Origin: Agapetus fuscipes
Lineage: Eukaryota > Arthropoda > Insecta > Trichoptera > Glossosomatidae
DNA: 64,000 nt
Assembly: GCA_951799405.1 (NCBI GenBank)
Contig: OX637356.1
Coordinates: 15,337,229-15,401,228 of the forward strand
Reading direction: 5' to 3'
This document shows, piece after piece, positions 1-64,000 of the stretch. Numbering within the stretch: the stretch's first letter is position 1; each line of letters starts with the position of its first letter. The position numbers were made by a program, and so were the translations under genes. The notes below the pieces were generated by a model. That model searched no databases, was not told the DNA's origin, and saw only the letters and a program-made list of their open reading frames with translations.

Positions 1-725
1 CCGAGCACTATGGTCTACGCTCCACCCCTCCCTCAATCTATGACCACAAATCAAAACAGATCCCAGGTTGGCCAGATCGGAGAGGAAGAAGAAGATAATA
101 TTCAAACATTGATTCGTATTGAAATGACATTGTATGAAAATGGAGGTACTAGAGGCAGATTTTTGGACGTAGCTTACAAGTACCTCTTAAGCATTCCACC
201 GACGAGCGTTGAGTCAGAAAGGGCATTTTCAGCTGTAAGTTACATTATGTAACAAAATAAGATCATCTCTCAACGACGCAAGTTTGGACGCGTTATGTTT
301 TCTTCGCACGATTTTCCAACAAACGCGATCTGACTGAAAAATAAACTTAAGTTAATTGCGCCTGCGCCTATATTTTGGTTTATTTAAGAAAATAAAACAA
401 TTTGATTTTGTTTTAACTTATGTACGCTATATAAGAAATTCTCGTTGCACGATTTCATATGATTAGAGAGTAAGACTGATTTTAATACCAATGTGATTGT
501 GATGTTTGTGCCTTTAAAACAACTTAAATAATTCTTGGATCCAATAACGTATTTTATTTAATATTACCTTGTTGCACCCCTGATGTTGTCATGGAGATCA
601 GAAAGAGACAGAAACATAACAAATTTCTAATGTTTCTTTCTCTTTCTTTCTACAATTTTGTGGCACAACCGTTTGCATAGGAAAACACTCACGCGCTCCA
701 TCTATGTATATTATTTATATCGATG
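1..725 (+). mobile_element. hAT transposon, 3' end (cut by window edge)
   Basis: The 3' portion of a hAT DNA transposon. It holds the end of a transposase frame (10-337), a non-coding 3' region, and a terminus ending ...TTATTTATATCGATG at 725. The last ~140 bp, read on the minus strand, match the left end of the element at 34313, whose 8-bp target duplication and paired termini support the hAT assignment. The element sits inside a degenerate LINE: the sequence from 726 on is found uninterrupted near 44293. The 5' end and left target duplication lie outside the window. Confidence 0.75.
10..337 (+). pseudogene. hAT transposase C-terminal dimerisation region, frameshifted
   Basis: The frame encodes the hallmark hAT C-terminal dimerisation segment: a hydrophobic YLLSIPPTSVESERAF-type motif, then an SYI turn. 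In intact hAT transposases this region mediates multimerisation and completes the RNase-H-like catalytic fold in the nucleus. The first frame stops at 250-252. A one-base shift near 246 restores the expected continuation (NKIRSSLNDASLDALCFLR-like) to a stop near 337, so the copy is broken. The upstream catalytic domain and BED finger would lie before the window. The family call is strong; no activity is expected. Confidence 0.75.
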
Positions 726-1600
726 ACACAATGGCATATTGGTACAGACATTGTTATGTTGCTATGCAAATAAAATATGAGAAAGTGCTGTGACGTCGAT
801 TCGGTCTACCATGTGAGTTGAGTAAAGTATGCAGGGTTGAAATGGCTAACCTGAGAGCAATGACTGGAAAGACACTGAATGATAGAGTCCACAACGATTG
901 GGTGATGAACGAGTGTGGTACCTAATCTAATCTAAGTTGCAAAGATATGTTACATTGGAGATTCACTTAACATGCATTCTCACAACCAGACACATACAAG
1001 TTCGCGCTAGCATATGCCAGATGTGAACCTACAATATAAAAACCAAATCTCAAATGGACATACACCCCGCAACTCTTGCCGTCCTTCCCTGAAACAGGGC
1101 TGACATTGGCAAAGTGAACCATTTTTACAGCATGGGTGGTCAGCCGCATACCAACCTATTAGTCAAGGAACATACACGACAAATTACATTTTTTAAATCA
1201 ATAAATAATAATGTATAAATGGATCAAAAACTAAAACAAATTTATAAAGAGAAAAAGAGAAAGAGATTTATTAAAAGATGTATAAAAGTGAATTTAAGAG
1301 CTAAAGTCATTGGCTAAAGTACAAAAAAGCACAATGAGAATGTTCAGACATCTTGGAGGAATGGATGATGAACGACTAAAGAATAAAGTGTAGTCGCAAT
1401 GTCAAAGGAAAGTGTGGAAGGGGAAGATCGAGGAAGGTTAAACCAAATAGATGAGATTGCAAAAGAATAGAACCTGCAGAGTGTGAATAAGAGAAGAGTA
1501 TGTATGAAGAAAGTAAAGAATGTTGAAGAAATGAAAGAGATATGCAAGGACAGAAAAAAGGAGATGCATCTGTGGAGGTACCGGCCTCCCCTAGTGAAAC
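726..1600 (+). pseudogene. Degenerate 3' part of an RTE-like LINE ORF, split by a SINE-like repeat
   Basis: Translating in broken frames gives stretches that align with the C-terminus of the RTE-like reverse transcriptase at 12503-14602: a HNGILVQTLL-like segment at 730-770, and after 1200 an MRMFRHLGGMDDERLKNK-like segment followed by a CMKKVKNVEEMKEICKD-like end near 1550. Many stops and indels are present. A 246-bp repeat copy (923-1168) interrupts it. A second copy with the same interruption lies at 44216-45160, so the insertion predates the duplication of this block. Confidence 0.65.
923..1168 (-). repeat. 250-bp SINE-like repeat (family R250)
   Basis: One copy of the window's most abundant repeat, here called R250. 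On its own plus strand it begins near TTGACTTATAGGTTGG. It continues through GAGGCTGACCACCCATACTG, a GGTTCACTTTGCCAATGTC block and a GCGCGAACTT block. It ends at TTGCAACTTAGATT, often with a (TTAGA)n tail. Here the tail side lies at 923 (TAATCTAATCTAAG). The short open frames in it (for example 967-1149) recur only because the repeat recurs. Confidence 0.85.
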
Positions 1601-2094
1601 AGCGGCAGGATACAGTAACAGTAACAGACCTACAAGTTGAAATGTTTGTTTATTAAGAGTCACCTTCATTTTCACTGTATTTTATTCATGATACACAGAA
1701 CATACTCGTACATTAGACATAGAAGCTAGAACATATACTTATCTACAAGCAATATACATTGTTTTCCTTAAAAATTATTACCTAGAAAACTACCTCGACA
1801 GGAAAAGTCCTTGTTACTTATGTCTCTGAAAATGTTTACACTGATGGCTATTTTTCATAATACAATAAAAACATTACATAAAATTTAAAAAAATTCAAGC
1901 GAAACACTGTGGTAAGCCATTATCAAATCCACATTTATTTATTCCAAAGTAAGTAATTAATTAAAATATAAAAAAAATACACAATTATTTTCAGAAAAAC
2001 AAACAAAATTCACCTTTGTATTATATTAGCCACATTCCATGAGTAGGTACATTGCAATAATGTTTTCGATAGCTGACTATCATCTTCAGTTAAA

Positions 2095-2415
2095 ATTCTT
2101 ATCCTAAAATATAAAATTAAAAATGACAGTAGCTGTGTATGGGTGGCGGGAGGTAGGAAACTTGCATGTGGTAATTGAAACCTAATTATTTTTACAGGCA
2201 AAGGGGGCATCTTTACACCAACTACTTCAGTTGAAGTGGAAGTTTTCGAGCTCCCGAGGGTGCTGTTACTCATGTCTTATGAAGGCTGAGTATTTTATTT
2301 TGGGTTGGAAATAAACACCAAAATGGAAAATCATTTCTGACATCCTCGGTGGAATTCAAACCCTTGCTCTCGTCATGGAATGCAAGCATTCTACCAACTG
2401 AGCTTTCGGCTAAAA
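2095..2415 (-). repeat. tRNA-derived SINE, unit-2 type
   Basis: Read on the minus strand from 2415, it starts with a tRNA-like head. An A-box-like AGCTCAGTTGGTAGAATGC is followed by a B-box-like GGGTTTGAATTCC. Then comes a body with TCAACTGAAGTAGTTGGTGT and GTAAAAATAATTAGG. The same body recurs at 23130-23390, 31480-31670, 32060-32330, 33740-34015, 45700-45990 and 47320-47590, sometimes fused behind a different tRNA-like unit. Confidence 0.7.
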
Positions 2416-2454
2416 AATAATGAATGTAACCATTGTGTAATGATTGGCAACTTG

Positions 2455-2545
2455 GGTTTTTTTTCTCGTTTCGGTGTCTATTTCAAACCCAAACTAAATA
2501 CCAGCAAGTTTACTCAGCCTTCACATTAAATGAGAACCAACCACC
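2455..2545 (+). repeat. SINE unit-2 fragment
   Basis: A short piece of the same body in plus orientation (TTCTCGTTTCGGTGTCTATT, then an ACTCAGCCTTCACA block). It corresponds to 47300-47385 in the duplicated block. Confidence 0.5.
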
Positions 2546-2586
2546 AAATGAAATGAAATCTAGCAAGCAACCTTAAGATCATTGTC

Positions 2587-2979
2587 TCACAAATCAGGAT
2601 CCTCTGGAGTATGTCTCCTTTTGTGTTTCTTTAAATGACTCAATTGATATGATTTGTAACTACAACTGTCACAGGCAAATGGCTTCTCACCACTATGAAT
2701 TCTTTTGTGAGTGATTAAATAACTGGAGTGGACTGTTTTGTAGCTACAACTGTCACAAGAAAATAGCTTCTCTCCAGTATGAATCATTTTGTGAATGATT
2801 AAATGACCCGAGTAAGCCGTTTTGTAGCTACAACTGTCACAGGAAAATGGCTTTTCTCCAGTATGAGTCGCTTTGTGTTTTCTTAAAGCCTCCTTTCTAT
2901 GTGTTAGATAACTAGATTGAGTGGCGCAGCAAAATCGGTGTGTATCGTAGCGCGGTTGCGCGTGAACTGCTCTGCGCAT
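2587..2979 (-). pseudogene. C2H2 zinc-finger fragment, C-terminal end
   Basis: Three complete C2H2 fingers plus a half finger, in the same arrangement as the large zinc-finger exons elsewhere in the window. Each has C-x2-C-x12-H-x3-H spacing, TGEKPFSC-type linkers and SCSYKT cores. The last finger (SYKSYQLSHLKKH) and the short acidic tail before the stop at 2587 match the C-terminus of the 48158 exon most closely. The upstream part is lost: the reading enters unrelated residues near 2930, and an R250 copy begins at 2995. No splice acceptor or N-terminal CPVC finger is visible. Such proteins would bind DNA in the nucleus, but this piece looks like a truncated paralogue. Confidence 0.7.
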
Positions 2980-2994
2980 GCTGTAGGCACTATC

Positions 2995-3232
2995 TATAAT
3001 CTAAGTTGCAAGGATATATTCATTTAAAGCTCTCAGATGTATACCCACAAACAAACACGTGTAGTTCGCGCTTACAAATGCCGATTGTGTACTTACAAAT
3101 AAAATCCAAACTCAAATGAACATAAGCCCTGCAACTCCTGCCGACATTCCCTGAAACAGGGGTGACATTGGCAAAGTGAACCATTTTTTACAGTATGGGT
3201 GGTCAGCCTCATACCAACCTATAAGTCAAGGA
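2995..3232 (-). repeat. R250 repeat copy
   Basis: Nearly full-length R250, tail side at 2995 (TATAATCTAAGTTGCAAGG), head ending in CTATAAGTCAAGG near 3232. Confidence 0.85.
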
Positions 3233-3278
3233 AACTACTACCACTACTCGTGGCAAAAAGAATCGTTGACACTGTTGA

Positions 3279-3373
3279 CAGCATGCGTGAGCCCGAAATT
3301 ATGCGTGTCTGCTTGTGGGAATGCATTTAATATGAATCTCAAATGATACATATCTTTGCAACTTAGATTTAGA
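3279..3373 (+). repeat. R250 3' fragment
   Basis: Only the last ~95 bp of R250 (TGTCTGCTTGTGGGAATGC to GCAACTTAGATTTAG). Positions 3374-3789 hold no gene or recognised repeat; they are AT-rich unassigned sequence. Confidence 0.7.
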
Positions 3374-3789
3374 AAAGGACAGAGGTGCTAGATCAGTTTT
3401 TTTAAATAGCTCTAATGGCAGGATTTTTTTGACAAGCAAAAATTGATTTTCCTTCATCTAAAGCCTGTGTCACTCCAGTATTCTTCCTTTCTAGAAACTG
3501 TGCACACACTCAAGCAATAAATCTGTCTTAAAGTTCAACTGAGCATCGATGACAGCTAGATGAGGATGCTGGTATGACTGTAGCGCCTTCAAACTGCTGA
3601 AATAAATGTGATTTATTTTATTACTCTGAAACAAAATGCTTATTAAATTTTAGAGATTCAGCTAACTTCACAATGAACAATCAAAAGTGATATTGTACAA
3701 GATGGCAGCTTCAGTTTAGATCTTCAGCAGGTTGTGATGATCCAAGCTTTTCATCAAATATAAAATAAAAGAATTCAAGTTCTCTTGTA

Positions 3790-4483
3790 CAGGGTGGGGC
3801 AGCATAACTTCCTTTTTTAAAAATGAAAGTCATTCAGTCGGTTAATGACGTAGCGGAGCGCTAGTGGTCTCGTTAGAGAGGTGGAACTTTAAGTGAAAAT
3901 ATAAATCACATGGGGACAAATCGGGAGAGCGGGCCAGCAACTCAAAATCACCCATAATTGAGATGAGGCTCTCTGGGAAGTGTTCCACGTTCAGAAAGTT
4001 CCTGCACAATCACCATCTTGTATGGATAAAAATGGAGATCATCATGAAGAATTCTCCTCTCAGAACGATCAGAAAGTCCAAGGACAGACGCTTCTATTTG
4101 TGCGCAGAACGCCGTGGTGATCGCAACATTGAAGCTCTCACTGCCTCAATGTTCTCAGGTGATCTTATATGACCAGAGACTCCAATTCTTCATCTTGTCG
4201 TTTGTCTGAACGTAGTGACCCACGGGACAATTCATTTTCAGTCCGGGACAGGGGCCAACGGGGCTAAATTAAAGTGATTCCGAAAGGCGCGCTGCGTTGC
4301 GATCACAGAATGTTCTTTCGAAAAGTAGGCCTCAGCGGCAAACTCACATTCTTCACTGTTCCAATGCATGATGACAACTGAACTGTGTTGAGACAAAACT
4401 TTGTAGTTCCACCTCTCTAACGAGACCACTAGCGCTCTGAACGGCTTTACTCATTAAAAAGGAAGTTATTCTGCCCCACCCTG
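3790..4483. mobile_element. Internally deleted Tc1/mariner-superfamily element, TA-flanked
   Basis: Termini CAGGGTGGGGCAGCATAACT and its near-perfect inverse AGTTATTCTGCCCCACCCTG are flanked by TA on both sides (3788-3789, 4484-4485), as expected for this superfamily. Sequence just inside (GAGCGCTAGTGGTCTCGTTA) is also inverted at the other end. At 694 bp it is about half the length of an autonomous copy. Confidence 0.75.
3905..4429 (-). pseudogene. Tc1/mariner-type transposase remnant with N-terminal HTH
   Basis: The minus strand encodes an N-terminal helix-turn-helix stretch (EEYFSKEHSVIATQRAFRNHF-like, 4429-4238). It resembles the DUF4817 region seen on many insect IS630/Tc1-like transposases. 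Further along, shifted frames give pieces resembling RRILHDDLHFHPYKMVIVQEL and, near 3910-3955, an ARSPDLSPCD motif that would carry a catalytic aspartate. The catalytic core between is deleted and frames are broken, so no functional protein is expected. The assignment rests on remembered family motifs. Confidence 0.6.
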
Positions 4484-4731
4484 TATGTGGGCGTCTTACC
4501 CATGTTCAGGATTTTTTTTTTTGTTCTGAACGTTTTTTGAGCTGCTGAAAGCTCTTGGCAAGGGATGCAAGTCAAATCGGGACAGTCAGTTTTGGACCGC
4601 AGGTTTGAAAGGAACTCAAATCGGGTCAGTCATATACAGTATTGTTCGAATTAATGTGAACACAAGTGAAAATTTGAAAAAAGCAACATTTATTAGTTAT
4701 GGAACAAAAAAAACAGATACATGAATACAAG

Positions 4732-5217
4732 TTAAATTGTTTTAATAGAAAATGTGTTTGTGTGAAAATGACAAGTTTTTTTACAATTTTCTGATATTTG
4801 CTGGTCTCGAAACCATGTTTGGATTACAGCCTCAATCAGTTTTGTTTTTGTTGTGCGATCTGTTTTACGAAGTCTAGCTTTTACAATAGCCCACAGATTT
4901 TCAATGGGATTAAGGTCCGGTGAGTTTCCTGGCCATTCAAGGTATGATATATTTTTGTCCTTGAAATATTTCATCATGATCTTGGACACGTGGCATGGAG
5001 CCGAATCCTGTTGAAAAACTTCTTGACCGTTGGCATCAACTTTTCTTAGTTCAACTTCCAATCTCTGTTCTAGCAAGTCTCTGTATTTTTGCGAGTTCAT
5101 CATCCCTTCGATCGGCACAAGGCATCCGGTACCTTTATAAGAAAAGCAGCCCCAAAACATCTTCTTTAATGGATGTTTAACTGTATGATCAATATGAGCT
5201 GTCGTAATCTTATCCAC
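4732..5217 (-). pseudogene. Tc1 transposase C-terminal half, minus-strand arm
   Basis: This 161-residue reading is the DDE catalytic C-terminal part of a Tc1-family transposase. A WGCFSYKGTG segment leads to FQQDSAPCH (second catalytic aspartate). It is followed by LEWPGNSPDLNPIENLWA, which carries the third acidic residue region. Intact family members are ~340 residues, so the DNA-binding N-terminal half and first aspartate are absent. The part from HVSKIMMKYF onward is repeated in inverted orientation at 5214-5460. Confidence 0.8.
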
Positions 5218-5460
5218 GTGTCCAAGATCATGATGAAATATTTCAAGGATAAAGATATATCATGCCTTGAATGGCCAGGAAACTCACCGGACCTTAATCC
5301 CATTGAAAATCTGTGGGCTATTGTAAAAGCTAGACTTCGTAAAACAGATTGCACAACAAAAACAAAACTGATTGAGGCTGTAATCCATACATGGTTTCGA
5401 GACCAGCAAATATCAGAAAATTGTAAAAAAACTTGTCGATTCAATGCCGAAACGTGTTAA
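5181..5460 (+). pseudogene. Tc1 transposase C-terminal end, plus-strand arm
   Basis: This mirrors the minus-strand arm: VSKIMMKYFKDKDISC, LEWPGNSPDLNPIENLWA, then a KTKLIEAVIHTWF tail to a stop at 5460. A handful of residue changes against the other arm show that the two halves have diverged since the inversion. It has no start region or catalytic core of its own. Confidence 0.75.
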
Positions 5461-5606
5461 AGAAGTTATAAAAGTCAAGGGAGGACACATTTTCTATTAA
5501 AACAATTTAAATTGTATTCATGTATCTGTTTTTTTGTTCCATAACTAATAAATGTTGCTTTTTTTAAATTTTCACTTGTGTTCACATTAATTCGAACAAT
5601 ACTGTA

Positions 5607-6204
5607 AGTCAGTAATAGTAAGACTTTTTTCTTTTGTTATGCAACAAAACGGGTGCAGGTAAGTACTCACGTTGACCTAAATAAACCATCATAATTCTTG
5701 CAATTTGCATCAAAATGGAAAATGCTGGAGTGATGTTTTCCGGGATCGGTTGCCATGGTCTGTGGGAGCTGGAGCTTCCGGACGTTTCGCCCTTTTCTAT
5801 GATGGGCTTCTTCAGCGGAAAGTATGATAATAAAGATGATCTTAACTTTGATACATCATAATTCTCACCTAAGAGTGAGTTCCCATAGCCTTCGAGAAGC
5901 TCTCGAGGAAATAAATATTTTGGGCTAAAGTCTCAGAATTCTGTAACGTGCCATTTCAGGGGCATCGTTACAGGTGGGGAAGGAGCTTACCACTACCACC
6001 CAACCTTGTTCCCCTTCTTGCAAACAGGAGGAATCTTTTCAGTGGTATCCGTGACCAAGGATCTTTTTGTTAGACGAGCAGAAACATTTCAAGGTCCATA
6101 TGTTAGAAACTGAAGGTGGCTCTAAAAAGTACCTGTGAAATATCCTCAAATCCCACATAGTATCATAATTACTCAGCTTGGTTTCTCAGGTTGTCATTCT
6201 TGGC
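5607..6204. other. Unassigned stretch with a hammerhead-like motif
   Basis: No gene is supported. Apart from the hammerhead-like fold at 5776-5820 the sequence is unassigned. Confidence 0.4.
5776..5820 (-). ncRNA. Hammerhead-ribozyme-like motif
   Basis: On the minus strand: stem I TTCCG pairs with CGGAA at the far end. The core CTGAAGA is followed by stem II GCCC...GGGC, then GAAAC and a GTC cleavage-type triplet. Helix III would be only the two-base AC/GT, as described for minimal hammerheads in Penelope-like retroelements. One extra base (A) lies between CTGAAGA and stem II, which a canonical hammerhead lacks. Self-cleavage is not shown. Confidence 0.45.
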
Positions 6205-6311
6205 GGCCTGCTGGATGTGGTCATTACCAGGGAGGAGGACGCGCCTTCCAGGACGGAGGTTAAAGACGTAGGTCTCTCGGATCACAGGCTGGTGATTTCA
6301 TACCTTAACAT
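6205..6311 (+). pseudogene. LINE-B endonuclease fragment (piece 1 of copy 1)
   Basis: Encodes GLLDVVITREEDAPSRTEVK and the SDHRLVISYLNI endonuclease end, identical in layout to 52853-52960 in LINE-B copy 2. It is cut at 6311 by insertion of LINE-A and resumes at 11150. Confidence 0.85.
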
Positions 6312-6575
6312 TGTTGATACGGCTGTCATATTGCACGCGATGTTTTCGAAAACTAAAATCCAAAATATCCATTGATTTACAGTTTTATTTCAAGTGAAAG
6401 AACAACAAGAATACACAAATATCAAATAATCTTTGATACGTGAATGTTTCAAAACCTGTTTCCCAAGATAAAAGTTCAAAACATAACAAAGTTCAAAAAC
6501 ATAACCTCAAATAGTGGCTGTCATTTTACTTTAAAAATTCCAAAAAATATCATTTATTCCATCTAAAACGTGAAA

Positions 6576-7571
6576 ATGTTACGCAACGTCGAAATAAAAG
6601 CCAAAGAAGGGAACATGAAGTGCTTCACATGTGCCAACGACATTAGCCCAAAAAAGAAACTGAAATGCGTCAGGTGCTATCATTTCTTCCATCCTGCTTG
6701 CCAGCAACAATCCGCGGACATTAACAAGATGTCCACGAGGTCCAGTTCACAGTGGACCTGCAACAAATGCAGGTCGGAGGATCCGAGAACATCTAAGCCA
6801 GTCTCTCTTCCAACACCCACTGCATTGTCTCAGGCGGTACCAGTAGAAGTTGTGACACCATCATCTGAATACCATCCTTCGAGTGAGCAAGAAGTATCCA
6901 AAGACCAGCGGCTTGAGGGTATCCTGAGAGTGCTTGAGGGGCTTCAGAGTAGGATGACTATCCTAGAGGAGGGGCTCAAGGAGCTGGAGGTCAAAAAAAA
7001 GGCCTGTAAGTGCAGTGAAAAGCTCGGCATCTTTGAGGAGCAGGTGAGGAGCCTCTCTTCGGTTACAACGTCCTTATCTACTGCACTGTCTCTCACGGAG
7101 CAGGATAAGAGAAGGGACAATGTAGAAATTGTGGGGATGCCGGATGCCGGCTCTGATCCGATAAAGGATGTCATACTAATTGGAGAGGCACTCGGTGTGA
7201 CTCTTAACAAGGAGAACATAGTGTTTGCGTCACGAAGCGCACACAGGGAAAAAAGCGCCAGACCGAGAGCGATTATTGCAAAATTTTCCAATCCCAGCAC
7301 ACGTGATCAACTAATTGCCGCTATCCGAAAGAGGAAAGGCTTAAAAACATCGGAATTCATGAAGAAACAGAATGGTGTTGAAAACAGAATTTATATCAAC
7401 GAGCACTTAACGTCGGCAAGTAAACATATTCTTAGAGCTACTAAAGAAGCAGCTAAGGCCCATAATTTTTTGTACGTATGGACGAGGAATTGTTCAATAT
7501 ATGTAAGAAGGAGCGATGTCTCCCCAGCTATAAGGATACGTTCATTGGAAGACGTAAGCAAGATCAAGTAG
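6576..7571 (+). CDS. LINE-A ORF1 protein with PHD-like zinc finger
   Basis: The likely role is the RNA-binding, chaperone-like ORF1 protein that packages element RNA. The ATG at 6576 is chosen because the frame's earlier apparent start at 6570 is a GTG. Residues ~13-70 contain C-x2-C-x11-C-x2-C-x4-H-x2-C...C-x2-C (CFTC, CVRC, HPAC, CNKC), the C4HC3 spacing of a PHD finger. A charged coiled-coil-like segment follows (~110-180). Then comes a region beginning RRDNVEIVGMPD and running through RPRAIIAKFSN, which resembles the RRM-like core and C-terminal domain of L1-type ORF1 proteins. At ~331 residues it is a normal length for ORF1. PHD fingers are known in ORF1 of some CR1/Jockey-group LINEs. 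It is followed 427 bp later by ORF2. Confidence 0.75.
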   Translation: MLRNVEIKAKEGNMKCFTCANDISPKKKLKCVRCYHFFHPACQQQSADINKMSTRSSSQWTCNKCRSEDPRTSKPVSLPTPTALSQAVPVEVVTPSSEYHPSSEQEVSKDQRLEGILRVLEGLQSRMTILEEGLKELEVKKKACKCSEKLGIFEEQVRSLSSVTTSLSTALSLTEQDKRRDNVEIVGMPDAGSDPIKDVILIGEALGVTLNKENIVFASRSAHREKSARPRAIIAKFSNPSTRDQLIAAIRKRKGLKTSEFMKKQNGVENRIYINEHLTSASKHILRATKEAAKAHNFLYVWTRNCSIYVRRSDVSPAIRIRSLEDVSKIK

Positions 7572-7998
7572 TACACCATGTTACCCTCAGATACACATTA
7601 GATGAACTCCTGCTGCTGAATCTGGTCTTTGCTCGATTTCTCCCTATTGATCCTACTGCAGTTTTATTTTTCTTTAGTTTTTCCATTTATCTGTTTTTAT
7701 CTTTGTTCTTATTTTTATTTTTTCTTTATCTGTTCTTATTTTTATTTATCAGAGCTTTCCCTTTCCTCTCCTCCTATGGTTATTTCACATTTCCCCCTCT
7801 CCTTATTAATTCCAATGCCATGCATTTCAAGATTATGTTTTTACCTACGTTGGATGTTGCCCCTATCTTTTATTATATTTATTATTTTCTTTGTGCGCCT
7901 CAGTGTCGCAAGGTGAGTTCTCATATAATATTTTATAATTTTATGACATATCATTTCTATTATTTTTACATTTTAATTATGCATAATAGAAACACATC
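7572..7998 (+). other. LINE-A inter-ORF spacer
   Basis: A very T-rich stretch between ORF1 and ORF2. Its long phenylalanine-rich frames are composition artefacts. Confidence 0.6.
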
Positions 7999-10881
7999 AT
8001 GACTTTCAGGTTATATTATCAAAATGTACGTGGGTTACGTACTAAAACAAATATTTTTTCACAGAATGTTTTATTGAACAATTATGACATTTTACTGATT
8101 TCTGAAAGTTGGTTAAATGACGGAATTCTGGATGGTGAGTTGTTTGATGGTCGTTATGACGTCTTCAGAAATGATAGAGACCCTCTTGACACAGGATTGT
8201 CTCGAGGAGGGGGAGTAATGATTGCAACTCGCAGAGTGTTAAATGCTCGCCAGCGACCGGAGTGGCAGTCGGGGCTAGAATGCGTTTGGTTGACCATTCC
8301 TGGAAAATCGTTCAGGAACTCTATTGATTTACATATAGCTTGCATCTATATGATGGGAGGATCTTCTCACCAAGAAATGATGCTCAATTTTGCATCGACA
8401 CTTACAAATTTACTTAATTTTTACCCTAAAGATATTTTTATTGTGGTTGGAGATTTTAATTTGCCCAATATAAAGTGGACTGAGGAAAACAACAATGATC
8501 ACCTCACCCCAATTTTCTTTGAACGCCACACTGCTGAGATTTTCCTTAACTATTCTGCTACTGGTTTGGAACAGTATAATAATATTCTTAATGCTAATGG
8601 GAGAATATTGGATCTTATTCTTTCAAATACTGCTATAAAAACTATACATGCTGCTTTTCCTTTGGTTCCTGAGGACCTCCATCATCCGTCACTTGAACTG
8701 ACTGCCGACCTTGTTCCCAAGAAATACTTGGTTAGTGCCCCACGCTTTACACGTCTTTTTAGGAAGGGTGATTATACTAAACTTAAAAATTTCTTGTCTA
8801 ATATTGATTGGGAGCTGATTCTCAATCAGTGCGATGTGAATGACTGTGTTGATGTATTTTATAGAATAATCAATGAAAGCATTGACTCTTTTATACCCGG
8901 TAAAATGATTAATTGTAATAAGTATCCAACTTGGTTTTCAGCAGCATTGATAAAGATAATTAAAGAAAAACATAAAGCTCACAGACGATGGAGGTTAACA
9001 GGAAATCCAAGGGATTATCAAACATTCTCCCTCTTACGTTCTCGTCAGAAACGCGTACAGGGTGAGTGTCATGCCAGGTTTATCAGATACTCAGAGCTAT
9101 CCATGTCTAAAGAGCCAAAGAGATTTTGGTCATATCTCAAGGGTGTGCGAAATTCCAGTTCACTACCAAGAGAATTATTATTTGAGGGGCAAGTGGCCTC
9201 TGATGCTTGTAGTATGGCAAATCTGTTTTCAAAATATTTTAGATCTGTTTACACTGATTTTTCTGATATCACTGATTCATCTACTGTCGCTTGTCCTCCG
9301 TCCTTTGGTGAATTGTCTACAAATCAAAACATTGCTTGTGGACTGGCGGTTACTCCCATTATGGTTTGCAAATATTTAAACACACTTGATGCTAGCAAAG
9401 GAGCGGGTAGTGATGGCATTCCTTCGTTTTTTGCTATTAGTTGCGCTAATGAACTATCACTCCCTCTGGCAATGATTTTCAATAAGTCCCTTATTACAGG
9501 TATATTTCCTGATGCCTGGAAGAGGGCGCACATAGTTCCAATACACAAATCTGGTCCTAAAACTTCTGCAGAAAACTATCGACCTATATCCATCTTACCC
9601 GTATTTGGTAAATTGTTTGAGAAGTTGATCTATGATCAAATATATCATTTACTCGTTTCTCAGCTACCCAAATCCCAACATGGTTTCCTCAAAAAAAGAT
9701 CAGTCGTCTCCAACTTAGCAGTCTTCACAGATTACGTGTTTGATGAGATGGAAAAGGGTGGCCAAATTGACGTAATCTACACGGACTACTCAAAGGCCTT
9801 TGACAGGGTAAGCCATAGCATATTATTGGATAAACTACAAACACTTGGCGTGCATGGGAATCTGCTGCGGTGGTTTGCATCATACCTGATAAAAAGATCT
9901 CAAGCGGTTGTTCTTGGTGGCTGCAAGTCGGACTTCTTTAGTATTCCGTCTGGTGTCCCCCAGGGCTCTCACCTCGGACCGCTTCTTTACAATGTATATG
10001 TCTATGACATTGAACAGTGTTTTAATTTTACAAAATGTTTATTATATGCTGATGATACTAAAATTTACTTAGGAATTAATAGCATTCAGGACTGCATGAA
10101 GCTGCAGGATAATTTGGACAACCTTACACATTATTGTATTAAAAACAAATTAGATCTTAATGTATCTAAGTGCCATAAGATATCTCTTACCCGCAAGACA
10201 AACCCCTTAAAGTTTAATTATCAACTCAAGGGTGAATACCTTGACACTGTGACTGGGGTGAGGGACCTTGGTGTTTTTATGGATGCTAAATTAATTTTTG
10301 ATGCCCATATTTCCTCTACCACCGTTAAATCTTACAAAATGCTGGGATTTATTTTAAGGACCTGTGAGCCCTTCAGGGGTTCTAATGCCGTTAAGATGGC
10401 CTATTGCGCGTATGTTCGCAGTAGGCTTGAATTCGCTTCACCTATTTGGAATCCACAGTACAGTGTTTATAAGGAACAAATAGAAGCTATACAAAAGAAA
10501 TTTCTAAAGCATCTAAATTACAGGGAACATTTAACTTTTAATAATTATCATGATGCTTGCCGTCATCACGGTTTTATGTCCCTAGAAGCCCGTCGAACGC
10601 TATTAGATATGGCTTTTCTGTACGATATAGTACACGGCCATATTGACTCCACCGTTCTTTGTGAGGGGCTCACTTTGCGTGTACCTACAAGGCGCACTAG
10701 GTTAAATTCACTTTTTTATACGGGAGCGCACACTACAAATTATGCCAGGAACTCGACTTTAACGAGAGCTATGTTTTGTTATAACTCAAATTTTAATCAC
10801 CTGGACATTTTTTGTTTGTCCAAAAACGCATTTCTTCAAGGGGTGCGGATGTACTACTTGAGAAAATGCAAAACTGATTGA
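7999..10881 (+). CDS. LINE-A ORF2: endonuclease and reverse transcriptase
   Basis: A 960-residue ORF2 that nicks target DNA and reverse-transcribes the element RNA by target-primed reverse transcription. Residues 1-~230 form an APE-type endonuclease: YYQNVRGLRTK, the catalytic-type LLISESW, and VVGDFNLPNIKW. The usual SDH-type motif appears as DLHHPS. The RT follows from ~residue 470: YRPISILPVFGKLFEKL, DYSKAFDRVSHS, SGVPQGSHLGPLLYN, and the catalytic LLYADDTKIY near residue 681. The C-terminus has the SRLEFASPIWNP-type thumb region of Jockey/CR1-group elements. No RNase H domain is seen. The frame is uninterrupted, so the copy may be competent or only recently dead. The ATG at 7999 gives the full endonuclease. 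Confidence 0.9.
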   Translation: MTFRLYYQNVRGLRTKTNIFSQNVLLNNYDILLISESWLNDGILDGELFDGRYDVFRNDRDPLDTGLSRGGGVMIATRRVLNARQRPEWQSGLECVWLTIPGKSFRNSIDLHIACIYMMGGSSHQEMMLNFASTLTNLLNFYPKDIFIVVGDFNLPNIKWTEENNNDHLTPIFFERHTAEIFLNYSATGLEQYNNILNANGRILDLILSNTAIKTIHAAFPLVPEDLHHPSLELTADLVPKKYLVSAPRFTRLFRKGDYTKLKNFLSNIDWELILNQCDVNDCVDVFYRIINESIDSFIPGKMINCNKYPTWFSAALIKIIKEKHKAHRRWRLTGNPRDYQTFSLLRSRQKRVQGECHARFIRYSELSMSKEPKRFWSYLKGVRNSSSLPRELLFEGQVASDACSMANLFSKYFRSVYTDFSDITDSSTVACPPSFGELSTNQNIACGLAVTPIMVCKYLNTLDASKGAGSDGIPSFFAISCANELSLPLAMIFNKSLITGIFPDAWKRAHIVPIHKSGPKTSAENYRPISILPVFGKLFEKLIYDQIYHLLVSQLPKSQHGFLKKRSVVSNLAVFTDYVFDEMEKGGQIDVIYTDYSKAFDRVSHSILLDKLQTLGVHGNLLRWFASYLIKRSQAVVLGGCKSDFFSIPSGVPQGSHLGPLLYNVYVYDIEQCFNFTKCLLYADDTKIYLGINSIQDCMKLQDNLDNLTHYCIKNKLDLNVSKCHKISLTRKTNPLKFNYQLKGEYLDTVTGVRDLGVFMDAKLIFDAHISSTTVKSYKMLGFILRTCEPFRGSNAVKMAYCAYVRSRLEFASPIWNPQYSVYKEQIEAIQKKFLKHLNYREHLTFNNYHDACRHHGFMSLEARRTLLDMAFLYDIVHGHIDSTVLCEGLTLRVPTRRTRLNSLFYTGAHTTNYARNSTLTRAMFCYNSNFNHLDIFCLSKNAFLQGVRMYYLRKCKTD

Positions 10882-11149
10882 ATGGCATCCTCTTCCCCTT
10901 CTATTGTCCTTTCTATCCTATTTTCCCAAATCTTCTCTGATAAAAACCTCCGCATTCATATTATTTTTCTTTTGTTCTTTTCGTTTGCTGTTACATTTGC
11001 TGTAGACAAGCTTTTATTGTAATTATTTTTATTTAAGAAAACTATTATTGGCCTTATATGTATTTATTATAAATCTTTACTTGTTTCATGTGTATGTGCT
11101 GTTGTTTTCTGTAATAAATATAAAAAAAAAAAAAAAAAAAAAAAAACAT

Positions 11150-11335
11150 AGGACGCCCGATTCCAGTTTACAGGAAAATTATTACCAGATCCTGGAACGG
11201 TTTTGACATTAAAAAATTTAAATTTGATTTGTCGCTCTCACCAGTTTGTGATCCGGAGACCTTTGTCTCGATGCATCCGGACGGGCTAGTGGATCTGTAC
11301 AACAACACTCTTAAGCGCCTAATTGATCAGCATGC
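11150..11335 (+). pseudogene. LINE-B fragment (piece 2 of copy 1)
   Basis: Continues LINE-B after LINE-A: GRPIPVYRKIITRSWNGFD and LSLSPVCDPETFVSMHPDG match 52959-53144 of copy 2. It ends at CATGC, where LINE-C is inserted, and the LINE-B reading resumes at 14965. Confidence 0.85.
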
Positions 11336-11551
11336 ACATCTGTGTGGATGAAAGACTGAGAGGAGCCGTAAGAGATAGCCGTGTCTACCGCGGGCCTGAA
11401 ATAGGCAGTGATCACTATCTCTTATGTGCTAAAATAATGCTTGGTGAAGTAAGAAAGAAGAAACGCAAGAAGCAAGTAAGAATGACTAGAATAAAAGTAG
11501 AAAGGCTGAATGAAGAAAAAGTGAATGAGAAGTATGTGTCAGAGCTCCACA
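11336..11551 (+). pseudogene. LINE-C endonuclease C-terminal piece
   Basis: Encodes a DERLRGAVRDSRVYRGPEIG segment ending in SDHYLLCAKIML, the last endonuclease motif (SDH), then a lysine-rich linker RMTRIKVERLNEEKVNEKYV. The 5' part of the endonuclease is missing through truncation. The reading is broken at ~11551 by an insertion and resumes near 12505. Confidence 0.65.
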
Positions 11552-11807
11552 ATAGTTATTTATGCCACTGCCTAGTAATGATAGTCTTTGTAACACGAGT
11601 GCTAGTTTGTGCCATGAGGCGCAGCCGAATGGCACAATAGACAGCAAGAGTGTTACAAAGACTAATTACGTGCAGTGGCATACAATACTTTTTCTACGAC
11701 CATTAAATAAATAACAAAATAGTAAATAATAGTCATTATAATGTACTCGTCCATTTTACCTTACCTTTGTCAAAACGTGTGATTTATCATTCCCTTCGAT
11801 TATCTAA

Positions 11808-12030
11808 TCTAACCTAAGTTGCAAAGGTAAATTATATTTAGGATTCATATTGAATTCATGCCCACAAACCGACACATATAAGGTCGCGCTTTTACATCCT
11901 GTATATAAGCTTTTAATCATTCAAACCCAAACTCAAATAAACATATGCCCTGCAGTTGTATTGGCAGGTGAACCAAGTTTTTACAGCATAGGTGATCAAC
12001 CTCATACCCACCTATTAACCAAGTAACTTT
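11808..12030 (-). repeat. R250 copy, divergent
   Basis: TAATCTAACCTAAGTTGCAA tail at left, CCTCATACCCACCTATTAAC head at right. It is noticeably diverged and missing part of the middle. Confidence 0.75.
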
Positions 12031-12412
12031 TTGAGTTTGTTTATTTTTTGCGGTGAAAATTGTTGTATTGTTTTCCTTTCAAGCCTTTTATTTTCCTTTT
12101 AAAAAAGGAAAGCTTTAATTTGGAGCATTCCGATAAATAAATTTGATAAATTTTAGCACTATTAACAATTTTTATTTGACTCTACACATAAAATATATTT
12201 ATTTTCATCTGAACAGGGCTGGAAGTCTCATCACCACGGTAATTCCTACCTACCGAATATCAGTAATATTGTATGAAGCCTAATCAGCTGATCGCTTGCG
12301 GCCATCTTGGATTGAAAGGTCTTCATACCCCCATACAAGGTTGACATTTGAAATTAAAAAATGGTTCCAATTCTGACAATGCGCATGCGCACATTTCCAT
12401 TTCAACACGGTT

Positions 12413-12445
12413 ACCCGTTGCGTAATGTTACATTACGCAACGGGT
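12413..12445. repeat. Perfect 33-nt palindrome
   Basis: ACCCGTTGCGTAATGT and its exact reverse complement are separated by one T (16-bp arms). Confidence 0.85.
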
Positions 12446-12502
12446 GTAGAAATGTATGTCATTGTGATTGCGTTAGCCGTTTTGTAATTAGTAAATTACC
12501 AA

Positions 12503-14602
12503 ATGGGAGTAGAATTTTTTTTAAGTGTGAATGAACTTGAGAAGAATGTGTGTGGAAAAGATATTGAAAGCATGTGGAAAGATTTGAAGGAAGGAATGAT
12601 TGAATGTGCTAAAAAAGTATGTGGGGTAACGAAAGGTGGAAAATTGAAAGGAGATGCCTGGTGGAATGATAGAGTGAAAGAAGCTGTGAAAGTTAAGAAA
12701 AAGTGTTATGAAAATTGGCTGAATGATAGAAATGATAGAAAGCTAGAAGACGAATATAAGATAGCTAAGAGAATGGCAAAGAATATAATTTATGAAAGCA
12801 AGATGAATGAACAAAGAAAGATTGATGAAAGGATTAACAAAAGTTTCACCGACAGTAAGAAGGAATTTTGGAGGTGGATCAATTCGGATAGAAATAAATC
12901 TTCTGCATTGACCACTCCGGGAGTCAAAAGTGCTGCCGGTGAGATGGTATGGGAGAATGAAGAAGTATGTAAGAGATGGAAGAACTATTTTCAAGAAATT
13001 TTTGGCCAGGGTGAAAGAAGAATTTATGAACAGACAGATGAAGAAAATGAATTGAAGATTTTGAAAGAAGAAATGAAAGTGTCTATTTCACGTCTGAAGA
13101 ATGGGAAGTCTGCTGGGTTTGATGGTATAAATGGTGAAATGTTGAAAGCAGGAGGTGAATGTGTGATAGATTGGATGTTTGAATTATGTAAGCTTTGTGT
13201 GAATGCAGTAGTACCGATGGATTGGAGGAAGGCAGTCATTGTTCCCATTTACAAAGGTAAAGGGGACAAAAAAGACTGTCAGAACTTCAGACCAATCAGT
13301 CTACTCAGTATACCAGGAAAAGTCTTCTGTAAGGTGATTATAAAAAATGTGATTCTGACTACTAGCAAAAGAGTTTCCGATATACAGTCCGGCTTTATGG
13401 CCGGTAGAGGCTGTGTTGATCAGATTTTCACTCTACGACAACTTGTTGAAAAACAATTGTCGGTGAGGGGGAAACTATTCACGGCCTTTGTGGATCTGGA
13501 AAAGGCTTTTGACTCAGTGGACAGAGGTATGTTGTGGGATGTTTTGAAAGCATACGGAGTGAATGGAGCTCTCCTCAATGCGGTGCATGCAAACTATGAG
13601 AATAGTATGGCGTGCATTCGTATTGATGGTGAGTATAGTGAATGGTTTGAAGTTTTTAAGGGTGTAAGGCAAGGATGTGTGATGAGCCCATGGCTATTTA
13701 ACATAGTCATGGACAAGTGTGTTCGAGATGCTAGACTTGATGATTGTGGATTAATAATAGGAGAGAGCAAAGTGAGCGTTCTACTGTATGCGGATGATGC
13801 AGTCCTTGTTTCTGATTCAGCAGTGGAATTGCAAATGATGCTCTCTAGATTGAACGAAGCTTTGAAAGGTAATAATTTGAAGTTGAATGCAAGAAAGACG
13901 AAAGTTTTGATTTTTGAAAGAGATGATGAAAATATGAATTATGAATTTAAAATTAATGGAATGAATGTTGATGTTGTAAATGAGTTTGTGTATTTGGGAA
14001 GTAAGTTTGAAAAAGATGGAAGAATGGCCGGTGAATTTGAAAGAAGAATAATGAAAGGCAGGTGTGTACTGGGTGCGACCGCTTGCATCGCCAGGAACCA
14101 AAATCTCTCAAAAAATGTTAGATTGGCGGTGCACGGTGGTATACTAGTGCCAACCTTGATGTATGGAAGTGAAGCCTGGACGGTGAGTGAAAGGGAAATT
14201 AGTAAAGTCCATACAGTAGAAATGGACTATCTAAGAAGTATGATTGGGAAAAAACGAAGTGACAGGGTGAGGAATGATTTTGTAAGAGAAGAATGTGGTG
14301 TAAGGGAAAGTGTGAAAGTGAAGATTAAAAGAAGTATGTTAAGATGGTTCGGGCATATGGAGAGAATGAGTGATGAAAGATTGACGAAGAAAGTATATGT
14401 TGCTAGAATAGATGGATGTCGTGGTAGAGGAAGACCGAGAAAAGTATGGAAGGATCAAATCTCTGAAATAGCGAATGAATGGGATATCCAGAGTCATAAT
14501 AAAAGGAGGACTTGTATGAAAAAGGTTATGACTCTGGATGAAATGAAAGAAGTATGCAAGGACAGGAAGAAGTGGCGGCTAATCTGCAATGTTGATTTTT
14601 AA
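12503..14602 (+). pseudogene. LINE-C reverse transcriptase ORF (5'-disrupted)
   Basis: An open frame of 699 codons encoding the RT and C-terminal region of an RTE-like LINE. Visible motifs: RLKNGKSAGFDGINGEMLKA, FRPISLLSIPGKVFCKVI, VDLEKAFDSVDRGMLWDVLK, KGVRQGCVMSPWLFNIV and the catalytic VLLYADDAVLVSD near residue 428. The C-terminal part has RWFGHMERMSDERLTKKVY followed by GRGRPRKVWKDQI, a tail common to this LINE group. The ATG at 12503 is merely the first in-frame one after an insertion. The genuine protein would include an upstream endonuclease, of which a piece remains at 11336-11551. The RT frame is intact, so decay has been limited. A 5'-truncated sister lies at 46011-47280. Confidence 0.8.
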
Positions 14603-14715
14603 TGTTGGTGTATTAATTTGTTACATTTTTTGCATAGGAAATTTTTGACTTTTTTGTATAGATTTCTTTGTAAGGTTTTGTTCTTTTGTATAGTTAAATG
14701 TAATTTATTATTCGT

Positions 14716-14964
14716 ATTCCTTGACTTATAGGTTGGTATGAGGCTGACCACCCATACTGTAAAAAATGGTTCACTTTGCCAATGTCACCCCTGTTTCAGG
14801 GAAGGTCGGCAAAAGTTGTGGGGCTTATGTTCATTTGAGGTTTGGATTTTATTTGTAAGTACACATTCAGCATTTGTAAGCGCGAACTACATTTGTTGGT
14901 TTGTGGGCATACATCTGAGAGCTTTAAATGAATATATCCTTGCAACTTAGATTATAGATTATAG
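14716..14964 (+). repeat. R250 copy forming the LINE-C 3' end
   Basis: TTCCTTGACTTATAGGTTGG to GCAACTTAGATTATAGATTATAG, directly followed by the target duplication. LINE-C's sister at 46011 has the same module at its 3' end, followed there by poly(A). Confidence 0.85.
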
Positions 14965-16065
14965 ATGCTCCCATAACGGTGAAAATTGTTAAAGATCGCA
15001 GAAGTGCAATCTGGTTTGACAATGAGTGCCGCGTATTGAAGCGCAGTATGCGCAAGCACAAAAAAAATTCAGGAATGGCAAACCAGGTTGCACCAGGGAC
15101 ATGTGGATCAGTGCTTAGAGGGAGTACAGATCTACTTTTCTCCAGAAAAAATCCATCTATTTTCGTAATAAATTTTCTGGGGCTAAAAATCCTCAACAAT
15201 TACTGTGGAAATTTCTGGAGAACCTGTCTGGCGGATCTCAGGTCGGTCCGGTCGTGACTTCGGCTGCCGCTGATTTTGCACAGCACTTTGAGAATAAAAT
15301 TTTCCAATTGCGCTCTACCTTGGGCGTGGGTTCTGCTGGTTTTGTAACTGGTGGCGATTCACGTTTTGGGGTTTTTAATGAAACTTACATTGAGGAGGTC
15401 TCAGGTGTAATAGCGAAGTCACCCAACAAGCAGTGCGATCTTGACCCTGTGCCGACGTGGGTTCTGAAAGAATGCATCTCACAGTTGGCCCCATTTATTG
15501 TAAAGGTTATCAATAGTAGCCTAGTGGAGGCCACTGTCCCTGCGTCTTTGAAGATGGCATTCATAACTCGCATTTTAAAAAAGCCCCAACTTAGTCCTTG
15601 TGATCCCTCTAACTACAGACCGGTGTCGAATTTGCCGTTCTTGTCCAAGGTGTTGGAGCGGATTGTCTCTCTCCGGCTGGTATCGTATCTGGAAACTAAT
15701 AACCTTATGCCGAAATGGCAATCAGGATATCGAAAAGGTCACTCTACAGAAACTGGTATGCTCAAGGTCACGTCTGATATGATATCGGCAATGGAGCAGG
15801 GCAATCTTGCTTTGTTGGCACTTCTGGACATGAGTGCGGCTTTCAACACTGTTAGTCATGAAATACTGATAAATAGATTGGAGGGCTCGTATGGTTTGAG
15901 AAATGGGGCCCTGGAGTGGATGACCTCCTACCTGGTAGGTCGCAAGCAGGCGGTACGTATTTGTGATGATGTCTCACCTGTCTACTCACTCACCTCTGGG
16001 GTTCCGCAGGGGTCCGTGCTGGGTCCAGTCCTTTTTTTACTTTACACAGCCGACATTGAGAGTAT
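14965..16065 (+). pseudogene. LINE-B reverse transcriptase fragment (piece 3 of copy 1)
   Basis: Resumes LINE-B with ITVKIVKDRRSAIWFDNECR. After a frameshift near 15060-15250 it continues as MTSAAADFAQHFENKIF into the RT: YRPVSNLPFLSKVLERIVS, the LLDMSAAFNTVSHEILINRL block (the usual AFDT is AFNT here), and SGVPQGSVLGPVLFLLYTAD. The motif order is CR1/L2-like. It ends abruptly after TADIES, before the catalytic YADD box. Copy 2 (54470-54970) ends at exactly the same residue and junction, so the truncation is older than the duplication. Confidence 0.85.
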
Positions 16066-16154
16066 GACAATTATATTAATATTTAAAACTGAACAAATTT
16101 CAAAACATAATTTAAATTGGATATAAACGAACCGTTTAAAGAGAACTTACATCA

Positions 16155-16198
16155 TTCTCGACGTTTCGTCAGCGACGTAGCGGACGTCTTCAGGAGAA
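16155..16198 (-). ncRNA. Hammerhead-ribozyme-like motif
   Basis: Minus strand: TTCTC pairs with GAGAA (stem I), core CTGAAGA, a stem II whose outer GTC...GAC pairs, GAAAC, then GTC. As in the other motifs, one extra base sits after CTGAAGA and helix III is minimal. The stem II middle pair is mismatched here but intact in the partner at 55060-55103. Confidence 0.45.
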
Positions 16199-16404
16199 CA
16201 TCCTCTCTGCACGACGACTGAGGATGAACTGAATTTGAAAACACTTTGTCACAAATCACTGACTACCTTCGAACGAAGGTAGTAATTATGTTTTGGTCTG
16301 TTACATATTTCACTTTAATCTTGTTTGTATTCTACGTCACTAGCTGGTACTATGTTACCTGTACACACCGCACTAATCAAGTCAAAGACAATGATATAAT
16401 TAGT

Positions 16405-16490
16405 GCGGTGTGGGGGGCCAAGTGGGCTGATCTTTGTAGCGTGTTTGGAATTGAACAACGTTGGTTCAATCCCCGCTGGGGTTTGACCAT
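16405..16490 (+). repeat. tRNA-like segment
   Basis: GGCCAAGTGGGCTGATC resembles a polymerase III A box, and GGTTCAATCCC matches a B box ~50 nt later. It lies within the shared module, and the acceptor pairing looks poor, so it is read as SINE-like rather than a tRNA gene. A related B-box region followed by CCTGGTTCAACAGATG occurs at 20810-20855. Confidence 0.4.
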
Positions 16491-16830
16491 AAATTTAAAC
16501 CTGGTTCAACAGATGTTATTCGGTAATTATGAATTAATAATTGCAGATAGATATTGCAGGGTATTCCATGTGTCATTGAAATATTAATACTTTTTCAATC
16601 AATGGTTTTTTTATAAGTTTATACTCCTATGGATTCACATTTTGTTTATTCATTGTTTTTGTAAGTACATATTGTTTTTTGTTGTGCCACAAACTAGCAC
16701 TCGTGTTACAAAGACTATCATTACTAGGCAGTGGCATAAACAACTATTATACTCCTATGGATTCACATTTTGTTTATTCATTGTTTTTGTAAGTACATAT
16801 TGTTTTTGTATAATAAATCGTAAATATTAG

Positions 16831-17193
16831 TAATATTTATTGTTTTGCAATTATATCAACCTTAATTTTGATCAAATCAACCCTAGAAAATAACACCAAA
16901 TCTGCCTGTTTTTGATAAAAAAAAATAAAGCGAATTTCCGTTTTCAGGGAAATAACACCGAAATTCACAAAAAATAACACCACTATTTTCCAGTCCCTAG
17001 TAATAAGAACATACAGGGGAGCCAACGTTTACTCTGACCACCATCTGGTGTGTGTTGGTATCAGGGAGAGGAAATCTAAGACATAGGACGCCCCAACCAC
17101 CAAAACAAAATGTTGCATTACGGAGTTGCTCAAAGAGAAGACCAAACAATGGAATACACACAGAATCCAGCAAGCAACCTGAAGATCACTGTC
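16831..17193 (-). other. 3' flank of zinc-finger exon 1 (shared with exon 3)
   Basis: Downstream of the stop on the minus strand. 16831-17193 matches 59735-60098, and 17007-17193 also matches 47970-48157. It probably includes 3' UTR. No open gene is seen. Confidence 0.6.
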
Positions 17194-19067
17194 TCAGGAA
17201 TCAGCATCCTCTCCAGTATGTCTCATTTTGTGTCTCTTTAAATGACTGAATCGACATGATTTGTAACTACAGCTATCACAGGAAAATGGCTTCTCACCAG
17301 TGTGTATCATCTTATGATTTTTTAAACTATCTTTTCTATGTGTTTTGTAATTACAACTGTCACAGGAGAATGGCTTCTCACCAGTGTGTGTCATCTTATG
17401 ATTTTTTAATTTGTCTTTTCTATGTGTTTTGTAATTACAACTGTCACAGGAAAATGGCTTCTCCCCAGTGTGTGTCATCATATGATTTTTTAAATTCTCT
17501 TTTACGTGTGTCTTGTAGTTACAACTGTCACAGGATAATGGCTTCTCACCAGTGTGTGTCATCTTATGATTTTTTAATTTGTCTTTTATATGTGTTTTGT
17601 AATTACAACTGTCACAGGAAAATGGCTTCTCACCAGTGTGTGTCATCATATGTTTTTTTAAATTCCTTTTTATATGTGTTTTGTAATTACAATTGTCACA
17701 GGAAAATGGCTTCTCACCTGTGTGTGTCATCTTATGTCTTTTTAAGTCCCCTTTTGTTGTCGTTTTGTAGCTACAACTGACACAGGAAAATGGCTTTTTA
17801 CCAGTGTGTGTCATCTTATGATTTTTTAAACTATCTTTTCTATGTGTTTTGTAGCTACAACTGTCACAGGATAATGGCTTCTCACCAGTGTGTGTCATCT
17901 TATGATTTTTTAATTTGTCTTTTATATGTGTTTTGTAATTACAACTGTCACAGGAAAATGGCTTCTCCCCAGTGTGTGTCATCATATGATTTTTTAAATT
18001 CTCTTTTACGTGTGTCTTGTAGTTACAACTGTCACAGGATAATGGCTTCTCACCAGTGTGTGTCATCTTATGATTTTTTAATTTGTCTTTTATATGTGTT
18101 TTGTAATTACAACTGTCACAGGAAAATGGCTTCTCACCAGTGTGTGTCATCATATGTTTTTTTAAATTCCTTTTTATATGTGTTTTGTAATTACAATTGT
18201 CACAGGAAAATGGCTTCTCACCTGTGTGTGTCATCTTATGTCTTTTTAAGTCCCCTTTTGTTGTCGTTTTGTAGCTACAACTGACACAGGAAAATGGCTT
18301 TTTACCAGTGTGTGTCATCTTATGATTTTTTAAACTATCTTTTCTATGTGTTTTGTAATTACAACTGTCACAGGAGAATGGCTTCTCACCAGTGTGTGTC
18401 ATCTTATGTCTTTTTAAGTCCACTTTTGTTGTCGTTTTGTAGCTACAACTGTCACAGGAAAATGGCTTCTCACCTGTGTGTGTCATCTTATGATTTTTGA
18501 AATTCTCTTTTACGTGTGTCTTGTAGCTACTACTGTCACAGGATAATGGCCTCTCACCAGTATGTGACATATCATGTGTTTTTAAACTCGCTTTACAACG
18601 TGTTTTGAAGTTACAACTCTCACAGGAAAATGGTTTCTCACCAGTGTGTGTCATCATATGTTTTTTTAAATTCCTTTTTATATGTGTTTTGTAATTACAA
18701 TTGTCACAGGAAAATGGCTTCTCACCTGTGTGTGTCATCTTATGTCTTTTTAATTCCCCTTTTGTTTTCGTTTTGTAGCTACAACTCTCACAGGAAAATG
18801 GCTTCTCTCCAGTATGAATCATTTTGTATTTCTTTGAAGCCTTTGTTTTATGTGTTTTTGTTGGTCCCAAGTAATTCACATTGGTCTTGCGCTGGGCAGG
18901 GACTTCAGACTTCTCTCTGAGTTGCACCAAGGCAACCGACGTAGCCTCCAGCTTGTGGCAGGCCAACACTCGATGGAGCCACATATGACTTGTTTGGCTG
19001 CATGTGTAGCTGCAGACAGGGCAGACACGAGGCTGCATAGCAGGAATTCCCACAGGAACTCCAACTC
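17194..19067 (-). CDS. C2H2 zinc-finger protein, large 3' exon (gene 1)
   Basis: The main exon of a poly-zinc-finger protein, presumably a nuclear DNA-binding regulator; target and effect are unknown. It starts at a splice acceptor (CACTTTTCAG on the minus strand); the apparent GTG start at 19053 is internal. An N-terminal finger CPVC...H-x5-H is followed by a ~45-residue linker, then 19 fingers of 28 residues joined by TGEKPFSC linkers, ending in GEDADS. Finger 4 has lost its second cysteine (CDSS). Fingers 6-11 and 12-17 are near-identical six-finger blocks (504 bp each), a recent internal duplication. Base-contact positions vary (helices TTKGDLKR, HIKRNLKK, HRKDSLKN). The exon begins with two bases of a split codon, fitting the exon at 39463-39715. 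With it, the protein is ~708 residues. Confidence 0.8.
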
Positions 19068-19278
19068 CTGAAAAGTGTATTTATTTTGTTGTCACTTTTC
19101 TCAATAAGCAACAAGGATAAGGAACCTCTTTATGCAGTGTGTACTCAACATGTGATGTCTTACATGTAGTATGAGCGGCTCTAACTACAATATGGTAGAG
19201 GGGATAACCTTGAAAGGCTGTTTGATGAGGTACATTTAAGATTCAAAATAAATGCATTCTAACAAGCACACACATATA
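19068..19278 (-). other. Intron start (acceptor side) with R250 remnant
   Basis: Sequence upstream of exon 1's acceptor. It is shared with 49276-49486 and 61678-62131. From ~19215 (TTTAAGATTCAAAATAAATG) it is an R250 copy in minus orientation, cut at 19278 by the mariner element and resuming at 38990. Confidence 0.65.
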
Positions 19279-19458
19279 TTAGGTCTGGGAAAAAGTCTTT
19301 TCGCATATAGTATGTTTATACTTGTAATAAAATATCTTTGACTCTACTATTTGTATCTGGCTGGTTTTCATCACATTAAAAAGGGGACATTTCAAAAAAA
19401 GAATCAAATTGTGAAAAAAAAATCCTGATATTTTTCATTTGTTTTTCTTTCTGTCAAA

Positions 19459-19555
19459 ATGAGTGAATAGAATGAAGAAATTAGATACATTTTAAAATTT
19501 TACTACAAAAAAGGGAAAAATGCAACGCAAGCCGCGAATTTGTTTTGTGACTTAA
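19459..19555 (+). pseudogene. mariner transposase, piece 1 (N-terminus)
   Basis: Starts with ATG at 19459; the fourth codon is a stop. It then reads RYILKFYYKKGKNATQAAN, the first helix-turn-helix of mariner transposases, and stops at CDL where the TTAA-flanked element is inserted. Confidence 0.8.
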
Positions 19556-19559
19556 GGGT

Positions 19560-20462
19560 GCGCACCACGGATATTCAAGATTTTTTTTTTAAAAGTATGT
19601 TTTCATTTATTTTTTTAGAGTATCATTAAGATATGAATTAATATTTTAAAAAATAACATAAGATTATTAAACATCTAAACTATTTATCATATTTTTTTCA
19701 AAAGTGAAATAAATTATTTACGTATATAAATCAAAGCTTAATCGGGACTTGTTTTTGCTAGTTGCGGAAAGAGCTTTGCTAAAAAGCATATCCTCCAAAA
19801 ACAAAAATCTTAATTTTTTCTATGATAGAATAAATTAAAAAGAGTTTGTTGAATGCATAGTCAGATTACTTTTTTGAAATTTGATTTTGTTTTCTATATT
19901 TTACCTTTTGAATATTGCAAAATTCCATTTTTTTTTGTATTTTTCGTACACGTTTTTTTCCGACTTTTAATGTTTAAAAAAAAAAAATGAGAAACACACC
20001 ATGTAGTGAAAGTCTTTTATAAATCTATAACAACAAAAAAAAATGTCAAAAGTTTTTTTTTCATGGATTTTTTCTTAATTTCACAAACCTTTAAAATTCT
20101 GTTCAAAATGAATCAGTTTCCCTTTGTTCTTCAAGGGGCTCGGACGTCGGACCTGTGCCGGTTGCTTGTCCAACCTCTCTACCGCACGGTACTTCTCCCT
20201 CACACACACAGAGCATATGGCCTGAAGGCAACGCGTATTACAAAACCTATCCACTCGTCTGCTGTGATTGGAGCTTTAAAAAAATAAGAATCTAAAATAT
20301 AAATTTTTGAAAAGAACGCTTTACAACCGTAAAGTCGGAAAATTTCTTTATTTTTGTAGTGTGTTTTTAACACATGGAATTTATCATCAAAGCAATTATG
20401 TGTCGTGCTGAAAATGACTGTTAACATTTAAGATTCACAATTCATGTGCGCTCAAATAGATT
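19560..20462. other. Left arm of the TTAA-flanked element
   Basis: AT-rich and non-coding, with many homopolymer runs. A GC-richer segment at 20135-20240 (GCTCGGACGTCGGACCTGTG) stands out but was not assigned. Confidence 0.4.
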
Positions 20463-20722
20463 CAAAACGCACATCTAAATCTAAGTTGCAAATATATGTA
20501 TCATTTGAGATTCATATTAAATGCATTCCGACAAGCAGACAAGCATAATTTCGCGCTCACACATGCTGCATGTGGACCTACAGTATAAAAAACCCAATCT
20601 CAAATGAACATAAGCCCTGCGACTCTTGCCGACCTTCCCTGAAACAGGGGTGACATTGGCAAAGTGAACCATTTTTTACAGTATGGGGGGTCAGCCTCAT
20701 ACCAACCTATAAGTCAAGGAAT
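20463..20722 (-). repeat. R250 copy
   Basis: Full-length: AATCTAAGTTGCAAATATATG at the tail side, CTATAAGTCAAGG at the head side. Confidence 0.85.
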
Positions 20723-20759
20723 TTATTTTTTACACATAAGTCGGTCTTATTTTAGTCGG

Positions 20760-20970
20760 TCTTATGGCCGCGGGGATCAAGACAGGTTATTTGGAACCGG
20801 ATAACGCTGGTTCGAATCCCGCGACGATAACTTCGACCCTGGTTCAACAGATGCCGTTTGCATGCACACAAGCTTCTGCTTTCGCATGAAGACAACTGGC
20901 CAGGCAAAAATAGGTTGGTGGATTGCATTCCTTTACACGAATCTATTTAAAAAAAAAAAAAAAAAAAAAA
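20760..20970 (+). repeat. tRNA-like SINE fragment with poly(A)
   Basis: A B-box-like GGTTCGAATCCCGCGAC lies at ~20811, followed by CCTGGTTCAACAGATG (also at 16500) and a run of ~20 A at 20949-20970, consistent with a retroposed SINE. Confidence 0.5.
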
Positions 20971-21707
20971 GTGTACCTATTAAATTTACAGTATGGGTTA
21001 CTTGGCTAGTAGGTTGTTATGAGGCTGACGCCCAAACTTTGTGAGCGCGAACTTATACGTGTCTGCTTGTAAGAATGAATGTAATATGAACATAGAGTAA
21101 TAATTACTATAGAGGGCGCGTGTGCGACGTTTTCCATAGCGCCTGGTGTAAGCAGATGTTCTATAGCTACTTCATTATAGATATATGCAGCTGTAGTGAT
21201 GTGCGCGCAACAAAATATGTTATTGATACTTTAAAATCCAAGATTTTAATCTAGTATCGAAAAATAAACTAAAGTTGTAATAAAAGCCTTACATTTAGGT
21301 TTAAACAGATCATATGTATGGGGATTAAGGTTTTACTGAAATTCCAAGTGGTAGAAAAACTGTGTTTCGTGGATTGACTACTACACGACCATTTTTGTTT
21401 TTCCTTATATTTGAGTTAAATTGGTTCTAATGCATGTAACAAAAGTCTCCTGCGTACCATATTTACATGTTTATTATTTGTCAAAGATTTTAACACATTT
21501 CAATACAATATCAAAACAATACAATAAATAATATAACCAAACACAAATCTGTAAAAGACATTTAAACAAAACATACGCGGCTTTGAATATTTGGTGCCTA
21601 GTCAGTTTTTTTGATGGCATCGACCCACTTCCGTAAATAATGCGTATTTTGTGGAAACCTATAAAAATACAAATAAGTATGAAATATTCAGTATTTTTTA
21701 TTATTAT

Positions 21708-21947
21708 TGACTTATAGGTTGGAATGAGGCTGACCACCCATACTGTAAAAAATGGTTCACTTTGGCAATGTCACCCCTGTTTCAGGGAAGGTCAGCAAAA
21801 GTTGTGGTGCTTATGTTCATTTGAGGTTTGGATTTTATTTGCAAGTACACATTCAGAATTTGTAAGCGCGAACTACACGTGTTGGTTTGTGGGCATACAT
21901 CTGAAAGCTTTAAATGAATATATCCTTGCAACTTAGATTATAGATTG
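21708..21947 (+). repeat. R250 copy inside the hAT element
   Basis: TTGACTTATAGGTTGGAATG to CTTGCAACTTAGATTATAG. It is closest to the LINE-C-type 3' ends (GTGTTGGTTTGTGGGCATAC block). Confidence 0.85.
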
Positions 21948-22102
21948 AATGCGATTTGATCGTCAACGAACGAACGTCATAGAGCCCAAGTAGTAAAAAA
22001 AAATCCACTTTTTGAAAATACTGAGGGGGCGGAATTCCATATAATTGTAAAATTTAGGAAAATTTTTATGATTCTCATTGAATTTTAGTAATATGAACGA
22101 AA

Positions 22103-22147
22103 TGTGAAGCGCATATCGATATCACAAATATCAATATGCGCTTCACA
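22103..22147. repeat. Hairpin with 20-bp arms
   Basis: TGTGAAGCGCATATCGATAT and its complement with one mismatch around a 5-nt loop. Confidence 0.7.
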
Positions 22148-22723
22148 CAGCGCATCACTAGCAGAGCGGTGCTTAGCGGACGGGTAAAGGCGACGCGGTA
22201 ACTCTCTCTCTTCACCCCCGCAACACAAAGTTTTAGATCGTTCGACTTGGCCAAATTTTGTACTCACCGGTGGAATGTTATGTAGCTATTCTGCTTTGTT
22301 TGCTTCCTTGTGTCATTTTTACAAGTTTTAACACAACCATTCATCATTTTTACTAAGATAATTGAAATACAAGTCAACTGTCAAAAAATGGGAGCGCCCC
22401 CCCCGCGCGCCTGTCAGTTTGCGATCACGTGATCGGGTTTGGACCAATAAGACGATGTTCGCACTTCGAAGCAAAAAGTGCTTACTGTTCGCACTTGGAA
22501 AGGCTCTCTCTATGTATATTATTACTCTATGAATATGAATCTTACATCTAAGATATCTTTAAAACATAGATTATCGATTATGGAGACTAGTCATATGGCT
22601 TTTTTTATTTTAAAAGCATTTATTTAATAAAAAATATTCAAACTCTGAATAAAAAGTTGAAATGCGAAAAAAAGTGTTTCTTTGCTCTCGGCGAGAAATT
22701 GAATTTTATTTATTGGTAAAATT

Positions 22724-23030
22724 GACCGGTCCGTAGTGCAAGTGGTAACACTTCGGACTCGAAATTAAAAGGTTGTGGGTTCAAATCCCGGTGGAGCACA
22801 AAAAACATACCATTTATATTTTCAAATTTGCTCTTCGCTAGGTTGAATAATTCATACACCTTTACCAATGGCCGGTCATCAAAAGGTCCATCCAGCCTTA
22901 CAACAACTGGGTCTTGCTTGAGAATTGGCGCTTTCTACAGCGACGACTAAGCTCGCAGAGGGCTCTTGAGGTGTGATACACACAAAAACAGCGCTCATTA
23001 AATAAATCAGCCTAATTTTTTTTTTTAGCC
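22724..23030 (+). repeat. tRNA-derived SINE, unit-1 monomer
   Basis: The tRNA-like head ACCGGTCCGTAGTGCAAGTGG leads to GGTTCAAATCCCGGTGGAGC (A and B boxes). The body has GCTCTTCGCTAGGTTGAA and CATCCAGCCTTACAACAACT. The 3' end GGGCTCTTGAGGTGTGA...AATCAGCC is followed by a T-run. The same form occurs at 40378-40690. Confidence 0.75.
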
Positions 23031-23129
23031 TTCAGCTCCACAGTAATAGGGTATTTCTTTAGAATAGGTGCATTCCATAGCGACGGTCAAATTCGGCTCT
23101 TGAGGAGTGTTTTGCATCACTTTAGAATA

Positions 23130-23630
23130 ACACAACTAAGCTGCACATATGGTGTAACTTCTTGCCTGCGGTATCCCCGAAAGGGTCGCATGTGGCGATT
23201 TGGGACCTATTTATTTTTACAGGTAAGGGGGCCGGCCTCACACCAACCACTTTCAGTTGAAGTACGGGTTTTTCAGCTCCCGGGGGGGCTGGTTCTCCTT
23301 TCTTGTAAAGGCTGAGTAAGCCTTGCGATCGAGCCCTTGCTCTCAGCATGGAATGCAAGCACTTTATCAATTGAGCTATCGACCTTTTTACGAGCTTGGT
23401 CTTGGTCGCTAAGTGTCAATTCTCAAGCAAGACCCAGTTGCTGTAAGGCTGGATGGAGCTTTGGTTACCGGTCATGAGTAAAGGTTTATAAATTTTTCAA
23501 CCCAGCGAAGAGCAAATTTGAAAATATAAATGGCCTATTCTTTGTCCTCCGCCGGGATTCGAACCCACAACCTTTCAGTTACGAGTCCGAAGCGTTACCA
23601 CTTGCACAGTTGACTTGACCAGTCATCACA
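23130..23630 (-). repeat. tRNA-tRNA dimeric SINE
   Basis: Read from 23630 down: the unit-1 head (GGATTCGAACCCACAACC on plus is its B box) and body, then directly a second tRNA-like head (GAGCTATCGACC on plus) with the unit-2 body, ending near 23135 (GCTGCACATATGGTGTAACT). The order is identical at 32580-32060 and 33515-34015. Confidence 0.75.
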
Positions 23631-23647
23631 AGAATAATTATTATTAT

Positions 23648-24165
23648 TGTTACGAAATTAGGGTTCAATTGTCTTCAAATTAAAAATACACAGGTCTTCT
23701 TCAATAGTTATTTATTTTACACAGTTACAAAATTTATTTTCACACTACTTTCTCGATTATTCCACTTGGTTTTGGTTCACTGATCAGATGACTTCGATGT
23801 GTTTGTAAGTCTCTATGATACTGGCTCGCTCTGCAGGCCATTCGCACCTTTATACTCTTCAGAGCAGTATGATCCAGAACTAAAGTCGCCAGACGGTTCC
23901 AGAGTAATTATTACTTCTCGACGCTTCACGTACTACCTAGAGATACAACCAAAATCCTACCTACAAATGTAACACAGTATTCCTATAATTATAACAAATA
24001 CCTACTTAGCCTAGAGAATTCTACACTTATACATAATTATCGATCTTACCTACCAATACTTTTGAGGATTCTTATAACTATAACTATCCATACTTATTTC
24101 AATATTTATATTTACATAACACTATAACTACCCATACTTATTTCAATATTTATATTTACATAACA
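23648..24165 (-). repeat. Gypsy 3' LTR
   Basis: 518 bp, TGTTATGT...CGTAACA on the minus strand. It carries a TATAAAG box (23848-23854) and, at the U3 end, a ~46-bp tandem duplication (TATTTATATTTACATAACAC units) that the copy at 62175 lacks. Confidence 0.92.
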
Positions 24166-24180
24166 CTACCCCCCACCTAG
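24166..24180 (-). other. Polypurine tract
   Basis: CTAGGTGGGGGGTAG on the minus strand directly abuts the 3' LTR and also contains the pol stop codon; it would prime plus-strand synthesis. Confidence 0.7.
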
Positions 24181-27100
24181 ACTGTTTCGTCCCGGAACAG
24201 TCTTGACTCTGTGTAGGTAGGGGCATGCTGATCCACGTCGACACCCTGTGGTCAGGAAGAAGTGGCAGTCCACGGATTTCTCCCCACTGGTTCTCGGCTG
24301 CGCTTGCTCGCAGCACACCATGACGCTGATGCCGACTCCCGAGAACACTGCTTCAATCATACTCCGGATTATCCGCCAGTCTCGATTAGCGCGGCCGCCA
24401 CCCATCTTCGGTATTGCCAGACGCGCCTGCTGATCCTCCAACATGTAGTCACGCAGCTCAACAAGGCCGTCCCACAATGCCTTGTAGTCCTCTTCCAGGT
24501 TGCTGGAATCCGGGACAACCAGGCAGTATGCTTGTTGACGCCCCTTCGGTAGTCTCAGAGCTCTTCCTTGCGGGCTGCTCGAGGGTTGCGGTTCTCCGAA
24601 TTTGTATCGGAAGACCCGTGCAATTCCTCTAGACATATCTAGATCTTCCGGTACACTGCATGCCAGTGTGTGGTCCCTAGTGACCTCAAATAAGTCCTTG
24701 TGGACTTCTGTGGTCACTCCATGGCGAAACTTCTGCCCTGCCTTCGCGTTCTCCCAAAACGTCTCAAAGGCTGGTGATCTTTCGGATGCGACGCACTGTC
24801 GTACTTTTTGGGCTGGTTGGTCATCATTATCGCCTAGGTATGGTGAGAGGCGATTGTAGTGCACGACCCTTGGTTTTCCGTTTGGTCTCTTTTTTATGCG
24901 GTAGACCACATCGTTGATGCGCTCCAAGATCTCGTACGGCCCGTCCCAGGAACGCTGAAGTTTCGGACAGTACCCTTGGCGCCTCTTGGGGTCAAAAAGC
25001 CACACCCAGTCACCAGCTTTGTACCCCATGCTGTCAGCTCTGGTGTCATAGCGCTCCTTCATTTGATCGCTGGCTTCCCCGATGTTCATGCGGACCTGAT
25101 CATGGATGTCATCCAGCCTCCTGCGAAGGTCTGTCACATAGTCTTCTCCGGCTAGGTCTTCACCTGGTTTGCAGCCAAATTTGAGATCACAAGGAAGTCG
25201 CATTTCTCGCCCAAACAGTATGCTGCTGGGAGTCTTCTTCGTCGTTTCCTGAACAGCCGACCGGTAAGCCAATAAGAACAAAGGCAGATGTCGGTCCCAG
25301 TCCCGCTGATGGCTGGACACTACTTTGGCTAAGTACCTCCCCACGGTACGGTTCATCCTTTCCACCATTCCATCAGACTGTGGATGTAGCGCAGTGGTCC
25401 TGGTCTTGTAGATCCCTAGCCGCTCACACATTTGCTGGAAGATAGCAGCTTCAAAGTTCCTTCCCTGATCAGAATGTAATTCCAGGGGTACGCCAAACCT
25501 GCTGATAAATTCGGTAACTAGAACTTCAGTCACGGTTACGGCCTCTTGGTTAGGGATTGAGTAAGCTTCCACCCACTTGCTGAAGTAATCCATCACCACC
25601 ATGATGTACTTGTTACCCTTCTCAGTTGTAGGAAATGGGCCAGCTATGTCGATGGCAATTCTTTCAAAGGGGCTGCCAACATTGTACTGACGCATTGGTG
25701 CTCGCCTTTTCCTTTGCGGTCCATTGGCCGTTGCACAGGTTACACATTTTCGACACCAATCTTTGACGTCTTCGCTGCAGTTGATCCAGTAAAATCGCTC
25801 TTTCACTTTCTCCAGCGTCTTCTTAACGCCTAGATGTCCTCCAGAAGTTCCTCCATGCAGCAGTCCAAGGATTTCCGGTACTCGGCTCCTCGGAACGAGG
25901 GTTTGCTTTCTTCTAAGTGTGCCGTCTTCCTTCTCGATCTTTCGTTTCAGGAACCCTCCTTCTATCACTATGGATCCCCATTGAGCCCAATAAGCCTTGA
26001 CAGTTGGTGATAAGGGGGCGAGTTTTTCCCAGGTTGGCCTTTCTCCTTCTCGCGCCCATTCCATCACATACTTCAAGTCCGGATCATTCAGTTGGTCTTG
26101 CGCCAATTTTTCATCTTGCCAGTCCTCATCTTCGGTGGTCGTCCTTTGGACAATTGCTACCTTGTCCTCCATCTTGCTGCAATGTTTGCAGTCACTGGCG
26201 CATGGTCGTCTGGATAATGCATCCGCATTTCGATGAAGCGTGCCAGGTCTATGTTCGGAGTCATAATCATACTCCTGGAGCCTTTCAATCCATCTCGCCA
26301 CTTGCCCTTCTGGGTTTTTGAATTTCAGAAGCCAAACCAGTGCAGCATGATCAGTCCGTAGTGTGAATTTTCTCCCGTACAAGTATTTGCGGAAGTGTTC
26401 CACTGATTTTATCACGGCAAGAAGCTCTCGTCTGGTCACGCAATAATTTCGTTCTGGCTTGGAAAGCACTTTACTGAAGTAACCCAGAACAGTCTCATGC
26501 CCATCCTGTATTTGGGAAAGGACGCCTCCTATCCCCACATTACTAGCGTCGGTATCCAGGATGAACTTTCCATCTTTTCGTGGGTAGCTCAAGATGGGGG
26601 CACTTGTTAATCTTCCCTTAAGCTCTTCAAATGCTTGTGCGCAGGAATCACTCCAATGGAAGCGAGTGTTTTCTTCCGTAAGCTTGGTGAGCGGTTTTGC
26701 AATGTCCGCAAATCTTGGCACAAACCTCCTGTAATAAGTGCACAGCCCCAGGAAACTCCTAGTTTCATGTTTGTCCTTCAGCACGGGCCAGTCTCTTACT
26801 GCCTTGATTTTGGCAGGGTCAACTTCAACTCCACGTTGAGAAACTATGTGTCCCAGGTAATTTACTTGTTTCTTGAACAGGTTACACTTTTTCGGGTTGA
26901 GCTTCAGTCCAGCGTCTTGTAGTCGCCCGAAAACTTGCTCCAGATTTCTCAACTGATGGTTGAAGTCCTTTCCCAGGATGATTATGTCATCCAAGTATAC
27001 CAGGCAGGTTTCCCATGATAGTCCTCGCAGCACATTCTCCATCAGCCTTTCAAACGTGGCGGGGGCATTGCATAAGCCAAATGGCATCACGGTGAACTGC

Positions 27101-28434
27101 CAAAGTCCAGATCCAGTCGAGAATGCAGTTTTCTCCTTATCTTTGGCATCCAATTCAACTTGCCAGTAGCCACTTTTCAGGTCCAATGTGGAAAAAATGG
27201 TGCATCCTGCCAATGTGTCCAAGGTGTCGTCAATCCTTGGCAGAGGGTAACTATCCTTTTTCGTAACATCGTTGAGCAGTCTGTAGTCCACACAAAATCT
27301 CGTGGTGCCATCCTTCTTTTTCACCAGTACCACCGGGGATGTCCAAGGGCTACTTGATGGTTCTATGATGCCATCCTTGCTCATGTCTTTGATGATCTTG
27401 TCAGCTTCTTCCCGCTTTGCAAAGGGTAGTCTTCTTGGAGCCTGTTTTATCGGTCTCGCTTCTCCGGTGTCTATGCTATGTCGCACTACCTTGGTTCTTC
27501 CCAGACGGCCATTAGAGTCCTCGAAAATGTTCTGGTAGCGGCAGATCAAACTCCTCACTCTCCGTTTGTTTTCCTCGGTTAGACCTTGGGAAGCGTCGTG
27601 GACCAGGGCTTCCAATTGTGTTGACAATTTGTTTCCTTCGCATGACATGTTTGTCATCTGTTGCACAATGGAAGTTATCCTCTCACATCTGCCCAAAACA
27701 AAACCTTCATTCATTTTAACTGGGTAGCTGTTCACATTCATGATCTTGACAGGAATGGTCTCCTTTGCGCGAATCACTGTTCTTGCCACCATGACTCCTT
27801 TGTTAACATTGTCCATGTTCTCCGGTTCTATCATACAGATTTGGTCATTTGTACTACTGGAATCCAGGCGGGCACTCACTATCATCTCGGATCGCCCCTT
27901 CACTTCGGTATTCTTGGCTAGGATAACACGTGCAGCCAGTTCTTTCCGTCTTTGCAGGATGACTTCTTCATTTCCAATTTTAATGGACCCTTTCTTTAAA
28001 TTTAAACTGCACCCAAATCTGTCCAGTATGTCCATTCCCAATATAACGTCTTCTTCAATGTTGGCCACCAACGTCCGATGATCAAAAGTGGTGCTGCCAA
28101 TTTGGAAGGTGGCAATCGTCTCCCCATACACCTGTGCTGACTCTCCCGTGGCGGTGTGCAGAGACCACTTTGTTGGTGCAATCTGCTTACCTCGTGCCAC
28201 TATGTCGCGTCTCAGAATTGTCCTGGTTGCTCCCGTGTCCACCAGTAGTTCACGAGTTACTCCATCTATTATGCCATTGATAAAAATGCTGCTGGCTTTT
28301 CCTCTCACGGTTGCGACAGTAGCAGCAGATTTCAGGGCCTCTCCAGCGTGGGTCAACGGTTGCCCCTTCCCATTAACCCTTTCTAGTTTTCCGCAGCCTG
28401 TTTTCTGGGTTTCTGAGGCTTGGGACACTTGGTG
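24166..28434 (-). CDS. pol: Gypsy Pol with C-terminal macrodomain-like region and CCCH finger
   Basis: A polyprotein read by -1 frameshift from gag; the open frame starts after TAG at 28437-28435 and has no ATG start. Positions count from GTG 28428. Protease: DTG at 64-66. RT ~335-515: LVYLDD with YLDD at 478-481. RNase H ~620-745: D625, E668, D693. Integrase: zinc-binding H858, H865, C895, C898; catalytic D927, D987, E1023 (DD35E); GPY/F-type module ~1135-1198. After that Pol usually ends. Here residues ~1243-1372 resemble a TARG1/OARD1-type macrodomain: KDLFEV, DMSRGIARVFRYKFG, YCLVV, IPKMGGGRANRDW and VGISVMVC align in order. The catalytic Lys and Asp of human TARG1 appear replaced (Pro and Ala), so binding rather than hydrolysis is likelier (inference). 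A CCCH finger, C1388-x7-C-x5-C-x3-H1406, closes the protein. Enzyme calls are firm; the macrodomain call is probable. Confidence 0.88.
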   Translation of the reverse strand, partial: HQVSQASETQKTGCGKLERVNGKGQPLTHAGEALKSAATVATVRGKASSIFINGIIDGVTRELLVDTGATRTILRRDIVARGKQIAPTKWSLHTATGESAQVYGETIATFQIGSTTFDHRTLVANIEEDVILGMDILDRFGCSLNLKKGSIKIGNEEVILQRRKELAARVILAKNTEVKGRSEMIVSARLDSSSTNDQICMIEPENMDNVNKGVMVARTVIRAKETIPVKIMNVNSYPVKMNEGFVLGRCERITSIVQQMTNMSCEGNKLSTQLEALVHDASQGLTEENKRRVRSLICRYQNIFEDSNGRLGRTKVVRHSIDTGEARPIKQAPRRLPFAKREEADKIIKDMSKDGIIEPSSSPWTSPVVLVKKKDGTTRFCVDYRLLNDVTKKDSYPLPRIDDTLDTLAGCTIFSTLDLKSGYWQVELDAKDKEKTAFSTGSGLWQFTVMPFGLCNAPATFERLMENVLRGLSWETCLVYLDDIIILGKDFNHQLRNLEQVFGRLQDAGLKLNPKKCNLFKKQVNYLGHIVSQRGVEVDPAKIKAVRDWPVLKDKHETRSFLGLCTYYRRFVPRFADIAKPLTKLTEENTRFHWSDSCAQAFEELKGRLTSAPILSYPRKDGKFILDTDASNVGIGGVLSQIQDGHETVLGYFSKVLSKPERNYCVTRRELLAVIKSVEHFRKYLYGRKFTLRTDHAALVWLLKFKNPEGQVARWIERLQEYDYDSEHRPGTLHRNADALSRRPCASDCKHCSKMEDKVAIVQRTTTEDEDWQDEKLAQDQLNDPDLKYVMEWAREGERPTWEKLAPLSPTVKAYWAQWGSIVIEGGFLKRKIEKEDGTLRRKQTLVPRSRVPEILGLLHGGTSGGHLGVKKTLEKVKERFYWINCSEDVKDWCRKCVTCATANGPQRKRRAPMRQYNVGSPFERIAIDIAGPFPTTEKGNKYIMVVMDYFSKWVEAYSIPNQEAVTVTEVLVTEFISRFGVPLELHSDQGRNFEAAIFQQMCERLGIYKTRTTALHPQSDGMVERMNRTVGRYLAKVVSSHQRDWDRHLPLFLLAYRSAVQETTKKTPSSILFGREMRLPCDLKFGCKPGEDLAGEDYVTDLRRRLDDIHDQVRMNIGEASDQMKERYDTRADSMGYKAGDWVWLFDPKRRQGYCPKLQRSWDGPYEILERINDVVYRIKKRPNGKPRVVHYNRLSPYLGDNDDQPAQKVRQCVASERSPAFETFWENAKAGQKFRHGVTTEVHKDLFEVTRDHTLACSVPEDLDMSRGIARVFRYKFGEPQPSSSPQGRALRLPKGRQQAYCLVVPDSSNLEEDYKALWDGLVELRDYMLEDQQARLAIPKMGGGRANRDWRIIRSMIEAVFSGVGISVMVCCEQAQPRTSGEKSVDCHFFLTTGCRRGSACPYLHRVKTVPGRNSLGGG

Positions 28435-29768
28435 CTAAGGTGGCCCAGCTGTCCGCAGTTCCAGCAGCGTGGGTCTCGTCTTCGAGGTCTCAGACGTTCC
28501 AGCACTTTTTCAATTAGCTCCTCGGTTGTAGGTAGCTTGACCTCCTCTGCCTCGACTGCACGAACCCTGGCGTGGCCCCTGATGGACTGTTTGACAGCCT
28601 CAAACTCGAGAGCTTGGCTGAGCGCCTCGTTCAAAGCCTTGGGATGGGCCAGTTTTACGGCTTGTTGCGTCTCCCATTCCCGCAATCCATTTAGGAACTT
28701 GTCCACTGCCAAGCTCTCACAGATGTCGTCGGAGGCTGTCGGGTAAGCGTCTCGTACCAGGCGGGCGATGTCCATTTCAAACTCCTGGAGGCTCTCGTTG
28801 GGCTTCTGCACCCTTGTGTTCAGCTGCGACTTGTACAGCTGCTCCAGGCACTTGTGGCCATAGCGCATATCCAAGCGCTGCTTCAGCTGCCCAAAGTTAC
28901 CACGGTTGTCCAGGGGTATGGCCTGCAGAACCCTGAGAGCGTCTCCTCGGAGCGACAGGCTGAGAACCGAAGCCTTCTTCTGCTGGCTCCAGGCTCCCAT
29001 CATGGCAGCCGTCTCAAAGAGGGTCAAGTATTCCTCCCACGACGTCTTCCCGTCGAAGGTTGGGAGGTTGTGCTTGGCTAGGGAAGGGTCATCATCCCCT
29101 CTTGTGATCCTGGTTGGAGTTGAGCATCCCTGGTCGGTCTCGTCGTGAAGGCCGCCTTTGGGGGAGATTCTGGTGGACTCCATCTGGCACTTGTCAGCCA
29201 GCTCGGCACGCAGACGGTCTTCCAGGTTTGACATCCGAGTCTCCATTTCCCCCTTCAGGGCCGAGAGGTTGGTTGTCATCTTCTCCTCTATTTCTCCTTT
29301 CAGGGTTGTGAGACTATCCGCTATCTCCGCCTTCAGGGTCCTGGCGTTGTCAGCCATCTCCGCCTTCAGGTCTTCCCTCAGGGTCTTGGAATTGTCAGCC
29401 ATTTTCTCCTCCAGGGTCCTGGCGTTGTCAGCCATCTTCTCCTCCAGCCCGGTCAGGTCCTCCTTCAGGGTCTTGGCGTTGTCAGCCATCTCCACTTTCA
29501 GGGTCTTGGCGTTGTCAGCCATCTCCCCTTTCAGCTTTTCCTCCATGGAAGTGAAGTTTCCGGTGATGCTGAGGTTTAGCTCGTCCAAGGCGCGGTCCCC
29601 TCCAGACGCCATGACAAAATATGCCGGGTCTTCGCCTGACTGTTCTAAGGCCTCCATGAGGCGTGCCTGTAAGGCCGCCTTCCCTCCTGAGGTCTCCAGG
29701 TCCCTCTCCAGAAGCTCATTTTTAAGCTCAGTGACTTTGAGGTCCTTGATGTTCACTTTGGTTGCCAT
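28383..29768 (-). CDS. gag: Gypsy Gag with SAP-like N-terminus and CCHC knuckle
   Basis: Capsid/nucleocapsid precursor forming the element's particles. The start is ATG at 29768 (MATKVN); the frame opens slightly earlier with TTG. Residues ~8-42 (DLKVTELKNELLERDLETSG...ALQARLMEAL) match the two-helix SAP motif, a DNA-binding fold. Residues ~65-195 are a coiled coil built of 11-residue repeats around MADNAKTLK. The capsid-like core follows (LPTFDGKTSWEEYLTLFE, then LRDG-type helices, QFEMDIARLVRDAYP), typical of Retrotrans_gag. CWNCGQLGHLSTKC near residue 440 is the RNA-binding CCHC knuckle. It overlaps pol by ~50 nt. Confidence 0.88.
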   Translation of the reverse strand: MATKVNIKDLKVTELKNELLERDLETSGGKAALQARLMEALEQSGEDPAYFVMASGGDRALDELNLSITGNFTSMEEKLKGEMADNAKTLKVEMADNAKTLKEDLTGLEEKMADNARTLEEKMADNSKTLREDLKAEMADNARTLKAEIADSLTTLKGEIEEKMTTNLSALKGEMETRMSNLEDRLRAELADKCQMESTRISPKGGLHDETDQGCSTPTRITRGDDDPSLAKHNLPTFDGKTSWEEYLTLFETAAMMGAWSQQKKASVLSLSLRGDALRVLQAIPLDNRGNFGQLKQRLDMRYGHKCLEQLYKSQLNTRVQKPNESLQEFEMDIARLVRDAYPTASDDICESLAVDKFLNGLREWETQQAVKLAHPKALNEALSQALEFEAVKQSIRGHARVRAVEAEEVKLPTTEELIEKVLERLRPRRRDPRCWNCGQLGHLSTKCPKPQKPRKQAAEN

Positions 29769-30432
29769 TTTTTTCAAAATTTACTTCAAAACAAAAATAT
29801 TTTTAAATTTATTTAATACAAGTTTTGAGTTTTATATATATAGCTGTTTTGAATACGTACTTTAGCAAAATAATAATTTATCTGATTACACTGATTGGTA
29901 GGTACTGTCTTTTAATATTTATTTTTAAATCACCAATATTTTTAACATAATAATGTCTGATAGTACATAATTATTTATTTCGTCTCAAGTCTTTCAAACA
30001 CACAGGTAGGTACTTAATGTACATTCACACACTTGTAAACAAAGGATAGTTATTCAAAAACTTTTTCTCGATGAATCTGGAACGTTCTTTTGTAATATTT
30101 TTCAAGATTTTTTTTATTTATTTATTTTATTTTTTTAATCACACACAATAATAAAAAAACTATGGTCCAATTTGATGACTTTCTCAATGCGGTAAAATAG
30201 TCATTATATTATGTCCAGAATTATGTTCCATATGATGTTCCAGAATTTATAAGCAACTTGCTTTTGCGTCTTTTCTTTTAACAAAAATTTATTTAAACAC
30301 TTGTTTTCACAAAAGTCAGTTCACACAAAGTTCAATTTGAATAAAGTTCATTTTAACACTATTTAATTTATTTTATTTATTTTTAGACAGAAGATCTTAA
30401 TTTTTCTTGACAATTCCGCACCTGACGCCAAT
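29769..30432 (-). other. Gypsy leader and primer-binding region
   Basis: AT-rich untranslated leader. TTGGCGTCAGGTGCGG lies immediately inside the 5' LTR (30416-30431 on plus), in the position of the tRNA primer-binding site; the tRNA was not identified. Confidence 0.6.
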
Positions 30433-30950
30433 TGTTACGAAATTAGGGTTCAATTGTCTTCAAATTAAAAATACACAGGTCTTCTTCAATAGTTATTTAT
30501 TTTACACAGTTACAAAATTTATTTTCACACTACTTTCTCGATTATTCCACTTGGTTTTGGTTCACTGATCAGATGACTTCGATGTGTTTGTAAGTCTCTA
30601 TGATACTGGCTCGCTCTGCAGGCCATTCGCACCTTTATACTCTTCAGAGCAGTATGATCCAGAACTAAAGTCGCCAGACGGTTCCAGAGTAATTATTACT
30701 TCTCGACGCTTCACGTACTACCTAGAGATACAACCAAAATCCTACCTACAAATGTAACACAGTATTCCTATAATTATAACAAATACCTACTTAGCCTAGA
30801 GAATTCTACACTTATACATAATTATCGATCTTACCTACCAATACTTTTGAGGATTCTTATAACTATAACTATCCATACTTATTTCAATATTTATATTTAC
30901 ATAACACTATAACTACCCATACTTATTTCAATATTTATATTTACATAACA
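30433..30950 (-). repeat. Gypsy 5' LTR
   Basis: 518 bp, the same sequence as 23648-24165 by eye, including the U3 tandem duplication. Confidence 0.92.
30633..30639 (-). promoter_or_regulatory. LTR TATA box
   Basis: TATAAAG on the minus strand, ~200 bp before the LTR end, in U3; conserved in the 62175 copy (62440-62446). Confidence 0.6.
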
Positions 30951-31136
30951 TTATTAAGATTATGAAAAAAAAAATTGTTTTGCAAAATATTTTACTATTG
31001 TAATATTATGTCTTTCAAAGGAAATAGGATAATATGTTAAACAATGGTTCTTTGTTCAAATTTTACCTACCAGGATAAAAAGGATTCTCGATTTTTGAAT
31101 GACATTTTTCTATGACTTATGCCTACCAAGTGACTT

Positions 31137-31362
31137 TATCTAAGCTGCAAGGATATGTTACATTGGGGATTCACATTATATGCATTATCACAAGCAGACA
31201 TGTACCAGTTCGCGCTTAAACATGCCGCATGTGGACCTTCAATAGAAAACCCGTATTTCAAATGAACATACACCCTGCAACTCCTGCCGACCTTCCCTGA
31301 AACAGGGTTGACATTGGCAAAGTGAACCATTTTCTACAGAATGGGTGTTCAGCCGCTTACCA
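31137..31362 (-). repeat. R250 copy
   Basis: TCTAAGCTGCAAGGATATG at the tail side to GGTGTTCAGCCGCTTACC at the head side; the head is truncated. 30951-31136 before it is unassigned AT-rich DNA. Confidence 0.8.
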
Positions 31363-31479
31363 TATATTGCATACAGCATATAATATTTGTTTATTTATTT
31401 TCGAAAAACATAAACATACGTGTAAGTACATAACATACGTGTACATAACATACAGGGTTTTTCCCCCAAACTCAGCTTT

Positions 31480-31670
31480 ATATAATATGTAGTGTAACTT
31501 CTTGCAGCGTTATCACCGAAGTGGCCATAGTAAACTTTTTATTTGCACAGGTAAGGTGGCCGGCCTTACTCACACTTCAGTTGAAGTGGGGGTTTTCCAG
31601 CTATCACAAGGGTGGTTCACATAAGTCTGAGTAAGCCATGCCGGTGGGTTTGAAATAAACACCTAAATCT
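31480..31670 (-). repeat. SINE unit-2 body fragment
   Basis: GTGTAACTTCTTGCAGCG to CGGTGGGTTTGAAATAAACAC: unit-2 body without its tRNA-like head. Confidence 0.6.
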
Positions 31671-31918
31671 AAATCTAAATCTAAGCTGCAAATATATGTA
31701 TCATTTGAGATTCATAATAAATGCATTCCCACAAGCAGACATGCATAATTTCGTGCTTACACATGCCGCATGTGGACCTACAATATAAAAAACCCAATAT
31801 CAAATGAACATAAGCCCTGCAACTCTTGCTGACCTTCCCTGAAGCAGGGGTGACATTGGCAAAGTGAACCATTTTTTACAGTATGGGTGGTCAGCCGCAT
31901 ACCAACCTATCAGTCAAG
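31662..31918 (-). repeat. R250 copy with (TAAATC)n tail
   Basis: Four TCTAAA-type tail repeats at left, then a full body to CTATCAGTCAAGG. Confidence 0.85.
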
Positions 31919-32059
31919 GAAACAACAACAACACCGAAACGGGAAATTATTTCTGACACCGTCGTTGGGGATCGAACTTTTACTCTCATTCTTTGTTAAA
32001 AATATATGATTTTTGTAACCCAACAACGAACGTATTAAACAAGAACGAAATTAAGCAAA

Positions 32060-32580
32060 CACATATAGTGTAACTTATTGCCCGCGTTATCCCCGAAGGG
32101 GTCGCATAGGGCAATTCGGGACCTATTTATTTTTACGGGTAAGGGGGCCGGCCTCACACCAACCCCTTCAGTTGAAGTGGAGGTTTCCCATCTCCCGAGG
32201 GGGTTATTTATTATTTCTTGTGAAGGCTGAGTAAGCCTTGCCGGTATTTTGGGCTTGAAATAAACATTGAACCTTTTTTCTCCGTATATAATGCAAGCAT
32301 TCTACCAACTGAGCTATCGACTGGACTTTTTACGAGCTTGGTCGTTGCCACAAGGCGCCAATCCTCAAGCAAGACCCAGTTGCTGTAAGGGTGGATGGCC
32401 CTTTGGTGACCGGTCATTGGTAAAGGTTTACGAATTTTTCAACCCAGCGAAGAGCAAATTTGTATATTTGGTAAAATTTGGCCAAACGCTATATTTTTTG
32501 TGCTCCGCTGGGATTCGAACCCACAAACTTCCATTCAGAGTCCGAAGTGTTATCACTGGACTACGGACCGGTCTGTTTTA
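32060..32580 (-). repeat. tRNA-tRNA dimeric SINE
   Basis: On plus: the unit-2 body (TAGTGTAACTTATTGCCCGC ...), its head (CTACCAACTGAGCTATCGAC), the unit-1 body (TTCAACCCAGCGAAGAGC) and its head (GGGATTCGAACCCACAAAC, GGACTACGGACCGGTC). It is therefore a minus-strand dimer. Confidence 0.75.
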
Positions 32581-32589
32581 AATAATATA

Positions 32590-33012
32590 AATTATATTAT
32601 TTTGTACTCCGTCGGGATTTAAACCACGACCCTTGTCTGGAGCGCTAATCACTAGAACACAGACCAGTCTATCCTATAATATATAAATATATTTTTAGAT
32701 TGCCGCCTTTGATTCTATATGACTCATCTATAATAGACTTCAGGTAAAGTCTTTTGAATTACCAACAAAGAAAGTAACAATACAAAAGTCCGACAAGCTG
32801 ATTCCTAGAAAACCCTGTCTACCTTTGTCTACAGCTTGTTGACATAATGATTTCCTTGTGCTTATAGTCACTTGCAGATTTGTTTTTTTTTTGTTTTCTG
32901 GTATGCTGGTTTTTATTTGAATGGCACTTTATAGTCACAGATTTTATTATTTCCCCCGAAACTCTTTTTGAATTGAAAAAGAATTATGAAATTAAAATAT
33001 ATTTTTTTTGTC
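32590..33012. other. Unassigned, with a decayed tRNA-like head
   Basis: 32600-32680 holds another degraded unit-1 head (CTCCGTCGGGATTTAAACC ... CACAGACCAGTC). The remainder to 33012 is AT-rich with nothing recognised. Confidence 0.4.
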
Positions 33013-33225
33013 TAATCTAATCTAATCTAAATTGCATAGATATGTTTCATATTACATTCATTCTCACAACCAGACACGTACAAGTTCGCGCTTGCAAATG
33101 CCTCAACATAAAAACCAAATCTCAAATGGACGTACACCCTGCAACTCTTGCCGTCCTTCCCTGAAACAAGGGTGACATTGGCAAAGCGAACCATTTTTAC
33201 AGCACGGGTGGTCAGCCTCATACTG
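33013..33225 (-). repeat. R250 copy, head truncated
   Basis: TAATCTAATCTAATCTAAATTGC tail to GGTGGTCAGCCTCATAC. Confidence 0.8.
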
Positions 33226-33378
33226 TGACAGACATTGTATTTGATCCTCAATTGTATTTTCAAGCAGTTTTAAATCAAGAACTCTGGATTTCGTTAATGA
33301 GTTTTGAATTACAATATTCCTTTTTCAGTTTAAAAAAACACGTCATTTACATATATCGTCGTCATACAAGAGAAATTG

Positions 33379-33441
33379 ACATTAATTAAAAACCTAATTG
33401 TTATACATATTATGTATAACAATTAGGTTTTTAATTAATGT
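33379..33441. repeat. Perfect 63-nt palindrome
   Basis: 31-bp arms (ACATTAATTAAAAACCTAAT... and its exact complement) around a single T. Confidence 0.9.
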
Positions 33442-33514
33442 GAAAAAGAGCTTAGTTTGATTTCTTGATTTCTTCTAATTAAAGTAAAGGGTCACACAAA
33501 ATAATGGCTATTGT

Positions 33515-34015
33515 GGCCGGTCCGTAGTTCAGTGGTAACACTTTAGACTCTGAATGGGAAGGTTTTGGGTTCGATTCCCGGCGGAGCACAAAAAATATAC
33601 CATTTATATTTTAAAATTTGCTCTTCGCTGGGTTGAGAAATTCATAAACCTTTACCAATGACTGGTCACTAAAGGTCCATCCAGCCTTACAGCAACTGGG
33701 TCTAGCCTGAGAATTGGCGCTTTGTAGCGACAAAAATCAAGCTCGTAAAAAGGTCGATAGCTCATATGGTAGAATGCTTTCATTCCATGCCGAGAGCAAG
33801 TGTTCGATCTCAAGGTTTACCTACTCAGCTTTCACAAGAAATGAGAACCAGCCCCCCCGGGAGCTGGGAAACCCCCACTTCAACTGAAAGTGGTTGTTGT
33901 AAGGCCGACCCCCTTACCTGTAAAAATAAATAGGTACCGAATGGCCACATGCGACCCCTTCAGGTATAACACAGGCAAGAAGTTACACTATATATGTAGC
34001 TTAGTTGCGTTTTTT
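33515..34015 (+). repeat. tRNA-tRNA dimeric SINE (best-preserved copy)
   Basis: Unit 1: A box TAGTTCAGTGG (33525) and B box GGTTCGATTCC (33568), then the body with GCTCTTCGCTGGGTTGAG. Unit 2: a second head TAGCTCATATGGTAGAATGC (33758) and GTTCGATCTC (33802), then the body with CCACTTCAACTGAAAGTGG and CGACCCCTTCAGGTATAAC, ending GTAGCTTAGTTGCG. 34016-34192 is the right arm of the TTAA element. Confidence 0.8.
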
Positions 34016-34196
34016 TTTTTTGCGTGACGGGAGTTCCACAAAATCGTATGTAAAAAAAACTCTACAAACGGCAATAGCAAGTCGAGCATAGTTTGTGGGG
34101 CTAAATCCATACGGTCTGAGGCGAAAGGGGATGGGGGGAAACGGGTCGCAAATTTGACAGCTATCGGCGCGGTGCAACATGAGAGCGCACCCTTAA

Positions 34197-34312
34197 TGGA
34201 CCTAATGCAGTGTCAGTAAGAGAAGCACACAAAGTTGGTTTGAGTGTTTTCAATCCGGGAATTTTGATGTTAAAGATGCACCTTGCTCTGGTCGCCCTGT
34301 TACAGATAAAAT
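34197..34312 (+). pseudogene. mariner transposase, piece 2
   Basis: Reads GPNAVSVREAHKVGLSV, then FQSGNFDVKDAPCSGRPVTD: the linker between the two DNA-binding motifs of mariner transposases (a GRPV AT-hook-like motif). It continues piece 1 directly after removal of the TTAA element and ends in the target duplication GATAAAAT (34305-34312). Confidence 0.8.
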
Positions 34313-37305
34313 CATCGATATAAATAATATACATAGATGGAGCGCGTGACTGTTTTCCTATACAAACAGTTGTGCCAAAGAAAGAGAAAGAAACATTAGA
34401 AATTTTGTTATGTTTCTATCTCTTTTGTGATCTCCATGACAACGTCAGGGGCCGTACTTAGGCCGCCACATTAAAAATATACATAAAAGTTATTTTTTGT
34501 AGGCAAAGTATATTTATTGAAATTATAAACAATTTACTCACAGTGACTTGCATTTTTCACAGTTCGGTTAAGACTTGAGAATGGAATAAAAATGTGCCAT
34601 ATTATATTTACATAATTCTTACAATACATCAATAATCATCGTAAGTGGCGAGAAAATATTATTATTTAAGGTATACTTTTAATACATGCCCACAAGCAGA
34701 CACCTGTAAGTTGACGCTAACACATGCTGCATGCTCACTAACATTAAAAAGAATCTAAAATTAACATAAGCGCCACAACTTTTTCCCGAGAAATTTCAGA
34801 AATGTTTTGGATTTTTTAATAACACTGATTTCATTCATAACTTTTTCACATAAACAAATCTATACATACTATCGTCAATGTTCACTGAGACTGTATGTGT
34901 ATCACATTAAGCGTCATTTTTTTGTCACTGAAAGTATTTAAGTTCTTAGTGCGTCCCTGTGTCAAAAAGTATGCCCTCAGTGAAGAATGCCTAACAGATG
35001 ACAACCGAGGGCTGACGTCTCACAACATACGTTTCCCAAAATGTAAGGAAAAAGAACTCAATACAAATAAATTTTTATTTTTGAAATTTTTTCAATGCAT
35101 AATATTTAAGGCTGTGTAAGAACTAAAAAAAACTTAAACAAGAAAAGACGTATTAGTACCCATATCTTACTTTTATGTAATAGAGTATTATTTGAAAATA
35201 CGAGTATATGAATATCAGCAGATTTTTTTCTCCGTTATTTTAAAGGAGCATCTCTGAAGGTTGTCTAAAATGCTTCTTTACATTTTAATATCTAAATATC
35301 TTTATTTCTTTTGTATTTATATCTAAATAAACCTTAAAAAATACGATTAATGCGTCCAATATAAGAAAAAATAAATTGTACAGTGGACTGCACAGGACTT
35401 TATAGCACAAAATACGGTCATGTTTTAGGTCATAGCCAATTTTCAGAACAAAACATATAGTTGTGTGTAAGTAATGAAGCTAATCTTTTTAAGCAATTGT
35501 CTTTTTGCAGTATTATCATTGATCCCGTTTGTATCAAAACTAACACTTTGTTTGGTGGGTACCTATACTTTTCATTGATATTTTGGAAAGTTATGATTGA
35601 TTATTATATGGGTACAACTTACTAGATTTTAAGACTCGTAGCCTAGTATTTTATATTAGGCGTTTTAGTACCAAGAATATTACAATTATTTTTGTATTAA
35701 AATTTGTCACTTTGTATGGTGGCTACACCTTATAATATTTATTTGAAAAAAGTAATGATGAATGTATGTAGGTTTATATAAGAGTTTTTCAATTGTAGAA
35801 CATTATTTTTTAGTTAACCCGTTCTCTGCCGGGAAAATTTAAAATATTGTTTTCTCTTGTATGGCAACCCCCAAAACAAAGAGTATTAAGAGGCAATGCT
35901 TATTGTTGTTTTATAGCAATTGATTGAGCGAATTGTTATGTAGGTTTATTTATGGGTATTAGACGTTTTGCTACCAAAAATATTACAATAATTTTTTGTA
36001 TGAAAATTTGTCACTTTGTATGGTGGCTATACTTTATAATATTTTTTTGAAAAAAGTAATGATTCATTTATGTAGGTATATATAAAAGCTTTTCAATTGT
36101 AGAACATTATTTTTAAGTTAACCCTTTCTCTGCCGAGAAATTTTAAATTTTTTTTTTCTCTTGTATGGCAGCCCCCAAAACAAAGAAAATTATGAGGCAA
36201 TGGTTATTGTTGTTACATAGCAGTATTATAATGACGATTATGCAAAAAAAATAAAGAAAATCGTAGGAGCCGTTTTTGAGAAAATCTCATTTGAAATTTT
36301 CAGCTGTTCAGAAGCCATCTTGAATTTTCTAAAATTTGAAAAATGTTTCACTATGAATTATAGTGATAAAAAAGTTTTTTCTGATAAAGTTAAGAAACAT
36401 AAAAGTTTTTTGCGTTTTGATGGGTTTTTGTAGCCTTTTAATTTCAATTTTTGATATCATGTAAACGGCCCTTTATGTTTTTATTTTTAAAAAATTGATT
36501 TAATTTTTATATAGAATTTAATGTTGTGTATAATATTGTAGAACATATCTTTTTTGTTAACGCTTTCACTTCTGAGTAAATCACAATTGTTTATTTTTTT
36601 CATATGGCAACTCATAGACGCCGATGAGAAAAAATGTTGCCATAACTAAATTTGATAAGAATGTATCAAGCAACTACTTTACTGAAAATTTTAAAAAAAT
36701 CGTTCGAGCCGTTTTTGAGAAAATCGCATTTGAAGTTTTCTCCTCTTTGGAAGCCATCTTGAATTCTCAAAATAGTGAAAAACAAATTGTAGTACAAAAA
36801 AGTTTATAAATTTTTCTTTCTTGTGAACCTAAAAAAAGTTTTACAAAATTGCGTTTTTATGGGTCTTTTTAATATTTTCGATGAAAATTTTGAGATCGTG
36901 TAAACGGTACTTTAAGTAATTTTTTTTTTAAAGTTTTCTTTAAATTTTTGTAGAGATTAATATTACGCGTAATATTGTAAAACATTTTTTTTTTGTCAAC
37001 CCAGCCATTTCCGAGATAATCACAATCGTTTTTTTCTTTAATATGGCAACTCATAGACGCAGGTTGGGAAGAGTGTTGCCATAACAAATTTTCTTCGCGA
37101 CAATTTAAGCAACGACCACACTGAAATTTTAAAGAAAATCGTTAGAGCCGATTTTGAGAAAAGTGCAATTTTATGTTTTTTTTGTATGGCAGCCATCTTG
37201 AATTTTCAGGGTGGGGCCATGCCAGTCGGCCCATCAAAATCTGTGGTTGTCAATTCTCTAAATCCAAAAATTGGTGTCTCTACAATCAGTAGTTCCGGCT
37301 GGGAC

Positions 37306-37352
37306 ATACATACATACATACATACATACATACATCCATACGGACGGACGGA
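37306..37352. repeat. Microsatellite (ACAT)n and GGAC repeats
   Basis: About eight ACAT units, then CGGACGGACGGACAGG. Confidence 0.85.
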
Positions 37353-37444
37353 CAGGTTCGACAAATTAGGTTTTTTTGCATGTCCTGGTGCAGGACAACT
37401 CATTTCCGTTGAAACCTCGAATTTTTTTTTTCGGACGAATACAA

Positions 37445-37479
37445 TACTTTATAACAGTCCTTCGGACTGCTATAAAGTA
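37445..37479. repeat. Hairpin with 16-bp arms
   Basis: TACTTTATAACAGTCC and its complement with one mismatch around TTC. Confidence 0.8.
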
Positions 37480-37851
37480 AAAAATATCGTCAATAATGGG
37501 TATAAGTATGAAGAACTGAGTTTTTTATTTATATTTTGTGGTTTTTTACTGTATTCTTTTGTTTGTAATAATTCGTCACGCACTTATCATGAGTTTTATT
37601 TCATTAAATTAACATACGAGTATATATCTTTTATATGGGGAAATTTGAAAATTTGATGGAACTGTCAGGCTATCTTCGCATGATATTCGTCTTCAATTTA
37701 CATGTAGGTACCTCGATGTTTCCTTGCCGACGCTTGGTAAACAACTGATTGCAAATGGGGCATACACTATCATTTAGGGCATACATGATGTGGGTCGGAT
37801 ATATACGCTAATGCTCCATCTATATATTTTATTTAGATCAATGGATAAAAT

Positions 37852-38354
37852 AGACGCTATTTTTGAAAAGGTGGAGAAAGATCGGCATATCCGCAGTTAC
37901 GACATAGCTGAAGAACTGGGAATTGACAAAAAAACAGTTTTTACCCTTTTGAAAAAAGCTGGGTACACAAAAAAGCTCGATATTTGGGTGCCACACGAGC
38001 TCACTGAAAGAAACCTAATGTACTGTGTACTCATTTGCAATTCTTTATTGAAACGTAATGAAACCGCACCGTTTTTGAAGAGATTGATAACTGGTGATGA
38101 AAAGTGGATCATGTATGACAAGAACGTGCGAAAAAGGTCGAGGTCAAAGGTCGGTCAGGCTTCACAGACTGTGGCAAAACCTGGGTTAACTCGCAATAAG
38201 GAGATGCAGTGTCTATGGTGGGATTGGAAGGGCATTTTGTATAATGAGCTTTTACCGCCGGGCAAAACCATCAATTTGGATCTCTACTGCCAACAACTGG
38301 TGAGATTAAAGCAAGAAATTGAGAGAAAGCGGCCGAAATTGATTAAAAGAAAGG
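37852..38354 (+). pseudogene. mariner transposase, piece 3
   Basis: Largest remaining piece: the second helix-turn-helix (RSYDIAEELGIDKKTVF), the YTKKLDIWVPHELTERN motif (WVPHEL, conserved in mariners), then the catalytic domain start with TGDEKWIMYDKN, where D is the first catalytic aspartate. The LPPGKTINLDLYCQQL block follows, and it runs up to RPKLIKRK. It is cut at AAGG by an R250 insertion. Confidence 0.85.
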
Positions 38355-38603
38355 TTGACTGATAGGTTGGTATGAGGTTGACCACCCATACTGTAAAAAA
38401 TGGTTCACTTTGCCAATGTCACCCCTGTTTTAGGGAAGGTCGGCAAGAGTTGCAGGGCTTATGTTCATTTAAGATTGGGTTTTTATATTGTAGGTCCACA
38501 TGCGGCATGTGAGCGCGAAATTATGCTTGTCTGTTTGTGGGAATGCATTTAATATGAATCTCAAATGATACATATCTTTGCAGCTTAGATTTAGATTAGA
38601 TTT
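38355..38603 (+). repeat. R250 copy inserted in mariner (clean boundaries)
   Basis: 249 bp, TTGACTGATAGGTTGGTATG to GCAGCTTAGATTTAGATTAG. The 4-bp duplication AAGG (38351-38354, 38604-38607) and the rejoining mariner frame define both ends exactly, making this the reference copy. Confidence 0.9.
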
Positions 38604-38607
38604 AAGG

Positions 38608-38912
38608 TGGTCTTTCATCATGATAACGCTAGACCACATGCATCTTTAGCCACTCAGAAAAAATTAAGAGAGTTTGGCTGGGAGGTGTTAATGCATCCGC
38701 CATATAGCCCTGACCTTGCACCTTCAGATTTCCACCTGTTTGTCTTTTCAAATTTTTTTAGGCAGTGTCAGGTTAACATTAAGAGAGAACTGACAAAACT
38801 ACTTGTTGCGTTTTTTTTCCCAAAATTTCTACAGCAACGGGATCATGTCTCTACCTACAAGATGGCAGATTGTTTACAAACAAAATGGCACATATGTACT
38901 GTAATAACATAA
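38608..38912 (+). pseudogene. mariner transposase, piece 4 (C-terminus)
   Basis: Continues as VVFHHDNARPHASLAT (second catalytic Asp), then HPPYSPDLAPSDFHLF (third Asp in SPDLAPSD, the DD34D hallmark), followed by a degraded tail. The 3' inverted terminus lies at 38962-38989. Confidence 0.85.
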
Positions 38913-38989
38913 TAACATGAAAATTAACTTTGAAAAAAATTTACCTGAATTTTCATATAAAATGCGAAGAAACTTTTTCTCTGACCTAT

Positions 38990-39160
38990 TAAGTTCGCGC
39001 TTACAATTATAGCATGTGAAAAATATTAAAACCAAATCTAAAATGAACAAGAACCCTGCATCTCTTACCTGCTTTCCCTGACACAGGGGTAACATTGACA
39101 GGAAAACATTTTTTAGCAAGGGAGGTCAGCCTCATACCAACCTGTAAGTCAGGAAACGAT
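38990..39160 (-). repeat. R250 remainder after the mariner insertion
   Basis: Resumes with AAGTTCGCGCTTACAATTAT and ends CAACCTGTAAGTCAGG. Confidence 0.75.
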
Positions 39161-39462
39161 AGATATCCAAGGTTTGGAATTCTTCCCAAATAGTTCAATA
39201 TGGGCAGGTGTGGAATTGATTGAGGTATTATTATTCTAGATTTAGACAGACAACTGTTTTGCGATGTATCAATCTACATTTTATCTCTCCAATAATCCTG
39301 ATCTTAATAAATAACAGATGAGGGTTTACATTTCTTATTCCGGATCTGAGACTAAATGGCAAAATAACTGGAAGTGTGAAGAGCTCCATGTAACACGGTT
39401 CTCTTTAATTTATCCACCCTATGTATTTCCTTAGCAATATAAAATAACAAAAACCAAATTAC
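39161..39462 (-). other. Intron start (donor side) of zinc-finger gene 1
   Basis: No repeat or gene recognised. It begins with the donor GTAATT on the minus strand at 39462. Confidence 0.45.
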
Positions 39463-39715
39463 GTGAATAGTCTGCGACATTGATTCTTTCCATAAGTACG
39501 CGGCATTCCTTCAACAAGACATAAGGTGGAGGGGCAGACTCCTCACTCTTTATCTTATCCAGTACAGAGTCCTCGGCTTCCCATTCCTCCTCCCGAGCCA
39601 GTCTCTCTTGCTTCACATCGCTCTCTTCAATGTCTATTTGTTCACATAGGTGCACTAGTTGTGGATCCGCTGACTCCGCGTCAGGATCCTGTTCTAGCTT
39701 CACCACAATATCCAT
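39463..39715 (-). CDS. Acidic 5' coding exon proposed for zinc-finger gene 1
   Basis: Encodes ~84 residues beginning MDIVVKLEQDPDAESADPQL, rich in Glu and Asp (HLCEQIDIEESDVKQERLAR, then KIKSEESAPPPY). VKLEQ- and VKQE-type motifs like these are common in the N-terminal exons of insect C2H2 genes. The ATG at 39715 has a good context (ACAATGG). The frame stays open past 39463, but a donor TCAC|GTAATT there ends the exon after one base of a codon. The C2H2 exon at 19067 begins with the other two bases, so the join would read through in frame. The join is inference, because no transcript data are available. It could instead belong to another gene. Confidence 0.5.
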
Positions 39716-39805
39716 TGTAATCAACTGAATATCACTCGCATAGGATTGATGAGCCAACAGTTTATATGCACATGCAGATATTAACAACAATGATATATTC
39801 TTTTA
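39716..39805 (-). promoter_or_regulatory. Presumed 5' UTR/promoter side of zinc-finger gene 1
   Basis: Short unique stretch between the ATG and a piggyBac relic; no TATA box or initiator was identified with confidence. Confidence 0.25.
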
Positions 39806-40241
39806 TTAACCTTTACCACCCTAAGTATCTAAAAATTACACATGGTCCGAAGTGGGGTACCGGAGGACCCCAGCTACTTTTCATACAAAATAATCATAAG
39901 GCAGAGAGCCCGCCAGACGTGCGTTTCGCTCCGCATACGCCGTGGGAATGACGCAAGTAGGACAAACTCAACCAGTGTTTCCTAAACGGTGGAAGAGAAT
40001 TTAAAATAAACATTTTTATAATAATTTTTATTTCATTTTCAATTGTATAATAGTGAAATATGCAACATACGAAATTAAAAAAAAACATAAATAAAGTTAA
40101 AATCCAAAAAAACATAAATACAATTTTTCAAGTTATGTACAATAGTGTTGAGAAATATCAAGCGAAGGCATCTTTTATTATCTGGGCGTAGTTTATATCT
40201 GCAACAAATTAACAAATGGTTTGTTATTTATTTAAATACTC

Positions 40242-40370
40242 TAAATCTAAATCTAAGATGCAAATATATATTAAAATTTACAATCCACATCTTATACACC
40301 CACAAAAGTAAACATACGTAAGATTTTCGCGCACACAAATACAATTTCAAATGTGTCTACAGTAGGAAAT
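40242..40370 (-). repeat. R250 tail fragment
   Basis: CTAAATCTAAATCTAAGATG to TTTCAAATGTGTCTACAGTA, divergent. Confidence 0.6.
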
Positions 40371-40377
40371 ACCGCAA

Positions 40378-40690
40378 ATGACCGGTCCGTAGTCCAGGTG
40401 GTAACACTTCGGACTCGTAACTGGAAGGTCGTGGGTTCGAATCCCGGCGGAGCACAGAAAATATACCATTTATATTTTCAAATTTGCTCTTCGCTAGGTT
40501 GAAAACTTCATAAACCTTTACCAAAGAGTAGAGACCGGTCATCAAAAGGTCCATCCAGCCTTACAACAACTGGGTCTTGCTTGAGAATTGGCGCTTTCTA
40601 CATCGACGACCAAGCTCGCAGAGGGCTCTTGAGGTGTGATACACACAAAAACAGCGCTCACCAAATAAATCAGCCTAATTTAATTTTTAA
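40378..40690 (+). repeat. tRNA-derived SINE, unit-1 monomer
   Basis: ACCGGTCCGTAGTCCAGGTGG, GGTTCGAATCCCGGCGGAGC, the same body and the same GGGCTCTTGAGGTGTGA 3' end as 22724-23030. Confidence 0.8.
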
Positions 40691-40703
40691 TTTTTTTTTT
40701 TTT

Positions 40704-40797
40704 AAATGAACATAAGCTCTGCAACTTTGCCGCCTTTCCTTGAAGCAGGGGTGGCATTGACATAATTGAAACATTTTTTTTACAGTATGCAGACTCA
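40704..40797 (-). repeat. R250 head fragment
   Basis: AAATGAACATAAGCTCTGC to TTTTTTTTACAGTATG, truncated on both sides. Confidence 0.6.
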
Positions 40798-40943
40798 GAT
40801 TCATCAGACTCAGATTCAATAATATCTCCGACTTCAGAATCACCCGAATTACGCAATTCGAATTCTAAGTCACTGTCAATAACTTCGTCGTCACTAAAGT
40901 CTTGCAATTTTTCTATTTCTTCATAGGTATTTTTTCTAGCCAT
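40798..40943 (-). pseudogene. piggyBac-like transposase N-terminal fragment
   Basis: MARKNTYEEIEKLQDFSDDE, then IDSDLEFE and ESESDESES: the acidic, Asp/Glu/Ser-rich N-terminus typical of piggyBac-family transposases, on the strand and position expected for the element's right end. After ~50 residues it runs into an R250 fragment. The catalytic DDD domain is absent. The call relies on composition plus the TTAA-flanked termini. Confidence 0.5.
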
Positions 40944-41547
40944 TTTCTAGAGAGAGAAAAAAATCAAATGGTTGGCACATATCACAAAGGAAAAACAATA
41001 TACCTATTCAGAAAAAAAAACAACGAACTTACCTTTCTCTTCACAAAAATATATTTATTTTATATGTGTAAAATATTATAGAACGTTTTGGGAACCACAG
41101 GAATGACAGGACTGTTCCACTCGCTTACCCAGAAAGACGGAGTAAAGTCGTCAGCGGATAATATAGTTGACTCTCTTCCGCACAGCTGTGACGCGGTAAG
41201 CCCGCGTAAAAAAGTGAAACAAGTAGCTTATCTCTGGACCCACCACACACACAATGGCGCGCCAGCCCTTCTCGTCCCTCACATGCTCCAGCGCTCCCCC
41301 CGCGAGGGCATAATGTGACGTGTTTCTGACCACGTGATTAGTAGAGTACGCGAATATTTATCAAAAACAATTATTTGAAGACTACATGCTTTGAATACTT
41401 AAAAACAAAAAATACAGAAAAGTTTCTAAGTAGCTTTACGAAGATTACAAAAAGTTTCAATTGAATTGCTCGATTAATTATTGAGTAATCAAATAAAACG
41501 TTTTTTTGGGGTATCTCATATACCCCGCTTAGGCCAGGGAAGGTTAA

Positions 41548-41964
41548 CCTCTAAATTTCAATATACGTCACTCTTTTACTTGTGGAAAACAAACTAGAGA
41601 TGGGCGAAATATATCGATATTTAAAAAATATCGATACTTAAAACAAAAAACGATATTTTTTTGGCCATGCATTTCTGCTCACCTGTGCTCACCTTGCTCC
41701 ACAGTGTTTGAAACATTATATATTTTTAGACGAAATTGACTCCGAAGATGTTTTCCTTCAGCGAATGATTTTTCAGAACCATATTTTTGGACGAAATTTT
41801 TTGAGACGTTATACCAGCCAGCAACAGATATTTTTTGTTTGGAAATTTCTACACCTATATTTTTACGCTCCATATTTCGATTGTGGTGTTGCATAATATT
41901 GATTTGTAACATAATTTTCATAGTACCTGTGTATTTTGTGGATGACTAAAGACACTATATTAAA
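41548..41964. other. Unassigned AT-rich stretch
   Basis: No gene supported. It contains inverted ATATCGATATT / AAATATCGAT motifs (41610-41635) and two TATTTTTNGACGAAATT copies (41720, 41790), perhaps a decayed transposon. Confidence 0.35.
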
Positions 41965-43300
41965 AGTCTTATCCATGATCGGAGAGGGCCCTTGAAGTGC
42001 ATCAGACGTCGTCAGATGGAGCAGGAAGAGGAGACGGTTTTGGAGGGACCATGCAGACCGCATAAGCGAAGTAAGGATAACACGAATTGTGGCACAGGAA
42101 ATACCAGACGGCCAGCGTCTACCAGGCCACCCTCGCAAGAGATGGAAGAGCAGCTGGTCTTCTGCATCACAGGAGGGAGTTCCGCAATAAACAGATCCTA
42201 GAACGTGGAAGTACAGAGGCGTTGGGTAAGATGTATAATAATAATAATAATTGGACAATTTGTATACAGCGCCGTTTAGTGGCACTAGCCACCCCAAGGG
42301 CGCTTTTATGTGTTGAAGCTTCTGTTAAACAAATGTGTCTTAAGCAACTTCCTGAAACTGCCAACACTGGTCTCTGTTCTCAACTCCAGAGGTAGACTAT
42401 TCCAGCAGGATGGACCAGCCGAACTAAAAGCCCTGTCTCCGAAACCAGTTCTGTTCCGTCGAAGAGGCAGTTGAAGCCTGTTTACGGCGTCACTCTGTGC
42501 AGAACGAAGAGTGCATCGTTTTCCACCTATCTGGTCGACTCTGCACAATTCACACAAGTACGATGGGGCAACTCCTCTGAGGGCATTAAAAACAGAAACA
42601 CATATTTTGTACTCAATCCTCTCTGGGACTCGCAGCCAATGAAGGCGCCGCAACAGAGGAGAGACATGGTCAGTTTTTCGTCCTCCTAAAAGTAATTTGG
42701 CTGCAGCATTAAAGACGGATTGCAGTCTAGACTGCTGAAACCTTGGAAGACCCCAGAACAGACCATTGCAATAATCCAGTCTCGACACAACAAAGGACGC
42801 AATGAGAATCTTAGCAGCTTCGGATGTCAAACAGTTTCTGACCCATCTCAACTGCCTCAGGTGAAAAAAACAGGAGCTCACAGTCGAGCTTATTTGCGTA
42901 CTCATGGAGAGAGTGTTGTCAAGATGGACCCCAAGAAACTTAATTGAGCTAGATGGATATACATCCAGGCCCATTACTTTAATTGGTGAAGAGCCAAGCA
43001 AGTGTTTCCTACCAGGAGACGACATCCAGATGAATTCTGTCTTGTCTGGATTCATTCTAAGGCGACACCTTGCCATCCACTCAGCCACCACTTCAATGCA
43101 CCGGACCATCTCAAGACTACAGGCATCTGTCATAGATGGCTGACAGTATGGTAGTATATATGGCTGATAGTATGGTAGAGCCATTCCTAGTCAGCTACTT
43201 GCTGAGCATCTCCATTGAGAGCGATGGAAACCGTAGCATTGTGAAGTCAGTCCACAAATGCCCAAATCCTAGTCTACAAGAGGAAGAAGAAGAATAACAA
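41965..43300 (+). pseudogene. Decayed LINE C-terminus split by LINE-D
   Basis: 41965-42229 gives, in broken frames, ERRRRFWRDHADRISEVRI and GRPRKRW-like residues, the C-terminal style of RT elements. Sequence resumes at ~43150 (GGCTGATAGTATGGTAGAGC) after the LINE-D insert and fades by 43300. Weak evidence. Confidence 0.35.
42230..43145 (-). pseudogene. LINE-D, 5'-truncated CR1/L2-like LINE
   Basis: The minus-strand frame (about 43145-42306) encodes the end of an RT after the YADD box: WMARCRLRMNPDKTEFIWMS, IKFLGVHLDNTLSMSTQI, then SRLDYCNGLFWGLPRF, LLLGGRKTDHVSPLLRRLHW and a C-terminal WNSLPLELR. These are hallmark thumb and C-terminal motifs of CR1/L2-group LINEs. The frame is unbroken, so the truncated copy is fairly young. 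A 3' (ATA)n tail on the minus strand lies at 42234-42252. All upstream domains are missing through 5' truncation. Confidence 0.8.
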
Positions 43301-43324
43301 AATTAGGGATATAAAGTAACATAA

Positions 43325-43565
43325 TATAATCTAAGTTGCACGGATATATTCATTTACTTAAAGCTCTCAAATGCATGCCCGCCCACAAACAAACATGTGT
43401 AGTTCGCAGTTAAAAATGCTGAATGTGTACTTACAAATAAAATCCAAACCTCAAATGAACTCCTGAACTCAAATCTCAATAGTCCCTACATCTTTTGCCA
43501 ACCTTTCCTGATACAGGGGTGACATTGGCAAAGTGAACCACTTATTACAGTATGGGTGGTCAGAC
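43325..43565 (-). repeat. R250 copy
   Basis: ATAATCTAAGTTGCACGG to GGTGGTCAGAC; it has a small duplicated/altered middle (CTGAACTCAAATCTCAATAG). Confidence 0.8.
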
Positions 43566-43697
43566 GTCAGAGGGATGAGGCGCGAAAGTCTCAGTCCAAA
43601 TGGGATGAACCAACAATTTATCAGTTATTAAAGAATATTACAGCTTCCCTGGTATTTGCGAAAGCGGACCAATTTGATTATCTGGGAAGCAAGTTTT

Positions 43698-44215
43698 AGT
43701 CAAATATATATATATACTATTTTATTTAGCTATTGCTAATTACAACTTAAGCTATGTTAATAAAAACAACAAAAGATAAACAAACAAAAGAAAAAAAAAA
43801 GAAAACAAACAAAAATGAACAACTCAAAACTTATTAATAATTATGCTAAGGCCGGTTTGCACGTATATATTTTTTTAATTTTACTTTAAATTCCTTAATA
43901 TCCCTACTTTCTTTTATTTCTACAGGTAAATCATTATACAAATCCAATCCTCTGTGCATAACGCCCTTATCATGTTTTCCACATTTGAATTTTGGCTTCC
44001 TTAAATTATCCTTTTTCCTGGTATTATATTCATGAATGTCTCTGTTCTTAATTAAAAATTTGCTCAAATACTGAGGTAACATGTTTTTTTCTATTCTGTG
44101 TATAAAAATAATAGCACTCATTCTTAAATTTTCTTCAATATATAACCAATCTAACGTATCTATCATATAATTTATTTTACAGTCTAGTTTTTTATTCAAT
44201 GGGAACAAACGAATT
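43698..44215 (-). pseudogene. LINE-E 3' end (Jockey/CR1-group), 5'-truncated
   Basis: The minus-strand frame encodes the C-terminal part of an RT element: EENLRMSAIIFIHRIEKN, LPQYLSKFLIKNRDIHEYNT and RGLDLYNDLPVEIKES, a familiar tail of insect Jockey/CR1-type proteins. It is followed by a 3' UTR and a (TA)n tail at 43700-43715. It interrupts the surrounding RTE-like remnant between GSKF and RSVMG. No upstream domain is present. Confidence 0.7.
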
Positions 44216-44492
44216 GGAAAAGCGCGGTAGTAAAAGCAGAAGTGTGATGGGAATGATTGCAAAAAATAGGAAACTCACAAATAATATGAAATTGACAGTA
44301 CACAATGGCATATTGGTACAGACATTGTTATGTTGCTATGCAAATAAAATATGAGAAAGTGCTGTGATGTTGATTCGGTCTACCATGTGAGTTGAGTAAA
44401 GTATGCAGGGTTGAAATGGCTAACCTGACAGCAATGACTGGAAAGACACTGAATGATAGAGTCCACATTGATTGGGTGATGAACGAGTGTGG

Positions 44493-44740
44493 TACCTAAT
44501 CTAATCTAAGTTGCAAAGATATGTTACATTGGAGATTCACTTTACATGCATTCTCACAACCAGACACATACAAGTTCGCGCTAGTATATGCCTCATGTGA
44601 ACCTACAATATAAAAACCAAATCTCAAATGGACATACACCCCGCAACTCTTGCTGTCCTTCCCTGAAACAGGGGTGACATTGGCAAAGTGAACCATTTTT
44701 ACAGCATGGGTGGTCAGCCGCATACCAACCTATAAGTCAA
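44493..44740 (-). repeat. R250 copy (orthologous to 923-1168)
   Basis: Same site, same orientation, same flanks GGTACC and GAACATACACGACAAATTAC as copy 1. Confidence 0.9.
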
Positions 44741-45699
44741 GGAACATACACGACAAATTACATTTTTTAAATCAATAAATAAAAATGTATATATGGATCA
44801 AAAACTAAAACAAATTTATAAAGAGAAAAAGAGAAAGAGATTTATTAAAAGATGTATAAAAGTGAATTTAAGAGCTAAAGTCATTGATAACTCTATGGCT
44901 AAAGTACAAAAAAGCACAATGAGAAGGTTCAGACATCTTGGAGGAATGGATGATGAACGACTAAAGAATAAAGTGTAGTCGCAATGTCAAAGGAAAGTGT
45001 GGAAGGGGAAGATCGAGGAAAGTTAAACCAAATAGATGAGATTGCAAAAGAATAGAACCTGCAGAGTGTGAATAAGAGAAGAGTATGTATGAAGAAAGTG
45101 AGGAATGTTGAAGAAATGAAAGAAAAAGGCAAGGACAGAAAAATGTGGAGATGCATCTGTGGAGATACCGGCCACCCTTAGTGAAACAGCGGCAGGATAC
45201 AGTAACAGTAACAGACCTACAAGTTGAAATGTTTGTTTATTAAGAGTCACCTTCATTTTCACTGTATTTTATTCATGATACACAGAACATACTCGTACAT
45301 TAGACATAGAAGCTAGAACGTATACTTATCTACAAGCAATATACATTGTTTTCCTTAAAATTTATTACCTAGAAAACTACCTCGACAAGAATAGTCCTTG
45401 TTACTTATGTCTCTGAAAATGTTTACACTGATGGCTATTTTTCATAATACAATAAAAACCTAAAGTAACAATCCAAAATTTTCGAGCGAAACAGTGGTAA
45501 GCCATTATCAAATACACATTTATTTATCCCAAAATAATTGATTGATATATTAAAAAAATATGTAAGTACCTACTTAATTATTTTCAGAAAAACAAACAAA
45601 ATAAAACTTTGTGTTAACCACTTTAAATGAGTACATTGCATTTACGTTTTTGATAGCTGACTATCATCTTCAGTTACATTTCTTAAACTAAAATATAAA

Positions 45700-45990
45700 A
45701 TTAAAAATGACAGTAGCTGTGTATGGGTGGTGGGAGGTAGGAAACTTGTATGCAGCTAGTGAAACCTAATTATTTTTACAGGCAAAGAGGGCATCTTTAC
45801 TCCAACTACTTCAGTTGAAGTGGAGGTTTCCTAGCTCCCGAGGGTGCTGTTACCCATTTCTTATGAAAGCCGAGTATTTTATTTTGGGTTGGAAATAAAC
45901 CCTAAAATAGGAAATCATTTCTGACATCCTCGGTGGAATTCAAACCCTTGCTCTCGGCATGGAATGCAAGCATTCTAACTGAGCTATCGA
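45700..45990 (-). repeat. SINE unit-2 copy (orthologous to 2095-2415)
   Basis: tRNA-like head at 45945-45990 (GAATTCAAACCCTTGCTCTC, TTCTAACTGAGCTATCGA on plus) and the same body. Confidence 0.7.
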
Positions 45991-46012
45991 ATTAACAAAA
46001 ATGAATGTTATA

Positions 46013-46909
46013 GTCATGGACAAGTGTGTCAGAGATGCTCGACTTAATGATTGTGGATTGATGATAGGAGAGAGCAAAGTGAGTGTTCTACTGTATGCAG
46101 ATGATGCAGTTCTTGTATCTGATTCAGCAGTAGAATTGCAAACAATGCTCTCTAGATTGAATGAAGCTTTGAAAGGTAACCATTTGAAGTTGAATGCAAG
46201 TAAGACGAAAGTATTGATTTTTGAAAGAGATGATGAAAGTATGAATTATGAATTTAAAATTAATGGAATGAATGTTGATGTCGTAAATGAGTTTGTATAC
46301 CTGGGAAGTAAGTTTGAAAAAGATGGAAGAATGACCGGTGAATTTGAAAGAAGAATAATGAAAGGCAGGTGCGTACTGGGTGCTACCGCTAGCATCGCCA
46401 GGAACCAGAATCTCTCAAAAAATGTTAGATTGGCGGTGCACGGTGGTATACTAGTGCCAACCTTGATGTATGGAAGTGAAGCCTGGACGGTGAGTGAAAG
46501 GGAAATTAGTAAAGTCCATACAGTAGAAATGGACTATCTAAGAAGTATGATTGGGAAAAAACGAAGTGACAGAGTGAGGAATAATTTTGTAAGAGAAGAA
46601 TGTGGTGTAAGGGAAAGTGTGAAAGTGAAGATTAAAAGAAGTATGTTAAGATGGTTCGGGCATATGGAGAGAATGAGTGATGAAAGATTGACGAAGAAAG
46701 TATATGTTGCTAAAATAGATGGATGTCGTGGTAGAGGAAGACCGAGAAAAGTATGGATGGATCAAATTTCTGAAATAGCGAATGAATGGGATATCCAGAG
46801 TCATAATAAAAGGAGGACTTGCATGAAAAAGGTTATGACTCTGGATGAAATGAAAGAAGTGTGCAAGGACAGGAAGAAGTGGCGGCTAATCTGCAATGGT
46901 GATTTCTAA
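46013..46909 (+). pseudogene. LINE-C RT C-terminal part
   Basis: About 298 codons in frame: VMDKCVRDARLNDCGLMIG, VLLYADDAVLVSD (catalytic box), FVYLGSKFEKDGRMTGEFER, and RWFGHMERMSDERLTKKVY with GRGRPRKVWMDQI. Over 95% of residues appear identical to 13700-14602 by eye. It is 5'-truncated inside the RT, so there is no endonuclease, no palm start and no genuine start codon. Transcription by a nearby promoter could give a fragment, but no activity is expected. Confidence 0.85.
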
Positions 46910-47025
46910 TGTTGGTGTATTAATTTGCTACATTTTTTGCATAGGAAATTTCTGACTTTTTTTGTATAGATTTCTTTGTAAGGTTTTGTTCTTTTATATA
47001 TTTAAATGTAATTTTTTATTCATAT

Positions 47026-47260
47026 TCCTTGACTTATAGGTTGGTATGAGGCTGACCACCCAAACTGTAAAAAATGGTTCACTTTGCCAATGTTACCCCT
47101 GTTTCAGGGAAGGTCGGCAAAAGTTGTGGGGCTTATGTTCATTTGAGGTTTGGATTTTATTTGTAAGTACACATTCAGCATTTGTAAGCGCGAACTACAC
47201 TTGTTGGTTTGTGGGCTTACATCTGAGAGCTTTAAATGAATATATCCTTGCAACTTAGAT
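47026..47260 (+). repeat. R250 module at the LINE-C sister 3' end
   Basis: TTCCTTGACTTATAGGTTGG to CTTGCAACTTAGAT, immediately followed by poly(A). Confidence 0.9.
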
Positions 47261-47299
47261 AAAAAAAAAAAAAAAAAAAAAATGTTATCATTGGCAACT

Positions 47300-47590
47300 C
47301 AGATTTTTTTCTCGTTTCAGTGTGTATTTCAAAGCAAAAATAAAAACCAGTAAGATTCACTCAGCCTTCACATAAAATGAGAACCAACCCCCCCCCCCCA
47401 CCCTTCCTCGGGAGCTGGGAAACTCCAATTCAACTGAAAGTGGTTGGTGTGAGACCCGCACCGTTATCTTTAAAAAAAAGGTCCCGAATCGCAACATATC
47501 ACATGTGGCGATTCGGGAATAACACAGGACCCCCTTCCGGAATAACACAGACAAGAAGTTATACTACATATGTAGCTTAGTTGCGTAATG
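47300..47590 (+). repeat. SINE unit-2 body
   Basis: TTCTCGTTTCAGTGTGTATT, then a C-run and CTCGGGAGCTGGGAAACTCC, to ATATGTAGCTTAGTTGCG. No tRNA-like head. Confidence 0.65.
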
Positions 47591-47600
47591 GGTTACACTT

Positions 47601-47965
47601 CAACAAACATTTTATTTTAAATTGTAATGAAACCTATTCACATGAGAGCCAAGAGCATTCCAAAAAGGTCAGCGTTTGTTTTGGATTCACAAATCAAAGT
47701 AATAAATTATATTGCACACATTTAATACAGGAATAACAATTACATCAGGAAATAAAACGGAAAAGGCAAGTTACTTTACAGTGCACTAGAGCTGTATGGA
47801 TCCATGATTTACTGTTTACTTAATCTCTTCCAACAGAAGAATGGTGGCATGATGATTCCCTCATCTGAGGTGTCCTTGGGCGACTCCCTCTTGTTTGTCT
47901 TGTAAGTTCACTCATGATGGCACACACATACATTGCTCTTACAAATAAGTTATTCAAACAAAAGT
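47601..47965. other. Unassigned
   Basis: No repeat or gene recognised. A minus-strand frame crossing 47820-48137 is not supported by any motif. Confidence 0.4.
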
Positions 47966-48157
47966 AATAAGAACATACAGGGGAGCCAACATTTACTCTG
48001 ACCACCATCTGGTGTGTGTTGGTATCAAGGAGAGGAAATCTAAAACAGAGGACGCCCCAACCACCAAAACAAATTGTTGCATTACGGAGTTGCTCAAACA
48101 GAAGACCAAACAATGGAATACACACAAAATCTAGCAAGCAACCTGAAGATCACTGTC

Positions 48158-49275
48158 TCAGGAATTAGCATCCTCTCCAGTATGTCTCATTTTGTGTTTC
48201 TTTAAACAACCCAAATGATATGATTTGTAACTACAACTGTCACAAGAAAATGGCTTCTCACTTGTGTGTGTCATCTTATGGTTTTTAAAACTATATTTTA
48301 TAAATGTTTTGTAGCTACACCTGCCACAGAAAAATGGTTTCTCACCAGTGTGTGCCATTTTATGTATTTTTAAAATATCTTTTCTATGTGTTTTAAAGTT
48401 ACAACTGTCACAGGAAAATGGCTTCTCACCAGTATGTGACATATTATGTTTTTTTAAATTCGCTTTACAATGTGTTTTGAAGTTACAACTGTCACAGCAA
48501 AATGGCTTTTCACTTTTGTGTGTCATCTTATGGTTTTTTAAACTATCTTTTCTATGTGTTTTGTAGCTACACCTGTCACAGGAAAATGGTTTCTCACCAG
48601 TGTGTGCCCTTTTATGAATTTTTAAATTCAGTTTTGCATGTGTCTTGTAGCTACAACTGTCACAGGAAAATGGCTTCTCACCAATGTGTGTCATCATATG
48701 ATTTTTTAAAGTTGCTTTTCTACATGTTTTGTAGCTGCAACTGCCACAACAAAATGGCTTCTCACCAGTGTGTGTCATCTTATGAGATTTTAAATTCTCT
48801 TTTAGACATGTTTTGTAGCTACAACTGTCACAGGAAAATGGCTTCTCACCAGTGTGTGTCATCTTATGTTTTTTTAAATTTGCTTTACAATGTGTTTTGA
48901 AGTTACAACTGTCACAGGAAAATGGCTTCTCACCAGTGTGTGTCATCTTATGAGATTTTAAATTAGACTTTCTATATGTTTTGTAGCTACAACTCTCACA
49001 GGAAAATGGCTTCTCTCCAGTATGATTTTTTTTGTATTTCTTTGAAGCCTTTGTTTTATGTGTTTTTGTAGGTCCTAAGTAATTCACATTGGTCCTGCAC
49101 TGGGCAGGGACCTCAGACTTCTCTTTGAGTTGCACCAAGGCAACCGACGTAGCCTCCAGCTTGTGGCAGGCCAACACTCTGTGGATCCACATATGACTTG
49201 TTTGGCTGCATGTGTAGCTGCAGACAGGGCAGACACGAGGCTGCATAGCAGGAATTCCCACAGGAACTCCAACTC
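48158..49275 (-). CDS. C2H2 zinc-finger exon 2 (paralogue)
   Basis: Begins at the same acceptor (CACTTTTCAG) and phase as the 17194 exon and encodes the same N-terminal finger (CPVCSYTCSQTSHMWIHR). It continues with the linker, ten C2H2 fingers (KPFSCDSC cores, H-x3-H) and a GEDANS end, ~373 residues. Finger order and helices differ strongly from exon 1 (YRKSNLKS, CLKENLKS, CRKATLKN, HAKLNLKI, FIKYSFKN), so DNA recognition should differ. All ten main fingers keep C2H2 ligands. No acidic 5' exon was found between 49276 and the LINE-B copy at 51900, so it may lie farther away or be missing. The frame is intact, implying selection or recent origin. Confidence 0.75.
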
Positions 49276-49530
49276 CTGAAAAGTGTATTTATTTTGTTGT
49301 CACTTTTCTCAATAAGCAACAAGGATAAGGAACCTCTTTATGCAGTGTGTACCCAACATGTGATGTCTTACATGTAGGAGTAGCGGCTCTAACTACAATC
49401 TGGGAGAGGGGATAACCTTGAAAGGCTGTTTGATGAGGTACATTTAAGATTCAAAATAAATGCATTCTAACAAGCACACACATATATTAGGTCTGGGAAA
49501 AAGTCTTTTCGCATATAGTATGTTTATCTA
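49276..49530 (-). other. Upstream flank of exon 2 with R250 and mariner ends
   Basis: Matches 19068-19320: acceptor side, R250 remnant to ~49486, then a mariner left terminus TTAGGTCTGGGAAAAAGTC (49488) that stops after ~40 bp. Confidence 0.75.
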
Positions 49531-49975
49531 TACTTATAAAACCAAAAAAGCGTTCGTTGGTAACGCGATAAAATGGTGAAGGACTAAACTGTTTTGGCTG
49601 TCTTTCGTTTCAGAATAAAGTACGTAATCTGGGAAGGGTTATAGCGTACAAAAAAGTTGATAAAATAACGCAGAACATGTTTAAATTTGTGAAATGCTGA
49701 ACGTCGTTTTTATATGGGAATTGATCATTTCCAACTTCATCTAATTGACAGATTTTTGTTCCATATTCAAATTTCATTAAATGTGTTCGGTTTGAAATAT
49801 TGTAAGAGGTTAAACAAAATCAAATTAATAAAATAAACTGATAGGTACAAAATTTGAAAATGGAATAAAAGATTTTATTCATCAACAGCCTTTACCAAAA
49901 AGAACTCTTTTTTTAAAATTGGAATTTAGCTTTTCAACTGTCAAAGTCATGAAAAGTGTTCAAGGTTAAATAAAT
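49531..49975. other. Unassigned AT-rich stretch
   Basis: No gene or known repeat recognised. Confidence 0.4.
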
Positions 49976-51590
49976 AAGTCTTTAATCTCAGTTACAAATA
50001 TATGCACACATTTAAGTTTCATATTGAATGGATGCCCAAAAGGAAACACATGTTAGTTTGTGCATACACATAATGCATGTATATTTTCAAAATAAGACCC
50101 AACTGCAAATCAAAAATAACAACGGTGCAATTTATGCTGACTTTACTTTAAACAGGCAGAAGTGAAACAATTTGTATACCAACTTACAAGTCGAAGACTT
50201 ATAAAAGTTGCATAAAAACATATGGTGGCACTTTCAACATTTCTTAGATCCGTCTAATCTAATCTAATCTAAGTTGCAAAGATATGTTACATTGGAGATT
50301 CACATTACATGCATTCTCACAACCAGACACGTAAAGTTCGCGCTTGCACATGCCTCATGTGAACCTACAACATAAAAACCAAATTTCAAATGGGCATACA
50401 CCCTGCAACTCTTGCCATCCTTCCCTGAAACAGGGGTGACATTGGCAAAGTGAACAATTTTTACAGCATGGGGGGTCAGCCGCATACCAACCTATAAGTC
50501 AAGGAACATACACAAAAAATTACATTTCAAAACATATAATCTAAGTTGCAAAGATATTTTGTCATTTTAGACTCATATTAAATACATGCCCAAAAGTAAG
50601 CACATTGTAAGTACATGCTTACACATGCTGCATGTGTACATAAACTTTGCAACTCCTGCCATTTTCGCTGAAACCAGGGGGGCATTGGCAAAAGTGAACC
50701 AAGTTTTACTACATACTCCATCTTCTTACTTAATATTCAACTTTATATGTGCAAACTTGAGCTCGAATCGTTCATATGAGGTAACAAATCAAAGCTAAAA
50801 TGAACAAAATTAAGAAAATATGAAGTTTGTATCATCAATAAATTGTGAAACAAGGATTACATTTTTTCCGAATCTAAGTTGCAAAGGTATTGGGGATTCA
50901 CAAAATATGCATTCTCACAGGCACACATGTATAAGTTCGCGCTTGCATATGCCACATGTGAACCTACAGTATTAAAGCCCAAATCTCAAATAAACAAACA
51001 CCCTGCAACTCTTGCCATCCTTCCCTGAAACAGGGGTGACATTCGCAAAGTGAACCATTTTTACAGCATGGGTGGTCAGCCGCATACCAACCTATAAGTC
51101 AAGGAACATACACAAAAAATTACATTTCAAAACATATAATCTAAGTTGCAAAGATATTTTGTCATTTTAGACTCATATTAAATACATGCCCAAAAGTAAG
51201 CACATTGTAAGTACATGCTTACACATGCTGCATGTGTACATAAACTTTGAAACTCCTGCCACTTTCGCTGAAACCGGGGGGGGATTGGCAAAAGTGAACC
51301 AAGTTTTACTACATACTCGATCTTCTTACTTAATATTCAATTTTCTATATGCAAACTTGAGCTCAAATCGCCCATACGAGGTAACAAATCAAAGCTAACA
51401 TGAAGAAAATATGAATTTTGTATCATCAATAGATCGTGAAAAAAGGAATGATTTTTTTCCGAATATAAGTGGCAAAGGTATTGGGGATTCACAAAATATG
51501 CATTCTCACAAGCACACATGTATAATTTCGCGCTAACATTTCGACATGTGGACCTACAATTTAAAAACCTAATCCGAAATGAACATAAGT
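49976..51590 (-). repeat. Cluster of six R250-type copies, with a ~600-bp tandem duplication
   Basis: Copies lie at 49976-50195 (old), 50255-50503, 50535-50705 (short variant), 50872-51105, 51137-51305 (short variant) and 51470-51590 (partial). 50275-50877 and 50878-51477 are tandem duplicates: the GCCCAAAAGTAAGCACATTG and CAAACTTGAGCTC segments recur 600 bp apart. 51600-51900 is unassigned. Confidence 0.8.
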
Positions 51591-51969
51591 AATGTAGGGT
51601 ACCTACTGGCGCTGATGACAGCTGACAGTAGAGCTCTTCAAGAAAAAATCTTGTAAAGGTGTTAAAAAGTGACTATTTCAACCAAAAATCGGGGGACTTG
51701 GAGTTTTGTGTCAAAACATCACCATAAAATAATAATCTCAACAAATAGTGTATTCTAGTTAATTATTTTTTCAAATTTAAATCACCTTTTTTTTTGCTAT
51801 CTAAAATTGTTACAAATAAATGTCATGTCATAATAATATTAATTTATAACACTTCAATTCAATTAATCATTATAATATGTCTGCGCCCCTGTGCATGTGT
51901 GTGTAAATTTGTATACAATGTGTGCTGTGTTTGTCATCTTCACTTGTGTGCACCGGCCACTGTACAACC

Positions 51970-53741
51970 ATGATGCCGGTGCATACCTACACATTAGTGG
52001 AGCTGAAAAGGCTAGTATGCCAACCGCATGTGAGAGATGCGGTGCGCAGGACATGGCCAGCACAAGTACGAGCCACCAGGCTGCACAGAGCCAGAGGGAG
52101 GAGAGGCGGGCGCAGGCTGACAAATTTGTCAGCTCCAGTACCACCTGCTCCAGCACCACAACCTCAACCAGCAGACGTTGATCGTGCGGACCTCTCACCC
52201 CATCAACCACCAACGGCAACTTCGTCTTTAACTCCTCTTCCATCCGGTGGAAGACATGGACGTCCTTTGGAGAAGCGGCTTGTCCTGGGGTGCTGGAACG
52301 CACGTTCTATTAATAATAAAATTTGTGACATGGATGATTTTTGTAAAAGCTTTGACATTGGCATCCTTGCCCTGGTGGAGACGTGGCATGAGAGTCACGA
52401 CTCAGTGGCTTTGCGCGGACTGCGTGCTCTGGGATACGCGACGCTCGAGAAAGCGCGGGTAAGGCCGCGGCGCGGTGGTGGATCGGAGAGTATCTCTTGG
52501 GTCAACCACGGCGGCGTTGCTTTATTGGCGCGCTCAGGTTACCGTATGGAGAAGATAAATATTTTCTCTACTACCACCTTTGAGTGTCTTGTGTGTCGGG
52601 TGTCTTCAGTAATATCTTTCACCGTGGCCGTGGTCTACCGTCCGGGCTCTAGACCCGTGACGGCTGAATTTTTCTCGGAATTTCGTCAACTTTTTGAGTT
52701 TCTCGTGACTCGAAATGAGACGTTTCTGGTGGTCGGGGATGTCAATGTCAGGCTTGAGCGTAGAGATGACGCAAATAGTGTTCATCTCGCTGCCCTGCTT
52801 GCTGACTATGGCTGTATGCAGTGGGTCAATGCTCCCACTCATGATGCGGGCGGCCTGCTGGATGTGGTCATTACCAGGGAGGAGGACGCGCCTTCCAGGA
52901 CGGAGGTTAAAGACGTGGGTCTCTCGGATCACAGGCTGGTGATTTCATACCTTAATATAGGACGCCCGATTCCAATTTACAGGAAAATTATTACCAGATC
53001 CTGGAACGGTTTTGATATAAACAAATTTAAATTTGATTTGTCGCTCTCACCAGTTTGTGATCCGGAGACCTTTGTCTCGATGCATCCGGACGGGCTAGTG
53101 GATCTGTACAACAACACTCTTAAGCGCCTAATTGATCAGCATGCTCCCATAACGGTGAAAATTGTTAAAGATCGCAGAAGTGCAATCTGGTTTGACAATG
53201 AGTGCCGCATATTGAAGCGCAGTATGCGCAAGCACGAAAAAAATTTCAGGAATGGCAAACCAGGTTGCACCAGGGACATGTGGATCAGTGCTAGAGGGAA
53301 TACAGATCTACTTTTCTCCAGAAAAAATCCATCTATTTTCGTAATAAATTTTCTGGGGCTAAAAATCCTCAACAACTGTGGAAATTTCTGGAGAACCTGT
53401 CTGGCGGATCTCGGGTCGGTCCGGTCGTGACTTCGGCTGCCGCTGATTTCGCACAGCACTTTGAGAATAAAATTTTCCAATTGCGCTCTACCTTGGGCGT
53501 GGGTTCTGCTGGTTTTGTAACTGGTGGCAATTCACGTCTTTGGTTTTTTGATGAAACTAACATTGAGGAGATCTCAGGTGTAATAGCGAAGTCACCCAAT
53601 AAGCAGTGCGATCTTGACCCTGTGTCGACGTGGGTTCTGAAAGAATGCATCTCACAGTTGGCCCCATTTATTGTAAAGGCTATCAATGGTAGCCTAGTGG
53701 AGGCCACTGTCCCTGCGTCTTTGAAGATGGCATTCATAACT
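51970..53741 (+). pseudogene. LINE-B endonuclease and RT N-terminal part
   Basis: From the ATG pair at 51970 the frame gives a proline/arginine-rich leader, then an APE-type endonuclease: GCWNARSINNKICDMDDF, LALVETWHES, AVVYRPGSR, FLVVGDVNVRLE and SDHRLVISYLNI. The connector (SWNGFDINKFKFDLSLSP, AIWFDNECR) is normal for CR1/L2-group ORF2. A frameshift near 53295 moves the reading to SAAADFAQHFENKIFQLRS, and SPNKQCDLDPVSTWVLKECI leads into the RT. The reading is cut at 53741 by an insert and resumes at 54474. Because of the shift and the missing 3' half the copy is dead. Confidence 0.85.
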
Positions 53742-54469
53742 CTTATAATAAGAGCTTTTCGCAGTGTGAACTATTTGAGACCTAATCTAATCTAATCTAA
53801 TCTAATCTAAGCTGCAAAGATATATATCATTTAAGTTTTATATTAAATGCATTCCCACAAGCAGATATGTATAATTTCGCGCTAACACATGCCGCATGTG
53901 GACCTACAATATAAAAACCCAATCTCAAATGAACATAAGCCTTGCAACTCTTGCCGTCCTTCCCTGAAACAGAGGTGACATTGGCAAAGTGAACCAATTT
54001 TTACATTATGGGTGGTCAGCCGCATAACAACCTATAAGTCAAGGCCACTAAATATAAATTCAAAAAACAAATACGTTTACTTATTTTTGGATCTGATATT
54101 GTTTCTGGGGTGGGTTGAGTATCGGGCTATTTTTCTATTTTCTATTTTTTTATTTTTCATTTTCACTTTCTATTTTTTTTTTTTTTTTTGTTCTTTTTTT
54201 TTTTAATTGTTTGGGGGCAAGTGACAAATTCATGTGTGTATTCGATTTATTTTAAAGAAATATTGTAATGGTGTGAATGCTGTGTATGCTTCTAGTGTTG
54301 TATAGCTGTGATTGCCTGCGTGATGTTTGTGTGAAGATGTATGCTTGTGTCTATTGATGTAGTGTGCATAGTTTGGATGATTGGTTATTTGTGTTACTGT
54401 TGCTTATTATTTTTTATTGTTTATATGTACCAATTGTCTGTATTGCACCTCTTAATAAATAAATAAATA
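53742..54469 (+). mobile_element. 5'-truncated LINE 3' end inserted in LINE-B, with nested R250
   Basis: Flanked by AACT (53738-53741, 54470-54473). The site is intact in copy 1 near 15572. It starts with a short coding end (IIRAFRSVNYLRPN-like), contains an R250 copy (53785-54043, minus), a T-rich 3' UTR and an (AATA)n tail (54455-54469). Confidence 0.7.
53785..54043 (-). repeat. R250 copy with (TAATC)n tail
   Basis: Five TAATC-type units, then a full body to CTATAAGTCAAGG. Confidence 0.9.
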
Positions 54470-54473
54470 AACT

Positions 54474-54970
54474 CGCATTTTAAAAAAGCCCCAACTTAGT
54501 CCTTGTGATCCCTCTAACTACAGACCGGTGTCGAATTTGCCGTTCTTGTCCAAGGTGTTGGAGCGGATTGTCTCTCTCCGGCTGGTATCGTATCTGGAAA
54601 CTAATAACCTTATGCCAAAATGGCAATCAGGATATCGAAAAGGTCACTCTACAGAAACTGGTATGCTCAAGGTCACGTCTGATATGATATCGGCAATGGA
54701 GCAGGGCAATCTTGCTTTGTTGGCACTTCTGGACATGAGTGCAGCTTTCGACACTGTTAGTCATGAAATACTGATAAATAGATTGGAGGGCTCGTATGGT
54801 TTGAGAAATGGGGCCCTGGAGTGGATGACCTCCTACCTGGTAGGTCGCAAGCAGGCGGTACGTATTTGTGATGATGTCTCACCTGTCTACTCACTCACCT
54901 CTGGGGTTCCGCAGGGGTCCGTGCTGGGTCCAGTCCTTTTTTTACTTTACACAGCCGACATTGAGAGTAT
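54474..54970 (+). pseudogene. LINE-B RT piece, copy 2
   Basis: Resumes with YRPVSNLPFLSKVLERIVS, MPKWQSGYRKGHSTETGML, LLDMSAAFDTVSHEILINRL (the AFDT box with its catalytic Asp intact, unlike copy 1) and SGVPQGSVLGPVLFLLYTAD, ending at the shared junction. Confidence 0.85.
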
Positions 54971-55603
54971 GACAATTATATTAATATTTAAAACTGAACA
55001 AATTTCAAAACTTAATTTAAATTGGATATTAACGAACCGTTTAAAGAGAACTTACATCATTCTCGACGTTTCGTCAGCGACGTAGCCGACGTCTTCAGGA
55101 GAACATCCTCTCTGCACGACGACTGAGGATGAACTGAATTTGAAAACACTTTGTCACAAATCACTGACTACCTTCGAACGAAGGTAGTAATTATGTTTTG
55201 GTCTGTTACATATTTCACTTTCATCTTGTTTGTATTCTACGTCACTAGATGGTACTATGTTACCTGTACACACCGCACTAATCAAGTCAAAGACAATGAT
55301 ATAATTAGTGCGGTGTGGGGGGCCAAGTGGGCTGATCTTTGTAGCGTGTTTGGAATTGAGCAACGTTGGTTCAATCCCCGCCGGGGTTTGACCATAAATT
55401 TAAACCTGGTTCAACAGATGTTATTCGGTAATTATTAATTAATAATTGCAGATAGATATAGCAGGGTATTCCATGTGTCATTGAAATATTAATACTTTTT
55501 CAATCAATGGTTTTTTTTTAAGTTTATACTCCTATGGATTCACATTTTGTTTATTCATTGTTTTTGTAAGTACATATTGTTTTTGTATAATAAATCGTAA
55601 ACT
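54971..55603. repeat. Non-coding module downstream of LINE-B (copy 2)
   Basis: Same module as 16066-16830, lacking copy 1's tandem ~60-bp repeat. Confidence 0.65.
55060..55103 (-). ncRNA. Hammerhead-ribozyme-like motif (stem II intact)
   Basis: Stem I TTCTC/GAGAA, core CTGAAGA, stem II GTCGGC pairing with GCTGAC (one G-U), GAAAC, GTC. One extra base after CTGAAGA. Confidence 0.5.
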
Positions 55604-58540
55604 AGGGGCGTTGCCCCTGGCTGCTACGCAGCCCAACCCCTTAACATTTGGTGAATGTGTATATTGCGCATAGTTTCCTCGCGTTAAAATTCGGAAAACA
55701 TGTAAAATAAAAACATGCAGCCTTTGTAAAAGAAAATCGACCACCCATAGTTTAAAAAATGGTTCACTTTGAAGATTTCAGCTGTGTTTCAGGGAAGATT
55801 GGCAAGAGTTGCAGGGCTTATATTAATTTAAGATTGGGTTTTTATGTTGTAAGTCAACATGCATTATGTGTAAGCGTGAACTTATAAATGTCTGCTTGTG
55901 GGAATGCATTTAATATGAATCTCGATTGGTATGTATCTTTGCAACTTAGATTATAGAACTTAACAAAATAATTTCCTTGACTTATAGGTTAGTATGTGGC
56001 TGACCACCCATACTGTAAGAATGGTTTACCATGAAAATTTTATCTCTGTTTGAGGAAAAGTCGGCAAGAGTTGCAGGGCTTATGTTCATTTGAGATTAGT
56101 TTTTTATTTTATAAGTCCACATGGGGCATTTGTAAGCGCGAACTTATACCTGTCTGCTTGTGGGAATGCATTTAATATGAATCTCAAATGGTATGTATCT
56201 TTGCAACTTAGATTATAGAACTTAATAAAATAATTTCCTTGACTTATAGGTTAGTATGTGGCTGACCACCCATACTGTAAGAATGGTTTACCATGAAAAT
56301 TTTATCTCTGTTTGAGGAAAAGTCGGCAAGAGTTGCAGGGCTTATGTTCATTTGAGATTAGTTTTTTATTTTATAAGTCCACATGGGGCATTTGTAAGCG
56401 CGAACTTATACCTGTCTGCTAGTGGGAATGCATTTAATATGAATCTCAAATGGTATGTATCTTGCAACTTAGATTAATGAACTAAACAAAATAATTTCCT
56501 TGACTAAAAGGTTAGTATGTGGCTGACCACCCATACTGTAAGCAATGGTTCACAATGCAAATTTTATCTCTGTTTGAGGAAAAGTCGGCAAGAGTTGCAG
56601 GGCTTATGTTCATTTGAGATTAGTTTTATTTATTTTGCAAGTCCACATTGGGCATTTGTAAGCGCGAACTTATACCTGTCTGCTTGTGGGAATGCATTTA
56701 ATATGATTCTCAAATGGTATGTATCTTTGCAACTTAGATTATAGAACTTAATAAAATAATTTCCTTGACTTATAGGTTAGTATGTGGCTGACCACCCATA
56801 CTGTAAGAATGGTTTACAATGAAAATTTTATCTCTGTTTGAGGAAAAGTCGGCAAGAGTTGCAGGGCTTATGTTCATTTGAGATTAGTTTTTTATTTTAT
56901 AAGTCCACATGGGGCATTTGTAAGCGCGAACTTATACCTGTCTGCTAGTGGGAATGCATTTAATATGAATCTCAAATGGTATGTATCTTGCAACTTAGAT
57001 TAATGAACTAAACAAAATAATTTCCTTGACTAAAAGGTTAGTATGTGGCTGACCACCCATACTGTAAGCAATGGTTCACAATGCAAATTTTATCTCTGTT
57101 TGAGGAAAAGTCGGCAAGAGTTGCAGGGCTTATGTTCATTTGAGATTAGTTTTTTTTATTTTGCAAGTCCACATTGGGCATTTGTAAGCGTGAACTTGTA
57201 CCTGTCTGCTTGTGGGAATGCATTTTATATGAATCTCAAATGGTATGTATCTTTGCAACTTAGATTATAGAACTAAACAAAATAATTTCCTTGACTAAAA
57301 GGTTAGTATGTGGCTGACCACCCATACTGTAAGAATGGTTTACCATGCAAATTTTATCTCTGTTTGAGGAAAAGTCGGCAAAAGTTGCAGGGCTTATGTT
57401 CATTTGAGATTAGTTTTTTTATTTTGCAAGTCCACATTGGGCATTTGTAAGCGTGAACTTGTACCTGTCTGCTTGTGGGAATGCATTTAATATGAATCTC
57501 AAATGGTATGTATCTTTGCAACTTAGATTATAGAACTTAATAAAATAATTTCCTTGACTTATAGGTTAGTATGTGGCTGACCACCCATACTGTAAGAATG
57601 GTTACCATGCAAATTTTATCTCTGTTTGAGGAAAAGTCGGCAAAAGTTGCAGGGCTTATGTTCATTTGAGATTAGTTTTTTTATTTTGCAAGTCCACATT
57701 GGGCATTTGTAAGCGTGAACTTGTACCTGTCTGCTTGTGGGAATGCATTTAATATGAATCTCAAATGGTATGTATCTTTGCAACTTAGATTATAGAACAT
57801 AATAAAATAATTTCCTTGACTTATAGGTTAGTATGTGGCTGACCACCCATACTGTAAGAATGGTTTACAATGAAAATTTTATCTCTGTTTGAGGAAAAGT
57901 CGGCAAGAGTTGCAGGGCTTATGTTCATTTGAGATTAGTTTTTTATTTTATAAGTCCACATGGGGCATTTGTAAGCGCGAACTTATACCTGTCTGCTTGT
58001 GGGAATGCATTTAATATGAATCTCAAATGGTATGTATCTTTGCAACTTAGATTAATGAACTAAACAAATTAATTTCCTTGACTAAAAGGTTAGTATGTGG
58101 CTGACCACCCATACTGTAAGCAATGGTTCACAATGCAAATTTTATCTCTGTTTGAGGAAAAGTCGGCAAGAGTTGCAGGGCTTATGTTCATTTGAGATTA
58201 GTTTTTTTTATTTTGCAAGTCCACATTGGGCATTTGTAAGCGTGAACTTGTACCTGTCTGCTTGTGGGAATGCATTTAATATGAATCTCAAATGGTATGT
58301 ATCTTTGCAACTTAGATTATAGAACTAAACAAAATAATTTCCTTGACTAAAAGGTTAGTATGTGGCTGACCACCCATACTGTAAGCAATGGTTTACCATG
58401 CAAATTTTATCTCTGTTTGAGGAAAAGTCGGCAAAAGTTGCAGGGCTTATGTTCATTTGAGATTAGTTTTTTTATTTTGCAAGTCCACATTGGGCATTTG
58501 TAAGCGTGAACTTGTACCTGTCTGCGTGTGGGAATGCATT

Positions 58541-59010
58541 TTTTTTTTTTTTTTTTTTTTTTTAAGAAAATCCTGTGCGGGAGACTCCCTAGATTCTGAA
58601 GACTCTAGGGGTCTATGACACTTGTTGTAGTGCCGCAGAGGTGTACGAGCTTGGTCGTCGCTACAAAGCGCCAATACTCAAGCAAGACCCAGTTGCTGTA
58701 AGGCTGGATGGACCCTTGGTGATCGGTCATTGGTAAAGGCTTATGAATTCTTCAACCCAGCGAAGAGCACATTCGAAATATTAATGGTATTTTTGTGTGC
58801 TCCGCCGGGATCCGAATCCACAACCGTCCAAATATTTACGAGTCCGAAGTGTTGCCACAACGGACTACGGACCGGTCCGAGATGCCAACGACACGCGGTG
58901 TACCTGAGCGCACACCCATCCAAGTACTGACCACGCCCAATGTTGCTTAACTTCGGTGATCTATGGGAACCGGTGCTTTCAACATGGCTAACGTCGTTGA
59001 CTATACTCGT
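58541..59010 (-). repeat. Composite SINE: 5S rRNA head plus tRNA-derived unit 1
   Basis: Minus strand from 59010: a 5S rRNA-like region, the unit-1 tRNA-like head (GGACCGGTCCGTAGTCCG) and the unit-1 body (GCTCTTCGCTGGGTTGAAG). A different 3' part (GTACACCTCTGCGGCACTAC ... CCCGCACAGGATTTTC) and poly(A) follow. It interrupts the array unit at AATGCATTTAAT; TGCATTT occurs on both sides as a target duplication. Confidence 0.85.
58884..59001 (-). rRNA. 5S rRNA-derived sequence (SINE head, not a gene)
   Basis: About 118 nt in 5S order: GTCAACGACGTTAGCC at the 5' side, ATCACCGAAGTTAAGCAAC, GTCAGTACTTGGATGGG and CACCGCGTGTCGTTGGC at the 3' side. The internal promoter blocks (A box AAGTTAAGCA, C box GTACTTGGATGGG) are well kept. 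Its direct continuation into a tRNA-like head and poly(A) shows it is the promoter part of a SINE. Confidence 0.85.
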
Positions 59011-59084
59011 TGCATTTAATATGAATCTTAAATGGTATGTATCTTTGCAACTTAGATTATGTAAAGAAATACACAAAATAATTT

Positions 59085-59330
59085 TCTTGACTTATAGGTT
59101 GGTATGAGGCTGACCACCCATACTTTAAAAAATGGTTTACTTTGCAAATTCACCTTTGTTTCAGGGAAGGTTGGCAAGAGTTGCAGGGCTTATGTTCATT
59201 TGGAATGGGCTGTTATGTTGTAAGTACACATGCAGCATATGTAAGCGGGAACTTATACATATCTGCTTGTGGGAATGCATTTAATATAAATCTTAAATGA
59301 TATATATCTTTGCAGCTTAGATTAGATTAG
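59085..59330 (+). repeat. R250 copy
   Basis: TTCTTGACTTATAGGTTGG to GCAGCTTAGATTAGATTAG; a further partial tail copy follows to 59410. Confidence 0.85.
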
Positions 59331-59415
59331 ATTAGAACTTATACATGTCTGCTCGTAAGAATGCATGTAATATGAATCTCAAATGTTATATATGTTTGCA
59401 ACTTAGATTACAGAT

Positions 59416-59730
59416 TGAAATCCATTTTTATTTGGCTTTTTTTTTATTTTTAATTTGCATGAAATAAAAGAAAATGTAAAAAAAACTTTTACGTTTTGCC
59501 GCTAGATGTCAATATTGTTCCATACATTTTTAGTATGAACAAACAGATTAATTCCTAAAAGTTTTCATACATTTGTAAACACACACGCGTAAGCTCGCCG
59601 CATTGCAGCATATATACAAAAATTAATTTGCTATAGAGCATGAATGTGTTTCATCTGCTGTGATGGCATTGATTTTGAAAATCGAAACTCGACGACGAAT
59701 GACGACGACGAAGGGTAATATAATAAAGGA
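59416..59730. other. Unassigned stretch
   Basis: AT-rich; a CGACGACGAATGACGACGAC tract lies at 59688-59712. No gene seen. Confidence 0.4.
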
Positions 59731-60098
59731 TATTAGTAATATTTATTGTTTTGCAATTATATCAACCTTAATTTTGATCAAATCAACCCTAGAAAATAAC
59801 ACCAAATCTGCCTGTTTTTGATAAAAAAAATAAAGCTAATTTCCGTTTTCAGGGAAATAACACGGAAATTCACAAAAAATAACACCACTATTTTCCAGTC
59901 CCTAGTAATAAGAACATACAGGGGAGCCAACGTTTACTCTGACCACCATCTGGTGTGTGTTGGTATCAGGGAGAGGAAATCTAAAACATAGGACGCCCCA
60001 ACCACCAAAACCAAATGTTGCATTACGGAGTTGCTCAAAGAGAAGACCAAACAATGGAATACACACAGAATCCAGCAAGCAACCTGAAGATCACTGTC
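59731..60098 (-). other. 3' flank of zinc-finger exon 3 (shared with exon 1)
   Basis: Matches 16828-17193 with few changes. Confidence 0.7.
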
Positions 60099-61677
60099 TC
60101 AGGAATCAGCATCCTCTCCAGTATGTCTCATTTTGTGTCTCTTTAAATGACTGAATCGACATGATTTGTAACTACAGCTGTCACAGGAAAATGGCTTCTC
60201 ACCTGTGTGTGTCATCTTATGATTTTTTAAATTCTTTTTTACTTGTGTCTTGTAGCTACAACTCTCACAGGAAAATGGCTTCTCACCAGTGTGTGTCATC
60301 ATATGTTTTTTTAAATTCCTTTTTATATGTGTTTTGTAATTACAATTGTCACAGAAAAATGGCTTCTCACCTGTGTGTGTCATCTTATGTTTTTTTAAGT
60401 CCCCTTTTGTTGTCGTTTTGTAGCTACAACTGTCACAGGAAAATGGCTTTTCACCAGTGTGTGTCATCTTATGATTTTTTAAACTATCTTTTCTATGTGT
60501 TTTGTAATTACAACTGTCACAGGAGAATGGCTTCTCACCAGTGTGTGTCATCTTATGATTTTTTAATTTGTCTTTTCTATGTGTTTTGTAATTATATGTT
60601 TTTTTAAGTCCCCTTTTGTTGTCGTTTTGTAGCTACAACTGTCACAGGAAAATGGCTTTTCACCAGTGTGTGTCATCTTATGATTTTTTAAACTATCTTT
60701 TCTATGTGTTTTGTAATTACAACTGTCACAGGAGAATGGCTTCTCACCAGTGTGTGTAATCTTATGATTTTTTAATTTGTCTTTTCTATGTGTTTTGTAA
60801 TTACAACTGTCACAGGGAAATGGCTTCTCACCAGTATGTGACATATCATGCATTTTTAAACTCGCTTTACAATGTGTTTTGAAGTTACAACTGTCACAGG
60901 AAAATGGCTTCTCCCCAGTGTGTGTCATCATATGATTTTTTAAATTCTCTTTTACGTGTGTCTTGTAGCTACAACTGTCACAGGAAAATGGCTTCTCACC
61001 AGTGTGTGTCATCATATGTTTTTTTAAATTCCTTTTTATATGTGTTTTGTAATTACAATTGTCACAGGAAAATGGCTTCTCACCTGTGTGTGTCATCTTA
61101 TGTCTTTTTAAGTCCCCTTTTGTTGTCGTTTTGTAGCTACAACTGTCACAGGAAAATGGCTTTTCACCAGTGTGTGTCATCTTATGATTTTTTAAACTAT
61201 CTTTTCTATGTGTTTTGTAATTACAACTGTCACAGGAGAATGGCTTCTCACCTGTGTGTGTCATCTTATGTCTTTTTAAGTCCACTTTTGTTGTCGTTTT
61301 GTAGCTACAACTGTCACAGGAAAATGGCTTCTCACCTGTGTGTGTCATCTTATGTCTTTTTAATTCCCCTTTTTTTTTCGTTTTGTAGCTACAACTCTCA
61401 CAGGAAAATGGCTTCTCTCCAGTATGAATCATTTTGTATTTCTTTGAAGCCTTTGTTTTCTGTGTTTTTGTAGGTCCCAAGTAATTTACATTGGTCTTGC
61501 GCTGGGCAGGGACTTCAGACTTCTCTCTGAGTTGCACCAAGGCAACCGACGTAGCTTCCAGCTTGTGACAGGCCAACACTCGGTGGAGCCACATATGACT
61601 TGTTTGGCTGCATGTGTAGCTGCAGACAGGGCAGACACGAGGCTGCATAGCAGGAATTCCCACAGCAGCTCCAAATC
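60099..61677 (-). pseudogene. C2H2 zinc-finger exon 3, frameshifted paralogue
   Basis: Same acceptor, N-terminal CPVC finger, linker and C-terminal finger (SYKSCRFSHLKRH, GEDADS) as exon 1. From 61677 it reads the N-terminal finger and nine and a half further fingers, then enters a stop near 60563. At ~60590 one finger's helix (KGDLKKH) runs directly into the middle of another (NYKTHRKDK), a net loss of 43 bp against the 84-bp finger period, which shifts the frame. The second part (60551-60099) restores the register and encodes five fingers. Finger identities track exon 1 closely, including TTKVDLKR, HIKRNLKK and HVKENLKN. It could be a genuine null allele or an assembly error in a repetitive exon. 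If expressed, the product would end at about finger ten. Confidence 0.75.
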
Positions 61678-62131
61678 CTGAAAAGTGTATTTATTTTGTT
61701 GTCACTTTTCTCAATAAGCAACAAGGATAAGGAACCTCTTTATGCAGTGTCTACTCAACATGTCGCACGTTTAATAATAAAGAGCAATAACTCAAAAAAC
61801 ATGAATGTTGGGAAATCACGTTTGAAGTTTAGACACCCAGTACAACTTGTATGGGATGAAAAATGCGGCCGATGTTTTATCTCGGTCATATTCGTCCAAA
61901 TTGAACGGCTGTCGCATTCTACCTATTTTTCTCGCATTGTTCTTGCGTTTTATTACAAAATCTCGATTTTCCCAATTTTCGAGTTATTTCTCTTTATTAT
62001 TATACATGCGATGTGATGTCTTACATGTAGGAGTAGCGGCTCTAACTACAATCTGGGAGAGGGGATAACCTTGAAAGGTTGTTTGATGAGGTACATTTAG
62101 AATTCAAAATAAATGCATTCTAACAAGCACA
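61678..62131 (-). other. Upstream flank of exon 3 with a MITE insertion
   Basis: Matches 19068-19278 except for a 247-bp insertion at 61764-62010. Confidence 0.75.
61764..62010. mobile_element. 247-bp MITE with ATGT target duplication
   Basis: Ends CGCACGTTTAATAATAAAGA and, inverted, CGCATGTATAATAATAAAGA are flanked by ATGT (61760-61763, 62011-62014). The paralogous flanks at ~19160 and ~49360 are empty, which fixes the boundaries. The superfamily is uncertain; a 4-bp duplication other than TTAA would fit Sola-type elements. Confidence 0.85.
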
Positions 62132-62174
62132 CACATATATTAGGTCTGGGAAAAAGTCTTTTCGCATATAGTAT
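62132..62174 (+). repeat. mariner left terminus (fragment)
   Basis: TATATTAGGTCTGGGAAAAAG to CATATAGTAT, the same insertion point as 19279 and 49488; cut by the LTR element. Confidence 0.8.
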
Positions 62175-62646
62175 TGTTATGTAAATATAAATATTGAAAT
62201 AAGTATGGGTAGTTATAGTTATAAGAATCCTCAAAAGTATTGGTAGGTAAGATCGATAATTATGTATAAGTGTAGAATTCTCTAGGCTAAGTAGGTATTT
62301 GTTATAATTATAGGAATACTGTATTGAATTGGTAGGTAGGATTTTGGTTGTGTCTAGGTAGTACGTGAAACATCGAGAAGTAATAATTACTCTGGAACCG
62401 TCTGGCGACTTTAGTTCTGGATCATACTGCTCTGAAGAGTATAAAGGTGCGAATGGCCTGCAGAGCGGGCCAGTATCATAGAGACTTACAAACACATCGA
62501 AGTCATCTGATCAGTGAACCAAAACCAAGTGGAATAATCGAGAAAGTAGTGTGAAAATAAATTTTGTAACTGTGTAAAATAAATAACTATTGAAGAAGAC
62601 CTGTGTAGTTTTAATTTGAAGACAATTGAACCCTAATTTCGTAACA
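62175..62646 (+). repeat. Gypsy copy 2, 5' LTR
   Basis: 472 bp, TGTTATGT...CGTAACA; 46 bp shorter than copy 1's LTRs because it lacks the U3 tandem duplication. TATAAAG box at 62440-62446 and AATAAA near 62555. Confidence 0.9.
62440..62446 (+). promoter_or_regulatory. LTR TATA box
   Basis: TATAAAG; transcription would start ~25-30 bp downstream around AGTATCATAGAG. Confidence 0.55.
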
Positions 62647-63310
62647 ATTGGCGTCAGGTGCGGAATTGTCAAGAAAAATTAAGATCTTCTGTCTAAAAAT
62701 AAATAAAATAAATTAAATAGTGTTAAAATGAACTTTATTCAAATTGAACTTTGTGTGAACTGACTTTTGTGAAAACAAGTGTTTAAATAAATTTTTGTTA
62801 AAAGAAAAGACGCAAAAGCAAGTTGCTTATAAATTCTAGAACATCATATGGAACATAATTCTGGACATAACATAATGACTATTTTACCGCATTGAGAAAG
62901 TCATCAAATTGGACCATAGTTTTTTTTTATTATTGTGTGTGATTAAAAAAATAAAATAAATAAATAAAAATCTTGAAAAATATTACAAAAGAACGTTCCA
63001 GATTCATCGAGAAAAAGTTTTTGAATAACTATCCTTTGTTTACAAGTGTGTGAATGTACATTAAGTACCTACCTGTGTGTTTGAAAGACTTGAGACGAAA
63101 TAAATAATTATGTACTATCAGACATTATTATGTTAAAAATATTGGTGATTTAAAAATAAATATTAAAAGACAGTACCTACCAATCAGTGTAATCAGATAA
63201 ATTATTATTTTGCTAAAGTACGTATTCAAAACAGCTATATATATAAAACTCAAAACTTGTATTAAATAAATTTAAAAATATTTTTGTTTTGAAGTAAATT
63301 TTGAAAAAAA
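62647..63310 (+). other. Gypsy copy 2 leader
   Basis: Untranslated leader, collinear with 29769-30432 of copy 1. Confidence 0.75.
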
Positions 63311-64000
63311 ATGGCAACCAAAGTGAACATCAAGGACCTCAAAGTCACTGAGCTTAAAAATGAGCTTCTGGAGAGGGACCTGGAGACCTCAGGAGGGAAG
63401 GCGGCCTTACAGGCACGCCTCATGGAGGCCTTAGAACAGTCAGGCGAAGACCCGGCATATTTTGTCATGGCGTCTGGAGGGGACCGCGCCTTGGACGAGC
63501 TAAACCTCAGCATCACCGGAAACTTCACTTCCATGGAGGAAAAGCTGAAAGAGAAGATGGCTGACAACGCCAAGACCGTGAAGGAGGACCTGACCGGGCT
63601 GGAGGAGAAGATGGCTGACAACGCCAAGACCCTGAAGGAGGACCTGACCGGGCTGGAGGAGAAGATGACCACCAACCTGAAGGAAGTGGTGACCGACCTG
63701 AAGGTGGAAATGGCTGACAACGCCAGGAATCTGGAGGAAAAGGTGTCCCGAAATCTCACAACCCTGAAAGGAGAAATGGAAGAGAAGATGACAGCCCTGA
63801 AGGGGGAAATGGAGACTCGTATATCAAGCCTGGAGGACCGTCTGCGTGCCGAGCTGGCCGACAAGGGCCAGATGGAGTCCACCAGAATATCCCCCAAAGA
63901 CGGCCTTCACGACGAGACCGACCAGGGATGCTCAACTCCAACCAGGGTCACTAGAGGGGATGATGACCCTTCGCTGGCGAAGCACAACCTCCCGACCTTC
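63311..64000 (+). CDS. gag: Gypsy copy 2 Gag, N-terminal part (partial)
   Basis: An open frame of 230 codons from ATG 63311 to the window edge, with no stop. Residues ~8-42 repeat the SAP-like motif (DLKVTELKNELLERDLETSG). The coiled-coil region has a different number and order of 11-residue MADNAKTLK-type units than copy 1: two MADNAK...DLTGLEEK blocks in a row and a TTNLKEVVTDLKVE unit not seen there. It then enters the capsid-like region (KHNLPTF). The frame is intact as far as visible, so this copy too could be recent. CCHC and pol lie outside the window. Confidence 0.88.
   Translation, partial: MATKVNIKDLKVTELKNELLERDLETSGGKAALQARLMEALEQSGEDPAYFVMASGGDRALDELNLSITGNFTSMEEKLKEKMADNAKTVKEDLTGLEEKMADNAKTLKEDLTGLEEKMTTNLKEVVTDLKVEMADNARNLEEKVSRNLTTLKGEMEEKMTALKGEMETRISSLEDRLRAELADKGQMESTRISPKDGLHDETDQGCSTPTRVTRGDDDPSLAKHNLPTF

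Follow-up and report, generated by a model that had tools for sequence, protein, structure and literature searches.

A TARG1-type macrodomain with a substituted active site behind the integrase of a Ty3/Gypsy retrotransposon of Agapetus fuscipes

Macrodomains are one of the answers that viruses have to the ADP-ribosylation carried out by their hosts, and those of alphavirus nsP3, rubella p150 and Banna virus VP5 share the fold of the domain described here, each lodged within a virus protein. Two other macrodomains invite comparison with it: TARG1 (OARD1, C6orf130), which we take to belong to the ALC1-like class, and DarG, a macrodomain antitoxin that takes ADP-ribose off DNA. The Ty3/Gypsy retrotransposons are a further point of comparison, with their LTRs, a Gag bearing a CCHC knuckle and a Pol in the order protease (PR), reverse transcriptase (RT), RNase H and integrase (IN), ending in a p58_C/SH3 domain. 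Here, we analyze a 64-kb stretch of Agapetus fuscipes DNA (the window) holding an element that has all of these Ty3/Gypsy features and differs in possessing an in-frame macrodomain and CCCH zinc finger after the integrase and a SAP domain in Gag. TARG1 is the best match to the full macrodomain, and the relatives of the latter keep the residues Lys84 and Asp125 (human numbering); the window domain differs from TARG1 both in its situation inside a retrotransposon Pol and in the replacement of these two residues. DarG comes second among the PDB classes, but the window domain falls far under the cut-off of that family and has no prokaryotic toxin-antitoxin setting.

The element occupies the (-) strand (Table 1), and its LTR pair, target duplication, Gag and Pol (PR-RT-RNase H-IN) make it a Ty3/Gypsy-type LTR retrotransposon. 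Gag and Pol are both open and lie between the LTRs, and since the latter are identical the insertion is apparently very recent. The customary catalytic motifs are all there in the PR, RT, RNase H and integrase of the window. A simple pattern search of the Gag/Pol overlap for slippery heptamers of the forms X-XXA-AAN and X-XXT-TTN gave none. SAP domains are uncommon in Gag; one is also present in two of the relatives introduced below, P0009 and P0010 (in P0010 according to precomputed domains). The TAG stop codon of Pol adjoins the 3' LTR directly, and the tail therefore occupies the whole space from the integrase to the polypurine tract. Elsewhere in the 64 kb there are no further copies of this tail at E below 6.

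Table 1. Positions of the element's parts and of other features in the window
Feature	Position	Strand	Remarks
5' LTR, 518 bp	30433..30950	-	TG..CA; 518/518 positions same as 3' LTR
3' LTR, 518 bp	23648..24165	-	starts TG, ends CA like 5' LTR
Target site duplication TTAT, one side	30951..30954	.	
Target site duplication TTAT, other side	23644..23647	.	
Gag ORF	28383..29777	-	464 aa
Gag SAP domain, at Gag start	29643-29750	-	E 2.9e-08
Gag coiled repeats	29199-29540	-	MADNAKTLK-like units; DNA repeat spacings 33-78 bases
Gag Retrotrans_gag match	28677-28964	-	
Gag CCHC knuckle	28419-28469	-	
Pol ORF	24166..28428	-	1420 aa; frame differs from Gag (-1 by coordinates)
Pol aspartic protease	28018..28281	-	residues 50-137; DTG present
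Pol reverse transcriptase	26842..27324	-	residues 369-529; YLDD present
Pol RNase H	26269..26655	-	residues 592-720
Pol integrase H2C2 + core	25396..25896	-	residues 845-1011
Integrase third acidic motif	25351-25377	-	just past residue 1011
Integrase C-terminal p58/SH3 (p58_C)	24838..25014	-	residues 1139-1197
TARG1-type macrodomain	24316..24711	-	Pol 1240-1371; sequence + predicted fold
CCCH zinc finger	24211..24267	-	Pol 1388-1406; PF00642
5S rRNA match	58883-59001	-	74.6 bits; gene or 5S-derived SINE possible
Three long C2H2 zinc-finger arrays	17194-19080, 48158-49288, 60563-61690	-	same orientation
LINE-like endonuclease + reverse transcriptase ORFs	6567-16126, 51907-55085	+	
Transposase piece	4732-5259	-	
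Transposase piece	37778-38362	+	

Along the entire window macrodomain, TARG1 is the top match in both sequence and fold, ahead of other macrodomains (E about 1e-10), and when the PDB was searched with a profile of 12 macrodomains TARG1 (7e-56) was followed by DarG (3e-11). Structure prediction gave a macro fold in which 5 of the 14 blocks have low confidence (pLDDT 58-76); among viral proteins, one of Kadipiro virus gave the best fold match to the tail. An earlier note on this DNA, made from the letters alone, had proposed that the Pol tail contains a macro fold of the TARG1 class, and in both respects it was right: a fold lacking the macro architecture did not occur. The profile comparisons that it suggested were divided, with TARG1 matching and Pfam Macro (PF01661) giving no match to the window at E up to 1, its curated cut-off not being reached, while the other 11 of the 12 compared macrodomains were matched at that threshold. 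All 12 matched the NCBIfam DarG model at E up to 1, the window scoring 24.2 bits where the cut-off is 250. By its likeness and predicted fold, the window domain is thus a member of the TARG1 type. The CCCH finger that the note had placed after the macrodomain was also found there: PF00642, with the pattern C-x7-9-C-x5-C-x3-H, scores 21.5 bits (cut-off 20.5) with the tail alone as input and 17.5 bits, under the cut-off, on the whole Pol.

With the window tail as query, the protein database yielded one match among 292 candidates, P0001, which is 38-39% identical over almost the entire tail and comes from an assembly labelled Erysiphe pulchra. P0001 and a second protein, P0014, come from an assembly labelled as powdery mildew, and they are likely to represent arthropod contamination of it. 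The tail of P0001, used in turn as query, retrieved 51 proteins among 440 candidates; according to precomputed Pfam domains, 23 of these carry Pol domains, 27 do not and the remaining protein belongs to Banna virus. Our own scan of 8 of the 27 found no Pol domains in them. Of the 27, 25 are labelled as insects: beetles, aphids and related insects, leafhopper, termite and locust. Four beetle cellular proteins (P0012, P0018, P0019 and P0021) have one good TARG1-type macrodomain and up to three more matches, mostly weak and partly insignificant. In the Banna virus protein, VP5 (P0050), the macrodomain belongs to the same class, has the two catalytic residues and is 44% identical to that of P0001.

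The tail is conserved in related elements (a lack of conservation would have refuted the earlier note), the macrodomain following the integrase in 17 of the 23 Pol proteins or fragments just as in the window; this order was seen in our own Pfam run for 10, by a local search for the integrase for 6 and from precomputed domains for P0010, which resembles P0009. The window and 11 of these 17 have the CCCH pattern; it is missing in P0014-P0017 and P0020, and P0011 stops exactly where the finger would start. The other six proteins have the macrodomain at other positions: ahead of the protease in P0038 (a record that represents 55 contigs), ahead of the RT in P0051, between RNase H and integrase in P0043 and P0044, ahead of the integrase in P0041 (Athalia rosae, a partial protein), and, in P0036, behind an integrase that gives no p58_C match.

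In the window macrodomain, Lys84 of TARG1 is replaced by Pro and Asp125 by Ala. We take these two to be the catalytic residues of TARG1, and both are kept in the best-scoring macrodomain of all 51 proteins found with the P0001 tail; because of this difference the window domain is not predicted to be a hydrolase. The substitution of the catalytic Lys and Asp had been correctly noticed beforehand. The note had seen in this a pointer to binding only, which holds at most for the window copy: with the pair kept in 51/51 relatives and substituted in the window only, the family as a whole would rather have captured an eraser. We also defined 37 conserved columns, each with one residue in at least 90% of the other 52 rows (the 51 proteins and human TARG1). 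The window retains 21 of the 37, while 24 other rows, made up of the Banna virus protein and 23 elements, keep from 30 of 35 to all of them (86-100%) when each is compared with the rest. The conserved residues lost by the window are H32, T83, K84, C122, L124, D125 and ten others; the changed columns are mainly 32-35, 58-61, 80-92 and 122-127, plus 147, and presumably include the distal-ribose side of the site. Retained are D20-L21-F22, which we assume to form the adenine side of the TARG1 site, G43-I44-A45, P118 and G123. The Lys-to-Pro change involves a minimum of two base changes and the LTRs have not a single difference, so the loss predates the present insertion.

The RT of the window is 76-85% identical to those of ten relatives of the C-terminal type and its macrodomain 37-46%; as a yardstick, three pairs of relatives have 81-88% in the RT and 55-57% in the macrodomain. 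Under LG+G4, the macrodomain/RT distance ratio has a median of 4.30 (range 3.20-5.06) in the 10 pairs with the window and of 2.69 (range 1.84-5.11) in 45 other pairs, and the macrodomain/integrase ratio is 3.92 with the window versus 2.78 for the others. The RT and integrase of the window thus evolve ordinarily; its macrodomain is faster than those of the relatives, not hugely so, with overlapping ranges. A tenfold acceleration, as the branch lengths might have it (2.11 against a median of 0.24), was discarded, since under the simpler LG+G4 it came to about 1.6-fold with overlapping ranges. Of 1000 neutral simulations, 122 remained free of stops at 75% identity, 64 at 65% and 14 at 55%; the 64 runs that were still open at 65% make the open frame alone weak evidence for constraint, for which the kept predicted fold and structural sites are the better argument.

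In an RT tree confined to the relatives found (16 rows), the window falls with the C-terminal type in a group of 12 (100/99); P0043 belongs to the group as well, its branch being long (1.11), and P0044, P0051 and the P0036/P0038 pair are placed elsewhere. The integrase tree (21 rows) likewise has P0041, P0044, P0051 and P0036/P0038 outside and P0043 inside on a long branch (85/94). In the macrodomain tree, the 18 C-terminal macrodomains, including that of the window, are one clade (100/95). Together with P0038, P0043 and P0044 they have M-S-R/K-G-I-A or nearly so, whereas cellular proteins have M-G-S/A-G-I-A, and these 21 join weakly (81/73). Scans of viral and prokaryote contigs gave only distant macrodomains with 23-30% identity (5 and 4 loci); a search among phage records gave 4 from Lactobacillus phages. 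When 9 prokaryote/phage loci were added and the window left out, P0043 and P0044 still joined (91/92) but P0038 did not, P0041 and P0051 stood beside aphid proteins (80/71, 87/80), and the branch separating animal and element macrodomains from the 9 loci had only 77/84. A single clade of all 24 element macrodomains, window included, was not rejected (p-AU 0.163), so the tree does not prove independent captures. Additions to the main group of 21 gave 0.07 for P0041 and 0.37 for P0051, and pairing P0036 with P0038 gave 0.18; the best tree already unites the main group and P0036 (78/35), long branches being involved. The variety of positions in Pol may consequently stem from several captures or from a single capture followed by exchange between elements. 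A beetle donor, suggested by a 97/93 branch of 38 rows in the first macrodomain tree, was abandoned: in another tree, a branch with 68/74 separates the elements from the 16 cellular rows on the beetle side, and the 38-row join loses its support once the 9 prokaryote/phage loci are added and the window omitted. Since 25 of the 27 non-Pol proteins are labelled insect, the donor was likely an insect TARG1-type gene.

As the best explanation, to which we assign a probability of about one half, we propose that Gypsy elements acquired an ADP-ribosyl hydrolase, in the form of a TARG1-type domain, from a gene of an animal, probably an insect. Throughout the family this hydrolase would travel with the integrase and clear the ADP-ribose that host transferases place on element proteins or DNA/RNA ends. 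In the window lineage, hydrolysis is predicted to have been lost, and the non-catalytic domain would persist beside the integrase, likely as an ADP-ribose reader or tether, with the CCCH finger perhaps binding RNA. The family activity is deduced from the catalytic residues kept in the relatives, and its loss in the window from their replacement. The idea of the earlier note that the element may work against ADP-ribosylation, turn it to its own use or act on RNA is likewise a hypothesis. A bolder version, in which insect Gypsy elements repeatedly took up or exchanged such domains at several points of Pol because host ADP-ribosylation restrains retrotransposons, and in which the window's eraser turned into a reader guiding or protecting the integration complex, is a tentative possibility.

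These proposals must be weighed against the somewhat unlikely prospect that the macrodomain of the window lineage is a decaying passenger without function, its frame open merely since the CCCH finger and polypurine tract lie downstream. The 16 conserved sites (of 37) that the domain no longer has, concentrated at the active site, would fit such decay, as would the quicker evolution of the domain (within overlapping ranges), the weak open-frame test and the five low-confidence blocks of the model; the predicted fold and structural sites that are kept speak for constraint. An unlikely alternative would have the domain repurposed as a plain protein-binding or RNA-binding extension of the integrase with no tie to ADP-ribose. 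The absence of catalytic and, in our assignment, distal-ribose-side residues and the adjacent CCCH finger agree with it, but the adenine-side residues and parts of the glycine loops have been retained. Finally, the silence of Pfam Macro on the window might betray an artefact, whether the match arose by chance, the assembly is chimeric or a neighboring host gene is read through, and this we regard as extremely improbable: the tail lies inside an identical LTR pair with its stop touching the LTR, the same order recurs in relatives from other assemblies, and the match has an E of about 1e-10. The relatives and LTR boundaries rule out a chimera, and tblastn with the tails of three relatives gave a significant match only in the annotated frame, contrary to a chance match or wrong frame.

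A TARG1-type macrodomain is thus found in the Pol of LTR retrotransposons, at varied positions and with the catalytic pair kept in all relatives found, which suggests that elements of this kind interact with the ADP-ribose marks of their hosts. Whether ADP-ribosylation acts against insect retrotransposons or serves them in integration becomes a testable question, for which the window lineage, a recent insertion that has lost the catalytic pair, offers a natural comparison.
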